This document shows positions 1 through 64,000 of a stretch of DNA of 64,000 nucleotides, one piece after another (within the stretch, counting starts at the first letter, position 1; each line of letters begins with the position of its first letter). The stretch lies in the NCBI GenBank assembly GCA_022448315.1, contig JAKVCA010000018.1, positions 1 through 64,000 on the forward strand. The letters are read 5' to 3'. The notes under the pieces are model-generated. The model did no database searches. It saw nothing but the letters and a program-made list of their open reading frames with translations, and was not told the DNA's origin. The DNA comes from Pirellulaceae bacterium (lineage in GTDB: Bacteria; Planctomycetota; Planctomycetia; Pirellulales; Pirellulaceae). The position numbers and the translations under genes are program-made.

Positions 1-119
1 ACTTTCACCCCCAGCCGACCAAATAGGCCATTCAGGCGTTTGACGTCCGTTGTGTTCAAGTGGTTTGCGTTTCCACCCGGCACGCCGTGGATGTATTGCC
101 TGACAAAAAGTGTTGCCAT
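1..119 (-). CDS. N-terminal fragment of an unrecognised protein, runs off the window
   Basis: Reading leftward from an ATG at 119, an uninterrupted frame runs to the window edge (39 full codons). It begins MATLFVRQYIHGVPGGNANH and continues with Asp, Lys and Leu-rich residues that look like ordinary coding sequence. I do not recognise the family. The frame has no good Shine-Dalgarno sequence in front of it, so the start could be different. It is divergent from the gene at 442. Only the first part is visible, so no function is proposed. Confidence 0.5.
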   Translation of the reverse strand, partial: MATLFVRQYIHGVPGGNANHLNTTDVKRLNGLFGRLGVK

Positions 120-441
120 GATCTATTTCTGGGGAGAAATCGCCGTGTGCGACGATGCTCTAGGTCGATTTGACCGGAATTGGTCCAACTCCACCTGCCA
201 AACATCGTTTTCCGCTGACATTTGAAAATCGCCGAAAATGGAACAGGTCGCAGTTCAGCGGGAAAACTCATAAAAAAGCTTGTCTCTGATTTTTGGCCCA
301 ATTAATCTGCGGTGTCGATGGGATGAAAAACCTTGTCTGATGCTCCCGGACGCCAGCTAGCAAAAAAGCGCTCAGGCTTCGTTGCTTTCATCCCAATCGC
401 TATGTTAGGGTCCGTCGACCCCATCGTTTATCTGGTGAAGC
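120..441. other. Non-coding divergent intergenic region
   Basis: This stretch lies between the leftward fragment ending at 119 and the rightward gene at 442. It should hold both promoters. I see no convincing gene, hairpin or repeat in it. Confidence 0.4.
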
Positions 442-1182
442 ATGACCGAACCTCGTCACAAATCAACCGGCTTTCCCGAACCTTCGGGTTGTCGTGCAGA
501 CACCAAACTGTCGAGTGTGGCGGGCCATTTCAACCACCTTCAGGTCCCGCTTCATTATGAGAGAGATTATTCTTATCCACTCGTTGTTTGGCTGAGTCCG
601 AAATCAAAGGAGCGCCAAGAGGTCACCGAGTTCGCGCGGAGCCTATCGCTTAGAAACTACGTCATCACGGCTCCATTCCTCACCCCGAGCTTGATCCGCG
701 CGTCACATTCTTCTGCCGCCCCCACGGAATTCGCGACAGCGGTCAATTGCTCCATCCAGCATGCGATGCAGAAAATGAGGATACACCCACAACGCATCTT
801 CCTTGTGGCTGAGCAGGACTTCCTTCACGCGACGCTCAATTCGACGCACTTGATTCACCACGAAATCAGCGGCATTGCTTCATTACTGCGTTCCAGTCAG
901 CTGCCAAACCCACCGTGCAGTAGTCTCTCCGGGTTGCACTCCTTACCCCCTCTGTTCTTCTGCATTTCTGAGCTGGGCTACCATCTGAAAGATCAAATTG
1001 AACAACCGTGGCGGCTCTTTCATAGTCTCGGATATAAGGTCCGATTCAAAACAATGGCCCCTGGACATGGCTTCCAACATTCCGCATTGAGGAACATTGA
1101 TCGATGGATCATGGAAGCGGTTACCGGTCAGCCAGCACTTGACCCCGAGGATTTGGCTGAACCTGAATTTTGCTTCAACTGA
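442..1182 (+). CDS. Alpha/beta-hydrolase-like protein without a nucleophile motif
   Basis: A 246-residue protein that resembles a carboxylesterase/phospholipase-type alpha/beta hydrolase. The strand-like segment YPLVVWLSP near residue 46, the long helical middle, the segment RIFLVAEQDF at the place of the nucleophile elbow, and a C-terminal APGHGF that could carry the catalytic His all fit this fold. The usual G-x-S-x-G elbow is absent (VAEQD stands there), so it may have lost catalysis. A GGTGA sequence just before the ATG could be its ribosome site. It ends 14 bp from the convergent asnB. The fold assignment is an inference from pattern only; it may be another alpha/beta protein. Confidence 0.6.
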   Translation: MTEPRHKSTGFPEPSGCRADTKLSSVAGHFNHLQVPLHYERDYSYPLVVWLSPKSKERQEVTEFARSLSLRNYVITAPFLTPSLIRASHSSAAPTEFATAVNCSIQHAMQKMRIHPQRIFLVAEQDFLHATLNSTHLIHHEISGIASLLRSSQLPNPPCSSLSGLHSLPPLFFCISELGYHLKDQIEQPWRLFHSLGYKVRFKTMAPGHGFQHSALRNIDRWIMEAVTGQPALDPEDLAEPEFCFN

Positions 1183-1196
1183 CCCGGGTGACTTCA

Positions 1197-3125
1197 TCAT
1201 CCCATGGGTGAATGACCACCCCACTCTCGCAGCCACAATTCGAGCACCATCAGCGACCAAAGACGATAGCTGTGATCGAAAGTGCCGTCGGTGTGCGTTT
1301 GAAGCAACTGGCGTATCGCATCACTGTGAAACCACTGATGAATTTTTGTACCGTCACTCGCCAAGGTATCCCAGGCAAGTTCGCGGAGTTCCCCCCGGAA
1401 CCAATGATCCAGTGGTACACCAAAGCCCATTTTTCTTCGGTTCCAAATTTCCGCGGGAAGAAGCTCTCCGAATGTATCCTTAAGGATTCGCTTGCCCGCA
1501 CGTCCACGCAACTTGAACTTTGTGGGTAACCCAATGGCATACTCGACCAGTCGATAATCCAAAAAAGGCTGCCGGCACTCGAGGCTGTTGGCCATGGAAG
1601 CGATGTCCGTTTTAGTCATCAGATCGCAGGGCAAATAGGTTTGCAAATCCGCAAGACTTGCACATGCAACAGGATCTCTCTCGCCTGCTTTAGCCCATCC
1701 AGAAGAGAGAAATGCAATTGGATCGGAGTCTTCTAAACGCTCCACAAATTCGGGGCGATATAGCAGACATCGACGCTCTTCATTAAAAATCGCGATCCAG
1801 TCGAGATAACGTTCCATTGGTTTCTTTGCGACCGCAGATACAAATCGTTTCCATCTCCTCAACAGCCCTTTTTGTCTGGAACTCGACGGCAACTTCTGCC
1901 ACCACGTGGCTCCAAGGATCTGCTTAAGCGGCCCCAACTGATCGATCCAATGTCCCAATCGTATCGCCTGGTAACGCTGATAGCCGGCAAAGAGTTCGTC
2001 TCCCCCATCTCCCGAGAGCGCTACCGTCACATGCTCTCTGGTCATTTGAGAAACGTACCAGGTGGGAATCGAAGAACTGTCCGCGAACGGCTCATCATAT
2101 TGCCATACCAGCTTCGGCAAGATCTCGATCGCGTCCGGAGTCACGCGAAATTCCTGATGGTCGGTTCCAAGGTGCTCGGCCACTGTACGGGCATAGTTGG
2201 TCTCGTCGTATTCTTTTTGATCAAAACCAATACTGAATGTTTTGATCGGTTGGTCCGCGACTTGCTGCATCAACGCAACCACAAGCGACGAATCGATACC
2301 GCCTGAAAGAAAAGCGCCCAACGGCACATCCGCCCTCATACGCAACTCGACAGCAGACTTCATCAGGCGACGCAACTCATCCTTTGCAGATTCATAAGAA
2401 CAATCGCGCTCGCTCCCCCACCGCGGACTCCAATACGGTTCAATCGTCAATTTCCCCGACTTGTAGATCGCGCGATGCCCTGGCGGTAGCTTTTTGATGT
2501 CCTTGAAAATCGTGTAGGGATGAGGGACATACTGATACGCCAGGTAATCGTCGACGGCGTTGAAATCGATTTCTCTTGAGACCCCAGGAATTTTGAGAAT
2601 CGCCTTCAATTCGCTTGCGAACAGTAAGCGTTGGGAAGCCTGAGAGTAAACCAGAGGTTTTTGTCCGAGACGGTCGCGACCAAGAACAAGTTGCCGGCGT
2701 TTCGAATCCCAGATCGCGATCGCAAACATGCCGTTCAGATGAGAAAACACATCGGCTCCCTCATCTTCATAAAGATGGACAATTACCTCAGTATCACTGT
2801 GTGTTTTGAATCGATGCCCAGCACCCTCGAGCCGTTTTCTTAGCTCGGGAAAATTATAGATTTCGCCATTGAAGACGACCCAGACCGTTTCGTCCTCATT
2901 GCAGATTGGCTGGTTCCCGGTTTCCAGATCAATGATGGAAAGTCGGCGAAAGCCAAGTCCGACTCCGGGCTCGCAACCGCGTGGGGAAGATAAACTCAAT
3001 TCGCTTTGGTAATGACCGGCATCGTCTGGCCCGCGATGCCGCAATTGATCGACCATCTGCCGCAACTGAGAATCCGAGATTGACATGTCAGGTGCAGTCC
3101 AGACCGCACCGGCGATTCCACACAT
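1197..3125 (-). CDS. asnB: Asparagine synthetase (glutamine-hydrolysing)
   Basis: Makes asparagine (or amidates another carboxylate) from aspartate, ATP and glutamine in the cytoplasm. The protein (642 residues) starts MCGIAGAVW, so Cys2 is the N-terminal nucleophile of the class II glutaminase domain, with the RRLSIIDL and FNGEIYNF motifs. The synthetase half carries the PP-loop FLSGGIDSS near residue 270 and the ALSGDGGDELFAGY motif near 370. Length fits the AsnB family, including the exosortase-associated and secondary-metabolism branches. It stands alone between the esterase-like gene and the sigma factor, which it follows in the same direction by about 200 bp. A role other than free asparagine synthesis cannot be excluded. 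Confidence 0.95.
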   Translation of the reverse strand: MCGIAGAVWTAPDMSISDSQLRQMVDQLRHRGPDDAGHYQSELSLSSPRGCEPGVGLGFRRLSIIDLETGNQPICNEDETVWVVFNGEIYNFPELRKRLEGAGHRFKTHSDTEVIVHLYEDEGADVFSHLNGMFAIAIWDSKRRQLVLGRDRLGQKPLVYSQASQRLLFASELKAILKIPGVSREIDFNAVDDYLAYQYVPHPYTIFKDIKKLPPGHRAIYKSGKLTIEPYWSPRWGSERDCSYESAKDELRRLMKSAVELRMRADVPLGAFLSGGIDSSLVVALMQQVADQPIKTFSIGFDQKEYDETNYARTVAEHLGTDHQEFRVTPDAIEILPKLVWQYDEPFADSSSIPTWYVSQMTREHVTVALSGDGGDELFAGYQRYQAIRLGHWIDQLGPLKQILGATWWQKLPSSSRQKGLLRRWKRFVSAVAKKPMERYLDWIAIFNEERRCLLYRPEFVERLEDSDPIAFLSSGWAKAGERDPVACASLADLQTYLPCDLMTKTDIASMANSLECRQPFLDYRLVEYAIGLPTKFKLRGRAGKRILKDTFGELLPAEIWNRRKMGFGVPLDHWFRGELRELAWDTLASDGTKIHQWFHSDAIRQLLQTHTDGTFDHSYRLWSLMVLELWLREWGGHSPMG

Positions 3126-3331
3126 AGCGACTTCTGTTCAGAGCGAGGTGAAAAAGACCCGTCACTCATCTTTCGTGTCGGGAGCGCGTTCGGTCCGCTT
3201 TCTTCGATCGTCCTAGATGGATGATAGCTGAGGATCTGGATGGCGGAAAGTCGGACACGCGACGGCGTATCTCCCGACGACGGACCGAGCATTTCGCCGC
3301 GACCAACAACCATCACGCGCGTTTCAAAGAC

Positions 3332-3976
3332 TCAGGAATCCGCATAAAGCTCGGGAAAGACATCCTCGGATAAACCCTTTCGCGTCATCAACGTCCGCGT
3401 CCGAGAGATAAAATCGAACTTGTAGTTCGCTACCTGTTGCTCGGTAAGTCCGAGTGACTCGGAAACCGCCTTATTGGACCACCCTCTGACGATCAGCAGT
3501 TCAATACACTGGAGCTTGACCCAATCTCCTCGTTCCTTCCATTTTTCGATCTGACCTTGCAGTGCCTGCAGCAACCCCTGCTCTTCAAGTCCCTGTCTCT
3601 CATCACTACGAATGAGACTGCTGGCCGCTCGATAACCTCCTGAGAACTCCCACGAGCCTGTCGAATCATTCTTGGCTGAATAAGAAATCGCCGGACGCCT
3701 TCCCTCACGCCGCAGATGATCGGTCAGTTTGTAGGCACAAATACTGAAAAGATAGCTTTCCAGAGATCGACGACCGTCATAGTTTGGGAGACTGTTCAAA
3801 AACCCCATCAGTGCTTCTTGAACAATATCCTCCGCAGCTGAGCGATTTGACAATCGGCTTTCAGCAAAGGCGAGCAGGCGTCCTTCGTACCGGCTTATCA
3901 GATCCGACCATGCATCGCCCTCACCGGCGCGTATACGTTGGACCAGCAACTGCTCAACTTCGGAAGGTGGGGCCAT
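3332..3976 (-). CDS. ECF-type RNA polymerase sigma factor
   Basis: A 214-residue sigma-70 family protein of the extracytoplasmic function group, which directs RNA polymerase to a small regulon. Region 2 is visible as the helix LLAFAESRLSNRSAAEDIVQ followed by a YDGRRSLESYLFSICAYKL segment, and region 4 as the C-terminal helix-turn-helix around VRGWSNKAVSESLGLTEQQVANYKF. A linker of about 50 residues between them is longer than in minimal ECF factors. No anti-sigma gene is adjacent. The nearby kinase and FHA-like genes (5.0-7.9 kb, same strand) suggest phospho-dependent control, as is known for planctomycete ECF groups, but that link is inference. Confidence 0.88.
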   Translation of the reverse strand: MAPPSEVEQLLVQRIRAGEGDAWSDLISRYEGRLLAFAESRLSNRSAAEDIVQEALMGFLNSLPNYDGRRSLESYLFSICAYKLTDHLRREGRRPAISYSAKNDSTGSWEFSGGYRAASSLIRSDERQGLEEQGLLQALQGQIEKWKERGDWVKLQCIELLIVRGWSNKAVSESLGLTEQQVANYKFDFISRTRTLMTRKGLSEDVFPELYADS

Positions 3977-4235
3977 GATCGCTCATTCCTGTTCGGAAAA
4001 ACCCTTGGATCCGTTTCACCAAAAGTCGGTTTAGCTAAAGATGATCTTTCGATCTTAACGAAATCAAACGCGTTGACCTACCGCCAATTTCCCCGGCCAG
4101 ACATTTCTTGGAGTCCTAACTCGACCGGTGAAACGGGCGGCCCGTGAGGCAATTCAAACCATGGACGATCAGATTGATCGTTGGCATGAATGTGCTGGGT
4201 CTCGCGTGACAACCCCTCAGGCAATCCGACCCGGG

Positions 4236-4973
4236 TCAGGCTCGTTTTTTCAGAATAAGGGAAACCAACGCAAATGCCCCCAACAAACAGGCAAACCCCG
4301 CTACCCAAGAGACCATTCGAGATTCCTGAACAGACTCGCGATACTGGCGGTCGACCTCTTTTCGAAAGCTCTCTGTAAATGCAAGTTGCCCGTACTTCAA
4401 ATAGGCTATTCCAAATTCGTTGACATGCTCCTTCTTAAAAGTTCGTTGCGGATCGAGGAAATCTTTCAACGGCTTGCCAACAAGATCGACCTTATCGTTT
4501 CCGCCGGGGATGCCGAGAATTTCGTCGACATAATCTCTCGTAACCCGAATCACCTCGGTCTTGAAAGCCGTCTCACATTCTGACATCTGGCTGTGTCCAC
4601 CTGCAAAGACCAGACGGTGATCCACTGCCCGTTCGACATCGGTGTAGTCTCCTCGATGAATCCAGCTCGGGTCGGCTTGTGCATGATTTTGAGATTTGGC
4701 AGGGTCCGAATTCGCGGGCGATTCTTTCTCCTCATCCTCCGTCATTTCCTCTTGGAGTTCGAAAATTGGCTCAGCGCTCTCGTTCTCGGGTCCAGTTTCG
4801 ACAGCCATTTCCGATGAAGCTTCCCCGTCAGGCAGTGCCTGAACTCCAATTTTGGTTTTATCTTGAACGAACGCTTGAAGGCCGCGGGGATCCAATCCCA
4901 AAAAGAGGGTCAGCAGAATCACCGCGACCTTGAAGTGAATTAGCAGATCGTGGGATTTGATGGAGAGGTGCAT
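4236..4973 (-). CDS. Exported, tail-anchored hypothetical protein
   Basis: I do not recognise the family. The chosen ATG start (4973) gives 245 residues with a hydrophobic N-terminal segment (KVAVILLTLFLGL) that may be a signal or anchor, a long acidic Glu/Ser/Pro-rich stretch, a predicted helical middle, and a C-terminal membrane helix (VSWVAGFACLLGAFALVSLIL) ending in KKRA. An alternative GTG lies nine codons upstream. The gene follows the Ser/Thr kinase by about 80 bp in the same direction, so it may be co-transcribed with it and may be a substrate or partner; that is only suggested by position. Confidence 0.65.
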   Translation of the reverse strand: MHLSIKSHDLLIHFKVAVILLTLFLGLDPRGLQAFVQDKTKIGVQALPDGEASSEMAVETGPENESAEPIFELQEEMTEDEEKESPANSDPAKSQNHAQADPSWIHRGDYTDVERAVDHRLVFAGGHSQMSECETAFKTEVIRVTRDYVDEILGIPGGNDKVDLVGKPLKDFLDPQRTFKKEHVNEFGIAYLKYGQLAFTESFRKEVDRQYRESVQESRMVSWVAGFACLLGAFALVSLILKKRA

Positions 4974-5055
4974 GGCGTTTTTAACCTTGAAGCAGATCAC
5001 AAAATGACCGGAGATTTAAAATGGCTCCCCAAACTACCCGCGAGAACTTAATGGG

Positions 5056-7146
5056 TCACTTGGTCGCCACGAGCCGGTTTCGCTCGGCTTGACCAATCCA
5101 CGGCGCACTTAACTGAATGCCAATCGACGCGGCTCCGACCATTGCAATCATCCATGGAAATGGAAATCCAGCGACTTCATTGATGATCGTGCCGCCAAGC
5201 AATACGAGCCCAACATTCCTGAAACTCAAACGCGTTTTTCGAAAGGGATCGACCTGCTTCCACCATTGAAATGCGGAGAAAAACAGGACAAAGAAAATGA
5301 CATGCGCCGCGAGAAACGGCTGGCCGGCAGAAGAACTCAGGGTGCTGGGTAAGGCAGTTACGGGCCTGTGATTCAACGGGTTATGAGCTTGCATATCCAG
5401 TAAGAAATACTGCGAAATGGCGAAAGATACCCCGCCGACAAAAACTCCCGCGACCATCATGGCAAATCGACGACGAATCGGATCACCCTCATGCTTTTCC
5501 CATATTTTCCCCGCAAGCAACACACACCAACTTGTCGTCACTGCGATCGTCGACAGCCAGGTCATCAGAGCCCAATAAGGGGCTGTTTGATTGTCGCCAT
5601 CCGAACTTGCAAGGGCGGCAACCAACATCAGGCAGAGCACCAGGAGCCCGCTTTTTACGAAAGAGCCGAAGAGCTCACCCAGCTTTGGTACCCATCGTTG
5701 CCGACTGAGCTGTGCGGTCCAAACTGCTCTTAAGCGGGCCAACTGCCTCTTCCGATCGATCGCCGACTGGGCAGTTCCTCGCGCCACCCTTACGGCAAGA
5801 CGAGCCATGAGATAAAGACCGTAAAACACGGAGACGGTCCCGGCTAATGGCACCAGCCAGCCACTGTTGTTTAAGAGAATGATCCCAGCAACGACGAGAA
5901 TGATGACTTTGGCAGGAGTTCCAATCTTGGATTGGTTCCAGTGATGAGCCGCCTTGAAGTAGAGGTTCTGGACGGTTCGGGCCACTGGCTCCCCCGCATT
6001 CCGACGCTTGGCAGGCTCCCGGACTTCCACAGGAACCGCATCCACAACCTCACGCAAATCACCGAAGACCATTTCGGATTGCCCGGTCACACCCAATTCG
6101 CCTTGATCATCGGCAATGTACAAGACATCGGAAGATTCTTGGCGATTCCCGTCATAGAAGTCCGCCTGCGATTGGGAGGAATCTTGCGAAGTTGTTGAGT
6201 CATGGTTGACCCACGACTCAGGTGACTTCTCAGAAAGCAGTGATCGGTTGGGCGTTTCGCAACATTTATCAAAATCCACGAGCATCGCGTCAATATTTTC
6301 GTATCGCCGGTCGGGATCTTTAGAAAGTGATTTTTCGATCAGCGTTCGAACCCCCCCCTGAAGGCAAGAGAGTTCTGGCTCCGCCGTCAGATGTTTCATC
6401 ATGATCTCTTGACTGCTTTCGCCATCAAACGGAACTTGACCGGTCAGCATCTCGTAAAGGATGATCCCGAGCGCGTAGAGGTCGATCTCTTTTCCGTAAA
6501 TGCCTCGACCAATTTCCGGGGCCATGTAGTGAAATGTCCCGACCGATTCAGTTTGCCCGCTTAATCGCCCAGCCGACATCAGCTTCGAAAGACCATAATC
6601 ACCAATTTTGACAACACGCTCATCTTCATCCCAGAAGATATTCCCGGGCTTGAGATCTCTGTGAACAATTCCGTGGTTATGAAGGTGACGGACGCCGGAA
6701 GCAATCCCACGAAACCAGTCCTGAACTTTTTCGAACTCCATCCCAGAGCGCGATGCCTCGATGACGTCCCGCAGGCTTCCGCCCGGAACATACTCCATAA
6801 CCACCCAGCCATTTCCCTGGGAGTCTTCGCGGATGTCCCACAGCGAGATCAAGTTGACATGCTTTAGATTCAAACACTGACTTACTCCACGGAGTTCAAT
6901 GTCGATATGACGCTGGATTCTTTTTAACGCCACCTCTTTGCCGGCGTCACTGAGGGCAAAATAGACCTCTCCGAACCCTCCAAGCCCAATTCCTCTTTTG
7001 ATGACATAACCATCGAGTGGACGATCACCGCATGCATAGGAAAATCTCATTGCCTCGCCTCGTGTGACGGTATCATCCGGAACGTAGGGAATCGTTTTTC
7101 GCAGATCCAACTCACCTCGATCCAGCGTAGCAAGCGATTCGTTCAT
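5056..7146 (-). CDS. Transmembrane serine/threonine protein kinase
   Basis: A 696-residue Hanks-type kinase. The catalytic domain occupies roughly residues 45-305: glycine loop GLGGFGEV at 54-61, ATP-binding Lys75 in VALK, catalytic loop HRDLKPGN at 162-169, and DYG (183-185) in place of the usual DFG. APE follows the activation segment (YMAPE). After an acidic, Ser-rich linker the C-terminal half holds about six or seven membrane helices, so the kinase domain is cytoplasmic and N-terminal. This differs from the PASTA kinases of Gram-positives. The gene lies 100 bp downstream of an FHA-like gene on the same strand, a natural phosphothreonine-reading partner. Confidence 0.93.
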   Translation of the reverse strand: MNESLATLDRGELDLRKTIPYVPDDTVTRGEAMRFSYACGDRPLDGYVIKRGIGLGGFGEVYFALSDAGKEVALKRIQRHIDIELRGVSQCLNLKHVNLISLWDIREDSQGNGWVVMEYVPGGSLRDVIEASRSGMEFEKVQDWFRGIASGVRHLHNHGIVHRDLKPGNIFWDEDERVVKIGDYGLSKLMSAGRLSGQTESVGTFHYMAPEIGRGIYGKEIDLYALGIILYEMLTGQVPFDGESSQEIMMKHLTAEPELSCLQGGVRTLIEKSLSKDPDRRYENIDAMLVDFDKCCETPNRSLLSEKSPESWVNHDSTTSQDSSQSQADFYDGNRQESSDVLYIADDQGELGVTGQSEMVFGDLREVVDAVPVEVREPAKRRNAGEPVARTVQNLYFKAAHHWNQSKIGTPAKVIILVVAGIILLNNSGWLVPLAGTVSVFYGLYLMARLAVRVARGTAQSAIDRKRQLARLRAVWTAQLSRQRWVPKLGELFGSFVKSGLLVLCLMLVAALASSDGDNQTAPYWALMTWLSTIAVTTSWCVLLAGKIWEKHEGDPIRRRFAMMVAGVFVGGVSFAISQYFLLDMQAHNPLNHRPVTALPSTLSSSAGQPFLAAHVIFFVLFFSAFQWWKQVDPFRKTRLSFRNVGLVLLGGTIINEVAGFPFPWMIAMVGAASIGIQLSAPWIGQAERNRLVATK

Positions 7147-7249
7147 CTGTCCATGATCCCCACTTGGATTATCCCAATGCCCTCCGACGTGGCGGATGCA
7201 GGGTCCTTATTGAGCCGCGTTTAACGTCGCTCAAGACATCACGCTACTC

Positions 7250-7909
7250 TCAGTTCGCCTGGGAACCAGAATCTTGGCCAGTCTCAATAAAATTGGGCAC
7301 CGATTCCAGACTAAACGAATAATCCTCGCCGACGACTCGCGAATTCAGTCCCAAATTAGAGACACCATTTTGAGGTTGACCGTCAACGGTATACGGCTTG
7401 CTGCTTCTCATGCACAACTGATCTTCACGCCGAAAGAAAACCAGATCGGACCGCCACTGAACGCAAACCACATGGTTTCGAGGTGAAGGTCCCACCAAAC
7501 AAGAATCGGCCATCAACAAGATGCCATCGGACCAGGGGCGAGTTCGTTGCCGCGAGACGATGTCCAATGTAGCGGTCATGCTCAAAGGGTGGGGCTTTCG
7601 AAACTTGAACTCCACTCCCCCCTTCAATCTGATCCTCTGCCCATCCTTCAACGGAGTTTTCACCGTGACCAACTGGCCATCCAAAAACAGATCGGCAAGC
7701 GGTTCAAGGACGTAAAAATCGGGATTCCGAGTGAGTCGAAAGTGCTTGGCCGCAATGTCGGCTACAACCGCCACGTCAACATTCGAGTTAGCCGTCGCCT
7801 GTCCTACCAGGATCTCCGAAGACGGACAAACGAGGTAGCCGCCAACGGCATCAATCCATAGCGAAAATCGACTCAACTTGTAAGGGTTACCTGATCCTGC
7901 TGATTCCAT
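7250..7909 (-). CDS. FHA-like (phosphothreonine-binding-type) protein
   Basis: A 219-residue protein whose middle (about residues 25-105) reads like a forkhead-associated fold: a scale-like segment SSEILVGQATANSNVDV, then IAAKHFRL, LEPLADLFLDGQLV and LKDGQRIRLKGGVEFKF, which match the GR..., S..HA.., ...N.. and L.dGD.i.ig positions. The second half repeats a similar pattern (CLVGPSPRNHVV, VDGQPQNG). The conserved Arg and Ser of canonical FHA domains are not clearly preserved (GQ for GR, AKHF for SRxH). It precedes the Ser/Thr kinase gene, supporting a signalling role. Cytoplasmic; no membrane segment. Confidence 0.65.
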   Translation of the reverse strand: MESAGSGNPYKLSRFSLWIDAVGGYLVCPSSEILVGQATANSNVDVAVVADIAAKHFRLTRNPDFYVLEPLADLFLDGQLVTVKTPLKDGQRIRLKGGVEFKFRKPHPLSMTATLDIVSRQRTRPWSDGILLMADSCLVGPSPRNHVVCVQWRSDLVFFRREDQLCMRSSKPYTVDGQPQNGVSNLGLNSRVVGEDYSFSLESVPNFIETGQDSGSQAN

Positions 7910-8089
7910 GAAGGCATCCGCCTGAGATTGGTTGTGATCCTGCCTAATTTTCTAAACTAACCTCGAGGCATCTAATTCTCCAGCTGAGAGGCCTCAGCAC
8001 TCCTTGCAAACGCCCAAACGCGATTATTTGTCCTTAAAAAAAATCGCCCTGAACCTGACAAAGGTCTTCCAATCTCGACCAACTCACAT

Positions 8090-8118
8090 AAAAAAAGCTC
8101 GGAGCTTTCGCTCCGAGC
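8090..8118 (-). terminator. Intrinsic terminator of the coiled-coil gene
   Basis: A perfect 9-bp stem (GCTCGGAGC / GCTCCGAGC) with a four-base loop lies at 8097-8118. On the minus strand it is followed by seven T residues (plus-strand A run 8090-8096). It sits 22 bp downstream of the gene ending at 8140. Confidence 0.9.
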
Positions 8119-8139
8119 AACGGGTTGGTGCATTGAGAA

Positions 8140-8940
8140 TTAGTGAACGAGTTCAGCAACGGATTCTGATGAGCCACCCAGATAACTGTCGATCTCCGCC
8201 ATCAAATCACCGGCTTCGATTTCATCCTCTATTGGGATTCCACCGAAATCGGCCGCTGATGCGTTGTTGACGACGTGCTCTTCAACTTCAAGACGAGAGC
8301 GGATGTCGTCAAGTGATTCTCGCAGACGAGCAATTCGACTGTCGTCAAAGCTGATTTCGCTCGAGGTTTTCGCAACCTCGACGAGCTTCTGGCGGGCCTC
8401 TAGCTGAGCGATTTCAACTTCAAGCGTCTCACGTAATCCTTCTGTCTCGGCGATTTTCTGCCGAGCGGCCTCCAAGCCTGCCTGCTGAGCCTGTAGGACC
8501 TGCTCCTTCGTCGTTACTACCGACTCTTGGGTCTTATATAAGTCCCAACGTCGCTTGATGTCTTTTTGAACATCTTTGACGGTAAAGCTCTGCCCTTTTG
8601 AAACGAACATCGATCCGCCACCGTCAAGGTGATCCCTCAATACGACGATCTTCGCAAGTTGAGCTTCCAGATTATCTCGAGCGGCTGCAACATCCTTTTC
8701 AAGCTTGTCTACCCGAAGTTCCTGACGAACAAATTCGTACTTCATCTGATTCACTTCAGGACCAATTTTATCAAGCTGATTCCTTGCATCATCCAGCTTG
8801 AATTCCAACGACACGCTGTCTTCAACCGTAGCCTGCACGCTTCTAAACATCGTACTGGCATAACTCGGCAAACGACTCCCAAACGCCAAGGTGACGAGTA
8901 ATCCGACACCCAAACCAACAAATGCGACCTTCTTAATCAT
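8140..8940 (-). CDS. Exported coiled-coil hypothetical protein
   Basis: A 266-residue protein starting MIKKVAFVG at 8940, chosen because GGAGGGTAG lies directly upstream; a longer frame to 9102 lacks such a site. Residues 1-27 form a signal peptide or N-terminal anchor. From about 45 to 225 the sequence is long amphipathic helix with heptads (KLDDARNQLDKIG, VRQELRVDKLEKDV, LEVEIAQLEARQKLVEV), so it probably forms a rod in the periplasm. The tail is acidic. The gene is monocistronic, with a strong terminator. Proteins of this kind are widespread in planctomycetes but I know no assigned function. Confidence 0.75.
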   Translation of the reverse strand: MIKKVAFVGLGVGLLVTLAFGSRLPSYASTMFRSVQATVEDSVSLEFKLDDARNQLDKIGPEVNQMKYEFVRQELRVDKLEKDVAAARDNLEAQLAKIVVLRDHLDGGGSMFVSKGQSFTVKDVQKDIKRRWDLYKTQESVVTTKEQVLQAQQAGLEAARQKIAETEGLRETLEVEIAQLEARQKLVEVAKTSSEISFDDSRIARLRESLDDIRSRLEVEEHVVNNASAADFGGIPIEDEIEAGDLMAEIDSYLGGSSESVAELVH

Positions 8941-9141
8941 GCTCTCTACCCTCCAAAGTGGGCCAATCAGTAACTCGCGATTCACGAATGAAACGGGCTC
9001 AGGTGTGCTCCGCCCAAACAACAGGAATGAATTCGGGCAGAAACGAATTTTCTTAGGCCGCCTTGGATGTATTTTCGGATTTTTTTCCTCAACCTCTCTC
9101 AAAAAACCACCCGACAGGGGCGAGGCACACCATTTTGGAGA

Positions 9142-9177
9142 GACCGCACTGGATCAACCGCACTGGATCGACCGCAC
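9142..9177. repeat. 14-bp tandem repeat, about 2.5 copies
   Basis: CACTGGATCAACCG is followed at once by CACTGGATCGACCG, with partial copies at either side (GACCG before, CAC after). It is intergenic and one of several short tandem duplications in the window. Confidence 0.75.
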
Positions 9178-9562
9178 CTGACGCGAACGAACTGTACCCA
9201 TTCGTCATAGATAATGACATGCCTGTAGCCGCCCCTGCCCCTTCTGCAGGCATAGCCTCCAGCGGCCCAAACTGACGGGACAGAAGAATCGCATGAGAGG
9301 CCAAACCGAGCGCTCGATCTCAAGCCCAGGTAAAAGGTATCAACCCCAACCATCACACCCGATGGGCCCATCACCTGAGGTACACACGTTCGAGGGACTC
9401 GCGACATTTATCGAGCATTCTCTCGCGAACAGCTGGAATCACGATTTTCAAAATTCATGCCCTCATTGCCCAAGGGGCTCCGAGGCCTGAAGTCGGGTCC
9501 GACGAGTCGTCTTGGTCAACGACATACCCTCTCACCAAGGATCCCGAGCGTGTCTTCGCGAA

Positions 9563-9588
9563 GACAATTGCGTCTGACAATTGCGTCT
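9563..9588. repeat. 13-bp tandem duplication
   Basis: GACAATTGCGTCT occurs twice back to back, both copies identical, in the intergenic stretch downstream of the EamA gene. Confidence 0.8.
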
Positions 9589-9626
9589 CGACGATTTCAA
9601 GAACTACCGCCACCAGTTCAGCAAAC

Positions 9627-10583
9627 CTAATCCGCAGCGGTCGATGCTTTGGCCTGAGACTCACTCGACATCACGAGAAAACCCAAGACGGTGAGTACAA
9701 CCCCGATTCCGATCAAAAGAGTGACCGGTTCCCCGAAAATCAACGCGCCCGCGATTGCAGCCATGGCGACCTGCGAGGAATTGACCAAATGAACGTAGAG
9801 GACCGGTAAAATTTTAAGCGATACGGTCAAGGCGTAAAAAGCGGCAGCGTTGACGACCCCCGCTAGGCTCATCCCTAACCAAGCCTGCAACGGGATGGCG
9901 GACACGCCCTCAACCCCCAACTGTTCCGCACCCAGACTACAGAGTCCGACCGTACCCACCATGGCAACGATGGCCATGGGAGTCACAATCGGTATCTCAT
10001 CATGGGTGCATCGTCGAATGACAAAACCGAGGATCGAATAAGCAAGTCCTGAAAGGGCGGCGCAACAACATCCGACGATGACCCAAATCAGGGAACCGTT
10101 CTCCACATCAAGATCCTGCTGGGCCGTTTCCACCATTCGGCCGGAAGACAGTAATGTGATCGCAAGTAGGAACACGGGAATAGAAATCAGAACGGAACGA
10201 CGAAGGGGTTCTCGCCCCCAAACACTTCCAACGATCGCGCTCGAAGTGATCATGGTTCCGAGGCAAAGCGGCACAGAAATGGCGAGGCCGATCTGTCGAA
10301 GGCTGAACTGGAATGCAAGGTTACCGCCAAATTGCCCCATCACCGCGGCCAGGACAAGCCACAGCGTCATTTTTGCAGAGGGGAAGACCCTTTGCCCTTT
10401 AAGCCAGGGGGCGACCAGCCAAGGAATGCAAAGAGAAAATGTCCAGAGCGATTTTACGCCGGAAACCCAAGCCGAATTGTAATCCGACACACTCCTAAGG
10501 AAAACGTTGGCGGCCGTGTAGCCAATGGCCGCCAATGCACCAAACATCATCCCGCGTGTCAGGCTCGTCGGTCGAGTCTCCAT
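9627..10583 (-). CDS. EamA/DMT-family transporter
   Basis: A protein of about 318 residues with ten hydrophobic segments in two internal repeats, as expected of the drug/metabolite transporter superfamily EamA pair (SLTRGMMFGALAAIGYTAAN at the first half; IWVIVGCCCAALSGLAY at the second; a closing segment with GEPVTLLIGIGVVLTVLGFLV). The substrate cannot be told. The ATG at 10583 is preferred; a GTG nine codons further upstream is possible, neither having a strong ribosome site. It stands alone on the minus strand downstream of mdh, separated from it by an intrinsic terminator, so it has its own promoter. Confidence 0.9.
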   Translation of the reverse strand: METRPTSLTRGMMFGALAAIGYTAANVFLRSVSDYNSAWVSGVKSLWTFSLCIPWLVAPWLKGQRVFPSAKMTLWLVLAAVMGQFGGNLAFQFSLRQIGLAISVPLCLGTMITSSAIVGSVWGREPLRRSVLISIPVFLLAITLLSSGRMVETAQQDLDVENGSLIWVIVGCCCAALSGLAYSILGFVIRRCTHDEIPIVTPMAIVAMVGTVGLCSLGAEQLGVEGVSAIPLQAWLGMSLAGVVNAAAFYALTVSLKILPVLYVHLVNSSQVAMAAIAGALIFGEPVTLLIGIGVVLTVLGFLVMSSESQAKASTAAD

Positions 10584-10787
10584 CGTAAGTTCGTCTTCGG
10601 ATGCACTCACGTCGTAATTACACCATGGATCTATTCAGAGATCGATTTTGCCGCCGCTTCAAAGCCGCGTGTTGTTTGTGGGCCATTTTTCGTAGGGCAC
10701 CGAGCGGATCCCCTGACCCTGATACAACAAGCTTCGGCCATCGTTTTCCTGAGCACTCTTCGAGCGAACGACTCACGTGCTTCGCAT

Positions 10788-10812
10788 AAAAAAAGGAGGT
10801 CAGTCGACCTCC
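10788..10812 (-). terminator. Intrinsic terminator of mdh
   Basis: GGAGGTC - AGTC - GACCTCC forms a perfect 7-bp stem at 10795-10812. On the minus strand it is followed by seven T residues. It lies about 40 bp downstream of the mdh stop codon. Confidence 0.88.
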
Positions 10813-10849
10813 CTCCTCTGCATTCATCAAACGGTTGATGAAGTGACGA

Positions 10850-11854
<1,005 letters not shown>

Positions 11855-12080
11855 TCAGTCGCAGAACCAACGGGTCGTATGCCCATGATGACCCTGACGC
11901 CTTTATTTCCCTATCCAAACAAGGAATATCGACTGCGTGCGTCTGAAGTCAAGTAGGGGGCGAAGTTTGGATTTCCTGCCACAGTTAAAAAAACGCGGTC
12001 GAGATTGCTTCGGATTTGAATTAATCTGGAAAGATCGTCGGGATTCGCCACCGATCCTGCCACTTTTTGAGACTGTATTC

Positions 12081-12782
12081 ATGAATGCCCCCTCACGACC
12101 ACATTTTTGCTTCTGCACCATGCTCGCACTGATCCTGGTCGGATTGAATTCGGAAGCATGTTACGGACAACTCTTCTCAGGCCAGCGGGGGCTTGGCAAT
12201 CCGATCCGTGCCCGCCAAGGGACGTTGATGACCGGCAACGAGGGAACGATTGAGGGTTCCGAGAGATTCCTTCGGGACAACCGAGGGAGAAGAGCGTTTG
12301 TCGGAGGCGACCGAAGTGAACAACAGGGATTTGTCGGCAGCGAGCAAGCATTGGGGACGGGTCGCGTCAGAACCTCAGTCGATTCGTTACGGGAATTCCG
12401 AGACCGCAGCAGTCGCATCAACCGTCCTATCACTTCCCCAGCGGCCGGCGAGTTGTATCTTCCGCGACTTTCTATCGACTTTACTGCGAACCGGCTGACT
12501 GAGCCTCTGCCGGCCGTTGAAGTTCAACACCATCTGAAACGGTACTTGGAGGCAAGAGACGGGCCATCGATCTCGGTGTCGGTGGTAAACCGTCGAGCCA
12601 CCCTCCAGGGTGCGGTGAACGCCGAGGAAGATGCGGCGAGACTTGAGATTCTGTTGTCGTTTGAGCCGGGAATCGACGAAATTGTGAACGAATTGGTCGT
12701 CGTTCCTCCCACCGAAGTCTCGCCGACTCAAGCTCCGAAACCGGCCCCAATTCCTCCGAAGCCGTCGTTTCTCCCTCGGTGA
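12081..12782 (+). CDS. Secreted BON-domain-like protein
   Basis: The ATG at 12081 gives 233 residues with a signal peptide (FCFCTMLALILVGLNSEACYG). A Gly/Arg-rich middle is followed by a C-terminal domain of about 70 residues (AVEVQHHLKRYLEARDGPSI, then LQGAVNAEEDAARLEILLSF and a closing VNELVVV) that resembles the BON (OsmY/nodulation) fold thought to bind envelope lipids or surfaces. The end is Pro-rich (PKPAPIPPKPSF). It is divergent from mdh. Its last 302 bp overlap the lipoprotein gene on the other strand, which covers the whole BON-like part. Confidence 0.75.
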   Translation: MNAPSRPHFCFCTMLALILVGLNSEACYGQLFSGQRGLGNPIRARQGTLMTGNEGTIEGSERFLRDNRGRRAFVGGDRSEQQGFVGSEQALGTGRVRTSVDSLREFRDRSSRINRPITSPAAGELYLPRLSIDFTANRLTEPLPAVEVQHHLKRYLEARDGPSISVSVVNRRATLQGAVNAEEDAARLEILLSFEPGIDEIVNELVVVPPTEVSPTQAPKPAPIPPKPSFLPR

Positions 12783-13509
12783 GTTCTTTAATCTCGGAAC
12801 TCAGGGCTTGAGTGCCCGAAGCAGGACCCGTTTCCGTTGTTTCCACCTCGTCCACGTCGAGATGACGATAAAAACTGGGTGGCAAGTCAATGGTTTCCGT
12901 TTGACGCCTTTGGGTGTTCGGCTCCGTCCCGATTTCTTCAATGTAGGTCGCGTGTCTCACCCCTGACTCATTCGATTCGGATGAAGCTTTTGTCTTTCCG
13001 GGCAGGAGTTTGATGACCGGCTGAGAGATCACAACGGCTCCGTTCGCTCCTTCGAAACGAGTGACAATGCTCAAGCTTCGCTGTTCACCGCCTACGACGT
13101 CCCATGGGATCCATAGGCTGTATGACTTCCCGAGAGGTGATTCGCTCATGTGGTTGTCAAATTCGGCCGAACTCCAAACATATTTCTTCTCGGCAGCAGG
13201 TTGATCGGGATCTGGATTTTCGGCATCAAATACGTAAACGGTTGCCCCACCTTTGACCTCAACGGGTTGCGGTTCGCCATCTTTATAAAAGAACAGGCGG
13301 CCACCAAACCCCCGAACGCCAGGGCTTCCCGCCTGCATTCGGACGGTGTCCGTCCAGATGGCCAAGATTCGATCCGGAGTTACAGGCTCTGTTTTTTTAC
13401 TCCAAGGCATCGACATATCCGTAGGCAAAGTGGAACACCCCAGGCCAAAAGAGCCTCCCATCAATGCGAGGAGGCATATCGATCTGAACAGTGAAGTCAA
13501 ACGCTTCAT
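12481..13509 (-). CDS. Lipoprotein at the end of the secretion locus
   Basis: A 342-residue protein with a lipoprotein signal peptide (SICLLALMGGSFGLGC, lipobox Cys25). The N-terminal 150 residues (ILAIWTDTVRMQAGSPGVRG, YVFDAENPDPDQPA, SYSLWIPWDVVGG) form a compact domain that I do not recognise by name; it looks like a beta-rich exported planctomycete domain. The rest is Glu/Ser/Pro-rich and disordered. It follows gspD on the same strand by about 80 bp and so may be its partner or pilotin-like helper (inference). The last 100 residues are encoded antisense to the BON gene and have an Arg/Pro/Ser composition that looks like read-out of the opposite strand. Confidence 0.72.
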   Translation of the reverse strand: MKRLTSLFRSICLLALMGGSFGLGCSTLPTDMSMPWSKKTEPVTPDRILAIWTDTVRMQAGSPGVRGFGGRLFFYKDGEPQPVEVKGGATVYVFDAENPDPDQPAAEKKYVWSSAEFDNHMSESPLGKSYSLWIPWDVVGGEQRSLSIVTRFEGANGAVVISQPVIKLLPGKTKASSESNESGVRHATYIEEIGTEPNTQRRQTETIDLPPSFYRHLDVDEVETTETGPASGTQALSSEIKELTEGETTASEELGPVSELESARLRWEERRPIRSQFRRFPAQTTTESQVSPHLPRRSPHPGGWLDGLPPTPRSMARLLPPSTVSDGVELQRPAEAQSAGSQ

Positions 13510-13589
13510 GATGATTTATATCCGAGAAGGGTTCGGGCTATTGGGCGTTACTCAATCCCTATGGAACGATGGGAAAAGTTTTAAGGCAC

Positions 13590-16500
13590 TCAATTTTGGA
13601 CGTTGTTCAATCGAATGCGTTGGCGTTTCCGCGTCGATGTCTCACGTGAGTTCTCTTGCCAAAATGCCGGCTGGACCTCCCGCGAGCGTCTACCGTCCCC
13701 GGAGTTAGGCACCGGAAGAGGCTGTGCTTCGACGCCAACCCCAATGGGCATTCGCTCGCCGCTTGGATCCAGAGGAATCAAACGGGACTGGGTGTCTTCC
13801 GGTTCCGGTGGCAAAGGTGGCCCTGTCGGTGTCGCTCTTCGAGAGCTTGTACCTCTTGGATTTTGGTCAGGGTAAATGACTTCCGTGTCAGCTCCATTGG
13901 GCAAGAGCAGCCCCGGATCGATCATGTAATCGATATCCCCTTGCATTTCGTAGACATCCGCGGCGCACCAGCTCATTCGCGCCATTTCTGCCTGTTTGAT
14001 CCGTTCGTTGTCCTTCGAATTCCGAATCACCTTGGGAGTGAGAATGACCAACAACTCCGTCCGATTTGTGACAACAGAATCGAACCGAAAAAGATTGTTC
14101 AACAGCGGCAGATCACCAAGTACAGGTACCTTGCGATGAATTTCGTCGGTTTTCTTCGTGATGAGACCGCCTAGGATGACCGTTTCGCCATCCGCAGCAC
14201 TCACGGTGGCTTGCACCGTCGTGGTTTCAATCCTCGGCGATCGAACCACCGTCCCGTTAAGCGACACGCTGACCGGAATTCCCTTGGACTCTGCACCAAG
14301 ATCAGATTTCTCGGCGTCGATCTCCATGATGACGGTTCCGGTTGGACTGATGCGAGGAGTAACGCCCAGAATCAAACCGACGTTCTCCAGTACCACTTGA
14401 TTCGTTTGACCATTGACGGTGACCTGAGAGGACGTGATTCGCGGTACTCGCTCACCCACCTGAATGAAGGCAGGCTGATTATCCAAAGTCCGAATTTGAG
14501 GTCGACTCAAGATTTCAAGTTGGTTGTTCTCCTGCAACGCTCGCACAAGGACACTGATATTTTGACTGCTAGCCGACAGGACAAGCCCACCGAACCCAAG
14601 CTGGTCATTGGAACGTCCCACCTGAAAATTAGAGATCCCCTGAGACCCAACCTGGTTCGCTGTCAAAACCGATTGGTCAGAACCACTATTGCCCAAGGGA
14701 CCAATTGAATTGAAGTCAAAACCGGGCAGATTGCTGGCCGCCTGAATGATCTCGAGAATCGAAGTAGTCACGCCATTTTGGGTTGACTGCTGTGTGGTGT
14801 TCTCGGTGGTTTGAAGATCCCCCAACAGGCTTCGATCGAACAACACCGAATCCTGTATCCCCAGTTCCACTCCAAACTCATTGGCCTCACCAATTTCGAC
14901 TTCCGCAATCAAAACCTGAATCACGACCTCCGGGGGTTGTTCATCCAGTTTCTCGATCAAGTCTTCGATTTCGTCAAAGTACCGAGGTGTCGCACTCAGA
15001 ATCAGCTTATTGGCGACTGGTTCTGGCACAACAACAACTTCTTTCTCAAGCTGTTGAAAGGGATTGACCTCACCTGGACCTGCGTCTTCAACCTGCCTTT
15101 TATTTCTGAGAAACTCATTCACCGCGAGCGCGACATCAACGGCAGGTGCATTCTTCAAGAGATAGACCGTCGTTTTTCTTTGCATCGAATCTTCTTCGTC
15201 GAGCCGAAAAATCAGCATCTCGACAATCCGCAGATCCCCCTCACTTCCGGTCGCTATGACGCTGTTGCTACGAACATCGACCGTGAACCTCAGCGGTGCG
15301 AGATTGGTTTCGCCCGGCGCGCTCGAGAGTTGGAGGTCGGAATCGGCCCCTACCTGACTGGGAATCAGTGAGCGCAAGGTTTCGACCATGCTTGCAGCAT
15401 CGCCGTTGGTGACCGGAAAGATTTTGATTTTGGCAATCATTCCGGGCGTATCCAATTGCTCCAACAGTCCCTCGATCAACTCAAAGTTTTCCGAGGGCGA
15501 ACTGATGATAAGACTGTTGTTTCGCGGATTCACCGTCACCTGAATGTCGGCAAGAATTCCTGACCGCAAGATTCGCTGGCCCGCTTCATCCAATGTCAAC
15601 AGCTCCAACGAAGCTCCTAGATCACCACTGGCTGCTGCTTGTATGGCTTCTTCAAATACCTCCGCCACATCGGCGGCCAAACTGTTTTCAATTGGGAAAA
15701 CCCTCGCCTGGCGAACCTTTTGACCATGAGGTACATCCAGTCTTAGGATCATTAACTCGATTTCATCCAGATCCCGAGGTGACGCATAGATCACGATCGA
15801 GTTGGTGCGTGTATCCACGGCGGACTCAAAGGAAACTCCTAGACCCTCCCTGTTGGAAAAAAAGCTCTGCAAGGTCTGATCCACCGAAGTTGCAACGGCA
15901 TGTTGGAGCCGGAATACGGTGAATTGGGTTTCGGGTTTTACAGGACGGTCGAGTTTCTGTGCCAATTCAATAACGCCGGAGACTGCTTCGCCCCAACCAA
16001 TCAGCAGGAGCGCGTTGGGCTTGCCCAAAGGCGTCACGGAAACGCGGCCTTGCCTCGCTCCAACCAGATCCTCCTGAGCCTCTGAGATGATTTGAGCAAG
16101 CTTCTCCGAATCCACATTTCGAAGTGGCAGGATTTTTATTTCAGCTTGGGTATCCCGACTGATTTGCTCCAATTGACGAACGATTTCCGAGAGTTGGGCC
16201 AACTCCTGATCCCGCCCTCGAAGAATGATCACGTCCAAATCCGGTAACGTGTCGATCTCAACACCCTCAAATTGCCCCAAGGGTAAAGGCTGGGGCGAAT
16301 CTGGCTTATCTTCAATCGGTTCCTGCGGTGAATTCACAGGTTCCTGAAACGAGACCGAACGGGCGGGCACACCTTGAGTGCTCATTCGTGACTGATCGTC
16401 CAAACGTTCTTTGGGCAAGTAGGATTCCAGTTGCTTCTGAGCGTCTCGCTGCAGCAACAATACCTGCGCACTTTGTCGGGTCTCAAACTGTTTTCTGGAG

Positions 16501-17339
16501 AGAACATCCACCAGAGTTTCAAACTGGCCGACGAGTGACTCCGCACCCTCTACAAAAAATGCGGCACGTTCCTGTTGCAACGTAACGACCAGTTTTTGGC
16601 CTGTCGTCGTCACGATTCGAAATCGATCCGTGCGATCAGTTTCCCATTCCAAACGACTTCGAAAAAGACGAACCACGTCGTCAAAGATGGTCTCGACCGC
16701 GCCCCGAGGCAACGGAACCATACGCCGAATCGTCGCGACGGTCCCAACCTCTTGGGGTCGAATACCAATGCTCGGCGAATCCGCTGCCGCAGTCCCGTCG
16801 TTTTCCGGTCGACCTCGCTGACGACTGGCTTGCAACATGCGGTCCACTTCCAAGTGAAGTGCAGGTGTTGCCATCACGAGTAAGGCGTTTTGAACGCGAT
16901 CCACACTGACGCGGAGACCCCGCTTCGAAAACCGGCGTTCCAACTGAGCAGACAGTTCAAGAAGTCCGTCCGAAGGGACTCGATACATCTTGATTTCCGG
17001 GTTTACGGTATCCGCAGTGGGAATCGGCTGATCGATGGTGGCCAGGAAATCTTTGACAATTCTCTGAAATCGAGGCTCTCCACTCACCAAGAGCTGATTC
17101 TTCTTCGGATCTGACATCACCCGAACCGAATTGTCGTCGGGCAAAAGTGGCGCAAGAAGCCTCTGCACATCAGCTGCATTCTTGTTTTCCACCGCATAAA
17201 TCACAAAGCTCTGATTGCCGACTTCCTGGACAAGCGTCGCGGCAGATAAAGCATCCGAAATACAAGAAAACACGGTGATCAAACAGCATGTATAAAAGCA
17301 CCTGAGCGTCGCTTTTTCCACACCTCGATGGCGAACCAT
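13590..17339 (-). CDS. gspD: Type II secretion secretin with extra N domains
   Basis: The outer membrane channel of a type II secretion-like system. The protein has 1,249 residues, nearly twice the usual 650-700. After a signal peptide come about eight N-type (secretin_N) domains between residues 40 and 800, each ending in a strand like NQLLVSGEPRF, NALLVMATP, NSIVIYASPRD, NSLIISSPSE or NKLILSATPRY. The secretin core follows (VIQVLIAEVEIGEANEFGVE; VGERVPRITSS; VILGGLITKK) with the signature VPVLGDLPLLNNLFR near residue 1110. A Pro-rich tail ends the protein. The ATG has a strong AAGGAAGG site. It is the last core gene of the cluster. Confidence 0.93.
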   Translation of the reverse strand: MVRHRGVEKATLRCFYTCCLITVFSCISDALSAATLVQEVGNQSFVIYAVENKNAADVQRLLAPLLPDDNSVRVMSDPKKNQLLVSGEPRFQRIVKDFLATIDQPIPTADTVNPEIKMYRVPSDGLLELSAQLERRFSKRGLRVSVDRVQNALLVMATPALHLEVDRMLQASRQRGRPENDGTAAADSPSIGIRPQEVGTVATIRRMVPLPRGAVETIFDDVVRLFRSRLEWETDRTDRFRIVTTTGQKLVVTLQQERAAFFVEGAESLVGQFETLVDVLSRKQFETRQSAQVLLLQRDAQKQLESYLPKERLDDQSRMSTQGVPARSVSFQEPVNSPQEPIEDKPDSPQPLPLGQFEGVEIDTLPDLDVIILRGRDQELAQLSEIVRQLEQISRDTQAEIKILPLRNVDSEKLAQIISEAQEDLVGARQGRVSVTPLGKPNALLLIGWGEAVSGVIELAQKLDRPVKPETQFTVFRLQHAVATSVDQTLQSFFSNREGLGVSFESAVDTRTNSIVIYASPRDLDEIELMILRLDVPHGQKVRQARVFPIENSLAADVAEVFEEAIQAAASGDLGASLELLTLDEAGQRILRSGILADIQVTVNPRNNSLIISSPSENFELIEGLLEQLDTPGMIAKIKIFPVTNGDAASMVETLRSLIPSQVGADSDLQLSSAPGETNLAPLRFTVDVRSNSVIATGSEGDLRIVEMLIFRLDEEDSMQRKTTVYLLKNAPAVDVALAVNEFLRNKRQVEDAGPGEVNPFQQLEKEVVVVPEPVANKLILSATPRYFDEIEDLIEKLDEQPPEVVIQVLIAEVEIGEANEFGVELGIQDSVLFDRSLLGDLQTTENTTQQSTQNGVTTSILEIIQAASNLPGFDFNSIGPLGNSGSDQSVLTANQVGSQGISNFQVGRSNDQLGFGGLVLSASSQNISVLVRALQENNQLEILSRPQIRTLDNQPAFIQVGERVPRITSSQVTVNGQTNQVVLENVGLILGVTPRISPTGTVIMEIDAEKSDLGAESKGIPVSVSLNGTVVRSPRIETTTVQATVSAADGETVILGGLITKKTDEIHRKVPVLGDLPLLNNLFRFDSVVTNRTELLVILTPKVIRNSKDNERIKQAEMARMSWCAADVYEMQGDIDYMIDPGLLLPNGADTEVIYPDQNPRGTSSRRATPTGPPLPPEPEDTQSRLIPLDPSGERMPIGVGVEAQPLPVPNSGDGRRSREVQPAFWQENSRETSTRKRQRIRLNNVQN

Positions 17340-17564
17340 GAGCCTTCCTTGGCGATTCAGAGGAAAATGTTTGATGAAAGCCTCGTTTCCGCACGAAACT
17401 CATCAAAATTGCAGGCAAGACGACCGAACTTGATTGCGGACTCCGCAAAACTCGCCAACCCACGCAGCCTGCTTGTGGGCTCGAAAATCGGCCGACTCTT
17501 CAGCGGGGCGGATGGTAGAAAACGTGGCCAATCGCGTCAAGGCATGCTGAACACCGTTGAACTC

Positions 17565-18491
17565 TCACTGCTTGGAGGCCACATCAGAATCTGCCTTGGC
17601 AAGTTTCTGGCCAAGACTCTGCCCCATCTCCAGCCAGATCTTTTCCCCACTGACCTCAACCTGCACACGCTCCACCTCAATCTCGACCACGGGTAGCCGT
17701 TGAGTTTCAACCGCTAGCTCTTTGCCTGCCTCTACAATTTGAGTGCCAAGGCCTGGCCCTAAAGAGAACCAAGCCTGTGCCGTAGCACTGCGGTCATAGG
17801 TCACCCCTGTCAGCGTGACGCGGCCCAGAGATTTTGAGAGCCCTCGGGCAAAGATGTTTCGTCGAGCAAGACCTAGATACTCCTCCAACTCGCCTTCGTT
17901 CAGTCGATTCCACGCAAGCTGGGACAGAGCATCCTCGCGATCCGTTGCCTCCAGAGCAAGAGCCTCGATCGAGAGGTTCAAGTCAATCGCTCGTCCACCG
18001 GCAACAGGGTTCAAGGCCAAGCTGGTGATCTTATGAAGGTGCCCCGCACGATAAAAATCATACAAAAACGCTGTTAAATGGCTCAGATCCGTTTTGGCAC
18101 GAACGCCAAATTGAAACGCTCGCGCGACCAAGCGATTCCCTTTTCGCACTCTCCCTTTCACTGCCATCGCCCTGGGTTGGCTTGCATCCACCGACGCATT
18201 TTCCATCTCATGAGCCTTCACGAGATTCAACAGCCAATCCTGATAGGCCGATTTTGCCAATTCAGGATCGTAAGGAAGACTGAACTCTTTCAGGAACGCT
18301 AGCTTTTTGGCCTCGATTTTCGCGTCAATTTCCGCATCTTCGGCCTTTCTCAAGTCCCGATCCAGTTTCTCAATTTGATTTTCCAGCTTCGCCTTGGGAC
18401 CTTCGTACAAGTTGCGGAAAAGCTGGTCGCCCCCCCATAAAAGACCCACAGCTGCTGCTCCGAGCAACAAAATCAAAGTTCGACGGTTCAT
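17565..18491 (-). CDS. GspM/PilO-like inner membrane protein
   Basis: A 308-residue protein with one N-terminal membrane helix (LILLLGAAAVGLLWG), a coiled coil (about 30-75, KLENQIEKLDRDLRKAEDAE), and a ferredoxin-like periplasmic domain containing LSHLTAFLYDFYRAGHLHKI, the arrangement of GspM and PilO. Such proteins pair with the GspL/PilN protein to form the inner membrane platform that links the ATPase to the pseudopilus. The start codon overlaps the stop of the gspL-like gene as ATGA, so they are translationally coupled. A gap of about 225 bp separates it from gspD. Confidence 0.78.
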   Translation of the reverse strand: MNRRTLILLLGAAAVGLLWGGDQLFRNLYEGPKAKLENQIEKLDRDLRKAEDAEIDAKIEAKKLAFLKEFSLPYDPELAKSAYQDWLLNLVKAHEMENASVDASQPRAMAVKGRVRKGNRLVARAFQFGVRAKTDLSHLTAFLYDFYRAGHLHKITSLALNPVAGGRAIDLNLSIEALALEATDREDALSQLAWNRLNEGELEEYLGLARRNIFARGLSKSLGRVTLTGVTYDRSATAQAWFSLGPGLGTQIVEAGKELAVETQRLPVVEIEVERVQVEVSGEKIWLEMGQSLGQKLAKADSDVASKQ

Positions 18492-20104
18492 GACGTCTCT
18501 CCTTCGTTTTGTGTTTGCTGATCCTCCAAAGCTTCCTCGTTTTCTTCGGCACTCAAATTTTCGGCATCCGAATTTTCATCATCCACTGGGGACGTGTCTG
18601 TTTCGGCAGAACCATCGTCCTCAGAATCTGGCTGGCTCAGCTCACGGCTGGAAATCGGGATCACGATTCGCGTCTCAAATTGCCACGGATATTCTTCGTC
18701 ACTCGTTTGCTCGGAGACGCGTTTACTGGCCACGGAACTTGCGAAGACACGCAGACGATTTTCGAGCTCCGCAACCTTCTCCGGTTGACTCACCTGAACT
18801 CCAAGATCGAAGACGCTCGCACCAGAACCGGTCGAAGCCGATAGCCGCCTGACCGTCACTTCCTGCCCACTGGGCAGGGTCTCTGAGATTTGTTTCAGCT
18901 GCTCCAGCCAGTTCACCTCGTCCCTTAACCAACGCTCTGCAACACTCACGTCGTCTGCTTTTTCCTGACGTTTTCGTGCCATATTCGCGTTAGTTTCAAA
19001 ACGTTTCTTCTTATCCTCATATTCAACCTGGAGATCGCTGATTTCACCGGCAAGGGTATAGACCACCGCGAGAATCGCCGCCCCGATGGCCCCTCCCATA
19101 AACGCCCAACGACGTAAAGGACTTGGCGGTTTGGGTGGTTTTTTGGGTGCGGTCAGATTGACTGGCACCTTTTCGGCATAAGCGGATAGAGTCGCTCCCG
19201 ACAACGCCGCAAACTGGTGGCTTCGTTCTTTATCGATGGACGGCTCAACTTCAAATGAATCGAATGGATTCAGAACTGAGACCGGTCCTTCGAATTGTTT
19301 GACCAGGACTTCAACCAGTGGAGAGAGCGTGTCGCGATCGCCGAAGACGAAAAGATGCATCGCTTCTTTGATGTCTGAACTTTCCTCGACGGCCAAACAC
19401 CGCTGGATTTCAAGTGCAACCTGCTCGGAAAGAATGTGAATGTCTTCGGTCCGGGTTCGGATGGTTCTTACGGTCCGTGGAACACCGTGTTTCAAGATCA
19501 TCAACTCAACTTCAGATTCAAAGCGAGTCACGGCAATCGACAACGGTCTAGACCGAGAGGCGGCCCCCGCAAGCAAGCCCCATGAGGCAAGGCTTCTAGG
19601 AACCACGGCCATCAACTTCATGCCAGATTCTTTTGCCTGATCCTGCAGGTTAGACCACTCAGCATCATCGAGCGCAAATGCAAGCGCCTCACCTCCGGAG
19701 GCTTCAGAAAACTGCCCCAAAACGTAATCAATGACGGGCGGTTGCTCGCTATCCCCAAGTTGCTCCTCCACCTGCGAACGCACCAACTCAGGCACCTCAT
19801 CCTCTCCTGAGGGTGGCAAGGTAATGTTTGCCATTTGGAGATTGGCTCGCGAGAGCAGAACCACAACCTGAGATGCGTTGACCCGATCTTGATTGAGCAA
19901 TTCACCCAGTTGGGACAGGGGTGGCCGGTCAGCATCCCTCTCAACCTGATCAAGCGAAGTCACACGCAACGCCTGTCGGTTCTTTTGAACCACCAAGTAA
20001 CTCAGGCTCTTACGGTCCCAATGCACAAAAACCAACCGACCTTTTAAGGTCGATTTTTGACCTGATTTGAGTTCGATCGTTGGGAAATCCACTTTAAATT
20101 TCAC
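18488..20104 (-). CDS. GspL-like protein (PilM-PilN type fusion)
   Basis: A 538-residue protein. The N-terminal 330 residues resemble the cytoplasmic actin-like PilM/GspL domain (VVLLSRANLQMANITLPPSG, VRSQVEEQL, PLSIAVTRFESEVELMILK). One membrane helix follows (AFMGGAIGAAILAVVYTLAGE), then a coiled coil and a periplasmic PilN-like domain, with an acidic tail. So PilM and PilN functions are fused, as in GspL. It recruits the GspE ATPase at the inner membrane. The start is GTG, overlapping the gspK stop as GTGA, and its own stop overlaps the gspM-like start as ATGA. Confidence 0.8.
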   Translation of the reverse strand: MKFKVDFPTIELKSGQKSTLKGRLVFVHWDRKSLSYLVVQKNRQALRVTSLDQVERDADRPPLSQLGELLNQDRVNASQVVVLLSRANLQMANITLPPSGEDEVPELVRSQVEEQLGDSEQPPVIDYVLGQFSEASGGEALAFALDDAEWSNLQDQAKESGMKLMAVVPRSLASWGLLAGAASRSRPLSIAVTRFESEVELMILKHGVPRTVRTIRTRTEDIHILSEQVALEIQRCLAVEESSDIKEAMHLFVFGDRDTLSPLVEVLVKQFEGPVSVLNPFDSFEVEPSIDKERSHQFAALSGATLSAYAEKVPVNLTAPKKPPKPPSPLRRWAFMGGAIGAAILAVVYTLAGEISDLQVEYEDKKKRFETNANMARKRQEKADDVSVAERWLRDEVNWLEQLKQISETLPSGQEVTVRRLSASTGSGASVFDLGVQVSQPEKVAELENRLRVFASSVASKRVSEQTSDEEYPWQFETRIVIPISSRELSQPDSEDDGSAETDTSPVDDENSDAENLSAEENEEALEDQQTQNEGETS

Positions 20105-21753
20105 AGTCCGGATGCCTCTTCCAGTGCGTCCTGAGGTGTTGCCCCTTGGCGTAACTCAATACTTTGAAAACCTCTTCCCCAAGCATGCCATCTTTCGATC
20201 TGTAAAGCCTTGGGTTGGCCCACGGCTGATAGGATCGCAGTACAGCGGTAGAACGCGGAATAATCGTCGCGAAATCCGATGACTTGACCGCTGTAAACAT
20301 TGCCCCCCATGGTTAAGTAGGGAGCCAACCTCTCCATTGTACTTAGATCCACAAGTTGATGTCCGAGCAGCCATCCAACGGACCGTTGATCTTCGGGAGA
20401 TCCTTGAATTTCTCCACGTTTTTGCACGATTGCCTGAGCCAGACTCGCTTCGATACCGGGAACGGCAGACAAAACTTCAGGGGTTGCGAGCAGGACGTTG
20501 ACTCGACCCGACAGCACGGTTTTCTCCGAAACCGTGATATCGTCAAGAAGGGCATGGATCCACGAACTAGGTTCATTGGTGACCTCTTGAAACGGGCTAT
20601 TCAAAGCTGCTTGGCCACCACTTGAGACAGGGACGGCGACGGTTGCACCCACCAGGTCAAAAACGGACTCAATGGGAACCGTCCCTTGAACCGACAAGTC
20701 CGCCACCCAACCACTGGCTGAACTCGTCGCCTTGAACGACTCGTCGGCCGGACCGTATTGGCGATAGGCGAGCAAGAATTCGACCCATTCTGAGGGCCAT
20801 TTCTCCAACAATTTCTGTTGAAGCTCGGATAGCGATGGATGGTTGATCCAGATTCTAGGCTGACCATCATGGGTCAAGTTTTTTTCCGCACTATGAAAGG
20901 TCAGTAGATCACGCCAAGGTGACCCCATCTCCAAAGTCTCTCCTGAAAAATCTTCGGGCCTTGGCCCCTCCGTTGAAAAAAGATCCGCGTATTCGTCCTC
21001 AACCGTTTTGATCGCCTCAGCAAATTGGTCATCCAAATAGTTTCGATCATGGTCAGAACCCCACATCTGCTCGTAATCGACCGCGCCACTAAAAACCAGA
21101 TCCGTCAGAGAGCGAACGGGTGCAGTACGAACTCCCATCACAGATGTTGTGTTCCCTGATTCAGTCGTGTTCAAAAACTGAGAACGTCGATCAGAATTGG
21201 CCGGGCTGTTCTCGAGCTCCAATGATTCTCCTTGTGTCTGGCTCCCCTGAGATGGAAGACCAAGTGCATTCAGAATTTGTCCAACTTGAAATTCAGAGAT
21301 CCCCGGCAGTGCAGATAGAGCGACCGAAGCGTGCCCTGGCGATTGCTCATCCCACTGGCGCAATGCGTTCAGATTCAGTTTGGAAGATTCATCCACCAAG
21401 CCAAATTGCCAACCGCGATTTCCGAGTTGGCCCGGAGTGGGCGATAGCAAACTGAACGACCATCCAGGCGTAAGCTCATCAAATTCGTTTCTTTCGAGGC
21501 TAATCGCGGCAAACAGGTCCTGTTTCGAAGATGCCTGCAATTGACTTTGTCGTTGCCCACGGGACAATCCGGCCCATAAGAGGCCATAATCTTGCCCACT
21601 CAAGCAGGCTTCCCTCGCCTGAGCATGTTCTCTCGCGAATGAGACGGAACTGTACTCCGCCTGCATCATATAAACAAAACCATAAGCCGCCAGAGCCATC
21701 ATCACCACGACGACCATCACGACGAGAAGTGCTGTCCCTCGTTGGACTCTCAT
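20101..21753 (-). CDS. gspK: Type II secretion minor pseudopilin, GspK-like
   Basis: A 550-residue protein, larger than usual GspK (about 320). It starts with a short basic leader and a hydrophobic helix (GTALLVVMVVVVMMALAAYGF), lacking the strict prepilin Glu5, which is known for GspK. The periplasmic part has two helix-hairpin-helix-like segments typical of GspK: LPGISEFQVGQILNALG and VPGIEASLAQAIVQKRGEI. GspK caps the pseudopilus tip with GspI and GspJ. Start and stop overlap the neighbours by four bases (ATGA, GTGA). Confidence 0.85.
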   Translation of the reverse strand: MRVQRGTALLVVMVVVVMMALAAYGFVYMMQAEYSSVSFAREHAQAREACLSGQDYGLLWAGLSRGQRQSQLQASSKQDLFAAISLERNEFDELTPGWSFSLLSPTPGQLGNRGWQFGLVDESSKLNLNALRQWDEQSPGHASVALSALPGISEFQVGQILNALGLPSQGSQTQGESLELENSPANSDRRSQFLNTTESGNTTSVMGVRTAPVRSLTDLVFSGAVDYEQMWGSDHDRNYLDDQFAEAIKTVEDEYADLFSTEGPRPEDFSGETLEMGSPWRDLLTFHSAEKNLTHDGQPRIWINHPSLSELQQKLLEKWPSEWVEFLLAYRQYGPADESFKATSSASGWVADLSVQGTVPIESVFDLVGATVAVPVSSGGQAALNSPFQEVTNEPSSWIHALLDDITVSEKTVLSGRVNVLLATPEVLSAVPGIEASLAQAIVQKRGEIQGSPEDQRSVGWLLGHQLVDLSTMERLAPYLTMGGNVYSGQVIGFRDDYSAFYRCTAILSAVGQPKALQIERWHAWGRGFQSIELRQGATPQDALEEASGL

Positions 21754-22883
21754 CGACTTGCCCCTCCGCCCGTAATGGCTTCTGCGTCACTCCCCCCGTC
21801 TGCATCAATCTTCCTTCGACCTTTCCGGTCAGGCAAACGAACATAGACCACTACGCGAAACTCCCGGGAGTCCTCTAAAGCATCGTCGCCATACAGGTCG
21901 TCACCCGTCAGAAGTGGTTCTTCAGACCATTCATTCAGGCTGGAATCCGTCAACAGGTCGACAGGTGATTCTTCATTCGTCGGATCACCCTCCAGTTCAG
22001 GTTCGGGCTCTGGGGGGCGAAGCCCGCGGGTCGGCATATCGAAACTCATTTCAATCGCAACGGGCAACGAGCCCGCTGCGGAACTTGACCAGACTTGACC
22101 GTCGTGATATCTGAATCGCGCATTCGAAAGAGGGCCAAACCGCAACTCAGGTTCCACTTGAGAGTCAGGCGGCCCTTCAGACTCCTCCTCGATGCGATAT
22201 AGATCCGCGACATCCAGCATGGCGTTCGGGTCTGAATTCTCCTCATCAAGGCTGTCCGTGGGTGAATCCAGAAAGCTCGTCTTGCGGGATAAGAACGCCA
22301 CTTCTTCGTCTCCCCAAACTTCCATTTCAAGCTCATAACGGACGACGATCATCCGTTGCTCCGCCGAATCGACAGTATCATTCCCCAACGACACCATTTC
22401 GAGCGGATCTGCCATCAGGGAGTTGAGCCACACGGTAGGACTTGGGTTGCGATAGACGGAGCAGGTGAAACCCATGGTATCTCCGTCGAAGGTACCCTCG
22501 TCATCCACCCCGATTGCGAACCCTGTCTCAGAGGACTGGGCGGCGACCGATTCACCACCCTCCTGCATGTCCTCGAAAGAAGATGGGGCCCCACTCGAAA
22601 CTCTCAGGTTGGTTGAACTTTCCCGGCTGCGACGCCGCTTCTTGCCCTTTACAAATGCTTGCTCAAGGTCAGACTGCAGGACCTGCCGAACGCCGCGCAG
22701 CAACTGAATTCGCTGCGCCGCCCGCTCACCTCGACTCTCGGCAGTCGTGAACGTCGACAACAGACTCCAAACGAGGACGACGAGCACGCTCAATAGACTG
22801 AGGGCGATCATCAACTCAAGGAGCGAGTAGCCTGACCGCAGTGCACCGCTGGGCGGGGCTTGAATCTTGACCGAGCGATTCAT
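21750..22883 (-). CDS. gspJ: Type II secretion minor pseudopilin, GspJ-like
   Basis: The ATG at 22883 is chosen because GGGGAGGAGA lies before it and it overlaps the gspI stop as ATGA. The 377-residue product has the class III prepilin signal GYSLLELMIALSLLSVLVVL near residues 16-35: cleavage after Gly, Glu at position 5 of the mature form. The periplasmic domain is acidic and carries a long insertion rich in Asp, Glu and Ser. GspJ forms the pseudopilus tip with GspI and GspK. The C-terminus ends in a basic/acidic mix typical of this cluster. Confidence 0.85.
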   Translation of the reverse strand: MNRSVKIQAPPSGALRSGYSLLELMIALSLLSVLVVLVWSLLSTFTTAESRGERAAQRIQLLRGVRQVLQSDLEQAFVKGKKRRRSRESSTNLRVSSGAPSSFEDMQEGGESVAAQSSETGFAIGVDDEGTFDGDTMGFTCSVYRNPSPTVWLNSLMADPLEMVSLGNDTVDSAEQRMIVVRYELEMEVWGDEEVAFLSRKTSFLDSPTDSLDEENSDPNAMLDVADLYRIEEESEGPPDSQVEPELRFGPLSNARFRYHDGQVWSSSAAGSLPVAIEMSFDMPTRGLRPPEPEPELEGDPTNEESPVDLLTDSSLNEWSEEPLLTGDDLYGDDALEDSREFRVVVYVRLPDRKGRRKIDADGGSDAEAITGGGASR

Positions 22884-23311
22884 TTCTCCTCCCCTTTCGT
22901 CTGCATTTCCCCCGAGTACATGTCCACACCATGTCGAGGAAGATACCATCGGACCAACCGAACCACCGGTGTTTCGGAAACACTGGAAACGCCGCCCTCG
23001 TCATCGAGTGGAAAAACCTCCGCCGTCACAACAATCACCCCCAGGTCTTCCTGAGTCTCAGCCCTCAAACGATAAGACCAAAGGCTGGATTCCGAAAACG
23101 GCTCCTCCTCCTCAAAACTCTCGCCGTGCCGCGTCGCCAAGGTTTCGTCGATCAAAGTCTGAGCGATGAGCAAAGCCTCAGCACGCTCTTGCGCTCGGTT
23201 ACCGAGATTCGCGCCGTTAGAGATCAGCGTGGCGAGCATCAGACTGCTGCCGGCCAAGATGGCAGTGGCAAGGATGACCTCGAGAAGCGAATAACCTCCC
23301 CTCTGATTCAT
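22880..23311 (-). CDS. gspI: Type II secretion minor pseudopilin, GspI-like
   Basis: From the ATG at 23311 (AGGCAGG before it) the product has 143 residues, starting MNQRGGYSLLEVILATAILA, a clear prepilin leader with mature Glu5. The longer frame to 23413 would overlap gspH by 80 bp and put the cleavage site unusually far from the N-terminus, so the shorter start is preferred. Length matches the GspI family (about 120-140). It would initiate the pseudopilus tip complex with GspJ and GspK. Its stop overlaps the gspJ start. Confidence 0.85.
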   Translation of the reverse strand: MNQRGGYSLLEVILATAILAGSSLMLATLISNGANLGNRAQERAEALLIAQTLIDETLATRHGESFEEEEPFSESSLWSYRLRAETQEDLGVIVVTAEVFPLDDEGGVSSVSETPVVRLVRWYLPRHGVDMYSGEMQTKGEEK

Positions 23312-23333
23312 CCTGCCTGTAAAGAAACCGTGC

Positions 23334-24236
23334 TCAGTTCGAATCAAGAGTCGAATCCTCACCCGCGAAGGACCCTGACTCCCTGTCGTCTTCTGGACTT
23401 CCCTGATCATCAAACCCCAATGTATCGACCTCTACATTTTCAGAGACAAGTCGGGGACGCCCGAGTTCGACACCGCCACTCCACGCATGAATTTGAACTT
23501 TCAGCTCGCGGCGTGCGTCCTGGTCGACCAGATAAAGGGTTGCCTCGCATGCTTGCCCTTGAGGCAAAAACCAAACCCATGAAATCCGTGGATCGGCAAT
23601 GGACTCCTCAAATCCAGTGCCATCGGTTTCTGGGAGCAAATCCGTTTCAAGCTCTGTGCCATTTTCCCGATCCAACGGATCGCCAAGACCCAAGGTACCT
23701 CGCAAGGCATCCTGGTTTGAGGCATCCCGGTTTAAGGCATCCTGGTTTGAGGTGGACTCCTGACGAATCACTCGGTCCACAACAATGCCTTCTGGAATTG
23801 CCCAGACATTCGCAGCACCTGAGGTAGATTCAATCTCAGGGGTGTCTACTTCCTCCAAGACCATGGCCTCGCCACTCTCATCGAGAGGGTCGGCATCACT
23901 TAGCGTGAGGGGTCTCATCGCCTGGTGCCAATTGGCAAAAGTGATCATTCCAGAATTGCACTCGATCCGCACAATGACCGGTTCACCTGATTGGATTGCA
24001 AGCAAGCGAGCTTCGGAAAGCTGGGTCCGAAGCTGATTGCCCGCTTCAAGCAGATCGCTGTTGGCGAGTGGCTTCGACAAAGAGGGCCAGGCAATCGCCA
24101 ACAGACCGACGAGTACGGTGAGGACGATGAGAAGTTCGAGCAGCGAGTAGCCTCCACGGACAGGGACACATGGAGACCGAAGTTGGATGAGTTCACAGCT
24201 CACCACAACCTTTCGCGTTCTCATGCAAGCACCCAT
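23334..24236 (-). CDS. gspH: Type II secretion minor pseudopilin, GspH-like, enlarged
   Basis: A 300-residue protein with the prepilin motif GGYSLLELLIVLTVLVGLL at 28-46. The position before gspI and the LRTQLSEARLLAIQSGEPVIV segment are typical of GspH, but it is nearly twice the family length. The excess is an Asp/Glu/Asn-rich insert around residues 130-210. Inside the insert a 15-bp sequence is repeated three times, giving NQDAL-NRDAS-NQDAL. The start at 24236 has GAGG seven bases upstream; a second ATG lies four codons later. GspH joins the tip complex to the GspG fibre. Confidence 0.82.
   Translation of the reverse strand: MGACMRTRKVVVSCELIQLRSPCVPVRGGYSLLELLIVLTVLVGLLAIAWPSLSKPLANSDLLEAGNQLRTQLSEARLLAIQSGEPVIVRIECNSGMITFANWHQAMRPLTLSDADPLDESGEAMVLEEVDTPEIESTSGAANVWAIPEGIVVDRVIRQESTSNQDALNRDASNQDALRGTLGLGDPLDRENGTELETDLLPETDGTGFEESIADPRISWVWFLPQGQACEATLYLVDQDARRELKVQIHAWSGGVELGRPRLVSENVEVDTLGFDDQGSPEDDRESGSFAGEDSTLDSN
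23705..23749. repeat. In-frame 15-bp tandem repeat inside gspH
   Basis: AGGCATCCTGGTTTG, AGGCATCCCGGTTTA and AGGCATCCTGGTTTG follow one another directly. The unit is a multiple of three, so copy number changes keep the frame. It lies in a low-complexity surface insert. Confidence 0.85.
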
Positions 24237-24313
24237 AAACCGACCTCAACCTCGAATCGCAGCCCTCTCCTCGCGATCCCGAGGGGGATTGCAAGGCTTC
24301 CATCGAATCACGC

Positions 24314-24811
24314 TCAATCGAACTCTGACGAGTCATTTTCCGAATCGTCCTCGACATCACTTGAATCATCACCTTCACCCGATTTTCCTCGGTTGGCAAT
24401 ATCGTCGTCCGTATCCGTCTCGCCATCCGGACCAGGAGAGAAAATCCTTGGTTTACTATCGCCGTTAGCCGCATCAAACTCGTATTGATATTCATTTCCC
24501 CAGGGATCCAAGGGCAGTTTATCTTCGTCGAGATAGGGGCCGTCCCACATCTTCGCGCGGCGTTCATCATCCGGCGCTTTGAGCAGGGCGCCCAAGCCAT
24601 CTTCCGTATCCGGGAAGATCTTCATATCTACGGTGTACATCTTCAGAGCGCCTTCGAAGCTGCCAATCTGAGCCTGCGCCGTCTTGATGTCCGCCTTCTT
24701 TTGTGACCCGAGCAGGCGTGGGCCAACAATCGCCAGTAAGCCCACAAGGATGATCAACACGATCATCAATTCAAGTAGTGTCAAGCCTCGTCGTTTTAAA
24801 CGCATTCTCAT
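24314..24811 (-). CDS. gspG: Major pseudopilin GspG with acidic tail
   Basis: The main subunit of the type II secretion pseudopilus. The product (165 residues) begins MRMRLKRRGLTLLELMIVLI, a prepilin leader cleaved after Gly9 with Glu5 of the mature form. The GspG body is intact: KADIKTAQAQIGSFEGALKMY, FPDTEDGLGALL, GPYLDEDKLPLDPWGNEYQY and the calcium-binding-type PGPDGETDTDDDI. Beyond the normal end there is an extra tail of about 28 residues, nearly all Asp, Glu, Ser and Gly. It is separated by about 145 bp from gspF and 77 bp from gspH. Confidence 0.95.
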   Translation of the reverse strand: MRMRLKRRGLTLLELMIVLIILVGLLAIVGPRLLGSQKKADIKTAQAQIGSFEGALKMYTVDMKIFPDTEDGLGALLKAPDDERRAKMWDGPYLDEDKLPLDPWGNEYQYEFDAANGDSKPRIFSPGPDGETDTDDDIANRGKSGEGDDSSDVEDDSENDSSEFD

Positions 24812-24956
24812 CTTTGACTCCTAAAACCTCTAAATCTCGAGTTTTGTAAGTTGTTTTCTGATTCAGCCTTGGGTTGGCCAAACTCTCGTTAATTTTCTTG
24901 GGTGATGCTTAATCCTTCACGTCGACTCATTCGCTCGTGCCTCGGACCTCTTTGCC

Positions 24957-26183
24957 TTATCCGACCGACGAATTAAGGTCAAATACGGGGAGCAGAACTC
25001 CCACAATTACAAACATGACCATCACACCAATCAAGACCAGCATCAAAGGTTCAATCATCCTGACCATGACTTCGAGACGCCGTTCGATTCGCTGATCCAT
25101 TCGGTCGGCGATTTTGACGAGCACCTGGTCGAGAGTGTTCGATTCCTCCGCAATCCGGATCATCGCCATGACCTGAGGAGGAATTAAACCGCTCGTCGCA
25201 AGTGGCTTCGACAATGAATCACCCGAAGTTACGTTTTCTGCCGAAGCAGAAACCACTTCCTTCAGCAAACTGTTTCCGGTGGATTCCCCGCTGATCCTCA
25301 AGCTTTTCAGCAGAGGAACACCATTTCTAAGGAGGGTGCCAAGTACCCGACAAAATCTTGAAACTGCTGCGTCGTGAAAAATGCTCCCCATCATTGGCAG
25401 CTTAAGTTTCCAACGATCCAGCCAAGCTTTCCCTGAAGGTTTCTGGAAAAGTTGACGAACTCCAACCACGCCAGCAGCAAAGACCGCTCCGATGACCAAC
25501 CCGTATTTAATGAGTGCGTGACTCACCGCGAGAAGCAAGACGGTAATTAGTGGAAGACCGCTGCCGGACTGTTCGAGACGATCGAAAAAAGGCTGGAACT
25601 TCGGCACCATGACCGTAATCAGGAGCACCGTAATTCCGGTACCCACCAATCCCAAAATGACGGGATAAGTCAAACTGCTGATGATCTTCGCCCGCATCTC
25701 ATCCTGTTTTTGAAGAAACGCAGCCGTCCGTTCCAGCGCCTCTTCCAAAAACGCGCCTTCCAGGCCCGCCCGGACCATACTGACCGTCAACTCGGAAAAA
25801 ATGTCAGGTTCATTCGCAAGGGCTTGATCCAAATTGGAACCTTCAGAGACGGAATCTCGTATGCGAGTCAGTGCCTGTTCAAGCCGGGGGTTAACCGTGG
25901 CCTCCGACAGGGTCTGCAGTGCCTCAAGCAAAGGGACACCATTATTGAGCAAATCGGCCAGTTGCGTACACAAATCGGCAACGGCATCCTTCTTGACACG
26001 ATTTGCCCAGGGCAAAGTAAGATTTTCCAACGCCGGTTTCGCTGTTTCCGCATCCTGAACGGTCATCGGAAACAGGGCCTTGTGCCGCAATTGCTGCAAG
26101 GCTTCACGACGACTACCCGCCGCGATTTTGCCTTCCGATCGCTCGCCGGTACTGGTTTTCGCTATGTAGCTAAATTCTGGCAT
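24957..26183 (-). CDS. gspF: Type II secretion inner membrane platform protein GspF
   Basis: A 408-residue polytopic protein of the GspF/PilC family. It has two repeated cytoplasmic six-helix domains (LCTQLADLLNNGVPLLEALQ and FCRVLGTLLRNGVPLLKSLR) and three membrane segments (VILGLVGTGITVLLITVMVP; ALIKYGLVIGAVFAAG; LMLVLIGVMVMFVIVGVLLP). It binds GspE and GspL and couples ATP hydrolysis to pseudopilus assembly. Length and features are fully standard. Confidence 0.95.
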   Translation of the reverse strand: MPEFSYIAKTSTGERSEGKIAAGSRREALQQLRHKALFPMTVQDAETAKPALENLTLPWANRVKKDAVADLCTQLADLLNNGVPLLEALQTLSEATVNPRLEQALTRIRDSVSEGSNLDQALANEPDIFSELTVSMVRAGLEGAFLEEALERTAAFLQKQDEMRAKIISSLTYPVILGLVGTGITVLLITVMVPKFQPFFDRLEQSGSGLPLITVLLLAVSHALIKYGLVIGAVFAAGVVGVRQLFQKPSGKAWLDRWKLKLPMMGSIFHDAAVSRFCRVLGTLLRNGVPLLKSLRISGESTGNSLLKEVVSASAENVTSGDSLSKPLATSGLIPPQVMAMIRIAEESNTLDQVLVKIADRMDQRIERRLEVMVRMIEPLMLVLIGVMVMFVIVGVLLPVFDLNSSVG

Positions 26184-26392
26184 GGAAAGTGGCCGTCCAC
26201 ATTAATCCCATCCGTGAAAGCCCAAGGATCCATCCGAATTGTAACCTGCTGGGAAGAGGGCACCGAGCCTCTTGGCTCCGCAGTGAAATCTCTTTTCCAG
26301 AAGTGCCCTGCCCTCGCGGCCATCGAACCACAAAGGAGACCCTGTGAAGCGAGTCAAAGGAGGGCCGCGTCTCGACCTTCCAAAACACCCAC

Positions 26393-28087
26393 TCAATCCG
26401 CCTTCGTTACTCGAAGGACCTCTTGGATCGTTGTAATTCCATCGATTGCCTTCAACCAACCGTCAACCCTTAAGGTGGACATCCCACTTCGAACGGCAGC
26501 CTTTTTGATCTCAATGGAAGCCGCGCCCTGGTTGGCAAGTTCACGAATTTCGTCGTTCGCAACGAGCAACTCGTAGATCCCCATTCGACCACGATACCCA
26601 GTCCCACGACAGCTTTCACAGCCTTTCGGCTGATACAACCAGCCATCGGTTTCCAGGAATTTCTCCATGGGAAAATCCTCAGGCAGATCAGCCGGATCTG
26701 GTCGATAAGCTTCGCGACAGTCCGGACACAGCCTTCGAACGAGACGCTGAGCCATCACACCTTCAACCGTGCTGGCAACCAAAAACGGTTCGACTCCCAT
26801 ATCACTGAGCCGCATGAACGCACCAGCGGAGTCGTTGGTATGCAGAGTACTGAAAACAAGGTGCCCGGTTAGAGATGCCTGCGTTGCATTTTCAGCCGTC
26901 TCCAAATCCCGAATCTCACCCACCAGAACCACATCTGGGTCATGACGCAAAATCGCTCGGAGGCAAGCCGCAAACGTGAGTCCAACTTTGGATTGAACTT
27001 GAATCTGATTGATCCCCTCGAGCTGGTACTCGATCGGATCCTCGGTGGTCACAATCTTGGTATCTTCAGACTTTATCTCGGCCAATGCGCTGTAGAGCGT
27101 GGTCGTTTTGCCTGAACCGGTAGGCCCTGTGACCAACACGATGCCGTGCGGCAAGCGAATCAACTTTTGGAAGTTCTCATACACTTCCTCGCTCATCCCA
27201 ATGCCACGCAAAGAAAACTTGAGGTTCTCTTTATCCAAAACACGCATCACGACACCTTCACCGTGAAGCATGGGAATGATCGAAACGCGAATATCGACCT
27301 CTCGCCCCAGGACCCTTAGTTTAATTCGCCCATCCTGAGGAACGCGTTTTTCGGCGATGTTCAATTTCGCCATGATCTTCAAGCGACTCACGATCGCTGC
27401 CTGAAACTGGTTCATCTCCGGTGGTGTTGGCTGCTTCTGCAATACCCCATCGATCCGATAGCGAATTTTGATCCCAGACTCTTGTGCCTCAATGTGAATG
27501 TCGCTGGCCCGATTTTCGATCGCCTCACTCAAGATCTCGTTGACCAACCGGACAACGGATGCCTGCTGTGCCATTTCGGCGTCTTCGGATCCGTCCAGAT
27601 CGAGATCTTCCAGCATCTCGACGTCACCGAACTGCTGCCGCTGTGCTGCGACCAGACCATCAACCGTTTCTGCACCAACACCGAGATACTTTTTGATCAA
27701 CCGGCCAACAATTGCTGAATCCGCGACCACCGGGACCACTTCGCACTCGATCGAAGTTGAAACGGTATCAACCGCGTTGAAGTCGAAGGGGTTGGTCACC
27801 GCAAGTTTCAGAACATGCCCGTCGCGTTCGAGGGGGAAGATCTCGAACCGATGGATGAGTTTCAATGGGAATCCCTCGATCGCTTCGGGAGCGATCTGAA
27901 TATCGTCCGTCTCCAGCCATTCCAAGCCCAGCGACCGGCACGTCTCGACCATCAATTCCGCACCGTTTGAGCACTGAATTTCTTCAGCGAGAGCGTCCCA
28001 CCCTTCGCCTGCCCGGATCCCATCGGCAATCCTTCGGAGCTGAACGGTGTCTAATGAAGTGACTTGGCTGGTGTTGTTGATAATCAT
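26393..28087 (-). CDS. gspE: Type II secretion ATPase GspE
   Basis: The assembly ATPase of the system. The ATG at 28087 (MIINNTSQV) gives 564 residues; the frame is open 24 codons further but the context is poorer. The N-terminal N1E/MshEN domain is followed by Walker A GPTGSGKT at about 321-328, the Asp box ITTEDPIEYQLEG, Walker B-region DPDVVLVGEIRD, the His box ASLTGHLVFSTLHTND, and the zinc-type four-cysteine motif (LCPDC ... GCESC) used by GspE. It is cytoplasmic and docks on GspL/GspF. It lies 374 bp downstream of the giant N-domain gene. Confidence 0.95.
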   Translation of the reverse strand: MIINNTSQVTSLDTVQLRRIADGIRAGEGWDALAEEIQCSNGAELMVETCRSLGLEWLETDDIQIAPEAIEGFPLKLIHRFEIFPLERDGHVLKLAVTNPFDFNAVDTVSTSIECEVVPVVADSAIVGRLIKKYLGVGAETVDGLVAAQRQQFGDVEMLEDLDLDGSEDAEMAQQASVVRLVNEILSEAIENRASDIHIEAQESGIKIRYRIDGVLQKQPTPPEMNQFQAAIVSRLKIMAKLNIAEKRVPQDGRIKLRVLGREVDIRVSIIPMLHGEGVVMRVLDKENLKFSLRGIGMSEEVYENFQKLIRLPHGIVLVTGPTGSGKTTTLYSALAEIKSEDTKIVTTEDPIEYQLEGINQIQVQSKVGLTFAACLRAILRHDPDVVLVGEIRDLETAENATQASLTGHLVFSTLHTNDSAGAFMRLSDMGVEPFLVASTVEGVMAQRLVRRLCPDCREAYRPDPADLPEDFPMEKFLETDGWLYQPKGCESCRGTGYRGRMGIYELLVANDEIRELANQGAASIEIKKAAVRSGMSTLRVDGWLKAIDGITTIQEVLRVTKAD

Positions 28088-28461
28088 GTTTTCACCAGGA
28101 CGCGTCCATGCAGAGGGACCATTCCGATCGCGATTGCCCAAAAATCCTCTTTGGGCCAAAACCGGGGGTCGAGTAAAGGAGGGGGAGAGCGAACTCTTAT
28201 AACGCGTGCGGCGTCGGTGGGACCGAAGGAAATCGTCAAGACATCATTCGGCAGCGGGGCTAGGATGAACACCCGCAAAAGCTCTGGGGGGGTGTGGCGG
28301 GAAATCTTCGCAATTTCCCCAATTGCTGCATTGAGTCTAACTTGCGGGACTCCGGCGGGTCAACGGCAAAAACCCACCCAAGCGGGTGTTTTCCGGCCAT
28401 CCTCATGGTCTTCGACCTATCGCGATAGAGTGTCAACCACTAATTCAACATGGCCGATAGA
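28088..28461. other. Intergenic region between the giant N-domain gene and gspE
   Basis: No gene is seen. It contains a hairpin that could end transcription of the giant gene (28368-28392), so gspE may be started from a promoter in this gap. No clear promoter could be picked out. Confidence 0.45.
28368..28392 (-). terminator. Possible terminator of the giant N-domain gene
   Basis: On the minus strand CACCC - GCTT - GGGTG is followed by GGTTTTT. The stem is only five G/C-rich pairs with possible A-T extension, so it may be weak or partial. It lies about 70 bp after the stop codon. A near-identical hairpin with the same T run is found on the other side of the giant gene (36028-36048). Confidence 0.45.
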
Positions 28462-31400
28462 TCACTGCCCTCGGAGAAGTGCATCGATCGCATCTTGCAT
28501 GCGAGCAGAATTTGTCCCCTCCAATTGAATGATATTGATGCTTTTGGCACTTCGAACTCCGGACTCTTCATCGAGGCGGTCGATGAAGCTCTTGACCTCA
28601 TCTGCCAATTCAATCGGTGCTCGGATCACGATCGAGTTGGTGGTCTCATCCGCGCTGAGCGTCAACAAAGGTCCAGCTGAGGCGGCATTGATCTGTCGGA
28701 GTACCGATGCGACTTCAGGAGAAACCCCTTCGGGAATATCGACCGAACGGCGCCCCCCTCCCGCGCGTAGCTGTGTCTGATAAACGCTTTGCAATATGTT
28801 GATGACCCGATCGACTGGGGAGTGTTCGACTTTAACAATCTGTGGAATGGTGCTTTGCAAGGTTTCCATCAACTCATCAGAATCGAGAACCCGTAACAAC
28901 TCCTCAATGGTATTTCGCTCCGCCCGACTGCCGTGGACGATCAATGCATTGATTCTTCCGTCTGCGACAATGGCAACTCGGCTCAAAGCCCCAGCATTGG
29001 CCTGCCCAATTCGGCGGAACAGGTCGTTAAATAGGTTTTCCAGTTGACTCGCTCCTGCATTCTTCAACAAATAGACCGAGAAATTGCCCATTCGTGCTGA
29101 GGAAGGATCCTGTCGCAAGAGACTTCGCAGAAGAGATTCGAATTGATCGAGCGCTTCAAGGTCGTCGGAAGCAATCGTCCAGCGACTGATTCCAGGTACC
29201 ACGACGATGGGGCTGGCATCCTGTGTCGATTCCTGAGCCTTGACCGTCGTCTCGCTTCCATATTCTTCGGTGGGCACGAACGCTGAACAGGGATCGATTG
29301 ATTCCGATGACGAGTCCAAACTCGGTGAGTCGTCACTTTGGGGTTTCGGAGCGTCACGAGAATCGGCTGGAACCGCGTCGATTCTCAACATTTGAATTCG
29401 ATTGGGCCTTAGCGATGGCCATATCTGCTCAATCTTGTCCATCGCGTTCTCAAGTTGGTTGGACGAGGGAAAGCTTCGGATTCTCCCGGCAGGCTGGGCG
29501 TCACCCCCAATCGACTCGCCCAACTTGACCAATAACTCGCGGATTCGAATCAGCTGATCTTCCGTCGCTCGAACAAAGATTTGACCAGTCCCTTCATCCA
29601 TTGAAATCGATGGACGATCGGAAGGTGCGGCATCCGCGAAGAGCTGAGAAATCGTCATCTGAATCGCGCGAGGGTCATTTTCCTGAAGCGAAAAAACCTC
29701 CAGAGTTCGCGGCTTCCGCTCGAATTGCTGGACCGTCTCTTCCACCAGTTTGAGCTGCATTTCATCGCCAACGACCACCAACTGTTCTTGGAGAAGATCG
29801 TATTGCACTTTTACTTCGGGCTTCGCATCAAAAAACAACGCTTGAACCGCCTCTTCGATGGCAGTTCCATCCGCACCTACCAGTGAAAAAACTTTAAGTT
29901 TTCGAGTTCGACTCGCAGGCGGTGGCAAATCTATTTGTTGAATGATCTGCTCAGCCCGTCGGTGATCAGCAGCCAATCCCACAACAAAAATGGTTGACGT
30001 TTCGGGATCAAAACTCACTCCAACCGTCCGAGAGTCCGGCATGGCATTGGCAACCGCCTGGTAAGCAGCGTCCCCATTGGTGTTTCGAATCGCATAGGCC
30101 TTAAGCGTTGGCTCACGACCATCGACCTGATCCATTTCTTCGATGATTTTTGCCACCTGTTCATGGTCTGCAAGGGTCGCCGTTACAAAAAGCCCTCCCG
30201 TTGACGGATCTCCTGAAAAGCGCGCCTTAGGCAAAAGAGGAACCAGTGCCGCTTGCAATGCTGCCGGATCACCTTTGGTAAGAGAATAAACCCGGGTCAC
30301 CAAGCCTTCTCCACCCACCTGCTCAACCTGCATGATCACATTTTCGATCTTTTCCATTTCCGCAGCAGACGCAGTCACGACAAGACTATTGCTTGAAGCG
30401 TCAGCAGCCACGATCGCATCCGGACTAAGATCTTGGATTGCATTATCAAGCACGCTGGCCTCCGAGGTTCCCAAATTGAAAACCTTGGTCACCAAATCTT
30501 CGCCACCAATTCCCTGGTACTGTTTAACGACATCTTCGATCTTTGCCTGATCTTCGGCCGAAGCGGTAGCGACAATCGTGGGAGGATAACGATCAGAAAC
30601 AATCAGGGCTCGAGGAACCAACTCCGTGAGGACTGCCGAAAGATCTCGCGCATCTCCGGAGCGAAGCCGATAGACCTTCGTGATCCGTTCAATCGCCCCT
30701 CCCTCCTCGACCTGCTCAACCACCTTTTGGATTTTTGCAAGTTCTTCATCGGAGGCCGTCACAAACAGGGTGTTTGTCGAAGCGTCGCTCGCCACTTTCG
30801 CCTGAGGGCTCATCGCCTGAATCGCATCTTCAATCTCACCGGCCTCAGCCACTTGGAGAGCGAACACCTGCGTCTTCATCTCGGCGGCTCCGGCCCCCTC
30901 GTACTGCTCCACCAAGGCATCCACTTTCAGCAAATCGTCGGGGGAACCAGCTGCAACCACCAACGGCGGTGAACGCCGAAAAGTAAAAAAGCTGCTCGGC
31001 ACCAGTTGACCCAGGACCAAAGCCAAATCCTGTGAGTCAGCCTCCAGGTCCAGGCGATAAACGCGAGTTTCACGGGGCTCATCTCCGGCAGTGTCGACCT
31101 GCTCGACCACGGCCTTGATTCGTGCCATTTCCTCAGGGGTCGCTGTCACCACGAGTCGGTTTGTTGTGGGCTCGCCTGCAACAGAGGCCTCAGGGCTCAT
31201 CGCCCTGATCGCCAAAACAAGGTAACGCGTTTCGGCCGATTCCAATTCAAAAACTCGAGTTTCCAAGTCTCCTTGACCCTGAGATTGGTACTGCTCAATG
31301 ATGTCATCGACCTTGACCAGTTCCTCCTCGGTAGCCGACGCGACGACCAGTGGCGGCGTTCTTCGATAGGTAAACGCGGCTTTCGGCAAGAGTTGCTGGA

Positions 31401-34400
31401 GAACAGTGGCCAGATCCTGAGAGTCCGCATCGAAAGCGAGTCGGTACACTTTTGCAATCCGCTCCCCTTCATCAAGCGGCTGATCGTAGTCGGCCACGAA
31501 TTGGGCGACCTTTTCATGCTCTTCCGCCGTTGCGGTGACCGCGATGCTGTTCGTCACTTGGTCAACACCGAGAGTTCGACTTGGGAGCAAAGCAGTGAGC
31601 ACCGAACTTGCTCCCTGTGCCGTCGCATGCCGCAGTCGGTAGACTTCCAAGCTCAACGTTTCGGAGGATGGCAACTGGCTCTCCAGGGACTGAATCCGTT
31701 TCGACAGCTCCTCCAACGCCCGAGTCGAACCATAGGCCAGAAGGCTATTCGTTTCCGCATTGACTTGCACTGAAACGCCTGCGGGAATTTGACCACTCAA
31801 CGCGTCATTGATGGTGCTTGCCTGGACTTTGTCCGACTCAAACGGAAACACCTTCACCTCAACATCGGCGACGGTGAGATCAAGAGCCTCAAGCTGTGTC
31901 AATAATTCTGCAACTCGGGTTTGTCGATCTAGAGTCGCCCAGACGGTCAATTCCCCTTCCCGTTCTGCCTCAAGAAATTCCAGACCTGTAATCGTTTCCT
32001 GAAGAATTTGAAGGGCTCGCGAGGGATTTAGATCCCCCAGCTGGTGAACTTGAATGACACGATTCGCCGGCGGAGAAATTTCCTTTTCCAGTTGGCGTAT
32101 CAGCGCGTCCAACTCCTCATGTTGTTTCGGGGTGGCCCAAACAAGCAGAGTGTCGAGCGAAGTCCCCTCAACAAACCGCACTTGAGGCAATGCCTCCAGA
32201 ATCATGCTTCGCGCGTTCGCATTCACATCCTCGCGGACCACGTGGCTTTTCAGTTCGGCACGAGGTGACTGCTGAACAGCATCAGTCAACGCCTGCACAA
32301 TTTCGTCAATCTTCTGGTGCCCTTGCTTCGTATCCGAGACCACTTGCTGATCGGTCCCCGCTCCCAATACGATTTGCGCGGCAGGTCGCTGCTGCGCGAT
32401 TAAAAGCGCAAAGGAATCGCCTCGGCCTGCGGGTAACTGATACGTTTTCAACGATGTCTGATCTCGTTCCGCCTCAGAATCCACCTCCCCCAGAACTTCG
32501 CTCAACTTGAGATGCTCTGATTCCTTCGCCCAAACAGCGACCGGCCCCGTCGGACTGACCTGGATCGCTTCGGCAGACGGGAGAGTCTGTTGAACCAACG
32601 CCAGAAGGTTCCCCGCAGCAGCCCCCTCGAGTCGATAAACCTTCATGAGTCGATCGCCCGATTTCTCCTGCTGTTGGGAAATCTTTTCGAGTAGCGATTT
32701 GACTCTTTGGTGATCCTGTTCCCCTGCCAGGATGACAAGTTGTGACCCTGCCTGACCCAAGGAGCTTCTGATCGTTGGCATCAAAGACTGGATCGTGGCG
32801 AGTAATTCGTCGCTGTATGCCGAGTCAATTGGATAAATCTCTAGAATCTGCCTTTCCTCAAACCTCGCGCCGAGTTGTTCCAATGCCTCGCGAATCCGAT
32901 CATGGTCCAGAGTTTCGCCCAAAACGGTTAAAGTTCGACTCGAAGCATCCACACTCAGCACGGCATTGGGGGCGATTTGTCCAAGAATCGAGGGGAGCGT
33001 ATCGAGATTTCCTGAGACAACATCATACGTCTCGACTCGAACCTCTTCACCATCGCGTGGATCGTTCAATCGCTCCAGAGCTTGCTGAATTTCCTGTTGC
33101 TCGACGGCGGTCGCCGTCACAAGGATCTTGCTCGAAGTCGTATCCACAGCAAACGTCGCTTCAGGCCAGAGAGGTTGCAGGAGCGTCACCGCCGAAGATA
33201 CGGTAATGCCCTTAATCGGGTAGGCTCGAACCTCGGGCTCTCCCCGATCCGAGCCGGGGCGATCCACTTGCTGGAGCATTGCTTTGACACGCCCCTGCTT
33301 TTCCAAGGGAGCAATGACAACGAGTTGCTTTGAACTCGCATCGAGCACCCATTGCTCCGATTCAAGCCAGCTGCCGAGTAGAATCTCGACACTCGCAGGC
33401 TCAATATGCTCGAGTGTATAGGCAACGAGCACCGCCTGCTCGTCGTCATCCACAGGAGTTTCCAGTTCACTGACGAGCGATTCAATCTCTGCATGAACTT
33501 CGGGGGAAGCTCGAATCAGAAGCCGATTTCGTACAGGATCGGAAGTAACCGTTGCATCGACCAACACAGAGGCGAGTAATGTTTGCAGTTCTGAGAGCTC
33601 GAAGCCTTTCACTTGATAGGACTTCATCACGGACTCAACTTTGGCCGGCAGTTCCTCCTGAATCTGAGCCAAGAACATTTCCAACTGTTGATGCAAGACG
33701 GGTTCGGCCCATATCAAGAGTCGCTCTCCATCATTGCCTGGTAAAATCCTCGCCTCAGGAAACCTCTCTGCCAGCAACTCGTTCACAAGCGCCGTATTCG
33801 AAGTCTTGAGTAAATAAGTCTTCAACTGTTCCGGGATTGGCTCCGCAGTGATTTCGACAAGTTGCGTGAGCAACGTAGTCAGGTAATCGATTTTCTCTTG
33901 CGTTGCCCAAACCAATAGCTCTCCCTCATTGCGTGATTCCAAAAATCGGATTCCCTCCAATTCTTCGGACAACGAGGCCTTCAATTCTTCAAACTTCTGA
34001 AGGACAGGCGCCTTCACGGGGATCGCTTGCAGCACTTGAGCAACCTCTTCGATTGCCTGACTCTCCCACTGCGTTAAAAGTTCTTCGAACGAGGTCAGCG
34101 ACTCGGGATCCCCGACCAAATTGAAAAATTTTCCGTCCGCTGTTGGCGTCACCTGAAGATCAGGAACGAGGCCAGTAAGAATCCCTAGATCGGCGTCATC
34201 CAGACTCTTGGGTCGAACCACCCGCTTGATCGTCGGCGAGACCTGTTCGTTCATTTCCGCGAGTTGCTCAACGAAATTCTTGACTTGAGCTTGCTGGGGA
34301 GGTGTACCTCGGACAACCAACTGTCCGGTTGACGCATCGGCGACCAGTTGCGCGGTCGGCATAAGCCCCTGCAGCAGTTCCGCGATGGACGCCGCCTGGG

Positions 34401-35646
34401 TCCCCGGCACTTCATAGATCTGAACGCTCTGATCCACGTCAATGGGTTCACCCGCGACCGTGGAAAGCATCGCACGAATTTTTCCGTGCTCATCCTCTGT
34501 CGCATTGACGAAAAAACTTTCATTGACTTCATCAAACTGAACCGTGACATCCGGAAACGCCCCGGCGATCTGCTCGCTCAGTGTCAACCCACTGCCCTGA
34601 TCCCATGGATAGACACGTAATGTTCGCTCGGGAACCTCTTGCTTGGCGGCCAACATCTGATCAATGAAGGTCTTGATGGCCTCTTGCTGGCTTGGAATCA
34701 CAAACGCGCTCAGCAGGTGGGTCACTGGATCCACCGTGATTTGTTCGCTGCTGACCAGCAGTTTGACCGTCGCCAAAGTGGATTCCGGATCCAGTGCCCC
34801 GAGTGAGTAGGTGGCGAATACTGGCTTGGGAGGTTTCTCAGGAGGCTTCGGGGCAGGGACAGGTTTGGGGATGGGCACCGACGAGATCAGGACGTTGATC
34901 ATCTCCATCTTGCCTGCAGTCTCGACGACCAACACCTTGCTGGTGCCCACGAGCGGAATGATTCGACCATACTGCCCCAGATAAGGCTCAACGGTTTGCA
35001 AAACTTTGTCCATTGGCCGGCTACCAATGTTGAACTCAACACTCACCATTTCAAATCGCCCACGTGAGGGCAGTTGTTCAAGGGTGACGCGTGGGAAGTA
35101 CTCCAGCGGAATGGTCTCCGAAAGTTCGATGACCAACAGCATCCGCTGTTGCCGAATCAAAGCAAAGCCTCGAGTCAGCAGGACACTATTCAAAAGGTCA
35201 ATGGCCTGGGCAGGCGTGTAGCTACGCGTGTCTGAATAAGTAAACGACCCTTTCGGAACTGCGTCCATCACCAAAGACAAACCATCTTGGCGGGCGAACC
35301 ACTCTAAAACGTCATCCCACTTCTGTTCGCGAAAATTGAACTTGAGTTTGGTCGAAGCCCCCCCACTCTGGAACTGCTCTCGTTGCTCCGCCGTCAGAAC
35401 CTCAAGAATCTTTTGGGCGTATTCACCATTGATTGCCGCCGCATTCTCGGGCGCTTCGGTAATCGCGTTGGTTTTTTCCTGTATCAATGCTTGAATCTGG
35501 GAGCGTTGCCCGTCCTCAAGCCCCATTGCTTCCGCAACCTCGGGATGCATCAAACGATTGACGTCGCTCGCTGGCTGTGCCAGTCCGGAAACGCACAACA
35601 ATCCAACGGTGACTAAAGCCAAAGTGGCACTTCGAAAGGTGCACAT
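28462..35646 (-). CDS. Giant exported protein of about 29 tandem secretin N-type domains
   Basis: The ATG at 35646 gives 2,394 residues with a signal peptide (SATLALVTVGLLCVSGLAQP). A short helical segment carries two LTxxQ-like motifs (LEDGQRSQI, LTAEQREQF), then an STN-like domain (FNFREQKWDDVLEWFARQDG). From about residue 240 to 2,100 some 29 units of 64-68 residues follow one another. Each reads roughly V-x-V-Y-x-L ... L-x-x-x-P-x-A-x-x-x-x-D ... L-V-V-x-A-T ... K-I-x-x-x-x-x-Q, the secretin_N/NolW pattern. Two longer N-like domains close the protein (ITALIVHGS-type, NSIVIRAP). No channel domain (no VPVLGDLP motif) is present. It is the first gene of the gsp cluster, so it presumably acts in the periplasm with the secretin. 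Confidence 0.9.
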   Translation of the reverse strand: MCTFRSATLALVTVGLLCVSGLAQPASDVNRLMHPEVAEAMGLEDGQRSQIQALIQEKTNAITEAPENAAAINGEYAQKILEVLTAEQREQFQSGGASTKLKFNFREQKWDDVLEWFARQDGLSLVMDAVPKGSFTYSDTRSYTPAQAIDLLNSVLLTRGFALIRQQRMLLVIELSETIPLEYFPRVTLEQLPSRGRFEMVSVEFNIGSRPMDKVLQTVEPYLGQYGRIIPLVGTSKVLVVETAGKMEMINVLISSVPIPKPVPAPKPPEKPPKPVFATYSLGALDPESTLATVKLLVSSEQITVDPVTHLLSAFVIPSQQEAIKTFIDQMLAAKQEVPERTLRVYPWDQGSGLTLSEQIAGAFPDVTVQFDEVNESFFVNATEDEHGKIRAMLSTVAGEPIDVDQSVQIYEVPGTQAASIAELLQGLMPTAQLVADASTGQLVVRGTPPQQAQVKNFVEQLAEMNEQVSPTIKRVVRPKSLDDADLGILTGLVPDLQVTPTADGKFFNLVGDPESLTSFEELLTQWESQAIEEVAQVLQAIPVKAPVLQKFEELKASLSEELEGIRFLESRNEGELLVWATQEKIDYLTTLLTQLVEITAEPIPEQLKTYLLKTSNTALVNELLAERFPEARILPGNDGERLLIWAEPVLHQQLEMFLAQIQEELPAKVESVMKSYQVKGFELSELQTLLASVLVDATVTSDPVRNRLLIRASPEVHAEIESLVSELETPVDDDEQAVLVAYTLEHIEPASVEILLGSWLESEQWVLDASSKQLVVIAPLEKQGRVKAMLQQVDRPGSDRGEPEVRAYPIKGITVSSAVTLLQPLWPEATFAVDTTSSKILVTATAVEQQEIQQALERLNDPRDGEEVRVETYDVVSGNLDTLPSILGQIAPNAVLSVDASSRTLTVLGETLDHDRIREALEQLGARFEERQILEIYPIDSAYSDELLATIQSLMPTIRSSLGQAGSQLVILAGEQDHQRVKSLLEKISQQQEKSGDRLMKVYRLEGAAAGNLLALVQQTLPSAEAIQVSPTGPVAVWAKESEHLKLSEVLGEVDSEAERDQTSLKTYQLPAGRGDSFALLIAQQRPAAQIVLGAGTDQQVVSDTKQGHQKIDEIVQALTDAVQQSPRAELKSHVVREDVNANARSMILEALPQVRFVEGTSLDTLLVWATPKQHEELDALIRQLEKEISPPANRVIQVHQLGDLNPSRALQILQETITGLEFLEAEREGELTVWATLDRQTRVAELLTQLEALDLTVADVEVKVFPFESDKVQASTINDALSGQIPAGVSVQVNAETNSLLAYGSTRALEELSKRIQSLESQLPSSETLSLEVYRLRHATAQGASSVLTALLPSRTLGVDQVTNSIAVTATAEEHEKVAQFVADYDQPLDEGERIAKVYRLAFDADSQDLATVLQQLLPKAAFTYRRTPPLVVASATEEELVKVDDIIEQYQSQGQGDLETRVFELESAETRYLVLAIRAMSPEASVAGEPTTNRLVVTATPEEMARIKAVVEQVDTAGDEPRETRVYRLDLEADSQDLALVLGQLVPSSFFTFRRSPPLVVAAGSPDDLLKVDALVEQYEGAGAAEMKTQVFALQVAEAGEIEDAIQAMSPQAKVASDASTNTLFVTASDEELAKIQKVVEQVEEGGAIERITKVYRLRSGDARDLSAVLTELVPRALIVSDRYPPTIVATASAEDQAKIEDVVKQYQGIGGEDLVTKVFNLGTSEASVLDNAIQDLSPDAIVAADASSNSLVVTASAAEMEKIENVIMQVEQVGGEGLVTRVYSLTKGDPAALQAALVPLLPKARFSGDPSTGGLFVTATLADHEQVAKIIEEMDQVDGREPTLKAYAIRNTNGDAAYQAVANAMPDSRTVGVSFDPETSTIFVVGLAADHRRAEQIIQQIDLPPPASRTRKLKVFSLVGADGTAIEEAVQALFFDAKPEVKVQYDLLQEQLVVVGDEMQLKLVEETVQQFERKPRTLEVFSLQENDPRAIQMTISQLFADAAPSDRPSISMDEGTGQIFVRATEDQLIRIRELLVKLGESIGGDAQPAGRIRSFPSSNQLENAMDKIEQIWPSLRPNRIQMLRIDAVPADSRDAPKPQSDDSPSLDSSSESIDPCSAFVPTEEYGSETTVKAQESTQDASPIVVVPGISRWTIASDDLEALDQFESLLRSLLRQDPSSARMGNFSVYLLKNAGASQLENLFNDLFRRIGQANAGALSRVAIVADGRINALIVHGSRAERNTIEELLRVLDSDELMETLQSTIPQIVKVEHSPVDRVINILQSVYQTQLRAGGGRRSVDIPEGVSPEVASVLRQINAASAGPLLTLSADETTNSIVIRAPIELADEVKSFIDRLDEESGVRSAKSINIIQLEGTNSARMQDAIDALLRGQ
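30290..31465. repeat. 387-bp two-domain super-repeat, three copies, in the giant gene
   Basis: Within the giant gene the units starting at about 31465, 31075 and 30690 are more like each other (KVYRL ... DSQDLA ... PPLVVA ... EQY) than like their neighbours; the alternate units (TRVFEL / TQVFAL / TKVFNL ... AMSPEA ... TNRLVVTA) also match one another. The period is 387-388 bp (129 residues). This points to recent duplication of a pair of domains. Confidence 0.75.
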
Positions 35647-36019
35647 GGGACGTGGGTCTCCAAATCGATCATGAATCGTCGAGCGGTCGTCTTTGTGGAT
35701 ATCCAAGACGACTTCAGGGCTCGGAGGACGAAAAGGTGGGGGCATCTGCAGTGCTCACACGGCAGACCAAAAGGGTTTCTCGCTGAAATCACCGTCTCTT
35801 CATTCATCGAGCACTCGTTCGTCATTACCCGACTCTGGCTCGAAAATATGAATGTTGAGCGCGTCTTTGAATCCAACAGCTGCAGCGAGCGAATTGATTT
35901 CGCCGTAGCGCCTGTCCAACGCCTGCACGAGATTCCCTGCTAAATGGTGGGTATAGTTCGTAGATTAGTTGATAGGCCTAAACAGGTAAAGGAAGAAAGA
36001 CAGGAGATCTAGACAGATC
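35647..36019. other. Upstream region of the giant N-domain gene
   Basis: About 370 bp in which the promoter of the giant gene must lie. It contains the direct repeat AGATCT spaced by a few bases near 36006-36020 and no convincing gene. A rightward frame that begins like an isochorismatase (MNRRAVVFVDIQDDF) was judged to be chance. Confidence 0.4.
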
Positions 36020-36292
36020 TCAAACCCAAAAACCACCCGTTCGGGTGTAAATAATGGCGAGTGTCGCTGAGGCCCATGAACGCCACTCAAGCTGGCCGAT
36101 ATTGGGCTGAGCCTGATGAACCGACTGGGGAAATCGGGCCGACTTGGGCCATGAAACCCGTGTCATGGATGTCGCAAGGGTTGGGTCGACCAACACCACC
36201 CACCACGCGATGCCCAAAAACACCCCAAAATACCCAAAAAACCCAATCGACCACTTCTCGCTAACCGGAACTTTAGGACTCACGACGGACAT
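36020..36292 (-). CDS. Possible small membrane protein
   Basis: A 90-residue frame starting with ATG at 36292, preceded by AAGGGG at a good distance. Its first 40 residues include a hydrophobic helix (GFFGYFGVFLGIAWWVVLV). The rest has no recognisable features. A hairpin with a T run lies at its very end, inside the last codons, which would be odd for a real gene of this length, so the true end or the whole gene is uncertain. Confidence 0.35.
   Translation of the reverse strand: MSVVSPKVPVSEKWSIGFFGYFGVFLGIAWWVVLVDPTLATSMTRVSWPKSARFPQSVHQAQPNIGQLEWRSWASATLAIIYTRTGGFWV
36028..36048 (-). terminator. Intrinsic terminator upstream of the giant gene
   Basis: On the minus strand CACCC - GAAC - GGGTG is followed by GTTTTTGG. 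It would stop leftward transcription arriving from about 36.3 kb before it enters the giant gene's promoter region. Confidence 0.6.
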
Positions 36293-36384
36293 GGCAGCCC
36301 CTTATCGACGATGAAAATCGGGTTGCAGGTCACAGGTATCCAGCAACCACGGTTGCTTCACCCTCGTCATAAGTCCAAGTATTG

Positions 36385-36594
36385 ATGGTTATGAACCCAG
36401 TCGAGCACGAACAGCTCCTCCAGCAGTTGGACCAGCGACAGGACGACGTCCTTGAGCGACTGGAGGAACTCAGCCATGACATTACCCGGCTGATCGATCA
36501 TTGGACCAATAAGGATGCCTCGACTCATGGCGATCGCTCTTCAGATAGTCAACGCGACGATGAGGAAATGCGCCCCATCAAAAAGGCCGCCTGA
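36385..36594 (+). CDS. Small coiled-coil hypothetical protein
   Basis: About 69 residues, starting MVMNPVEHEQLLQQLDQRQD, with a second ATG two codons later. The first half is a predicted amphipathic helix (LERLEELSHDITRLIDHW) and the rest is charged and disordered. I do not recognise it. Codon composition looks like real coding sequence. It is on the opposite strand from the secretion locus. Confidence 0.6.
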   Translation: MVMNPVEHEQLLQQLDQRQDDVLERLEELSHDITRLIDHWTNKDASTHGDRSSDSQRDDEEMRPIKKAA

Positions 36595-37015
36595 GTTTGT
36601 CTAAATCGTCTCAAGCAAAAATTCCTGTGCAGCCGAGTTGCTGAAATTCTCCTCTGCATGACCTCCCATCTCATCTTGTCCAAAACTTGCCTTGACCCGG
36701 ACTCCCTGGGCGCTAGTATTACCGCGCTGCGAGGTACTCGAAGGTTTTTGTTGCGACAACGCGGGTTTGCACGACAAACGAACCGCTTCACAGATCCGAT
36801 GCCGTGATGATGCCGCGATAGCAACCCCCAAAAGAGTTCCCACTGACCTTGGCACCCGATGCCAATCCCTAAGGTCAATCTTGCGCGGGGGCTAAGACAA
36901 AGATGATGAAGTTGATTCGGGATGAATCAACCTTCTGTTCGCCAATGACGGCTTCGATTTGGCAGAGCGCGGCCAGTAGATGCAAGGCCGGCGCGATCCG
37001 CAGAGGGAGACACTC
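36595..37015. other. Intergenic region
   Basis: About 420 bp upstream of the exported protein at 37016. A leftward GTG frame (36601-36855) has somewhat protein-like composition, but no ribosome site or relative that I know; I do not call it as a gene. Confidence 0.35.
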
Positions 37016-38167
37016 ATGGTCGGAATCCACAACGTCATAGGCCCACACCTTCGACGACTCTATGGGAGTCTCGTCTTCATCTTGGTGATCGGTACCCAAA
37101 TCACCTCTGCCAAAGAACTGAAGGTGAGATTCGACGCGCCGTCCATCATCCCTTTTGACACCGGTACCACCAACTCAACTCTCGAAGAAGCTGTCGTTTC
37201 TCAACGAGACCAGATTGAACTCGAAGTCGAGATCTCAACTTGGCTACTTTCCGGTAAACCTGAGCGAATCCAAGAGCTCTTGTTCGAAGTATTTGACCTC
37301 TCCGGATCCTCGCGAGTGATTGACTTCCTGCCCCGGGATGAGATTTCTTCGGATTTCATCGGCGGCATTAAAGTTGAGAAGTCTCAAGAGAAAAACCGGT
37401 CGATCGGCCTTAGCGCTTCCTCGAATTTACCCTGGATGCCTGGTGGCAATGGGCAACTCGCATCCGGTAATAAAAACGTCGATCGAACCTCATACGAAAA
37501 AAAATCTCCGCAACGACACATCATCGTCAGCGGAACCTCTCGACAAGGTCGAGGTGTCGTTTATCGCTTCAGACGTGCAAACGAACACTCACTGGAAGGG
37601 ACCCGTCGTTTGACCTTACGGTTGAGTGTCCCTCAAGGTTGGTCAACAAGCCTGCTCCGAGTGCAATGCGTTGCAAGGGGCTTGACCCAGGGGGCCGTCC
37701 CCGGCCTTCGCCAAACCTCGACCATCGGACAACAGACGTTCATCATCCCGATTTTCGACCGCGGAGACTCACGGGGGCAACGAGACAGCGAGAGGTTTTT
37801 CATCCAATATCAGCATCTAAAGAGGCTGGCCGAAGCCCATGCCAGGGAACTTCGCCGCGAGGAAAACCAGTACCCGCTGAAACAAATCGCAGCGATACTC
37901 TCTCTGGAAGATTCCAACCTCCCTGAAGCATGGCCGACGCAGGTTCTGGAATCCGGCGACGTGGCGACCTTTACTGCAGCCAAACGTTTTCTTCCCGACG
38001 ATCTCCAACAGGCAGGAACCCACTACCTTGCCGCAAGACGAGCGATCCTTTCGGACCACAAGACGTTGACCGCGAAAGAAGAAGCGACGCGTCCACAAGA
38101 TAAGCATGCCTCTCCAATCACGCCCATCGAATCGGAAGTGTCTGAAAAAGAAAGCCTTTCACCTTAA
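37016..38167 (+). CDS. Exported hypothetical protein
   Basis: The ATG at 37016 is chosen because AGAGGGAGA lies just before it. The 383-residue product has a signal peptide (LYGSLVFILVIGTQITSAKE). The mature part has a beta-rich first half (ELKVRFDAPSIIPF; IELEVEISTWLLSGK; LFEVFDLSGSSRVIDFLP), a region with basic and Ser residues, and a helical second half (FFIQYQHLKRLAEAHARELRR). Nothing matches a family I know. It lies alone on the plus strand, convergent with ispH. Confidence 0.7.
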   Translation: MVGIHNVIGPHLRRLYGSLVFILVIGTQITSAKELKVRFDAPSIIPFDTGTTNSTLEEAVVSQRDQIELEVEISTWLLSGKPERIQELLFEVFDLSGSSRVIDFLPRDEISSDFIGGIKVEKSQEKNRSIGLSASSNLPWMPGGNGQLASGNKNVDRTSYEKKSPQRHIIVSGTSRQGRGVVYRFRRANEHSLEGTRRLTLRLSVPQGWSTSLLRVQCVARGLTQGAVPGLRQTSTIGQQTFIIPIFDRGDSRGQRDSERFFIQYQHLKRLAEAHARELRREENQYPLKQIAAILSLEDSNLPEAWPTQVLESGDVATFTAAKRFLPDDLQQAGTHYLAARRAILSDHKTLTAKEEATRPQDKHASPITPIESEVSEKESLSP

Positions 38168-38258
38168 ACGCACGTCGCCAACGAGATGCACTTCACATTG
38201 TGTAACCCCGGGGAGCATCCAACAGCACCCTGCAATTTCAGTTCATCGAAGTTGCATC

Positions 38259-39188
38259 TCACTTCAGCGCTCTCAAAGGTTTGGGCAGTGGGAAATGCAC
38301 TCGCTCGTCGCGCAAGCTGACGGAATCCACCTCAGCAGCAAAATGATCGACCAGATACTGGACACAATCTTGAACCACTGTTTCAGGAGCACTAGCTCCC
38401 GCGGTAACGAGAACACGTTCGATCCCCTCAAACCAACCCCGGTTGATATCCTGAGCGCCATCAATCAGATAGGCGGGGATCTCATTTTCGACTCCGATTT
38501 CCCTGAGTCGCTGACTGTTCGAACTGTTTTGGCTTCCGAGCACCAGAACCAGATCCACATCTTGCGAGAGCACCTTCACCGCTTCCTGGCGATTCTGTGT
38601 GGCATAGCAGATATCCTCTTTGGGAGGGCTGACGATCTCTGGGTATCGTTCTCGCAATTTTGAAATGATTCGATTCGCATCATCAACAGACAATGTGGTC
38701 TGTGTCAGGTATGCAAGCTTACCATCATCTGGGACGTCGAGTCGTTCAACCTCTTCCTCTGATTCTACAAGAACCATCGCCTCCGGCGCCTCACCCATGG
38801 TCCCAATCACCTCATCATGACCCGCATGGCCAATCAGAAAAATGGTGTAACCCTGCTCGGCATATTTCACGGCCTCGATATGAACCTTGGTCACAAGCGG
38901 ACATGTGGCGTCGATGGCATGAAGATTCCTCTCCTTCGCGACCTGACGGATCTCGGGGGAAACTCCGTGGGCGGAAAAGAGCAGGTAGCTTCCATTGGGC
39001 ACTTCGTCCAGGGCGTCGACGAAAACTGCTCCCTTGGCTCGAAACGTCTCGACGACGTATTTGTTGTGTACAATCTCGTGATAGACATAGACGGGGGACC
39101 CAAATTCGCGCAGAGCGATTTCTAGACTCTCAATCGCCATATTAACGCCAGCGCAAAAACCACGAGGGCTCGCGAGAACGACTTTCAT
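38259..39188 (-). CDS. ispH: 4-hydroxy-3-methylbut-2-enyl diphosphate reductase
   Basis: The last step of the MEP isoprenoid pathway, an iron-sulphur enzyme giving IPP and DMAPP. The ATG at 39188 has the strong site AAGGAGAAGGAAG before it. The product (309 residues) carries all three cluster cysteines: Cys12 (SPRGFCAGV), Cys96 (DATCPLVTKVH) and Cys194 (EDICYATQNRQ). HEIVHN, FSAHGV, TQTTLS, LGSQNSSNSQRL and VTAGASAPE are also present. It stands alone; no other MEP gene is in the window. Confidence 0.97.
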   Translation of the reverse strand: MKVVLASPRGFCAGVNMAIESLEIALREFGSPVYVYHEIVHNKYVVETFRAKGAVFVDALDEVPNGSYLLFSAHGVSPEIRQVAKERNLHAIDATCPLVTKVHIEAVKYAEQGYTIFLIGHAGHDEVIGTMGEAPEAMVLVESEEEVERLDVPDDGKLAYLTQTTLSVDDANRIISKLRERYPEIVSPPKEDICYATQNRQEAVKVLSQDVDLVLVLGSQNSSNSQRLREIGVENEIPAYLIDGAQDINRGWFEGIERVLVTAGASAPETVVQDCVQYLVDHFAAEVDSVSLRDERVHFPLPKPLRALK

Positions 39189-39259
39189 CTTCCTTCTCCT
39201 TTGCCTCATCTTAGTTCGCTGGTCGCGAGTTGAAAACGAGCCTTATTCAGCAGATTTGC

Positions 39260-40135
39260 CTAGGCGCTGTCTTGCTCCAACCCTGCAAGGAAAACGGAAA
39301 GAAATTTTGCAAGACGGTCGCTTGCTTTCACTGCATCCTCATGGACTTTCCACAATTCCGTGGCCGATTTGGGTTCATTCCAGAGCGCACTGACCGCGGC
39401 TCCAACTTTCGCCGAAACGGACTCCTGACTCAGCAGCGACTTCAAGGGCAGCGAAGGGGTCTCATCTGACCGTTCTGTAAGAACTCGCACAACGACCCAG
39501 GGAAGTTTTGCTTCGGCACAGACCCGCGCGACCTCAAAACCATCGGGATCGCAAAATCGCGCTTCCGTTTCATGGCAGAGTGAAACTCTGGCCGCACCTG
39601 GCTTGGGAAAATCGGACCGACTCAAGCCGACACCACCAAAAACTCCTGCCTTGGAGTCGTCCTCCATTTCCCCGAACCTGACTTCCGACTGAACAGGTTC
39701 GGAGACGCCCTGAGCCTTCATGGTCGTCGCGAGAAGAATCGCACGGCGCCCGAGATCGGGTGAAAGCGCGACCGCGAAACCCGCCACCACAACAAGACGA
39801 GGTTGAGCCAGAGGCAACAACTGACTTAGGAACGCACAGTTCGTCGCCTCCCCTTTGGCTTCTACTGCAAGACAGCGATGACCTCCACTTTGCCCACGAT
39901 ATAAAATCGCTTCATCCATCGGCCACGACTGCACCTGCTCGACTTGATCCACCCAACCGCCAGCCTCACTTCGACTGCCAAACACTAACAGGACATCGCA
40001 TTTTAGATCCTCAGGGGTCAACTCGCCGCCGTCTGCAGCATTGCCCTGCCCTTGGACCGTGTCCATCAAGAAGCCCTTCACCTTGTCCTCCGCTGCCTGG
40101 CGGACAACTTGATTGACGAGCATACGCATCCACAT
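39260..40135 (-). CDS. Nucleoside phosphorylase/nucleosidase-family protein
   Basis: A 291-residue protein resembling the purine nucleoside phosphorylase/MTA-SAH nucleosidase fold: LKCDVLLVFGSRSEAGG at the first strand, RLVVVAGFAVALSPDLGRRAILLAT in place of the AGG...GD motif, and VCAEAKLPWVVVRVLTE near the end. The catalytic Asp and substrate residues are not clearly preserved, so activity is open. An AGGA ribosome site precedes the ATG. It follows ispH's 5' side by about 70 bp on the same strand, so it would be read before ispH. Confidence 0.65.
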   Translation of the reverse strand: MWMRMLVNQVVRQAAEDKVKGFLMDTVQGQGNAADGGELTPEDLKCDVLLVFGSRSEAGGWVDQVEQVQSWPMDEAILYRGQSGGHRCLAVEAKGEATNCAFLSQLLPLAQPRLVVVAGFAVALSPDLGRRAILLATTMKAQGVSEPVQSEVRFGEMEDDSKAGVFGGVGLSRSDFPKPGAARVSLCHETEARFCDPDGFEVARVCAEAKLPWVVVRVLTERSDETPSLPLKSLLSQESVSAKVGAAVSALWNEPKSATELWKVHEDAVKASDRLAKFLSVFLAGLEQDSA

Positions 40136-40497
40136 GGACTGATTCCTGGATTTGATGAAGTTGCTTTAAACGTCAGTTTCCCGTGATTACACATCACATG
40201 TCGATCGCGTGCGAACCACCTTCCCAAGTCGGATGGTGGACCCACTTCTGAGCAAGAGCGAACTTTAGGGGCGCGGCCTTAGAGGGTCCGGAGAGCTGGG
40301 CAAACAGTTTGAAACCGCGGATCGACGGGCGTTGCGTCGCCTTAAAATTCACAATGCCCTTGCGAGGACAAGCCAACTGCGAATCGGTTATGGTAGACAA
40401 CCCGAAGGCCTTGCCCAACACCCCCGCAAAGCCGCCCCCCCTAGGGAACAATGAAACAGAATGGCCCGCACCTGCTACCAGAACTGCAAGTTTCGTC
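40136..40497. other. Divergent intergenic region
   Basis: About 360 bp between the leftward nucleosidase-like gene and the FIST gene. The FIST frame is open leftward to 40309, but that part (Pro, Asn-rich) does not look like the conserved domain. No motif was found. Confidence 0.35.
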
Positions 40498-41679
40498 ATG
40501 AAATGCACATCGATCATCCAGAGGATTCCGGTTTCAAACGCTTCGATTCTGGAGGAAATTGCCGTCAACCTCGAAGGTGATGCGCCCGATCTTTGTGCCA
40601 TTTTTTTCTCTGGTGATCCACTTGATGAAGAAACGGTAGGTAAGCTTCTCACTGACTTACGAACTCGTTGGCCGCAAGCACAGATTTTTGGATGCCATGC
40701 TGAGTCTATCGTTTGCAATGCTGAGGAATGGGAAGAGACTGCCGCGGTCACGATATGGGCAGCAACCATGCCTGGGGTTCACTTTCACGCGTACCCACTG
40801 CAATTTGAATCGACGGCCGAAGGTCCCGCCTTCGTTGGTTGGCCCGACCTGAGTTCCTTCGACTGGGAGTCCACCCGAGGCTTACTCGCCATTGCGGACC
40901 CATTCTCTTTTCCCATGGATGCGCTTCTTGAGAGAATGAATGAGGATCGCCCCAACATTCCCATCGCAGGAGGCCTCGCAAGTGGCGCAGATCAGCCCGG
41001 CGAAAATCGACTGTGGCTGAACGAGACCGTTCAATCGTCCGGGGCGATCATGATCCAACTCCAAGGCGACCTTGAAGTGGAAACCCTTGTGAGCCAAGGC
41101 TGTCGCCCGATCGGCGACCCCATGGTGATCACACGAGTCGAGCGTAACGCGATTCTCGAGTTAGGAGGTCGGCCCTCACTAGAAGTCCTGCAGGAGCTTT
41201 TCCTTTCATTGCCGACGTCGGAACAACAATTACTTCAACAGGGCCTCTTGCTCGGACGATTCATTGTGGAATCCGGAGACCGCAACAAGGGGATGGGAGA
41301 ATTCCTTGTTCGTTCCGTGGTCGGCATCGACCCTGACTTGAAAGCGATCGTGATCGGCGATTATTTCCGTCCGGGTCAATCGGTTCAATTTCATTTGCGA
41401 GATGAGGCCTCGGCTGACCACGACCTCAGCCAGCGTCTAGCTTCACACTCCGTCGAGCCGCCACCTTCAGCGGGCATGCTTTTTACGTGCAATGGGCGCG
41501 GAACACGAATGTTTAACTTGCCTCATCACGATGCTGCAGCCATCGCCCATCGATTTCCCGAAATGCCGTTAACTGGCTTCTTCGCCGCGGGCGAAATCGG
41601 CCCGGTCGGCCACGCCAATTTCGTTCATGGATTTACCGCTTCGGCCATTTTTTTTCGCCCGTCAGAAGTCTCAGAATGA
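40498..41679 (+). CDS. FIST-domain sensor protein
   Basis: A 393-residue protein (from the ATG at 40498) with FIST N-terminal features (DAPDLCAIFFSGDP, WPQAQIFGCHAESIV, GLLAIADPFSFPMDALLERMN, IPIAGGLASGA) and a FIST_C part (GMLFTCNGRGTRMF, TGFFAAGEIGPVG, FVHGFTASAIFF). FIST domains are thought to bind small ligands such as amino acids for signal transduction. Here they stand alone without a fused output. The start is uncertain: frames upstream are open but have no ribosome site. Its last 9 bp overlap the convergent gene at 41671. Confidence 0.85.
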   Translation: MKCTSIIQRIPVSNASILEEIAVNLEGDAPDLCAIFFSGDPLDEETVGKLLTDLRTRWPQAQIFGCHAESIVCNAEEWEETAAVTIWAATMPGVHFHAYPLQFESTAEGPAFVGWPDLSSFDWESTRGLLAIADPFSFPMDALLERMNEDRPNIPIAGGLASGADQPGENRLWLNETVQSSGAIMIQLQGDLEVETLVSQGCRPIGDPMVITRVERNAILELGGRPSLEVLQELFLSLPTSEQQLLQQGLLLGRFIVESGDRNKGMGEFLVRSVVGIDPDLKAIVIGDYFRPGQSVQFHLRDEASADHDLSQRLASHSVEPPPSAGMLFTCNGRGTRMFNLPHHDAAAIAHRFPEMPLTGFFAAGEIGPVGHANFVHGFTASAIFFRPSEVSE

Positions 41680-42639
41680 TCCGGCCAAATCGACTTCGTT
41701 GACAACACACTCTGGAATTTCACCTGTGAGACGAGCTTTGACCTGAGTTGCAGAGCGAAATCGCAAATCGGCCAATGACTCTTCCGAGACGAATGCCGCA
41801 TGAGGCGTCACAAGCACGCGTGGATGGCAATAAGGAGCTTCGCCGACAGGTGCAGGTTCCGGATCCTGAACGTCCAGTGCCGCCCCTGCGATTTCACCCT
41901 TCTCCAAGGCGACGCTCAAGGCCTCGTGATCGATCACTCCTCCCCGTGCCGTATTGATTAGAAATGCCGTCGATTTCATTTTGGAAAATTGTTCTTGGCC
42001 GATTAGGTGACGGGTTGCCGGAGTCAGAGGACAATGCAACGAAACGTAATCCGAGCGTTCGAGAAGTTCATCGAGCTCGACCCACGATGCCCCCGGTAAC
42101 GTTTTGGGAGTTCGGCCAGTCGCAAGAATATTGAAGCCGAAGCCACGGGCTCTCTCCGCGACGGCTTGACCGATTTGCCCAAGACCAATAATCCCGAGCG
42201 TCTGCCCTTGGAGTCGACGCAAAGGGGGTCCATCCTGCAGGCGATATTCTCCAGCTTTGGTGCGCCAGTGATAATGAGCAACATTGCGGCCCAGAGCCAA
42301 CAGCAAAGCGAGTGTGTGTTCCGCAACCTCGAGCACACAGTAGTCCGGCACGTTCGTGACTGGGATACCGTGGCTCGTACAGTAATCGAGGTCGATATTG
42401 TCCAGTCCGATTCCCATTCGGGACACGATCCTGCATTTCGGTGCTGCAGCGATCACCTTTGCGGATGTCTGCGCCCAGTTGGTCAAAATGGCATCCACGC
42501 CCGTAGCAGCCCGGACGAGATCACTTTCCGAGGTTGAATCGGGCAGTACAATCTCGGCCCCGATCTCTTTCAAAACATCGCGTTCGATCGTCAGGTCAGG
42601 CCACGCATAATCAGTGATCAAGACTCGAAATGTTGACAT
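41671..42639 (-). CDS. D-isomer 2-hydroxyacid dehydrogenase
   Basis: A 322-residue NAD-dependent dehydrogenase of the D-2-hydroxyacid/phosphoglycerate dehydrogenase family. The NAD fold is marked by LGIIGLGQIGQAVAERARGF; catalytic residues are visible as Arg in NTARGGVIDHEAL, Glu in LDVQDPEP and His in VTPHAAF. The catalytic-domain motif GIGLDNIDLDYC is present. It lacks the ACT domain of SerA, so the substrate is open (C-terminal binding protein-like members are similar). The ATG at 42639 has GGAG upstream. Confidence 0.9.
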   Translation of the reverse strand: MSTFRVLITDYAWPDLTIERDVLKEIGAEIVLPDSTSESDLVRAATGVDAILTNWAQTSAKVIAAAPKCRIVSRMGIGLDNIDLDYCTSHGIPVTNVPDYCVLEVAEHTLALLLALGRNVAHYHWRTKAGEYRLQDGPPLRRLQGQTLGIIGLGQIGQAVAERARGFGFNILATGRTPKTLPGASWVELDELLERSDYVSLHCPLTPATRHLIGQEQFSKMKSTAFLINTARGGVIDHEALSVALEKGEIAGAALDVQDPEPAPVGEAPYCHPRVLVTPHAAFVSEESLADLRFRSATQVKARLTGEIPECVVNEVDLAGSF

Positions 42640-42798
42640 TTGCACTCCAAATTTTTCAGCGGTGCGTGGAACATCACCACGGGTTAAATCGAAATTAATT
42701 GACCTGGCCTTATGGCTTCGTACCTTCATGCTTCGCGGCAACCGGGAACGGCAACCCGAAGAGCCGACTCGCCTCGTTGCCGATGAGGCCTTCTTCGA

Positions 42799-43188
42799 TC
42801 ACGAAACTTCGTTGCAGAAACTCTCCCTTTCGATCACTTCGATCAGGTAGCCATTGGGGTCGTGGAAAAAAAATCGAGGAAAAGGCGTTTCTCGCAAAGG
42901 TGGTACGACCTCGCTTTTCGCTTCCCGGATACGCTCCTGCAACGACCGCCAATCCGCACGGTCGTGAAAGAATGCCACATGTCGCCCGTACTCTTTTTCA
43001 AAGGGCGAGACTTCGAATCCCTCGATCTGCAAAATATGAACCTGTTGACCCGACCCAATATCCATCCAGATCGCCGTCACATCAATGTTGGCTGGCATCT
43101 CAAGCCGTTTCCAAAGGAGCGTCGTTTCGAAAAAGTCGGCCGTCTTGGCAGCGTCTTGTGTCGCAAGAGTGAGATGGGCGTAGCTCAT
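42799..43188 (-). CDS. Glyoxalase/VOC-family protein
   Basis: About 129 residues from the ATG at 43188 (TGAGGCA before it). The first module begins MSYAHLTLATQDAAKTADFF and the second holds HVAFFHDRADWRSLQERI and ends with FFFHDPNGYLIEVIE, the typical metal-binding end (His, Glu) of the vicinal oxygen chelate fold. The reaction cannot be predicted. It follows the PfpI gene by about 60 bp and could be in one transcript with it. Confidence 0.88.
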   Translation of the reverse strand: MSYAHLTLATQDAAKTADFFETTLLWKRLEMPANIDVTAIWMDIGSGQQVHILQIEGFEVSPFEKEYGRHVAFFHDRADWRSLQERIREAKSEVVPPLRETPFPRFFFHDPNGYLIEVIERESFCNEVS

Positions 43189-43248
43189 GGTTGCCTCACG
43201 ATGAGGATTGAGTGACATGAAACAGGGCGAAGCGATGACAGGCCCGGG

Positions 43249-43773
43249 TCAATGGTCGGCGAGCACCTGCAAAATCCCTTTGCAAAAATCGGGCAAATCG
43301 TCGGGGCTTCGACTACACACAAAATGCCTATCGACGACGACGGAAGCGTCTTCCCATATCGCACCCGCATTGACCAAGTCGTCCTTGATCCCCAAAGAAC
43401 CGGTCACACGAATTCCCTCGTAGACGCCAGCAGAAATGGGAATCCAACCGCCGTGACATATGGCGGCGATTAGCTGACCGCGTTCGTGAAAGTGCTTCAC
43501 TAGGTCAAGGACTTTTGAATCTCGACGCAGCTTGTCCGGCATGAATCCGCCAGGCACGACAAGCCCGGTGTACTGGCTGGCATCGACGTCAGAAATCGAG
43601 ATATCCGATTGACAAGGGTAGCCATTTTTTCCCTGATACTGCGTGCTCGCTTCTGGCCCCGCAATCACAACTTCTGCCCCAGCTTCGATCAACCGAAGTT
43701 TGGGGTACCACAACTCCAGATCTTCGTAGATGTCACCGACGAACATCAAAATACGATGGTTTTGCACAATCAT
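43249..43773 (-). CDS. DJ-1/PfpI-family protein
   Basis: A 174-residue protein of the DJ-1/PfpI superfamily. The fold is shown by the strand HRILMFVGDIYEDLELWYP, with the conserved Glu, then YTGLVVPGGFMPD and AAICHGGWIPISAG with the nucleophile Cys and following His. PfpI proteases, deglycases and chaperone-like members share these features. AAGGAAA stands right before the ATG. Confidence 0.9.
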   Translation of the reverse strand: MIVQNHRILMFVGDIYEDLELWYPKLRLIEAGAEVVIAGPEASTQYQGKNGYPCQSDISISDVDASQYTGLVVPGGFMPDKLRRDSKVLDLVKHFHERGQLIAAICHGGWIPISAGVYEGIRVTGSLGIKDDLVNAGAIWEDASVVVDRHFVCSRSPDDLPDFCKGILQVLADH

Positions 43774-43845
43774 TTTCCTTCAACAATGAGCCTTCACGCC
43801 CCGGATTCTTGCCTGAACTGATCGACGTCAGGTTCGCCGCCATCA

Positions 43846-45357
43846 TCAACCAATTTCTCGATCGGAGATAATGACAATCTCGTCACCTTCACCAAAGACA
43901 TGATCTTTCGGGTTGACTTTCTGAGCACCTTCAGTCGTGTGAACGGCCACGAGAATTGCACCGTGTTCGTTCCTCAACAGCAGTAGTAGATCAGAGAATG
44001 ACATTCCTTCCCATTCCGGCAAGATAGGTTGCCGGTAAAACTCTTGGCCGTGTTGATAGGTCAGAAGTTCGCCCACCACTCCCATCAGACCGCGGTTCAT
44101 GGAGGATTGCGCCAGCAGGTAGGCGCTGTAATCACCGCTGACAACGTAGTCGTTAACATGACCCATGGAGAGGTGGGAACCATATTGTCGATTGAGAAGT
44201 TCGGCACACGTATAAACCTGAGGGCTAATCTTCTCGACCGTCAATGCCGCAAGAATGGTCCGGGCGTCTGCATCCTGTTCACTCCTGCCGCTGCCCATAT
44301 CGGCCAAGATGATACAGGTTTTAGCGCGAGAAATCCCCGCGCGTTCGAGAGCACTGATGCGGGTAAAATCGTCTTGGATAAAACTGATCTGGTTCCGTAG
44401 ATCCTCTGGAACACCCGCCTCATCAATCTCCTGCTCGCTGATGACGGCAATTTGCACGCGTTTGAGAGATGCGGACGCCCGATATTCTCGAATAATGACT
44501 TCTGTCTTCGAGTTCCATCCGCAGATGACAACATGATCCTCCAGGTCCTCTGACGCCACGACCATCCCCTCCGACTTGAATCGTTCAATCATGAAAGCCG
44601 AAACCGTTCCGGTAAACATTGCAAAAATTGTCAGTCCCATGAACATGATGAAGACCGTCACAATCTTGCCTTCAACCGTTTTTGGAGCCTCAGGAATGGG
44701 CTCGCCTGCAAACAACGAGTAAACGCTGAACCAAAATGCCTTTTCCAGATTGAGCCTTTCGTTGATCTCCGAGTTTTCCCCTTCGATGCTCCCTTCTGAT
44801 AACGAACCCGTAACTTCTGGCGATGAAATCTTGCTCGAAGAATTTTCTGCAAACATGAGTCCCACGGTGCCAAAAATCACGGTGGTCACCAACAACCCAC
44901 AGACGACGAAATACTCGACCATGCCTCGACGAAAAACCTCCGGATAGCGACTGGCAAGCCGTGTCGCAATTCCGAGGACTCGCATGACACGGAACAATCG
45001 CAAGAGCCGCAGGATTCGAAAGACGCGAAACACTCGAAAGAGTGGTAAGACCGAGAGAACGTCCAGCCAGTACTCCCGCCAGAACTTCCACTTTGAGGAT
45101 GCCGAAAAAAAACGCAATGTCAGTTCGATAACGAAAAAACTGGTAAGCAGTTGATTGAACAGCATCACATAGAAAAGTTGTGGTCGATCCGCGGAGACGC
45201 CGCTTCCTTCAAGCGCAAGTTCGATCAACGTAAGGGCCACCGAAAGCAGAATCAAAATGGCGATACACAGTTCGACGTCAGGACGAATAAAGAATCGCCT
45301 GAGGGAACGTTGCCACGATGCTGTCTTTGGCTCTTCGCCCGATGACTGATTGGTCAT
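43846..45357 (-). CDS. Voltage-sensor-type ion channel with RCK domain and unusual pore loop
   Basis: A 503-residue six-helix channel: S1-S3, a charged S4 with Arg at every third place (RVFRVFRILRLLRLFR), S5 and S6 (GKIVTVFIMFMGLTIFAMFTG), then a TrkA-N/RCK domain (DHVVICGWNSKTEVIIREY; ARTCIILADMGSGRSEQDAD) and a C-terminal TrkA-C-like part. The pore loop reads SLFAGEPIPE where a potassium channel has TVGYGD, so selectivity is open. An acidic/Ser insertion precedes the pore. The start lies in a tandem repeat with two upstream five-codon frames. Confidence 0.88.
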   Translation of the reverse strand: MTNQSSGEEPKTASWQRSLRRFFIRPDVELCIAILILLSVALTLIELALEGSGVSADRPQLFYVMLFNQLLTSFFVIELTLRFFSASSKWKFWREYWLDVLSVLPLFRVFRVFRILRLLRLFRVMRVLGIATRLASRYPEVFRRGMVEYFVVCGLLVTTVIFGTVGLMFAENSSSKISSPEVTGSLSEGSIEGENSEINERLNLEKAFWFSVYSLFAGEPIPEAPKTVEGKIVTVFIMFMGLTIFAMFTGTVSAFMIERFKSEGMVVASEDLEDHVVICGWNSKTEVIIREYRASASLKRVQIAVISEQEIDEAGVPEDLRNQISFIQDDFTRISALERAGISRAKTCIILADMGSGRSEQDADARTILAALTVEKISPQVYTCAELLNRQYGSHLSMGHVNDYVVSGDYSAYLLAQSSMNRGLMGVVGELLTYQHGQEFYRQPILPEWEGMSFSDLLLLLRNEHGAILVAVHTTEGAQKVNPKDHVFGEGDEIVIISDREIG

Positions 45358-45388
45358 AACTGATTGGTCATAACTTATTGGTCATAAA
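45347..45388. promoter_or_regulatory. Triple 14-bp repeat at the channel start, with two five-codon upstream frames
   Basis: On the minus strand the 14-base unit ATGACCAATCAGTT (first copy AAGTT) occurs three times. As 14 is not a multiple of three, the first two ATGs each read only five codons (MTNKL, MTNQL), and each stop TGA overlaps the next ATG as ATGA. The third ATG begins the channel. An AAGGGA ribosome-like site lies before the first copy only, so the channel may be translated by reinitiation from the small frames. Confidence 0.7.
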
Positions 45389-45465
45389 GGTCCCTTGACC
45401 TCCGCTCCGATCCTTACAACGACTGCGCCTGAAAGCTCGTTTGCGGTTCCAAGTCAGTCCGCCCG

Positions 45466-46416
45466 CTAATCTTGTCGACTCAACAAATCCGCAAGCTTCG
45501 TCACTTTGCGGTCGGTCAATTCTGCCAGTTTGAAGTGGTGTTTACCAAGTTTGCCGCCGTAGTTCCCCGCACCGATCGCTTCCAATTGGCAATTTGAAGC
45601 CGTCGCAATCGCGATTCTCATCGCCTCTTCCATCGCCCCTCGAGACGTCCCGTCGATGACCACTTCGAGTGCCGCCTGAGTATTCGGCATCAATTCCTCG
45701 CCTGAACGCCCCTTCAGCGTTGGACAATAGGCATCCGCCGTCGACGCCACCAGGCCTTTGTATCGAGAGCCCACTTTGCTTCCTGAACGCGCGACACCGC
45801 CTGGAAAGGGCGTGATGACGCCGGGCAAATCGCGAAGCGAATCCACCACTTGGCGGGCTGCGGTCAGTCCCTGCGATAGGGAACGAGCCTGCAAGATGAG
45901 GTTCCCCCCTCCCACTCCGGCCTCGATACCCAATTCATCGACCACCCAGAATTCGCCATCCATGACGGGCACCCGCCAGAATCTTTCCTCCTCAATCTGT
46001 TTACTTTTCTGGTATCCGTCCCCGAAATAACGCAACGACTTCCCAAGAGGAATCTTGGTTTCCGAATCCGCCATCCCGTTAAACACCGAGGTTGACGGAC
46101 ACGTCATCAAACACTGACCCGCTCGACGAGGGACGGCCTTGGCCAGCGCCGATTTCGAAAAACCAAAAGCGAGAATTGCGGCCGCGGGTCGACCATCAGG
46201 GGATTCCGACGGGTCAATCCAGCGTTCGACCGCCACCTCAGCATCGCAGGCAATCACCGAACTGCCATAACCACAGAATTCGCGGACGCCCGATTGCAAC
46301 CAGTAATCATCCCACGCCGTAACGATGAGCCGCGTGCAGGTCATATCGAAGGCTTCCGCGAAGGTATCCACGATGGGTGGAGCGAGTTCACCCGATGAGG
46401 CTTTCTGTGATGCCAT
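45466..46416 (-). CDS. ftr: Formylmethanofuran-tetrahydromethanopterin formyltransferase
   Basis: Transfers a formyl group between methanofuran and tetrahydromethanopterin, in bacteria part of formaldehyde/C1 oxidation. The 316-residue protein matches the Ftr family along its length: VDTFAEAFDMTCTRLIVTAWD, CGYGSSVIACDAE, GQCLMTCPSTSVFNGM, YFGDGYQ, GGNLILQARSLSQGL, PFPGGVARSGSKVGSRY, STADAYCPTL and IGAGNYGGKLGKH. Its neighbours are unrelated, so the other H4MPT genes must be elsewhere. This pathway is known in planctomycetes even if they are not methylotrophs. Confidence 0.93.
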   Translation of the reverse strand: MASQKASSGELAPPIVDTFAEAFDMTCTRLIVTAWDDYWLQSGVREFCGYGSSVIACDAEVAVERWIDPSESPDGRPAAAILAFGFSKSALAKAVPRRAGQCLMTCPSTSVFNGMADSETKIPLGKSLRYFGDGYQKSKQIEEERFWRVPVMDGEFWVVDELGIEAGVGGGNLILQARSLSQGLTAARQVVDSLRDLPGVITPFPGGVARSGSKVGSRYKGLVASTADAYCPTLKGRSGEELMPNTQAALEVVIDGTSRGAMEEAMRIAIATASNCQLEAIGAGNYGGKLGKHHFKLAELTDRKVTKLADLLSRQD

Positions 46417-46439
46417 GACACTTTCTTATGATGGGGCCA

Positions 46440-46468
46440 ACCTGCGGGTATTGTGGATCCCCGCAGGT
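46440..46468. repeat. Inverted repeat upstream of ftr
   Basis: ACCTGCGGG and CCCGCAGGT (perfect 9-bp arms) enclose an 11-base loop, 24-52 bases upstream of the ftr start. No T run follows, so it is not a terminator. It could be an operator or 5' leader hairpin. Confidence 0.6.
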
Positions 46469-46490
46469 ACGGTGGATGAATGGGAGGCCT

Positions 46491-46523
46491 CGCAGTCAGA
46501 TCGCAGTCAGATCGCAGTCAGAT
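46491..46523. repeat. 11-bp tandem repeat, three copies
   Basis: CGCAGTCAGAT occurs three times in direct succession, then a truncated copy (CGC). Intergenic. Confidence 0.85.
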
Positions 46524-46529
46524 CGCCGT

Positions 46530-46559
46530 GAATTCGCAATGAATTCGCAATGAATTCGA
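46530..46559. repeat. 11-bp tandem repeat, about 2.7 copies
   Basis: GAATTCGCAAT occurs twice and is followed by GAATTCG. It starts only seven bases after the previous array but has an unrelated unit of the same length. Confidence 0.85.
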
Positions 46560-46617
46560 CCCGACGAGAGGCATTGCCCCGGCCACCCCGCTTGATCCGC
46601 GGAAAGGCGGCCACACG

Positions 46618-46643
46618 TTGCTCGGCAACATTGCTCGGCAACG
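46618..46643. repeat. 13-bp tandem duplication
   Basis: TTGCTCGGCAACA and TTGCTCGGCAACG lie side by side. The unit contains an internal palindrome-like TTGC...GCAA. Confidence 0.8.
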
Positions 46644-46953
46644 AAATGGGGACGATTCAGTCAACAGCCTTGGGTTAAATGACTCTGCGACGGCTTCAGT
46701 TTAGCAAGTTCTGAACGTTCAGTGCCATGAACGGGAGTCGGTAGACCAGAGGTGCCCGAGTCGCACTAAAAAATGGACAAGAGACCGCGCGGCAGGGAAA
46801 TCCTCGTTACTGAGGAGAGGAAGGAATTTTCCGAGAAAACAACGCCCTTAGGACCTTCATCAATTCTTAACCTTGCGCTCACATTCCGCACGCACTACCA
46901 AGAGAGAATTCGCCGCGTATTGACAATAACAAGCCTTTGTATGGAGAGCTCAC

Positions 46954-48027
46954 ATGCTTTGTAAATCGCGTCCATGGATTGCTTTGGGGTGCTTGGTCTT
47001 GCTCATCGCAGCAGGCTGCAACGATCAATCTTCAACTCCCACGGTCACTGATGGATCGGACGCAGTTTCGGGTGAAGCGAGTGAAGTCTCAGATCTTTCA
47101 GGGACCATCAATATTGATGGGTCAAGCACGGTCTACCCCATCAGCTTGCAGGTTGCGGAAGAATTCGGAAAAGACTTTCCCAATGTCGAGGTGACGGTCG
47201 GTCTCTCCGGTACGGGTGGAGGGTTCAAGAAATTCATGGCCGGCTCGACTGACATTTCTGACGCGTCGAGGCCTGTCAAAGGTTCTGAAATCGCATTGGG
47301 CAAAGAAAACAACATCGAATTCATCGAATTGCCCGTCGCCTACGACGGCTTGTCCATCGTGGTCAATCCGGCCAATGATTTCGTGGATCAGTTGACCGTA
47401 GATCAATTGAAGAAGATCTTCCTGGTGGACCAAGCGGCGAAGACCTGGCAGGAAGTCAACCCTGAATGGCCGGAAGAAGAGATCAAACTATTTATTCCGG
47501 GGACGGATTCAGGTACGTTCGACTACTTCAAAGAAGTCGTGGCTGGCAAAGAAGGCACCATTCGAGGAGATGAAGCGGTCTCAACCGATGAGAACGACAA
47601 CAACCTTGTGGCAGGCGTCGAGAAAAACGAGTTCGCACTTGGATTCTTTGGCGCGGCTTACTACTTCTCAAACAAAGATCGTGTCAAAGTCGTTCCGATT
47701 GTGAATCCGGAAGGTGAAGCGGTGGCCCCAACACCCGTTACCATTGAGAATGGCTCTTACGCACCGTTTGGCCGCCCTCTTTTCATTTATATCAGCAAAA
47801 GCTCTAGTGACAAAATTGAGGTGGGTGCCTTCGTGGATTACTACCTTGAAAACGTACCTAGGGTCGCGGCGGAGGTCGGTTACGTGGCTCTCCCCGAGGC
47901 GGTGTACGGCGAAGGGCGAAAACGCTATGACGAAACGATGACAGGAACCCACTTTCTTGATGCTGACGGCAACAAGCGAGAGGGAAGCTTGCCTGAAATT
48001 TATATCGAAGCGAACCTTACCGAATAG
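46954..48027 (+). CDS. pstS: Phosphate ABC transporter substrate-binding protein
   Basis: The periplasmic, lipid-anchored phosphate receptor (357 residues). The signal ends in LLIAAGC with the lipobox Cys. The PBP fold has the phosphate loop motif INIDGSSTVYPIS and SGTGGGFKKF, then SDASRPVK, FIPGTDSGTFDYF and YYFSNKDRVKVVPI, as in PstS of the PBP_like_2 family. A GGAGA ribosome site precedes the ATG. It is the first gene of the pst/pho operon, and a stem-loop separates it from pstC. Confidence 0.95.
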   Translation: MLCKSRPWIALGCLVLLIAAGCNDQSSTPTVTDGSDAVSGEASEVSDLSGTINIDGSSTVYPISLQVAEEFGKDFPNVEVTVGLSGTGGGFKKFMAGSTDISDASRPVKGSEIALGKENNIEFIELPVAYDGLSIVVNPANDFVDQLTVDQLKKIFLVDQAAKTWQEVNPEWPEEEIKLFIPGTDSGTFDYFKEVVAGKEGTIRGDEAVSTDENDNNLVAGVEKNEFALGFFGAAYYFSNKDRVKVVPIVNPEGEAVAPTPVTIENGSYAPFGRPLFIYISKSSSDKIEVGAFVDYYLENVPRVAAEVGYVALPEAVYGEGRKRYDETMTGTHFLDADGNKREGSLPEIYIEANLTE

Positions 48028-48040
48028 ACGCTTGACCGTA

Positions 48041-48076
48041 CCGAGGCTGGACAGCGATCGTGTTTTCCAGCCTCGG
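48041..48076 (+). terminator. Stem-loop between pstS and pstC
   Basis: CCGAGGCTGGA and TCCAGCCTCGG form a perfect 11-bp stem with a 14-base loop, 14 bp after the pstS stop. There is no T run, so it looks like an attenuating or RNA-protecting hairpin rather than a full terminator. It may allow more PstS than transporter to be made. Confidence 0.5.
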
Positions 48077-48144
48077 AACGTTGATTCGGTTTGGGCGAGG
48101 GTTGTAGCCGCCCTCGGAGACTTCTTCGATTTTAACGGCTGCTA

Positions 48145-49140
48145 TTGGAGCTTGCCTTGGCGACGGTACCCCAAGCTGAACTCGAAAATAATTCTCCAAG
48201 CAATATGCATCGGCGATCGACCCGTTCCGCGAGAATCACAGAGTGGGTGGTGAAATCCACGCTGATCGGTTGCGCGAGCTTTTCGATCTTTGTTACCCTC
48301 AGCATCGTCGTCCTACTTTCGAAAGAAACGCTGACCTTTTTCTCAAAGCCAGAAGTCACTGTCGGCGATTTCTTTCTCGGCACACAATGGACTCCGCTAC
48401 TCGGAAATGAAAAACACTACGGCATATGGCCGCTGATTTGTGGAACGATGTACGTGACCGTCGTCGCCATGTCTTTGGCACTCCCTCTCGGTCTCGTCAC
48501 GGCGGTTTATCTCAGTGAATACGCATCCGGTCGAATCCGCGCATTCCTGAAACCCGTGTTGGAAATACTGGCAGGAATTCCAACCGTGGTTTACGGACTT
48601 TTTGCCTTGATCTTCATCACACCTACACTCAAATTCGCCTTTGATCCCCTGTCCGAAATGGCGGGTGGAAAAGGCTTTGAGGCACAGAACGTTTTGAGTG
48701 CAGGAATCGCCGTGGGCATCCTTTGCCTCCCCATCGTCAGTTCACTCTGTGAAGATGCCCTTCGCGCGGTACCGACGGGCTTGCGGGATGGGGCTTACGG
48801 CCTCGGTGGAACCAAATTCGACGTGACGGTCCGGGTCGTACTGCCCGCAGCCCTCTCAGGAATCATCTCATCTTTTCTTCTTGCAGTCGCTCGTGCGGTG
48901 GGTGAAACCATGGTTGTAGCACTGGCGGCAGGCAACATCGCACGTCTCACTGCTGACCCCCGTGTTTCTGCTCAAACGATGACCGGCCTGATTGCCCAGA
49001 TGGCCAAGGGAGACATCGACCATCAGGGGGCTCAATACTATTCGGCTTATGCGGTAGCGGCCGTCCTGTTCCTGATGACCTTGTCATTAACGCTCATCGG
49101 CCATTGGATCCGTCAACGATTCCGGGAGGCTTACGAATGA
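48145..49140 (+). CDS. pstC: Phosphate ABC transporter permease PstC
   Basis: Inner membrane permease with six helices (331 residues from a TTG at 48145; an in-frame ATG lies at 48205 and neither has a clear ribosome site). The PstC features are visible: FFLGTQWTPL near the first loop, the ABC-contact EAA-like motif DALRAVPTGLRDGAYGLGGTKFDV, and VARAVGETMVVALAAGN. It pairs with PstA. The stop codon overlaps the pstA start as ATGA. Confidence 0.93.
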   Translation: MELALATVPQAELENNSPSNMHRRSTRSARITEWVVKSTLIGCASFSIFVTLSIVVLLSKETLTFFSKPEVTVGDFFLGTQWTPLLGNEKHYGIWPLICGTMYVTVVAMSLALPLGLVTAVYLSEYASGRIRAFLKPVLEILAGIPTVVYGLFALIFITPTLKFAFDPLSEMAGGKGFEAQNVLSAGIAVGILCLPIVSSLCEDALRAVPTGLRDGAYGLGGTKFDVTVRVVLPAALSGIISSFLLAVARAVGETMVVALAAGNIARLTADPRVSAQTMTGLIAQMAKGDIDHQGAQYYSAYAVAAVLFLMTLSLTLIGHWIRQRFREAYE

Positions 49141-50378
49141 AGATGCCCCCTGCTCCGGAATGGAATCCTGACTTCCATTACCCTCAAAAATCGAGCGATG
49201 GCCGACGTCGTTCGGAGCGTTTTTTTCGACTCTTGTGCACGGGTGTTTCAGGCATTTCGCTCCTGATATTGATCACACTCGTGACTGCGATTCTTTTTCA
49301 AGGTCTCCCCCGGATCATTGGCAGCGCGACCGAGGGCTTCAAGTTTGATTTCAGTTTCATGCTATCCATGCCGTCCTCTGATCCAGAGAAAGCGGGCATT
49401 TTTCTCGCTTTGTGCGGAACCATCTGGGTCTGTGTCACCTGCGCTATCGTCACGATGCCTCTGGGAGTCGCAACAGCCATTTTTCTGGAGGAATACCAAC
49501 CGAAAAATCGCTACCTTGGCGTGATCCACCGATGGTTTGAACTCCTCATTTCGAACCTTGCGGGCGTCCCCTCCATTGTCTACGGCCTCGTCGGCCTGAC
49601 CGTCTTCGTCTACATGTTTGGACTGCTTGGAACGGTCAATCGTCCGAATTTTGAAATCGGATCGTCCTACTATCACCAGTACCTGTCACTGGACAGAAAG
49701 CGGACCCTCCGCATTCCTGCGGCATCCAGCGAGTCGACTCCGCCGAAACTCGTTTCCGGCATGAATGTCCTCACGGCAGACGGCCGGACCGTCAAGCTCA
49801 ATGTGCTCGAGTCGGGACAAGCTCGCCCCAAGGATCCGGAGCTCCTTCGAAGATCGTTGAAACAGAATTCAAAAAGCAGCGTGACAAAGGAAAAATCCTG
49901 GTACTACATGCAGCTTCCGTTGGGCTACTCGGTTTTGGCCGGCTCACTTACTCTGATGCTGGTGGTGCTGCCCGTGGTCATCATCTCGTCACAGGAAGCC
50001 TTGCGAGCCGTCCCCTCCTCCCTTCGTGATGGTGGATTGGGCATGGGATGCACTCCCTGGCAAGTCGTCTGGAACATTACCTTGCCCTCGGCCACTCCCG
50101 GAATCATGACGGGATCCATCCTTGCGATGAGCCGGGCCATGGGGGAAGCCGCCCCGATCTTATTGGTCAGCAGTGCCCTCTATGTCTCCAACGTCCCGTC
50201 CAGCTTGATGTCGCGTTACACGATCATGCCTCTTCAGATTTACCAATGGGCGGACGACCACAATCGAGACTTTTATTCGCTTGCGGCGACCGGCATCATT
50301 GTTTTGCTGGTCGTTCTACTGATTTTCAACTCGATTGCCGTCTTCGTACGCCAGCGCTCACAGAAAAAAATTCGTTAA
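49137..50378 (+). CDS. pstA: Phosphate ABC transporter permease PstA with a periplasmic insert
   Basis: The second permease (413 residues), started at the ATG that overlaps the pstC stop, with GGGAGG before it. Conserved parts are VTMPLGVATAIFLEEY, LAGVPSIVYGLVGL, and the EAA motif EALRAVPSSLRDGGLGMGCTPWQVV with AMGEAAPILL. Between helices three and four is an extra stretch of about 90 residues (NRPNFEIGSSYYHQYLSLDR ... KSWYYMQLPLG) with a small beta-rich composition, probably in the periplasm. Normal PstA is about 290 residues. Confidence 0.92.
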   Translation: MKMPPAPEWNPDFHYPQKSSDGRRRSERFFRLLCTGVSGISLLILITLVTAILFQGLPRIIGSATEGFKFDFSFMLSMPSSDPEKAGIFLALCGTIWVCVTCAIVTMPLGVATAIFLEEYQPKNRYLGVIHRWFELLISNLAGVPSIVYGLVGLTVFVYMFGLLGTVNRPNFEIGSSYYHQYLSLDRKRTLRIPAASSESTPPKLVSGMNVLTADGRTVKLNVLESGQARPKDPELLRRSLKQNSKSSVTKEKSWYYMQLPLGYSVLAGSLTLMLVVLPVVIISSQEALRAVPSSLRDGGLGMGCTPWQVVWNITLPSATPGIMTGSILAMSRAMGEAAPILLVSSALYVSNVPSSLMSRYTIMPLQIYQWADDHNRDFYSLAATGIIVLLVVLLIFNSIAVFVRQRSQKKIR

Positions 50379-50414
50379 TCCACTTTCCCTGATCCCACTG
50401 ATGGTTTCGTTCCC

Positions 50415-51275
50415 ATGCCATTGAATCAATCCATCGAACGCCCTAAGCGTTTGAAAAATACGCCTTCTTCAAAACGAGCTTCCGCCGTGACCCAATCCAA
50501 ATCTTCACGGGATTTAAGTACTGAGCTTGCCGTCGAAATCAAAGATTTCTCGAGCTGGTATGGTGATTTCCAGGCGATCCACAACATCTCAATGGGGATC
50601 CCGACGAAACGCGTCACGTCATTCATCGGTCCTAGCGGTTGCGGCAAATCAACACTACTCCGCTGGATCAATCGTATGAATGATACCGTCGTCGGCGCTC
50701 GCGCGCAGGGTCAACTGACCATGGGGGAACTCGACATATTGGCCCGAAGCACCGACGTCGTCGAATTGCGTCGGCATATCGGTATTGTCTTCCAGAAACC
50801 CAATCCATTTCCGAAGTCCATTTATGACAATGTCGCCTTTGGCCCTCGGCTTCATTTCAAGTTGAGCAAGTCTGAATTGGATGACCTTGTCGAATGGGCC
50901 TTACGAAAAGCGGCCGTCTGGGATGAAGTGAAGGATCGCTTAAAAGCTCCGGCACTGGGATTGAGCGGTGGTCAGCAACAGCGACTTTGTATTGCCCGAG
51001 CGATTGCCGTCGGTCCAAAAATCCTGCTGATGGACGAACCCTGCTCTGCCTTGGACCCCCAGTCCACCCTGTCGGTTGAAGACCTGATTTTCGAGCTACG
51101 CGAACAATACACGATTGTCATCGTGACCCACAACATGCAGCAGGCCGCGAGATGCTCGGATCAAACGGCGTTCTTCTATGAGGGACGATTGATTGAGATT
51201 GGCCCGACCAACCAGGTCTTTACGCGTCCAGAAAAGAAGCAGACTGAAGATTACGTCACTGGCAAGTTTGGATAA
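50415..51275 (+). CDS. pstB: Phosphate ABC transporter ATP-binding protein PstB
   Basis: Energises phosphate import. The product (286 residues) has Walker [11 protein letters not shown]-loop VFQKPNPFP, signature [15 protein letters not shown], Walker [14 protein letters not shown] and the H-loop THNMQQAAR. The PstB-typical [14 protein letters not shown] and the [12 protein letters not shown] end are present. An N-terminal extension of about 35 basic residues precedes the domain. Confidence 0.97.
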
Positions 51276-51280
51276 TCAAA

Positions 51281-51955
51281 ATGTCAAAGCATCTGCAACG
51301 AGATATAGATCTGATCCGTCGAGAACTGCTGAACCAGTTTGGACTGGTGGAAAAGGTCGTGGATGATTCGGTCAGATCGCTTACGGAACATCGTGGTGAT
51401 TTATTGGAAACCGTCCTCGTCGGTGACCAGACGATTGACGAACGAGAGGTGCTCATCGAAGAGCAGTGTTTAAAAACACTGGCGTTGCACCAGCCCGTTG
51501 CCGCAGACCTTCGCTGGATTGCCACCGTCATCAAGATCAACTCGGATCTCGAGCGGATTGGGGATCTTGCATGCAGCATCTCCGAACGCGCCAGAGATCT
51601 TCATCACACACCGCATTTCCCGATTCCGAGCCAAGTGCCACTGATGGTCTCAGATGCCATGCAGATGGTTCGAGACGCATTGGATGCCTTTGTTGACCTG
51701 GATCTTTACAAGGCCCGCGAAGTGATTCGGATGGATATTGCTGTCGATCAGACCAATATTGAAGTCATCGAAGTCTTGACCGAATTGATGGTTGAGAAAT
51801 CGGACCTTGTGCCCGCGGCCCTTCATTGTTTTTCAGCCGCACGACACATCGAAAGGATCGCGGATCTGGCGACGAACATCGCCGAGGATGTGATCTACAT
51901 TATTGAAGGTGAAGTGGTCAGGCATCAGCATGAGGAAAACACCTCAGAGCCCTGA
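51281..51955 (+). CDS. phoU: Phosphate signalling protein PhoU
   Basis: A 224-residue all-helical protein made of two three-helix bundles, each with the metal-binding E/D-rich PhoU motif (LERIGDLACSISERA and IERIADLATNIAEDVIYI). It couples the Pst transporter to the PhoR/PhoB system and lowers uptake when phosphate is plentiful. Five bp separate it from pstB. Confidence 0.96.
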   Translation: MSKHLQRDIDLIRRELLNQFGLVEKVVDDSVRSLTEHRGDLLETVLVGDQTIDEREVLIEEQCLKTLALHQPVAADLRWIATVIKINSDLERIGDLACSISERARDLHHTPHFPIPSQVPLMVSDAMQMVRDALDAFVDLDLYKAREVIRMDIAVDQTNIEVIEVLTELMVEKSDLVPAALHCFSAARHIERIADLATNIAEDVIYIIEGEVVRHQHEENTSEP

Positions 51956-51977
51956 AACCCGGTGAGATTAAGACACC

Positions 51978-52667
51978 ATGAGTCGACCCAAAATTTTAAT
52001 CGTCGAAGACGATCGTCCTCTATCAGACGTTCTGCAGTATAACTTTGTTCAAGCTGGCTTCGACGTTTTTCAGTCTTTCGACGGTCAAGATGGCGTCAAC
52101 CAAGCGAGGCTTCGCCTGCCCGAAGTCATTGTCTTGGACGTGATGATTCCCGTCCTTGATGGTATCGAAGTTTGCCGTAAACTTCGCTCAGTCGAAGAGA
52201 CCAAAAATCTTTTGATCATCATGGTCACGGCGAAAAGCGAAGAAACCGACCAGCTTATCGGCTTTTCGGTAGGGGCCGACGACTATGTCGTCAAGCCTTT
52301 TAGCGTGAAAGTCTTATTGGAACGAGTCAAGGCTCTGGTTCGCCGTCGATCGTCAAAATCGGATCTCGAGGACGAGATCATTTCCCTTCACAACATCACC
52401 GTCGACCGAATCAAACACAAGGTGTCGGGTAAAGAGGGCAACATTGACCTAACCCCAAGTGAATTCAGGTTGTTGGAAACCCTGATTCGACAACCTGGCC
52501 GTGCTTTTGACCGCTCAGAGCTGATTGACACCGTCCTCGGAGAGGACACCTTTGTCCTGGAACGTACCATCGATGTTCACGTTCGCGGCTTACGCAAAAA
52601 ACTTGGTACAGAGGGTAACGCGATCGAAACGGTTCGGGGAGTTGGCTACCGGTTCAAAGATCAGTAA
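51978..52667 (+). CDS. PhoB-like response regulator (OmpR family)
   Basis: A 229-residue regulator. Receiver residues are complete: acidic Glu10-Asp11-Asp12, phospho-acceptor Asp54 (IVLDVMIP), Thr in MVTAKSE and Lys in VVKPF. The winged-helix output has the OmpR-type LTPSEFRLLETLIRQPGRAF and TIDVHVRGLRKKLG. Its place after phoU makes it the likely PhoB of this operon. The expected PhoR kinase gene does not follow; only a 39-codon frame does. Confidence 0.9.
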   Translation: MSRPKILIVEDDRPLSDVLQYNFVQAGFDVFQSFDGQDGVNQARLRLPEVIVLDVMIPVLDGIEVCRKLRSVEETKNLLIIMVTAKSEETDQLIGFSVGADDYVVKPFSVKVLLERVKALVRRRSSKSDLEDEIISLHNITVDRIKHKVSGKEGNIDLTPSEFRLLETLIRQPGRAFDRSELIDTVLGEDTFVLERTIDVHVRGLRKKLGTEGNAIETVRGVGYRFKDQ

Positions 52668-52912
52668 CCTCGTTGCTTCGCCGAAACGCTGACTTTGTTT
52701 GCCGGTCAGGAACTGGGAATCACCTTTTCTCAATCAGAAATCGAACGAAACGCGTTGGCTTATTTCATCAATCTCAACGCCAAGGCGAACGGGTTGTGTC
52801 GGAGAACGATTAAGATTTTCCCTGATCGTGGCAACATCGCGTCAGGACGTGGCTAAACTGTTAGGGTGATTTTGACCCATTAAAACGATCCGTTATTTGT
52901 CTGAGTGAACTC

Positions 52913-53032
52913 ATGGCGTATGCACTGGTCTTACTGTTCATCTTCCTCGGCATGTTGGCCATCTGCCTGCCACGGTTTCGTAAAAAGGACGTGGTCCCGG
53001 CGGAAGATCAGCCAAACAGCGGCGGCAAATAG
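52913..53032 (+). CDS. 39-residue single-helix membrane peptide
   Basis: A short ORF begins with ATG at 52913. The product starts MAYALVLLFIFLGMLAICLP, followed by basic RFRKK and a polar tail ending in SGGK. The layout (helix, positive stop-transfer, soluble tail) is that of a one-pass membrane protein with the C-terminus in the cytoplasm. No strong ribosome site is seen. It follows phoB by 245 bp and no family is known to me. Confidence 0.5.
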   Translation: MAYALVLLFIFLGMLAICLPRFRKKDVVPAEDQPNSGGK

Positions 53033-53231
53033 CAGAAGAACTTGCTCATTCCCCTTTGAATCTTTTCGAGCAAGATTCTTTACGCTGCGTTACCCCTTTC
53101 AACCGTCGAATCGTGGGGAAGGTCCCATCAACGCCGTCAGACTCGGGACACATACAAATCACGTTCATCGGATTCAATGCAACCGCTCTTTTTTCTGCCG
53201 CCTCATTGCTCACCTTTCCAGCCTCTGAATC

Positions 53232-54146
53232 ATGCCCAACCGCCCCAGTCGTACCTCGCAGAAACTCGCGGGCCTGATCCTGATGACAGACACCTACGCG
53301 AAGTGGTCGTGGATCCTTTCCGAAAACGTGGCCGAGGCGCAAAGGCGACGACTTGCCGAATTGAATCTCTACCCCAGACTTCGATTTCGACTTTACGAAC
53401 AGGGATGGTTTCACCGGATCATTTCATTGCTTGACCGAGTCTTCTTGCAATCTCAACTTGTGTACATGGTGCTTCGAAAAAGATTCTTCGAAGATCGCAT
53501 TCAGGCGGAGCTCGAACAGGGGGCAACGCAGGTGGTCATTCTTGGTGCAGGACTCGACCCAGGTGGGATCCGACTGGCTGGCAATCATCCCGAAATAAGG
53601 GTCTGGGAAATCGATCGCGTGTCCCTTCCGATATCCCAATCTGGCAACGCAAACCCAGAAAATCTGCATCGCATCACCGCAAACTTGGCCGACACCACTT
53701 GGACCACTCAACTCCAAAGCCACCCCTATTGGCAATCGACCGCAAAGACTGTTTTCGCCGCCGAAGGGCTATTGATGTACTTGGAAGCCGACGCAGTGCG
53801 TCGCCTAATTGGAGCATTAAAACAGATGACTCCAGACCGAGGGAGTTTCTATTTCAGTTTCCTTCGAACTTCGGCGTGGGGAAAACCTCGGTATGGAAAT
53901 TTCTCGCCACTGGTTCGCCTTGGCCTATCCCTTGTCGGCGAACCTCTGCGTTGGTCCATTAACCCCGAGGAGATTTCAACATTTCTCGGCCAAGAAGGCC
54001 TGACATCAGAACGAACACCAGACGAGGCTGACTTGTATCAACTTTACCTGTCAACGCATCCAATCTGGCGAAACCACCCCAAACCAACCATTGAGTTCTT
54101 GGCCCATGCAAAATGGCCGAAATCAGACGCCGGTCAGCACCCTTGA
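53232..54146 (+). CDS. SAM-dependent methyltransferase, TIGR00027/LCM type
   Basis: A 304-residue protein of the leucine carboxyl methyltransferase-like group. The SAM-binding motif is TQVVILGAGLDPGGIRLA, with the acidic motif VWEIDRVSLP and the TVFAAEGLLMYLEADAV motif that marks this group. SPLVRLGLSLVGEPLRW and the closing HPIWRNHP also match. The methyl acceptor is unknown. Convergent with the glycosyltransferase at 54134 with a 13-bp overlap. Confidence 0.88.
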   Translation: MPNRPSRTSQKLAGLILMTDTYAKWSWILSENVAEAQRRRLAELNLYPRLRFRLYEQGWFHRIISLLDRVFLQSQLVYMVLRKRFFEDRIQAELEQGATQVVILGAGLDPGGIRLAGNHPEIRVWEIDRVSLPISQSGNANPENLHRITANLADTTWTTQLQSHPYWQSTAKTVFAAEGLLMYLEADAVRRLIGALKQMTPDRGSFYFSFLRTSAWGKPRYGNFSPLVRLGLSLVGEPLRWSINPEEISTFLGQEGLTSERTPDEADLYQLYLSTHPIWRNHPKPTIEFLAHAKWPKSDAGQHP

Positions 54147-55243
54147 AGAAACTGGGCGTAACAGTCGACATGCCGCTTGACCATCATCTCGACTGAAAAC
54201 TCCGTCAACATCTTCTGCTGACCCGCGAGACCAAGTTGCTTTGCAAAATCAGGATTGTGACTCAAACGTTCAGATTGCTTTGCCAATTCAGCCCGATCAC
54301 CGACTTGAAACAGCAGGCCAGTCTCTTCATGTGTGACGAGATCTCGGTTTCCAGGAATATCGGAGGCGATAACAGGAATTCCCTGACTCAATGCCTCCAT
54401 CAGGGAATTGCTCTGTCCCTCATAACCACTGCAAATCCAAAACTGATCCAGCGAGGCGATCAGGGAAGCGGCCTGTTCAACGTGCCCCAAAAAGTGAACA
54501 CGGTGATGTACCCCCACCTGTTCCGCATATCTTTCCAATCGCCAGCGCTGGGGGCCTTCCCCGGCAATCAACAGATGCGTGTCATTTCGGACACACTTGA
54601 GGAGTTCGATGGCCCATATTGCATCCTTTAGCCGCTTCTGAGGCCAAAGCCGACCGACGGTCCCGACTAACCGAGTCTCGCTTGGTAGACCGAGTTTTTG
54701 AATCAGGGCGTTCCGAGCGGAAGAAGCATCCTGCGGGATCGCGGTAACACCATTTGGAATCACATGAAACTGGCTGGCCGGTATCCCGTGTTGCACATAG
54801 AAATCTTTCACACCTTCGCTGTTGGTCAGGATCCCTGAGGTTCTCTTGGCAAAAAAACGATCGAGAACCAACTCATGCCACCGCTTCCACAGATCGACAC
54901 ATCGCTCGCCTCCCAGGATGATCGGCACGCCCGCTCTCCACGCGGCGGCGCGCCCGTAACAATTCGCTGCAAAAATCCAGGTGTGAACAATATCCGGTCG
55001 AAACGAACGGATGGTCTTCTTGAGACGTTGGTAGGCGAAAGGATCCAGCTTCCATTTTTTATTGCAATGCACGACCGAAAGACCTGCATCCAGAAGCGAG
55101 GATTCAAGCGGTCCTCCGCGTGTGAGGAGAACCACGCAAACCTCAAAGCGATCTCGAGGCAAGCCGGTTGCCAGCAAACTCAGCTGTTTTTCAGCACCCC
55201 CACGATCCATGGTGGGAATGACCAACATCAACCGCGTTTTCAA
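54134..55243 (-). CDS. GT4-type glycosyltransferase
   Basis: A 369-residue retaining glycosyltransferase of the GT-B fold. The N-terminal domain starts with MDRGGAEKQLSLLATGL, and the C-terminal donor domain shows VGTVGRLWPQKRLKDAIWA, HFLGHVEQ and the E-x7-E motif GYEGQSNSLMEALSQGIPVIASDI. The start is a TTG with AAGGAA before it. It likely adds a sugar to cell-surface polysaccharide or lipid. Same direction as the next glycosyltransferase. Confidence 0.92.
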   Translation of the reverse strand: MKTRLMLVIPTMDRGGAEKQLSLLATGLPRDRFEVCVVLLTRGGPLESSLLDAGLSVVHCNKKWKLDPFAYQRLKKTIRSFRPDIVHTWIFAANCYGRAAAWRAGVPIILGGERCVDLWKRWHELVLDRFFAKRTSGILTNSEGVKDFYVQHGIPASQFHVIPNGVTAIPQDASSARNALIQKLGLPSETRLVGTVGRLWPQKRLKDAIWAIELLKCVRNDTHLLIAGEGPQRWRLERYAEQVGVHHRVHFLGHVEQAASLIASLDQFWICSGYEGQSNSLMEALSQGIPVIASDIPGNRDLVTHEETGLLFQVGDRAELAKQSERLSHNPDFAKQLGLAGQQKMLTEFSVEMMVKRHVDCYAQFLQGC

Positions 55244-55300
55244 GATTCGAATTCCTTGAAGAAGGTTTGAAGGTTCGTTTTCCCGAGGACCTGCACAGGC

Positions 55301-56461
55301 TCAATGCGACAGATACTTTTTCAGGAGGTGAATGTGGCGTTGCCCCATCAATTCGATCGAATTCCGACGCTCGACTTCCTGAATACCACGACGGATGCGA
55401 TCCTGAACGACCGGCCCAGATTGTAATACGAACAGCAGGGCTTCAGCGAGTCCGTCAACGTGACCTTCTGAAAATGTAAACATGTTGGTTTGTCGCGACG
55501 TGACCGAAGCAGACGATGCTCCCTCTCCAGCAACGATCGGGACACCGGCCCCCATGGCGGTAAGCGTAAACGTCGAAGGTTGCCCTCGACCCTCAGGAAC
55601 CACGAATACATCCGTAGCTTGGAGCACTGGACTCAAATCATCAAAGGTGCCGACCATAATCACGCTATCCCTCAGCCCCAAATCGCGCACCAAGGTCCAT
55701 ATCTCCGCCGCCTGCTCGCCCTGGCCCACCAACCACAATTTCGCAGTTGGATGATGCTCAAGAACCTTGGGCCACGCGGAGACCAAGTCCAATACGCGGT
55801 TGGACTCCCGCATCGGTCCCGCGTAAAGCACGAGCGGACTGTTCTCGGAAAGTCGAAGGACACGATGCACCTCGCTCAGAGCGGCTCTCACTTCCGAGCG
55901 AAGCTCAGGATCCCTTTTCTTAATCACCGGCACACCATTGGGCACCACCGTCGTGGATTCGGTCGGATATCCATGACGTACCATCTCCTGGTAAACGGCT
56001 TCGCCGGACGCAATAAGGTGATCTGCTTGAAAAACGGTATTGCGAATTTTTTCGCCGAAGGGTGCTTTGGCATGCCAACGACAATCACCATCGGGACCGG
56101 ACTCCTCGAAACGCACAAGGACAGGCCGACCGTGTTGTTTTCGGCTCGTGATGGCAGAAAACGCGTCATGCCTTCCTGATGAAACCAGAACCGCATCATA
56201 TTCTTCGCGATGGCTCACCAACCATCTTGCAAGACGACGCATGTACCAGATCTGCCCCCACCCTTTCGTGCTGGGATGAGCCAGACGTGTTACCTCAAAA
56301 TTTCGGAACGTGAAATGGACCGGCCAATGAGTTTCCCAACGAGCGGTCAGAACGTGGATTTCACAATCCGCTTGATGTAGAAAATTTCCGAGATTCACCA
56401 GAGCGGTCTCAGCTTCGCCATTCTGCGGCCAGAATTGTCGAGTGACCAAAACCAACCGCAT
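55301..56461 (-). CDS. GT4-type glycosyltransferase
   Basis: A 386-residue GT-B protein: N-terminal FWPQNGEAETALVNLGNFL, donor domain SPLVLYAGPMRESNRVLDLV, MVGTFDDLSPVLQATDVFVVP and the motif GRGQPSTFTLTAMGAGVPIVAGEGA. It precedes the other glycosyltransferase by 58 bp on the same strand and follows hpt. The two probably act in sequence in polysaccharide synthesis. Confidence 0.92.
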   Translation of the reverse strand: MRLVLVTRQFWPQNGEAETALVNLGNFLHQADCEIHVLTARWETHWPVHFTFRNFEVTRLAHPSTKGWGQIWYMRRLARWLVSHREEYDAVLVSSGRHDAFSAITSRKQHGRPVLVRFEESGPDGDCRWHAKAPFGEKIRNTVFQADHLIASGEAVYQEMVRHGYPTESTTVVPNGVPVIKKRDPELRSEVRAALSEVHRVLRLSENSPLVLYAGPMRESNRVLDLVSAWPKVLEHHPTAKLWLVGQGEQAAEIWTLVRDLGLRDSVIMVGTFDDLSPVLQATDVFVVPEGRGQPSTFTLTAMGAGVPIVAGEGASSASVTSRQTNMFTFSEGHVDGLAEALLFVLQSGPVVQDRIRRGIQEVERRNSIELMGQRHIHLLKKYLSH

Positions 56462-56489
56462 GGGCTTGAACCTCTAGGACACCTGTGAA

Positions 56490-57008
56490 TTAAGCGAGAT
56501 CCGCCGCTTCCAGAACTGCGATATGAGGAAGGTGACGATACTCATCCTGATAGTCCAGACCATACCCAACAACAAATTCATCGGGTATCTCAAACACGCT
56601 GTAATCCGGTTTGATCTGAACCTCGGATCGTCCCAATTTTGTGAGCAGGACGGCCGATCGGATGGACTTGGGTTGACGCACTCGAATCCGTTTGACAATC
56701 TTGTCGAGCGTATGGCCAGTATCAAAAATATCGTCCACCAACAAAACCTCATGGCCTTCAATTTCTGGCATCCATCGGTCGTCGATGACCAATTCGCCGC
56801 GGACCGTTCCACCTCGGTAGCTCGACGCTTGAATCACCCCGACCCGGATTTGGAGGTCGAGTTGACGAATCAAATCCGCAAGTAAAACCAGGCTTCCAGT
56901 CATGACGCCGAGTATCGTCAGTGGCCGAGGTTCGTAATCGGAAATAATTTCTCTTGCAAGACGCTCGACCCCCTGTCGAACTGCAGATTCGTCAATCAAA
57001 ACTCTCAA
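56490..57008 (-). CDS. hpt: Hypoxanthine phosphoribosyltransferase
   Basis: Purine salvage enzyme that makes IMP or GMP from base and PRPP. The start is a TTG at 57008, decided by AGGGGAGG five bases upstream; the product is 172 residues, the family's normal length. A longer ATG frame to 57113 adds 35 non-conserved residues and lacks such a site. PRPP loop VLLVDDIFDTGHTLDKI, LTILGVMTGSLVLLADLIRQL and EFVVGYGLDYQDEYRHLPHI are complete. Confidence 0.94.
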   Translation of the reverse strand: MRVLIDESAVRQGVERLAREIISDYEPRPLTILGVMTGSLVLLADLIRQLDLQIRVGVIQASSYRGGTVRGELVIDDRWMPEIEGHEVLLVDDIFDTGHTLDKIVKRIRVRQPKSIRSAVLLTKLGRSEVQIKPDYSVFEIPDEFVVGYGLDYQDEYRHLPHIAVLEAADLA

Positions 57009-57111
57009 AGAAGCCTCCCCTAAATGTTCACCTGCTGTGGTTGAGGGGAATTTTAAGACAGGTGATGTGTGGGGGGAACCGGTTGCCGGCAAAGTCCCGT
57101 CGTGGTTGACC

Positions 57112-57147
57112 AAAAAAAACAGCTCGAGAACCGAAGTTCTCGAGCTG
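57112..57147 (-). terminator. Strong intrinsic terminator of the Cys-rich gene
   Basis: CAGCTCGAGAAC - TTCG - GTTCTCGAGCTG on the minus strand is a perfect 12-bp stem with a TTCG tetraloop, followed by eight T residues. It lies 43 bp after the gene ending at 57190. Confidence 0.95.
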
Positions 57148-57189
57148 ATTATGCATCAATCATCGCTTTTTCAGCAGTAGCCCGGGGGC

Positions 57190-57879
57190 TTAGCGAACAG
57201 CAACGCTTCGTTGAGGTGCAACGAAAGCGGAAGGATCGACAACAGGTGCGGGAGGCATTGGAGCCGAAGCTTCAGATGCCGTAGCTCCACCTGCATCGCA
57301 ACCGCAATCAGGCTCTGCACCGCAGTCAGGCTCAGCGACTTCGCATCCGTCGTCACAGCCACCCTTGGAGCAAGAGAAGATTCGGTCGAGGAGACCGAGC
57401 TTGCGGATCTTGCCACCAAGCATGCTGCCACAGCTAGGCTCTGCACCACACTCTGGCTCGGCGCCGCATTCGGGCTCAGCGCCGCATTCGGGCTCAGCGC
57501 CGCATTCGGGCTCAGCGACTTCGCATCCGTCATCGCACATTCGATCGCGAATGCACAAGCGGATTTTAGGAATGTTGATCTGGATCAAAGGCTTGCGGCA
57601 GCAAGGATCGCTCTCAGCACCGCAAGAGGGTTCTGCGCCACACTCTGGCTCTGCGCCACACTCTGGCTCTGCACCACACTCTGGCTCTGCACCACACTCT
57701 GGTTCTGCACCACAATCTGGCTCAGCGACTTCGCATCCGTCTTCAGCCGTTTCGCAGCACTGAGTATCACAACCACAACCTGATCCGCCCAGCATTCGGT
57801 CGAGAAGATCGAAACCGAAGCTTTGAGAACACAAAGCAACGCTCATGACGAGCGATGCAACAGCAATGTTCCATTTCAT
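57190..57879 (-). CDS. Exported Cys-rich CGAEP-repeat protein
   Basis: The ATG at 57879 (AAGGAGA before it) gives 229 residues. A signal peptide (VASLVMSVALCSQSFGF) is followed by three modules, each led by DGCEVAEP and carrying tandem six-residue units E-C-G-A-E-P (five, four and one), with plainer Cys-containing spacers (NIPKIRLCIRDRMC; KLGLLDRIFSC). The C-terminus is Ala/Pro-rich. The regular cysteines suggest a disulphide-cross-linked or metal-binding extracellular protein. Planctomycete envelopes are known to contain Cys/Pro-rich proteins. No family is named here. Confidence 0.85.
   Translation of the reverse strand: MKWNIAVASLVMSVALCSQSFGFDLLDRMLGGSGCGCDTQCCETAEDGCEVAEPDCGAEPECGAEPECGAEPECGAEPECGAEPSCGAESDPCCRKPLIQINIPKIRLCIRDRMCDDGCEVAEPECGAEPECGAEPECGAEPECGAEPSCGSMLGGKIRKLGLLDRIFSCSKGGCDDGCEVAEPDCGAEPDCGCDAGGATASEASAPMPPAPVVDPSAFVAPQRSVAVR
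57437..57509. repeat. 18-bp coding repeat, array of the second module
   Basis: Four units of 18 bp encoding ECGAEP. The first is the version GGCTCTGCACCACACTCT and the next three are GGCTCGGCGCCGCATTCG or its close variant, so the array uses different synonymous codons from the first-module array except in one unit. Confidence 0.8.
57629..57722. repeat. 18-bp coding repeat, array of the first module
   Basis: Five units of 18 bp encoding CGAEP, nearly all GGCTCTGCACCACACTCT. The unit is homogeneous and in frame, so it can expand or shrink without breaking the gene. Confidence 0.8.
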
Positions 57880-58559
57880 TGAGACACGTCTCCTTGTCTG
57901 AGAACGATGACTTGAAATCCTTTCCTCGTCGCCCCAACACGAGCAACATGCCGCCAAACATTGTCGCGCTCGAACAATTCTTCCCCCCTCGTCCAACCCA
58001 GCTCGTGTTTACAAGAGAGGTACGGTAAGGAGTTTTGGGTCGTAGGTCGTCGTCCTTTGGTCTTTGCGTCAGCACTGGTCGAGCCAATCCGTGGCCCGAA
58101 TGTCCGAGCCAGTGTTCTGACGTTGCTTCTCCATTCGGCAAAAACCGGGTTCTAGACCCGTCGCCAAGAGAGGTATCGGTAACGCAGGAAAGAACCCTTG
58201 AGCGTGCCTAACTAATTTTCTGGAAGTGATTTACATCAACCAAAACACAAACTTTTCCAGTCAGGACAAACAGTAAAAAGAGGTAAAATTTGCGGGCGAA
58301 TCACCGGCGATAAATGTCAATCTTTGACGATTAAGAGGCTAAGAAGGGGTCTTCAGGCCTGACCCTTGAAAGGAAAACGCGTCCGGAACCTTTAAAAAAT
58401 TTTCTGCCTCTGGCTGGCAGTGTTAAAGCCAAGCCTCATTCTTCCCTGAGAGTCGCTCATGTTGGCCTTCATCCATCGCTTGCGTCCGATAGTTCGGCTC
58501 TCGCAAGCCAACGCGAGACGATCCGGAAGGGATGCAGTGTCTGCGACACGGCATTTCAT
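57880..58559. other. Intergenic region upstream of the Cys-rich gene
   Basis: About 680 bp between the Cys-rich gene and the cupin gene, both leftward. No gene or strong motif was found; it is AT-richer near 58200-58320 than the rest of the window, as expected for promoter DNA. Confidence 0.45.
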
Positions 58560-58973
58560 TCACTCCACAACCGTTTCGTCATTGGGATCGAAATTGGGCG
58601 TCACCACAATCATGACTTTCATTTTCCCAACCGCACGATGAACGGTGCCGGGGGGAATCAGAACGGCCATCCCCGCACGAAGCTCAACCCGATCCTCATC
58701 CAGTTCCATGCACGCTCCCTCGTCACATTCCAGGATGTAGTAGGTTTCAGTGAGGGTTCGGTGATAATGCTTCTTTGCATCTCTTGAAATGTGGGTGACG
58801 TGCAATGTTCCCGGAAACCTTGGTTCGTCGGCGAAAGCCCGACGAGCCTCGCCACACGGACAAGCAACGGAGACGATGGCATCAAAATCAACCACCCGAT
58901 AGAGGGAATCGCTACCCTCTTCTAGCTCGGATTTTCCAGAAGTCGGTTCATCGATCTGTCCTGGATTTTCCAT
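58560..58973 (-). CDS. Cupin-domain protein
   Basis: From the ATG at 58973 (GGAAGGGAAC before it) the product has 137 residues. A single cupin barrel is shown by FPGTLHVTHISRDAKKHYHRTLTETYYIL (metal ligands His-x-His with Glu) and LIPPGTVHRAVG (second motif His). The substrate is not known. A frame extending to 59039 lacks a ribosome site. Confidence 0.88.
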   Translation of the reverse strand: MENPGQIDEPTSGKSELEEGSDSLYRVVDFDAIVSVACPCGEARRAFADEPRFPGTLHVTHISRDAKKHYHRTLTETYYILECDEGACMELDEDRVELRAGMAVLIPPGTVHRAVGKMKVMIVVTPNFDPNDETVVE

Positions 58974-59107
58974 AATCTTGTTCCCTTCCAAATAAAAACG
59001 GCGATCGTCCCCGTGACGCTCCGTAAACGCTTGCGACATAACCTGTGTCGGCTTATCGTAGAATACTTGAACGAGATCAAAACCTCGTCTCGGAATGAGC
59101 GAGTTTA

Positions 59108-59767
59108 ATGAAATTGAAGAGAATCAACGTGGCACGAAGATCAGAGTACTTCAACTTCTATCCCGCATGCGTTTGCTTATGCGTCTTTACTCTTGGCTTC
59201 TCAGGATGCACGGAGCGCACCGGCAATCCTGGAGCCAATTCAACCTATGTAACGCCTACGGTGGATCGTGATCCGGAAGAGGCTCCCTCAGGGGTAAGTC
59301 GCTTCGATTGGTTGCGTCTTGCGCAAAGAATGGGGCTTCGAGGGAGTGAGCGCACGCCGTTTGATCGCCTCAAGTCGGCCAACCGAAGGCCCAAGCGCCA
59401 GTTCATAGCCAGCGGCAACGGATCCTACCCCCGAATGGGAGGCACCTCGTTTCCTGGAGGTAACCTTTCGTTTCCCGGCGGCAACTTCACCTATCCTTCT
59501 GGGATGACCTTCCCAGCGGGTGGCAACCTCTCGTTTCCCACCGGTGGCCAGCGCTGGAGAATGGGAGGTGGCAATCAATCCATGCCTTACTACGGAAACT
59601 CATCCTTCCCAGCCATGGGCAACGGGACTTACGGCCAAGGTCGATTCATCCCACCTCGTGGTGCAGGGTCTCGAGGACTGCCGTTGAACTCGCCCAACAT
59701 CACCTACGGCCGAGGATTTCCAAGATTCCCGGGTGGGCGCGCAAACTCGACATACCCGAACAGGTAA
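59108..59767 (+). CDS. Lipoprotein with dense N-x-S/T-aromatic repeats
   Basis: A 219-residue protein with a long signal peptide ending FSGC (lipobox Cys34). After a variable part, residues 104-215 are Gly/Pro/Asn-rich with repeats of the form N-x-[ST]-[FY]-P and G-G-N. Ten N-x-S/T tripeptides are present (Asn 44, 104, 119, 126, 140, 156, 164, 172, 197, 213), nine of them followed by an aromatic residue. No family is known to me. It is divergent from the cupin gene. Confidence 0.8.
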   Translation: MKLKRINVARRSEYFNFYPACVCLCVFTLGFSGCTERTGNPGANSTYVTPTVDRDPEEAPSGVSRFDWLRLAQRMGLRGSERTPFDRLKSANRRPKRQFIASGNGSYPRMGGTSFPGGNLSFPGGNFTYPSGMTFPAGGNLSFPTGGQRWRMGGGNQSMPYYGNSSFPAMGNGTYGQGRFIPPRGAGSRGLPLNSPNITYGRGFPRFPGGRANSTYPNR

Positions 59768-59842
59768 TCGCCGGTTCGGACGCTGAGCCTCGAACCGCAA
59801 CCTTCATTGAAAACGAAAGACTCAGAAAAAGGGGACCGGCCC

Positions 59843-59911
59843 ATGAGAGCCGTTTGGACCATTTTGCTCGCTTTCATCTTGGGCTGCATTGTGACAACGA
59901 TGATTCAGTGA
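59843..59911 (+). CDS. Possible 22-residue membrane peptide
   Basis: ATG at 59843 with AGGGGA nine bases upstream. The product, MRAVWTILLAFILGCIVTTM plus two residues, is one hydrophobic helix. Its stop overlaps a following GTG, and two more short frames overlap stop-to-start after that, up to 60103. It may be translated, but the length gives little proof. Confidence 0.35.
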   Translation: MRAVWTILLAFILGCIVTTMIQ

Positions 59912-60163
59912 ACGCCTTTGTTCGGCTGGTATCTCTGCCCTCCTATTTTGGGTACCTTCTACTTGGGGTACTTTCTTGATGGGCCGCTTTAGTGAGTGGA
60001 CTCAGACTTCGGGTCATGACTCAGCACAGTTCCCGCAGTCGCCCAACCCTCAGCAATGAGGAAAAGCGTGGCGTCTCCCAGTCATGGACGCCTGCCCGCG
60101 TGACGTCCACGACGCAGTTACATTTTCAGGGTCGGAAATCTCCGTTTTTGCAGGTCGCTCGTA

Positions 60164-60532
60164 ATGAAACTTGTCTTGGATGTTGGCAACTGCAGTTTTG
60201 ACCACGGTACGATAAAAACGTTTCTTAGCGAACATTGGGAAGTCAATGTAACGCGTTGCACCACACTTTCGGGAGCTCTCCAAGAGCTTGAGACCGCAAA
60301 CTACGATCTCGTGTTGATCAATCGAATCATTGAAGGAGATGGCCAGCCCGGAATGGAACTGGTCAAGCACATTGTTGGAAGCAATCCTGATTCAACCGTA
60401 TCGGTGGTCCTTCTGACCAACTTTCCCGAGGTCCAAGCTTCGGCGATGGAAGCAGGTGCTTCGGCCAGTTTTGGAAAACGGGTCCTGCAATCTGACGAAG
60501 TCCACCAAACCCTGAATACAATGCTTTCCTAA
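60164..60532 (+). CDS. Degenerate response-regulator receiver
   Basis: A 122-residue single CheY-like domain with the correct alternation of strands and helices (YDLVLINRIIEGDGQPGMELV; VVLLTNFPEVQASAMEAGA; SFGKRV). The phospho-acceptor position is Asn53 instead of Asp, and the first acidic cluster is only Asp6. Lys105 remains. It is thus probably a phosphorylation-independent pseudo-receiver or an adaptor. No kinase is near. Confidence 0.8.
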   Translation: MKLVLDVGNCSFDHGTIKTFLSEHWEVNVTRCTTLSGALQELETANYDLVLINRIIEGDGQPGMELVKHIVGSNPDSTVSVVLLTNFPEVQASAMEAGASASFGKRVLQSDEVHQTLNTMLS

Positions 60533-60646
60533 TCGCAAAGTCGCTTCAATACTCTGTGAACACACACTCTGTGAGCGTGCGTCATTAACTGCCCTTCAAC
60601 GCCACCTCCTTGGTTTTGGAGGTTAGGAGATGGAGCCCTTACCTCG

Positions 60647-61525
60647 ATGAGCGATTCTGAAGCGTGGACGGTTAAACGGTTGTTGGAATGGACCACGGAC
60701 TATTTCTCTAAAGCCGGTTCATCCTCATCCCGGCTCGACGCCGAAATCCTGTTGGCGCACGTCCTCGACTGGCCGCGCATCAATCTTTATACGGGTTTTG
60801 ATTTCCAACCAAATTCCGATGAGCGAGCGCAGTACAGGTCATTCATCAAACATCGAGCTGCGGGCACTCCGGTAGCCCACTTGATCGGCAGTAAAGAATT
60901 TTACTCCATGGATTTCTTAGTCAACGGCGATGTTCTTATTCCGCGGCCAGAGACCGAATTTGCCGTGGTGCGATCGCTCGATCTGATGAAAACCTTCGAG
61001 GTTAACTCGGAAATTCAATGCCTCGACCTTTGCACGGGGAGTGGTGCGATCGGCATTGCGTTGGCAGCTCAGGAGCCGCGATTGAAACTGACTGCGACCG
61101 ACATCAGCCGACCCGCACTGGAAGTTGCGAAAATCAATGTCGAGAAACACAATCTGAGTCAACGCATTCGCTTGATCGAGAGCGACCTGTTTGAAGCGTT
61201 ATCGTCAAACGACTCCTTCCATGTCATTGTCTCCAACCCACCCTACATCGGGACGCGTGAAAAGGCGTTGTTGAGTCGTGAAGTCGTTGACTTCGAACCA
61301 AACATTGCGTTGTTCAGCGGCGAAGATGGTCGCAATTGCTCCTTGGACATCCTCAGAGGAGCGCCGACCTATCTGGTTCCGGGAGGTTGGCTCGTTATGG
61401 AATCCAGCCCATTCATCATTGATCAGCTGGCAGCTGAAATTGAGCAGAGCGACGAGTATTGCAGTCCGGTCATTGAACGCGACCTGGCCGGTCACAAACG
61501 AATCTTGTCGGCACAGAAAGCGTGA
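60647..61525 (+). CDS. prmC: Peptide chain release factor glutamine methyltransferase
   Basis: Methylates the Gln of the GGQ motif in release factors. The 292-residue protein has the N-terminal helical domain (TVKRLLEWTTDYFSKAGSSS), the SAM motif LDLCTGSGAIGIALA and the substrate motif VSNPPYIGT. EFYSMDFLVNGDVLIPRPETE is the usual PrmC linker. It is the neighbour of prfA in many bacteria, but no release factor gene is here. Confidence 0.96.
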   Translation: MSDSEAWTVKRLLEWTTDYFSKAGSSSSRLDAEILLAHVLDWPRINLYTGFDFQPNSDERAQYRSFIKHRAAGTPVAHLIGSKEFYSMDFLVNGDVLIPRPETEFAVVRSLDLMKTFEVNSEIQCLDLCTGSGAIGIALAAQEPRLKLTATDISRPALEVAKINVEKHNLSQRIRLIESDLFEALSSNDSFHVIVSNPPYIGTREKALLSREVVDFEPNIALFSGEDGRNCSLDILRGAPTYLVPGGWLVMESSPFIIDQLAAEIEQSDEYCSPVIERDLAGHKRILSAQKA

Positions 61526-61526
61526 C

Positions 61527-62834
61527 CTAGAGCTGCACCAGATTCTCCGTTGGATTTTCTCGTTGCGCCTCAACCACCGTGACCATGCCGTTCATCATGA
61601 TCGCATTCTGATCAGGACCAACTTCCTTCGCATGTGTCATGGTCATCTCAACCCGCTGCAAGGCATCAAGTACCGATTCATCAGGGTCAATTTCAAGCGT
61701 GGCCGTGTTGAACTTGGTCTTCACTTTTTGACCGTCCAGAAGAAACGTGGAATCGGTGATCGCTTGGCGGAAACGATCCATCATCACGATGGCCGCTTGA
61801 CCATCAACATCTCTCAGCAGCAAGGCAAATGTCTGACCGGACACCCGAAAACAACGCGCGCCACTTTCACTCTTTCTGACGCTGACGGTGAGTTGCTGAC
61901 CTATACCAGCAAGAAGACGATCGACAAATCGGTTGGTATGTTTTCGGTTCAGATTGCCTACTCCATTGACGTCAATCAGGCCCATGCAGAGTGAGCGATC
62001 CTTGGAATTCACTTCACCAAACCAACGCGTGTAAGCGCGACAAAAATCCCAGGCTGATTCGGGATCATCCGTCTGGCGAGTGTCCTGGTTTGCATCTTCA
62101 GCCTGATTCTCGTCCATAGTAATCGCCATTTCAGACAACACTATCTGGCTTTGATCTCGGAGATAATAGTTGAGCGAGTCAAGTTCGGCTTGAATCTGCT
62201 GCATTGCATCAAGCACATGACCTCGATTCCCCGCGGTTGGCTGAAGTTGGACCAGGGCATCATTGGATACGGAGACCACCTGATCCAGTCTCACGGACGC
62301 CTTGAGCAGCCACTGGGCGAAGGAGTCAGAAAATTGATGATTGACACGGTATTCCTCCAGAAACGTCTGAAGCTCCTCGTTTCGCTGATTCAAGGTCCGG
62401 ACAACTTCCGAAAGTTGCTGATGAATCCCTGAAATCTGGGCTTCATCCGGCGTCGCCAAACCTTGAGACAGCTTGATGCCATTCGTCAATAGGCGATCCT
62501 TCAGACGGCGACTCATGCTTCTCAACATGCACCAGGCCGGCTCCAGCTCTTCTGAAAATGAATCGACATCCAGCAAGTCGAGCCAAGCAGATGGAATTCG
62601 TTGCTGACTCAACCGGGGGTCCGTAGCCGTCGCTGCCAACTCCGGGATTTGCTTGGTACACAGAACAATACTGTGAGACTCCGAGACCGCCTCCTGCTTC
62701 GGCTCTTCTGCCACTCTCTGAGGTAACCTATTCAATCGGAGGGGCTGCTCAGCAATCAGACGGCTCTGTAACAGGACTGCAAGCCCGATACCGAGGAATA
62801 GATTGGTAAAAATAACAACAAGCAAGTAGATCAT
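61527..62834 (-). CDS. Membrane-anchored GGDEF-like protein with a degenerate active site
   Basis: A 435-residue protein: an N-terminal membrane helix (IYLLVVIFTNLFLGIGLAVLL), a long helical/coiled-coil sensor part and a C-terminal GGDEF-type domain (LCMGLIDVNGVGNLNRKH; GARCFRVSGQTFALLLRD). The signature GGDEF is replaced by VSGQTF, so it likely has no diguanylate cyclase activity. It may bind nucleotide or proteins instead. Convergent with prmC with a one-base gap. Confidence 0.82.
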   Translation of the reverse strand: MIYLLVVIFTNLFLGIGLAVLLQSRLIAEQPLRLNRLPQRVAEEPKQEAVSESHSIVLCTKQIPELAATATDPRLSQQRIPSAWLDLLDVDSFSEELEPAWCMLRSMSRRLKDRLLTNGIKLSQGLATPDEAQISGIHQQLSEVVRTLNQRNEELQTFLEEYRVNHQFSDSFAQWLLKASVRLDQVVSVSNDALVQLQPTAGNRGHVLDAMQQIQAELDSLNYYLRDQSQIVLSEMAITMDENQAEDANQDTRQTDDPESAWDFCRAYTRWFGEVNSKDRSLCMGLIDVNGVGNLNRKHTNRFVDRLLAGIGQQLTVSVRKSESGARCFRVSGQTFALLLRDVDGQAAIVMMDRFRQAITDSTFLLDGQKVKTKFNTATLEIDPDESVLDALQRVEMTMTHAKEVGPDQNAIMMNGMVTVVEAQRENPTENLVQL

Positions 62835-62947
62835 CGCACGGTCACGTCACGAATCGAGTCGAGAGAGAACAGATGGGACGTGGGGAATCTACGTTACAAA
62901 ACCATGTGCCGACGGGACCTCTGCGGTTAACGTGACCGCAGGCGCAT

Positions 62948-62974
62948 AAAAAAACCCGTCCGGAGACGGGTTTT
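62948..62974 (-). terminator. Intrinsic terminator of sucCD
   Basis: AAAACCCGTC and GACGGGTTTT form a 10-bp stem with a CGGA loop. On the minus strand it runs into a T tract. It follows the sucD stop by about 20 bp. Confidence 0.93.
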
Positions 62975-62993
62975 GAACATTTTCCGGGCTGGA

Positions 62994-63869
62994 TCACTGT
63001 GCCGCAATCGCTCGCTGAACCGCTTCCCCCATATCAGCGGGGCTATCTGCAACTTCAATCCCTGCATCTCGGAGTGCCGCAATCTTTTCTTCCGCCGTGC
63101 CTTTGCCGCCGGAAATGATGGCGCCAGCATGGCCCATTCTCTTACCAGGGGGTGCCGTGCGACCCGCGATGAACGCAGCAACCGGTTTCGTGACATGTTC
63201 CTTCACAAAAGCCGCCGCCTCCTCTTCGGCGGAACCTCCAATTTCGCCGATCATCAAAATGGCTTCGGTTTCATCATCATCTTGAAACCGACCGAGAACA
63301 TCAATGAATGAGGTCCCAACGATGGGATCACCTCCGAGCCCGACACAGGTGGTTTGCCCCAGCCCGAGCGAGCTCGTCTGCCAGACGGCCTCGTAAGTCA
63401 ATGTGCCACTTCGACTCATCACACCCACTTTGCCACGCTGATGAATATAGCCGGGCATGATGCCAATTTTGCATTCCTCTGCGGTAATCAAACCGGGGCA
63501 ATTCGGTCCGATAAGCACAGCATCACTCGCCCGAACTTTTTCGTAGACGCGGACCATGTCAATCACTGGAACGCCTTCGGTGATCGCCACGATGACCTTT
63601 ATTCCGGCATCGAGCGACTCCAAAATGGCATCCGCGGTGAACGGTGGCGGAACAAAAATCATGGACGCATCCGCGCCCGTTTGATCAACCGCTTCCATGA
63701 CGGTGTCGAAAACGGGCAAGCCTTCCGCCGTCTGGCCTCCTTTGCCGGGAGTCACTCCCGCGACCATCTGCGTGCCATACTCCAAACATCCTCGAGTATG
63801 AAATGCACCCGCTTTGCCCGTAATACCCTGACAAAGCACTTTTGTGTCTCGATTAATCAAGATGCTCAT
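62994..63869 (-). CDS. sucD: Succinate-CoA ligase subunit alpha
   Basis: Citric acid cycle enzyme subunit that carries the phosphohistidine. The 291-residue product has the CoA-binding Rossmann fold ([17 protein letters not shown]), [31 protein letters not shown] and [14 protein letters not shown] with His247. An AGGAA site precedes the ATG. It follows sucC by 54 bp. Confidence 0.97.
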
Positions 63870-63923
63870 ATCGGTTTCTATTCCTGAATGGATTGAAGAT
63901 CAATTGATGTTGCCAAGGCAGCG

Positions 63924-64000
63924 TCAGGCGACTGAAGTCGATGCTGCAACCACCTTCTTGGCGGCATCGGTCAGACCATCCGCAGTGATAATATCAACGT
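63924..64000 (-). CDS. sucC: C-terminal end of succinate-CoA ligase subunit beta (partial)
   Basis: Only the last 24 codons and the stop are inside the window; the translation (VDIITADGLTDAAKKVVAAS, then TSVA) is the usual SucC tail. Its place right before sucD confirms it. Confidence 0.9.
   Translation of the reverse strand, partial: VDIITADGLTDAAKKVVAASTSVA

Follow-up and report, generated by a model that had tools for sequence, protein, structure and literature searches.

A giant channel-less protein of secretin N domains in a planctomycete type II secretion locus: probable front half of a split secretin

Introduction

GspD, the secretin of the type II secretion system (T2SS), usually consists of an N0 domain, three further N domains (N1-N2-N3) and the channel, and secretin channels are multimers. 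In the PilQ of Thermus thermophilus, a chain of 757 residues forms a 13-mer 350 Å long with six stacked N rings, and this six-ring PilQ has been described as one of the largest characterised (PMC5745081). In the mitochondrial T2SS, N domains occur as separate polypeptides (GspDN1-GspDN3), N0 is said to be lost altogether, and yeast two-hybrid results suggest a contact between GspD and GspDN1 (PMC8134430). Among the titles and abstract openings listed from the open-licence literature, none describes a secretin with tens of N domains; the term “giant secretin”, which appears in PMC6155069, is used there for ordinary secretin portals.

Here a gene from a 64,000-nt window of planctomycete DNA (the window being the whole stretch analysed) is described, the product of which is referred to as the giant. 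It resembles GspD in its N0 fold, its Secretin_N domains and its place in a gsp operon, and its C-terminal module is similar to N2-N3. It differs, however, in having about 31 N domains instead of three and no channel, the channel being carried by a second protein in which no N0 was detected. PilQ shares with the giant a longer-than-usual N stack and rings of the beta-alpha-beta-beta-alpha type, but is a type IV pilus secretin with six rings and the channel in one chain. The mitochondrial GspD is likewise split, with Secretin_N domains on separate polypeptides; yet it is eukaryotic, has lost N0 and, in the accessible text of its description, shows no expansion to tens of domains. Fused proteins of other planctomycetes also combine N0, tens of Secretin_N domains and a gsp operon, but keep the channel in the same chain. 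Secretins or secretin halves of one phylum occur as a single chain in some members and as two chains in others, and the 15 to 63 N domains seen in parts of Planctomycetota compare with six rings in the longest N stack that we found described in the literature covered (PMC5745081).

The giant protein and its domains

The earlier note had placed the giant at 28462-35646. The gene is real and lies on the minus strand; its unbroken frame, however, extends beyond 35646, which is the ATG of residue 34 (Table 1). Since a hydrophobic, signal-peptide-like stretch (recognised by eye, and read as a signal peptide before) comes next, this ATG is the likelier start. The two LTxxQ-like motifs noted previously are present as well, and a profile of the region that holds them has a weak match to Spy, a periplasmic chaperone (E=0.004).

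The Pfam search along the protein that had been proposed with the earlier note matched the whole giant to Secretin_N (PF03958) with E=1e-121 and 397.7 bits. As the curated cut-off is 28.2, the giant qualifies as a member of this family. Twelve stretches each pass E≤0.01 alone, and individual stretches also exceed the curated cut-off. With an HMM built from the units of the giant, 27 units score above 4 bits and a further one, at 520-568, is weak; none of 200 shuffled giant sequences contained any unit above 5 bits. Together with the N1-like domain (from residue ~230), a domain broken by an insert (~2089-2211) and the best stretch found by Pfam (2223-2290), these units bring the total to about 31 N1-type domains, to which one N0 and, at the C-terminus, a half domain are added. 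The Secretin_N array recognised earlier is therefore confirmed, and its count, formerly about 29, has been revised.

The match of residues 137-200 to the gspD_N0 profile remains below the curated cut-off, so that N0 is not assigned by the profile; the AlphaFold2 (AF2) model of this domain does superimpose on the N0 of GspD 4jtm (Z 11.8, rmsd 2.3 Å, 80 residues). The conserved C-terminal module comprises an N domain split by a disordered insert, followed by two N2/N3-like domains, the last of which bears a conserved GGGR...IPEGVS loop. Residues 2223-2403 match residues 171-328 of GspD 5zdh (E=7.3e-5). In the terminal half domain, the AF2 model shows a helix of modest confidence and no strand. 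The idea that this half domain is completed by the N-terminus of GspD was dropped, as the GspD of the window seems, by eye, to open with a whole N domain.

The secretin channel (PF00263) was not found in the giant by Pfam at E≤0.01, which leaves the protein outside the channel family. It was also absent from four further giants and four shorter channel-less relatives that were scanned. By sequence and predicted fold, the giant consists of N0 and about 31 Secretin_N domains, and has no channel.

The units share ~20-24% mean identity at lags 1-6, and DNA repeats are short. An alternating two-unit repeat of up to 56% identity, located at residues ~1432-1816 (window 30298-31452), is the only clear sign of recent duplication in the giant. 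Recent amplification of the entire array was rejected because of the short DNA repeats and the low identity of the units, this stretch being the exception. Plasmid carriage was rejected as well, since the N-terminal 297 residues of the giant had no match in 72,556 plasmid records.

Table 1. Features of the giant gene and of the adjoining T2SS locus (positions in the window)
Feature	Position	Strand	Evidence and remarks
Giant N-domain protein without channel	28462..35745	minus	single open frame, 2427 aa; probable start ATG at 35646
LTxxQ-like helical region, ~residues 60-127, after the signal-peptide-like stretch	35365..35568	minus	helices in AF2 model; weak Spy match
N0 domain, ~residues 129-208	35122..35361	minus	PF21305, 17.5 bits (cut-off 27); AF2 model versus 4jtm
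N1-like domain (from ~residue 230) and 27 Secretin_N units, one weak (520-568), to residue 2084	29494..35058	minus	Pfam, unit HMM, partial models
Conserved C-terminal module, residues 2085-2399	28549..29493	minus	alignment of relatives; match to GspD 5zdh
Terminal half N domain, residues 2400-2427, and stop	28462..28548	minus	same place in relatives
gspE, ATPase	26393..28159	minus	PF00437, E=1.1e-140
gspF, platform protein	24957..26183	minus	PF00482, E=3.7e-60
gspG, major pseudopilin	24314..24811	minus	PF08334, E=4.7e-28
gspH-, I-, J- and K-like genes	20101..24236	minus	weak GspH, N_methyl and T2SSK/HHH matches; gene order
Genes at the L and M positions	17565..20104	minus	no Pfam match; named by position only; order kept in relatives
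gspD, 1249 aa, Secretin_N domains and channel	13590..17339	minus	PF03958, PF00263; no N0 at E≤0.01
Lipoprotein-like gene beside gspD	12481..13509	minus	lipobox by eye; conserved beside gspD in relatives

Predicted fold

Two stretches of the giant were modelled with AlphaFold2, namely residues 60-570 (mean pLDDT 83.0, pTM 0.39) and 1817-2427 (mean pLDDT 75.7, pTM 0.35). Every complete unit in both of them has the arrangement beta-alpha-beta-beta-alpha, which, along with the PF03958 match, bears out the earlier assignment of the units to secretin N domains. Over 276 residues, the N-terminal model aligns along N0-N3 of PulD (6hcg) with a Z of 12.5 and an rmsd of 14; because of this rmsd, the match holds domain by domain. 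From N0 to N2, the same model deviates from 3ezj by 20 Å. The check on pairs of units, which had also been suggested beforehand, was favourable: two pairs of adjacent units of the C-terminal model fit adjacent domains of solved secretins (128 residues of 5wln at 3.8 Å, Z 10.8; 121 residues of 3ezj at 3.9 Å, Z 10.1). Three-unit fits of this model were poor (184 residues of 5zdh at 12.8 Å). Since these fits are poor and both pTM values low, the long-range geometry of the giant is not fixed by the models.

The type II secretion locus

The giant heads a T2SS operon, as had been read from the sequence earlier: gspE, gspF, gspG, genes of minor pseudopilins and gspD adjoin it downstream on the same strand, and this gene order is kept in relatives. 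A terminator-like hairpin is found between the giant and gspE (28388-28375, minus strand); as the scanned region holds 10 such sites against 9.6 expected, no regulatory break between the two genes is claimed. A T2SS operon of P. limnophila, Plim_0410-0401, is shown in a figure of a transposon paper on this species.

N0 binds the HR domain of GspB/OutB, and the HR domain of GspC has been reported to bind N0 too (PMC9239104). In the window genome (~97% complete), no match to GspC (PF11356) was obtained at E≤1, so that the usual partner of N0 is not seen there; the same profile, which matches only 3 of 14 control genomes, has a limited reach.

Channel-less relatives

Among named records, the best matches of the giant come from Pirellula and other planctomycetes, and its N-terminal 274 residues match 51 of 60 relatives at E≤0.001, shorter proteins included. 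The relatives were taken from named genomes, as the best 80 of 122 confirmed loci, of which 47 contain a complete ORF and 33 an ORF that runs off the contig. The 40 complete ORFs of at least 1500 aa in this set encode 1588-2851 aa with 15-34 units above 5 bits, and all 40 end in the shared C-terminal module. None of the 80 ORFs, including the 33 that are truncated at a contig end, matches the channel of the window GspD, which agrees with the lack of a channel claimed before. Five contig-cut ORFs of the same 80 loci already reach 2927-3882 aa, and one further genome encodes 3749 aa with 47 units above 5 bits. According to the alignments, both ends of the giants are conserved and the middle varies in length.

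Long N-domain proteins next to gsp genes, for which the earlier note had proposed a search in other planctomycetes, do occur. Among the 35 complete giants of the best 80 loci that leave room for a neighbour, 23 are followed by gspE on the same strand within 2.5 kb, and in 29 the fetched locus contains at least one gsp gene. The remaining 12 lack gspE within 2.5 kb; six of these lack every gsp gene tested in the fetched locus.

A shorter channel-less class (~1060-1500 aa, 4-8 units above 5 bits, some members with Gly-rich tails) was also observed. Its members head gspE-F-G operons in L062, L150, L151, L158, L160 and L161, precede gspE in L064 and L159, and stand without gsp neighbours in L052, L054-L058, L059 and L063. 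The frame at L071:9725-12406, with gspE ~4.3 kb further on, is only 894 aa long and probably represents an interrupted giant.

When 195 genomes sampled evenly across the phylum were searched with an N0-N1 profile, 29 matched at E≤1e-20; 27 of these, the window genome included, belong to the class of the window. Channel-less frames above 2000 aa were present in only four of the 29 (G000, G152, G166, G233), most of the others having ~1050-1360 aa; giants are therefore a minority in this sample. Since G152 (contamination 6%), which is placed outside the class of the window, has the split form, the division into split and fused forms by class is not clean. Of 110 rows, 12 were dropped as duplicates or too short, and a tree was built from the N0-N1 region of the other 98. 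In it, the giants fall on one side of a weakly supported branch (92/65), and all channel-less proteins are set apart from the fused ones (100/99), but long branches meet.

Fused giants in another class

In another class of planctomycetes, perhaps Phycisphaerae, similar N-domain arrays are joined to a channel. The frame at L155:5247-15974 encodes 3575 aa with 35 Secretin_N stretches and the channel (PF00263, E=8.6e-47) at 3341-3506; its start is N0-like (PF21305, 14.5 bits, below the cut-off). When the N0-N1 region of L155 was used to seek fused forms in 81 genomes of its class, 63 genomes matched at E≤0.001. Many of these matches lie in frames of 700-1150 aa; by our count, 19 genomes had a matching frame of at least 3000 aa. 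Thirteen of the 19 were read, L155 included, and all of them (L155, L174-L185) have a C-terminal channel and 32-63 Secretin_N units in 3288-6165 aa, a range that includes the giant and GspD of the window taken together (2427+1249 aa). The largest is L174, with 63 units; L175 starts right at the border of the fetched sequence. With the middle of L155 as the query, two more genomes showed matching frames, of 5018 and 4834 aa. At least three gsp homologues lie upstream of the fused giants in nine of ten regions, and their order gives the giant the place of gspD; the upstream region inspected in L190 contained no gsp homologues. The fused giants hint at unusually long export pipes.

Distribution of N0

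With an N0 profile built from 15 giants, the domain was detected in each of the 12 fused proteins that have an intact start (E from 5e-16 to 5e-7). All 101 channel-less rows matched too, some genes being represented by two rows. None of 18 distinct channel ORFs from the window genome and the loci around channel-less proteins (one identical row dropped) gave a match, the best E being 10. The profile leans to the giants yet reaches the other class, and could miss a very diverged N0 in GspD. Pfam found no N0 in the window GspD at E≤0.01 and none in six other secretins at E≤1. Since both the channel-less and the fused proteins were found via their N0-N1 region, the presence of N0 in them is uninformative by itself; the features that lie outside this selection are the missing channel of the former, the channel of the latter and the missing N0 of GspD.

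The locus carries its N domains and its channel on separate polypeptides of one gene cluster, and at the level of sequence both the split in one lineage and the fusion in the other are evident. The simplest reading would be that N0 and most of the N stack form a protein of their own in one lineage and are chained with the channel in the other. Because the GspDs tested are without N0, the giant has one and fused forms exist, the giant is more aptly taken for the front half that the secretin is missing than for the scaffold or lining suggested in the earlier note. To this note, which is largely supported, the present analysis adds the split, the absence of N0 from GspD, the fused relatives and the variable number of units.

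Proposed model and alternatives

In a hyper-elongated T2SS secretin that is split in two, the giant probably supplies N0 and the N rings, which would stack into a tube of the order of 100 nm and make contact with GspD. Stacking of this kind has a precedent in the six rings of Thermus PilQ (PMC5745081). The giant would be exported by Sec and arranged as 12-15 copies in register with the ring of GspD. At the outer-membrane side, its N2/N3-like C-terminal module would dock on the N-terminal GspD ring, and N0 would sit at the inner-membrane platform. The ~31 rings of the giant and 6-8 more would then stack into one conduit of roughly 37-39 rings, the length of which would be set by the number of units and, at a rough 2.5-4 nm per ring, may amount to ~90-155 nm.

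The low pTM values and poor three-unit fits of the models would also suit a flexible tether, that is, a string of N domains in a single or few copies, which fastens its C-terminal module to the GspD ring and N0 with the LTxxQ helices to the inner membrane, linking platform and pore across a varying periplasm and forming no tube. The number of units varies while the ends of the giant stay conserved, as such a link would have it; moreover, the width of the planctomycete periplasm varies, and crateriform structures seem to anchor the inner membrane (PMC5394234). However, two pairs of adjacent units fit adjacent domains of solved secretins, and the fused relatives hang like domains on a channel domain. 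As this domain is multimeric, a dozen or more parallel chains are to be expected, and the tether seems rather unlikely.

More doubtful still is a secretin paralogue which, having lost its channel, serves as a periplasmic scaffold or chaperone and binds substrates, the pseudopilus or peptidoglycan outside the secretin stack. The LTxxQ region, with its weak likeness to Spy, points in this direction, as do the 12 of 35 complete giants without gspE next to them and a second channel-less protein of the window genome, described below; but such a protein would explain neither why N0 is missing from the GspDs tested and present in the giant, nor why the fused forms occupy the gspD position. An artefact, be it genes joined by a frameshift or misassembly, which had been named in advance as grounds for refutation, or a decayed secretin after channel loss, has nothing beyond the missing channel in its favour and can safely be set aside, since the frame is open in the window, both terminal parts are conserved, and all 40 complete relatives of at least 1500 aa share the C-terminal module, none with a channel.

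If the split, hyper-elongated secretin is extended to the phylum, a broader picture may be drawn, albeit tentatively and with less confidence than the split itself. Some Planctomycetota might export proteins through periplasmic pipes in which ~40 to 65 secretin rings are stacked to a length of roughly 100-250 nm. Such pipes would be made of a single type of chain in one class and of a giant N0/N-ring protein plus a short-necked channel in the other, with the number of N domains tuning the length to a wide or invaginated periplasm. If true, these pipes would be many times longer than the longest stack found described in the literature covered. They could be the internal part of crateriform structures. 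In P. limnophila, these structures occur where the inner and outer membranes are close (PMC5394234), and for this reason a straight 100-nm tube fits badly at such sites. The giants make it possible to test the reach of a secretion machine across an enlarged periplasm, the assembly of a split secretin, the number of units as a length ruler, and crateriform structures as secretion machines.

Other secretins and neighbouring genes of the window genome

The window genome contains eight frames with a near-complete match to the secretin channel and one with a partial match. Within the 9 kb read around it, no gsp genes accompany a second channel-less N-domain protein (L059:2987-6325, 1112 aa). A second large channel-bearing secretin (L060:3359-7306, contig C83) consists of 1315 aa with eight Secretin_N stretches and no N0; no giant is present in the 11 kb read around it, and it has a lipoprotein-like neighbour of its own.

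Homologues of the lipoprotein-like gene of the window adjoin gspD in L040, L046, L060, L065, L066 and L067, and its product is a candidate pilotin of the planctomycete secretin. The end of this gene is overlapped by a plus-strand frame (11937-12782), the C-terminal part of which looks, by eye, BON-domain-like.
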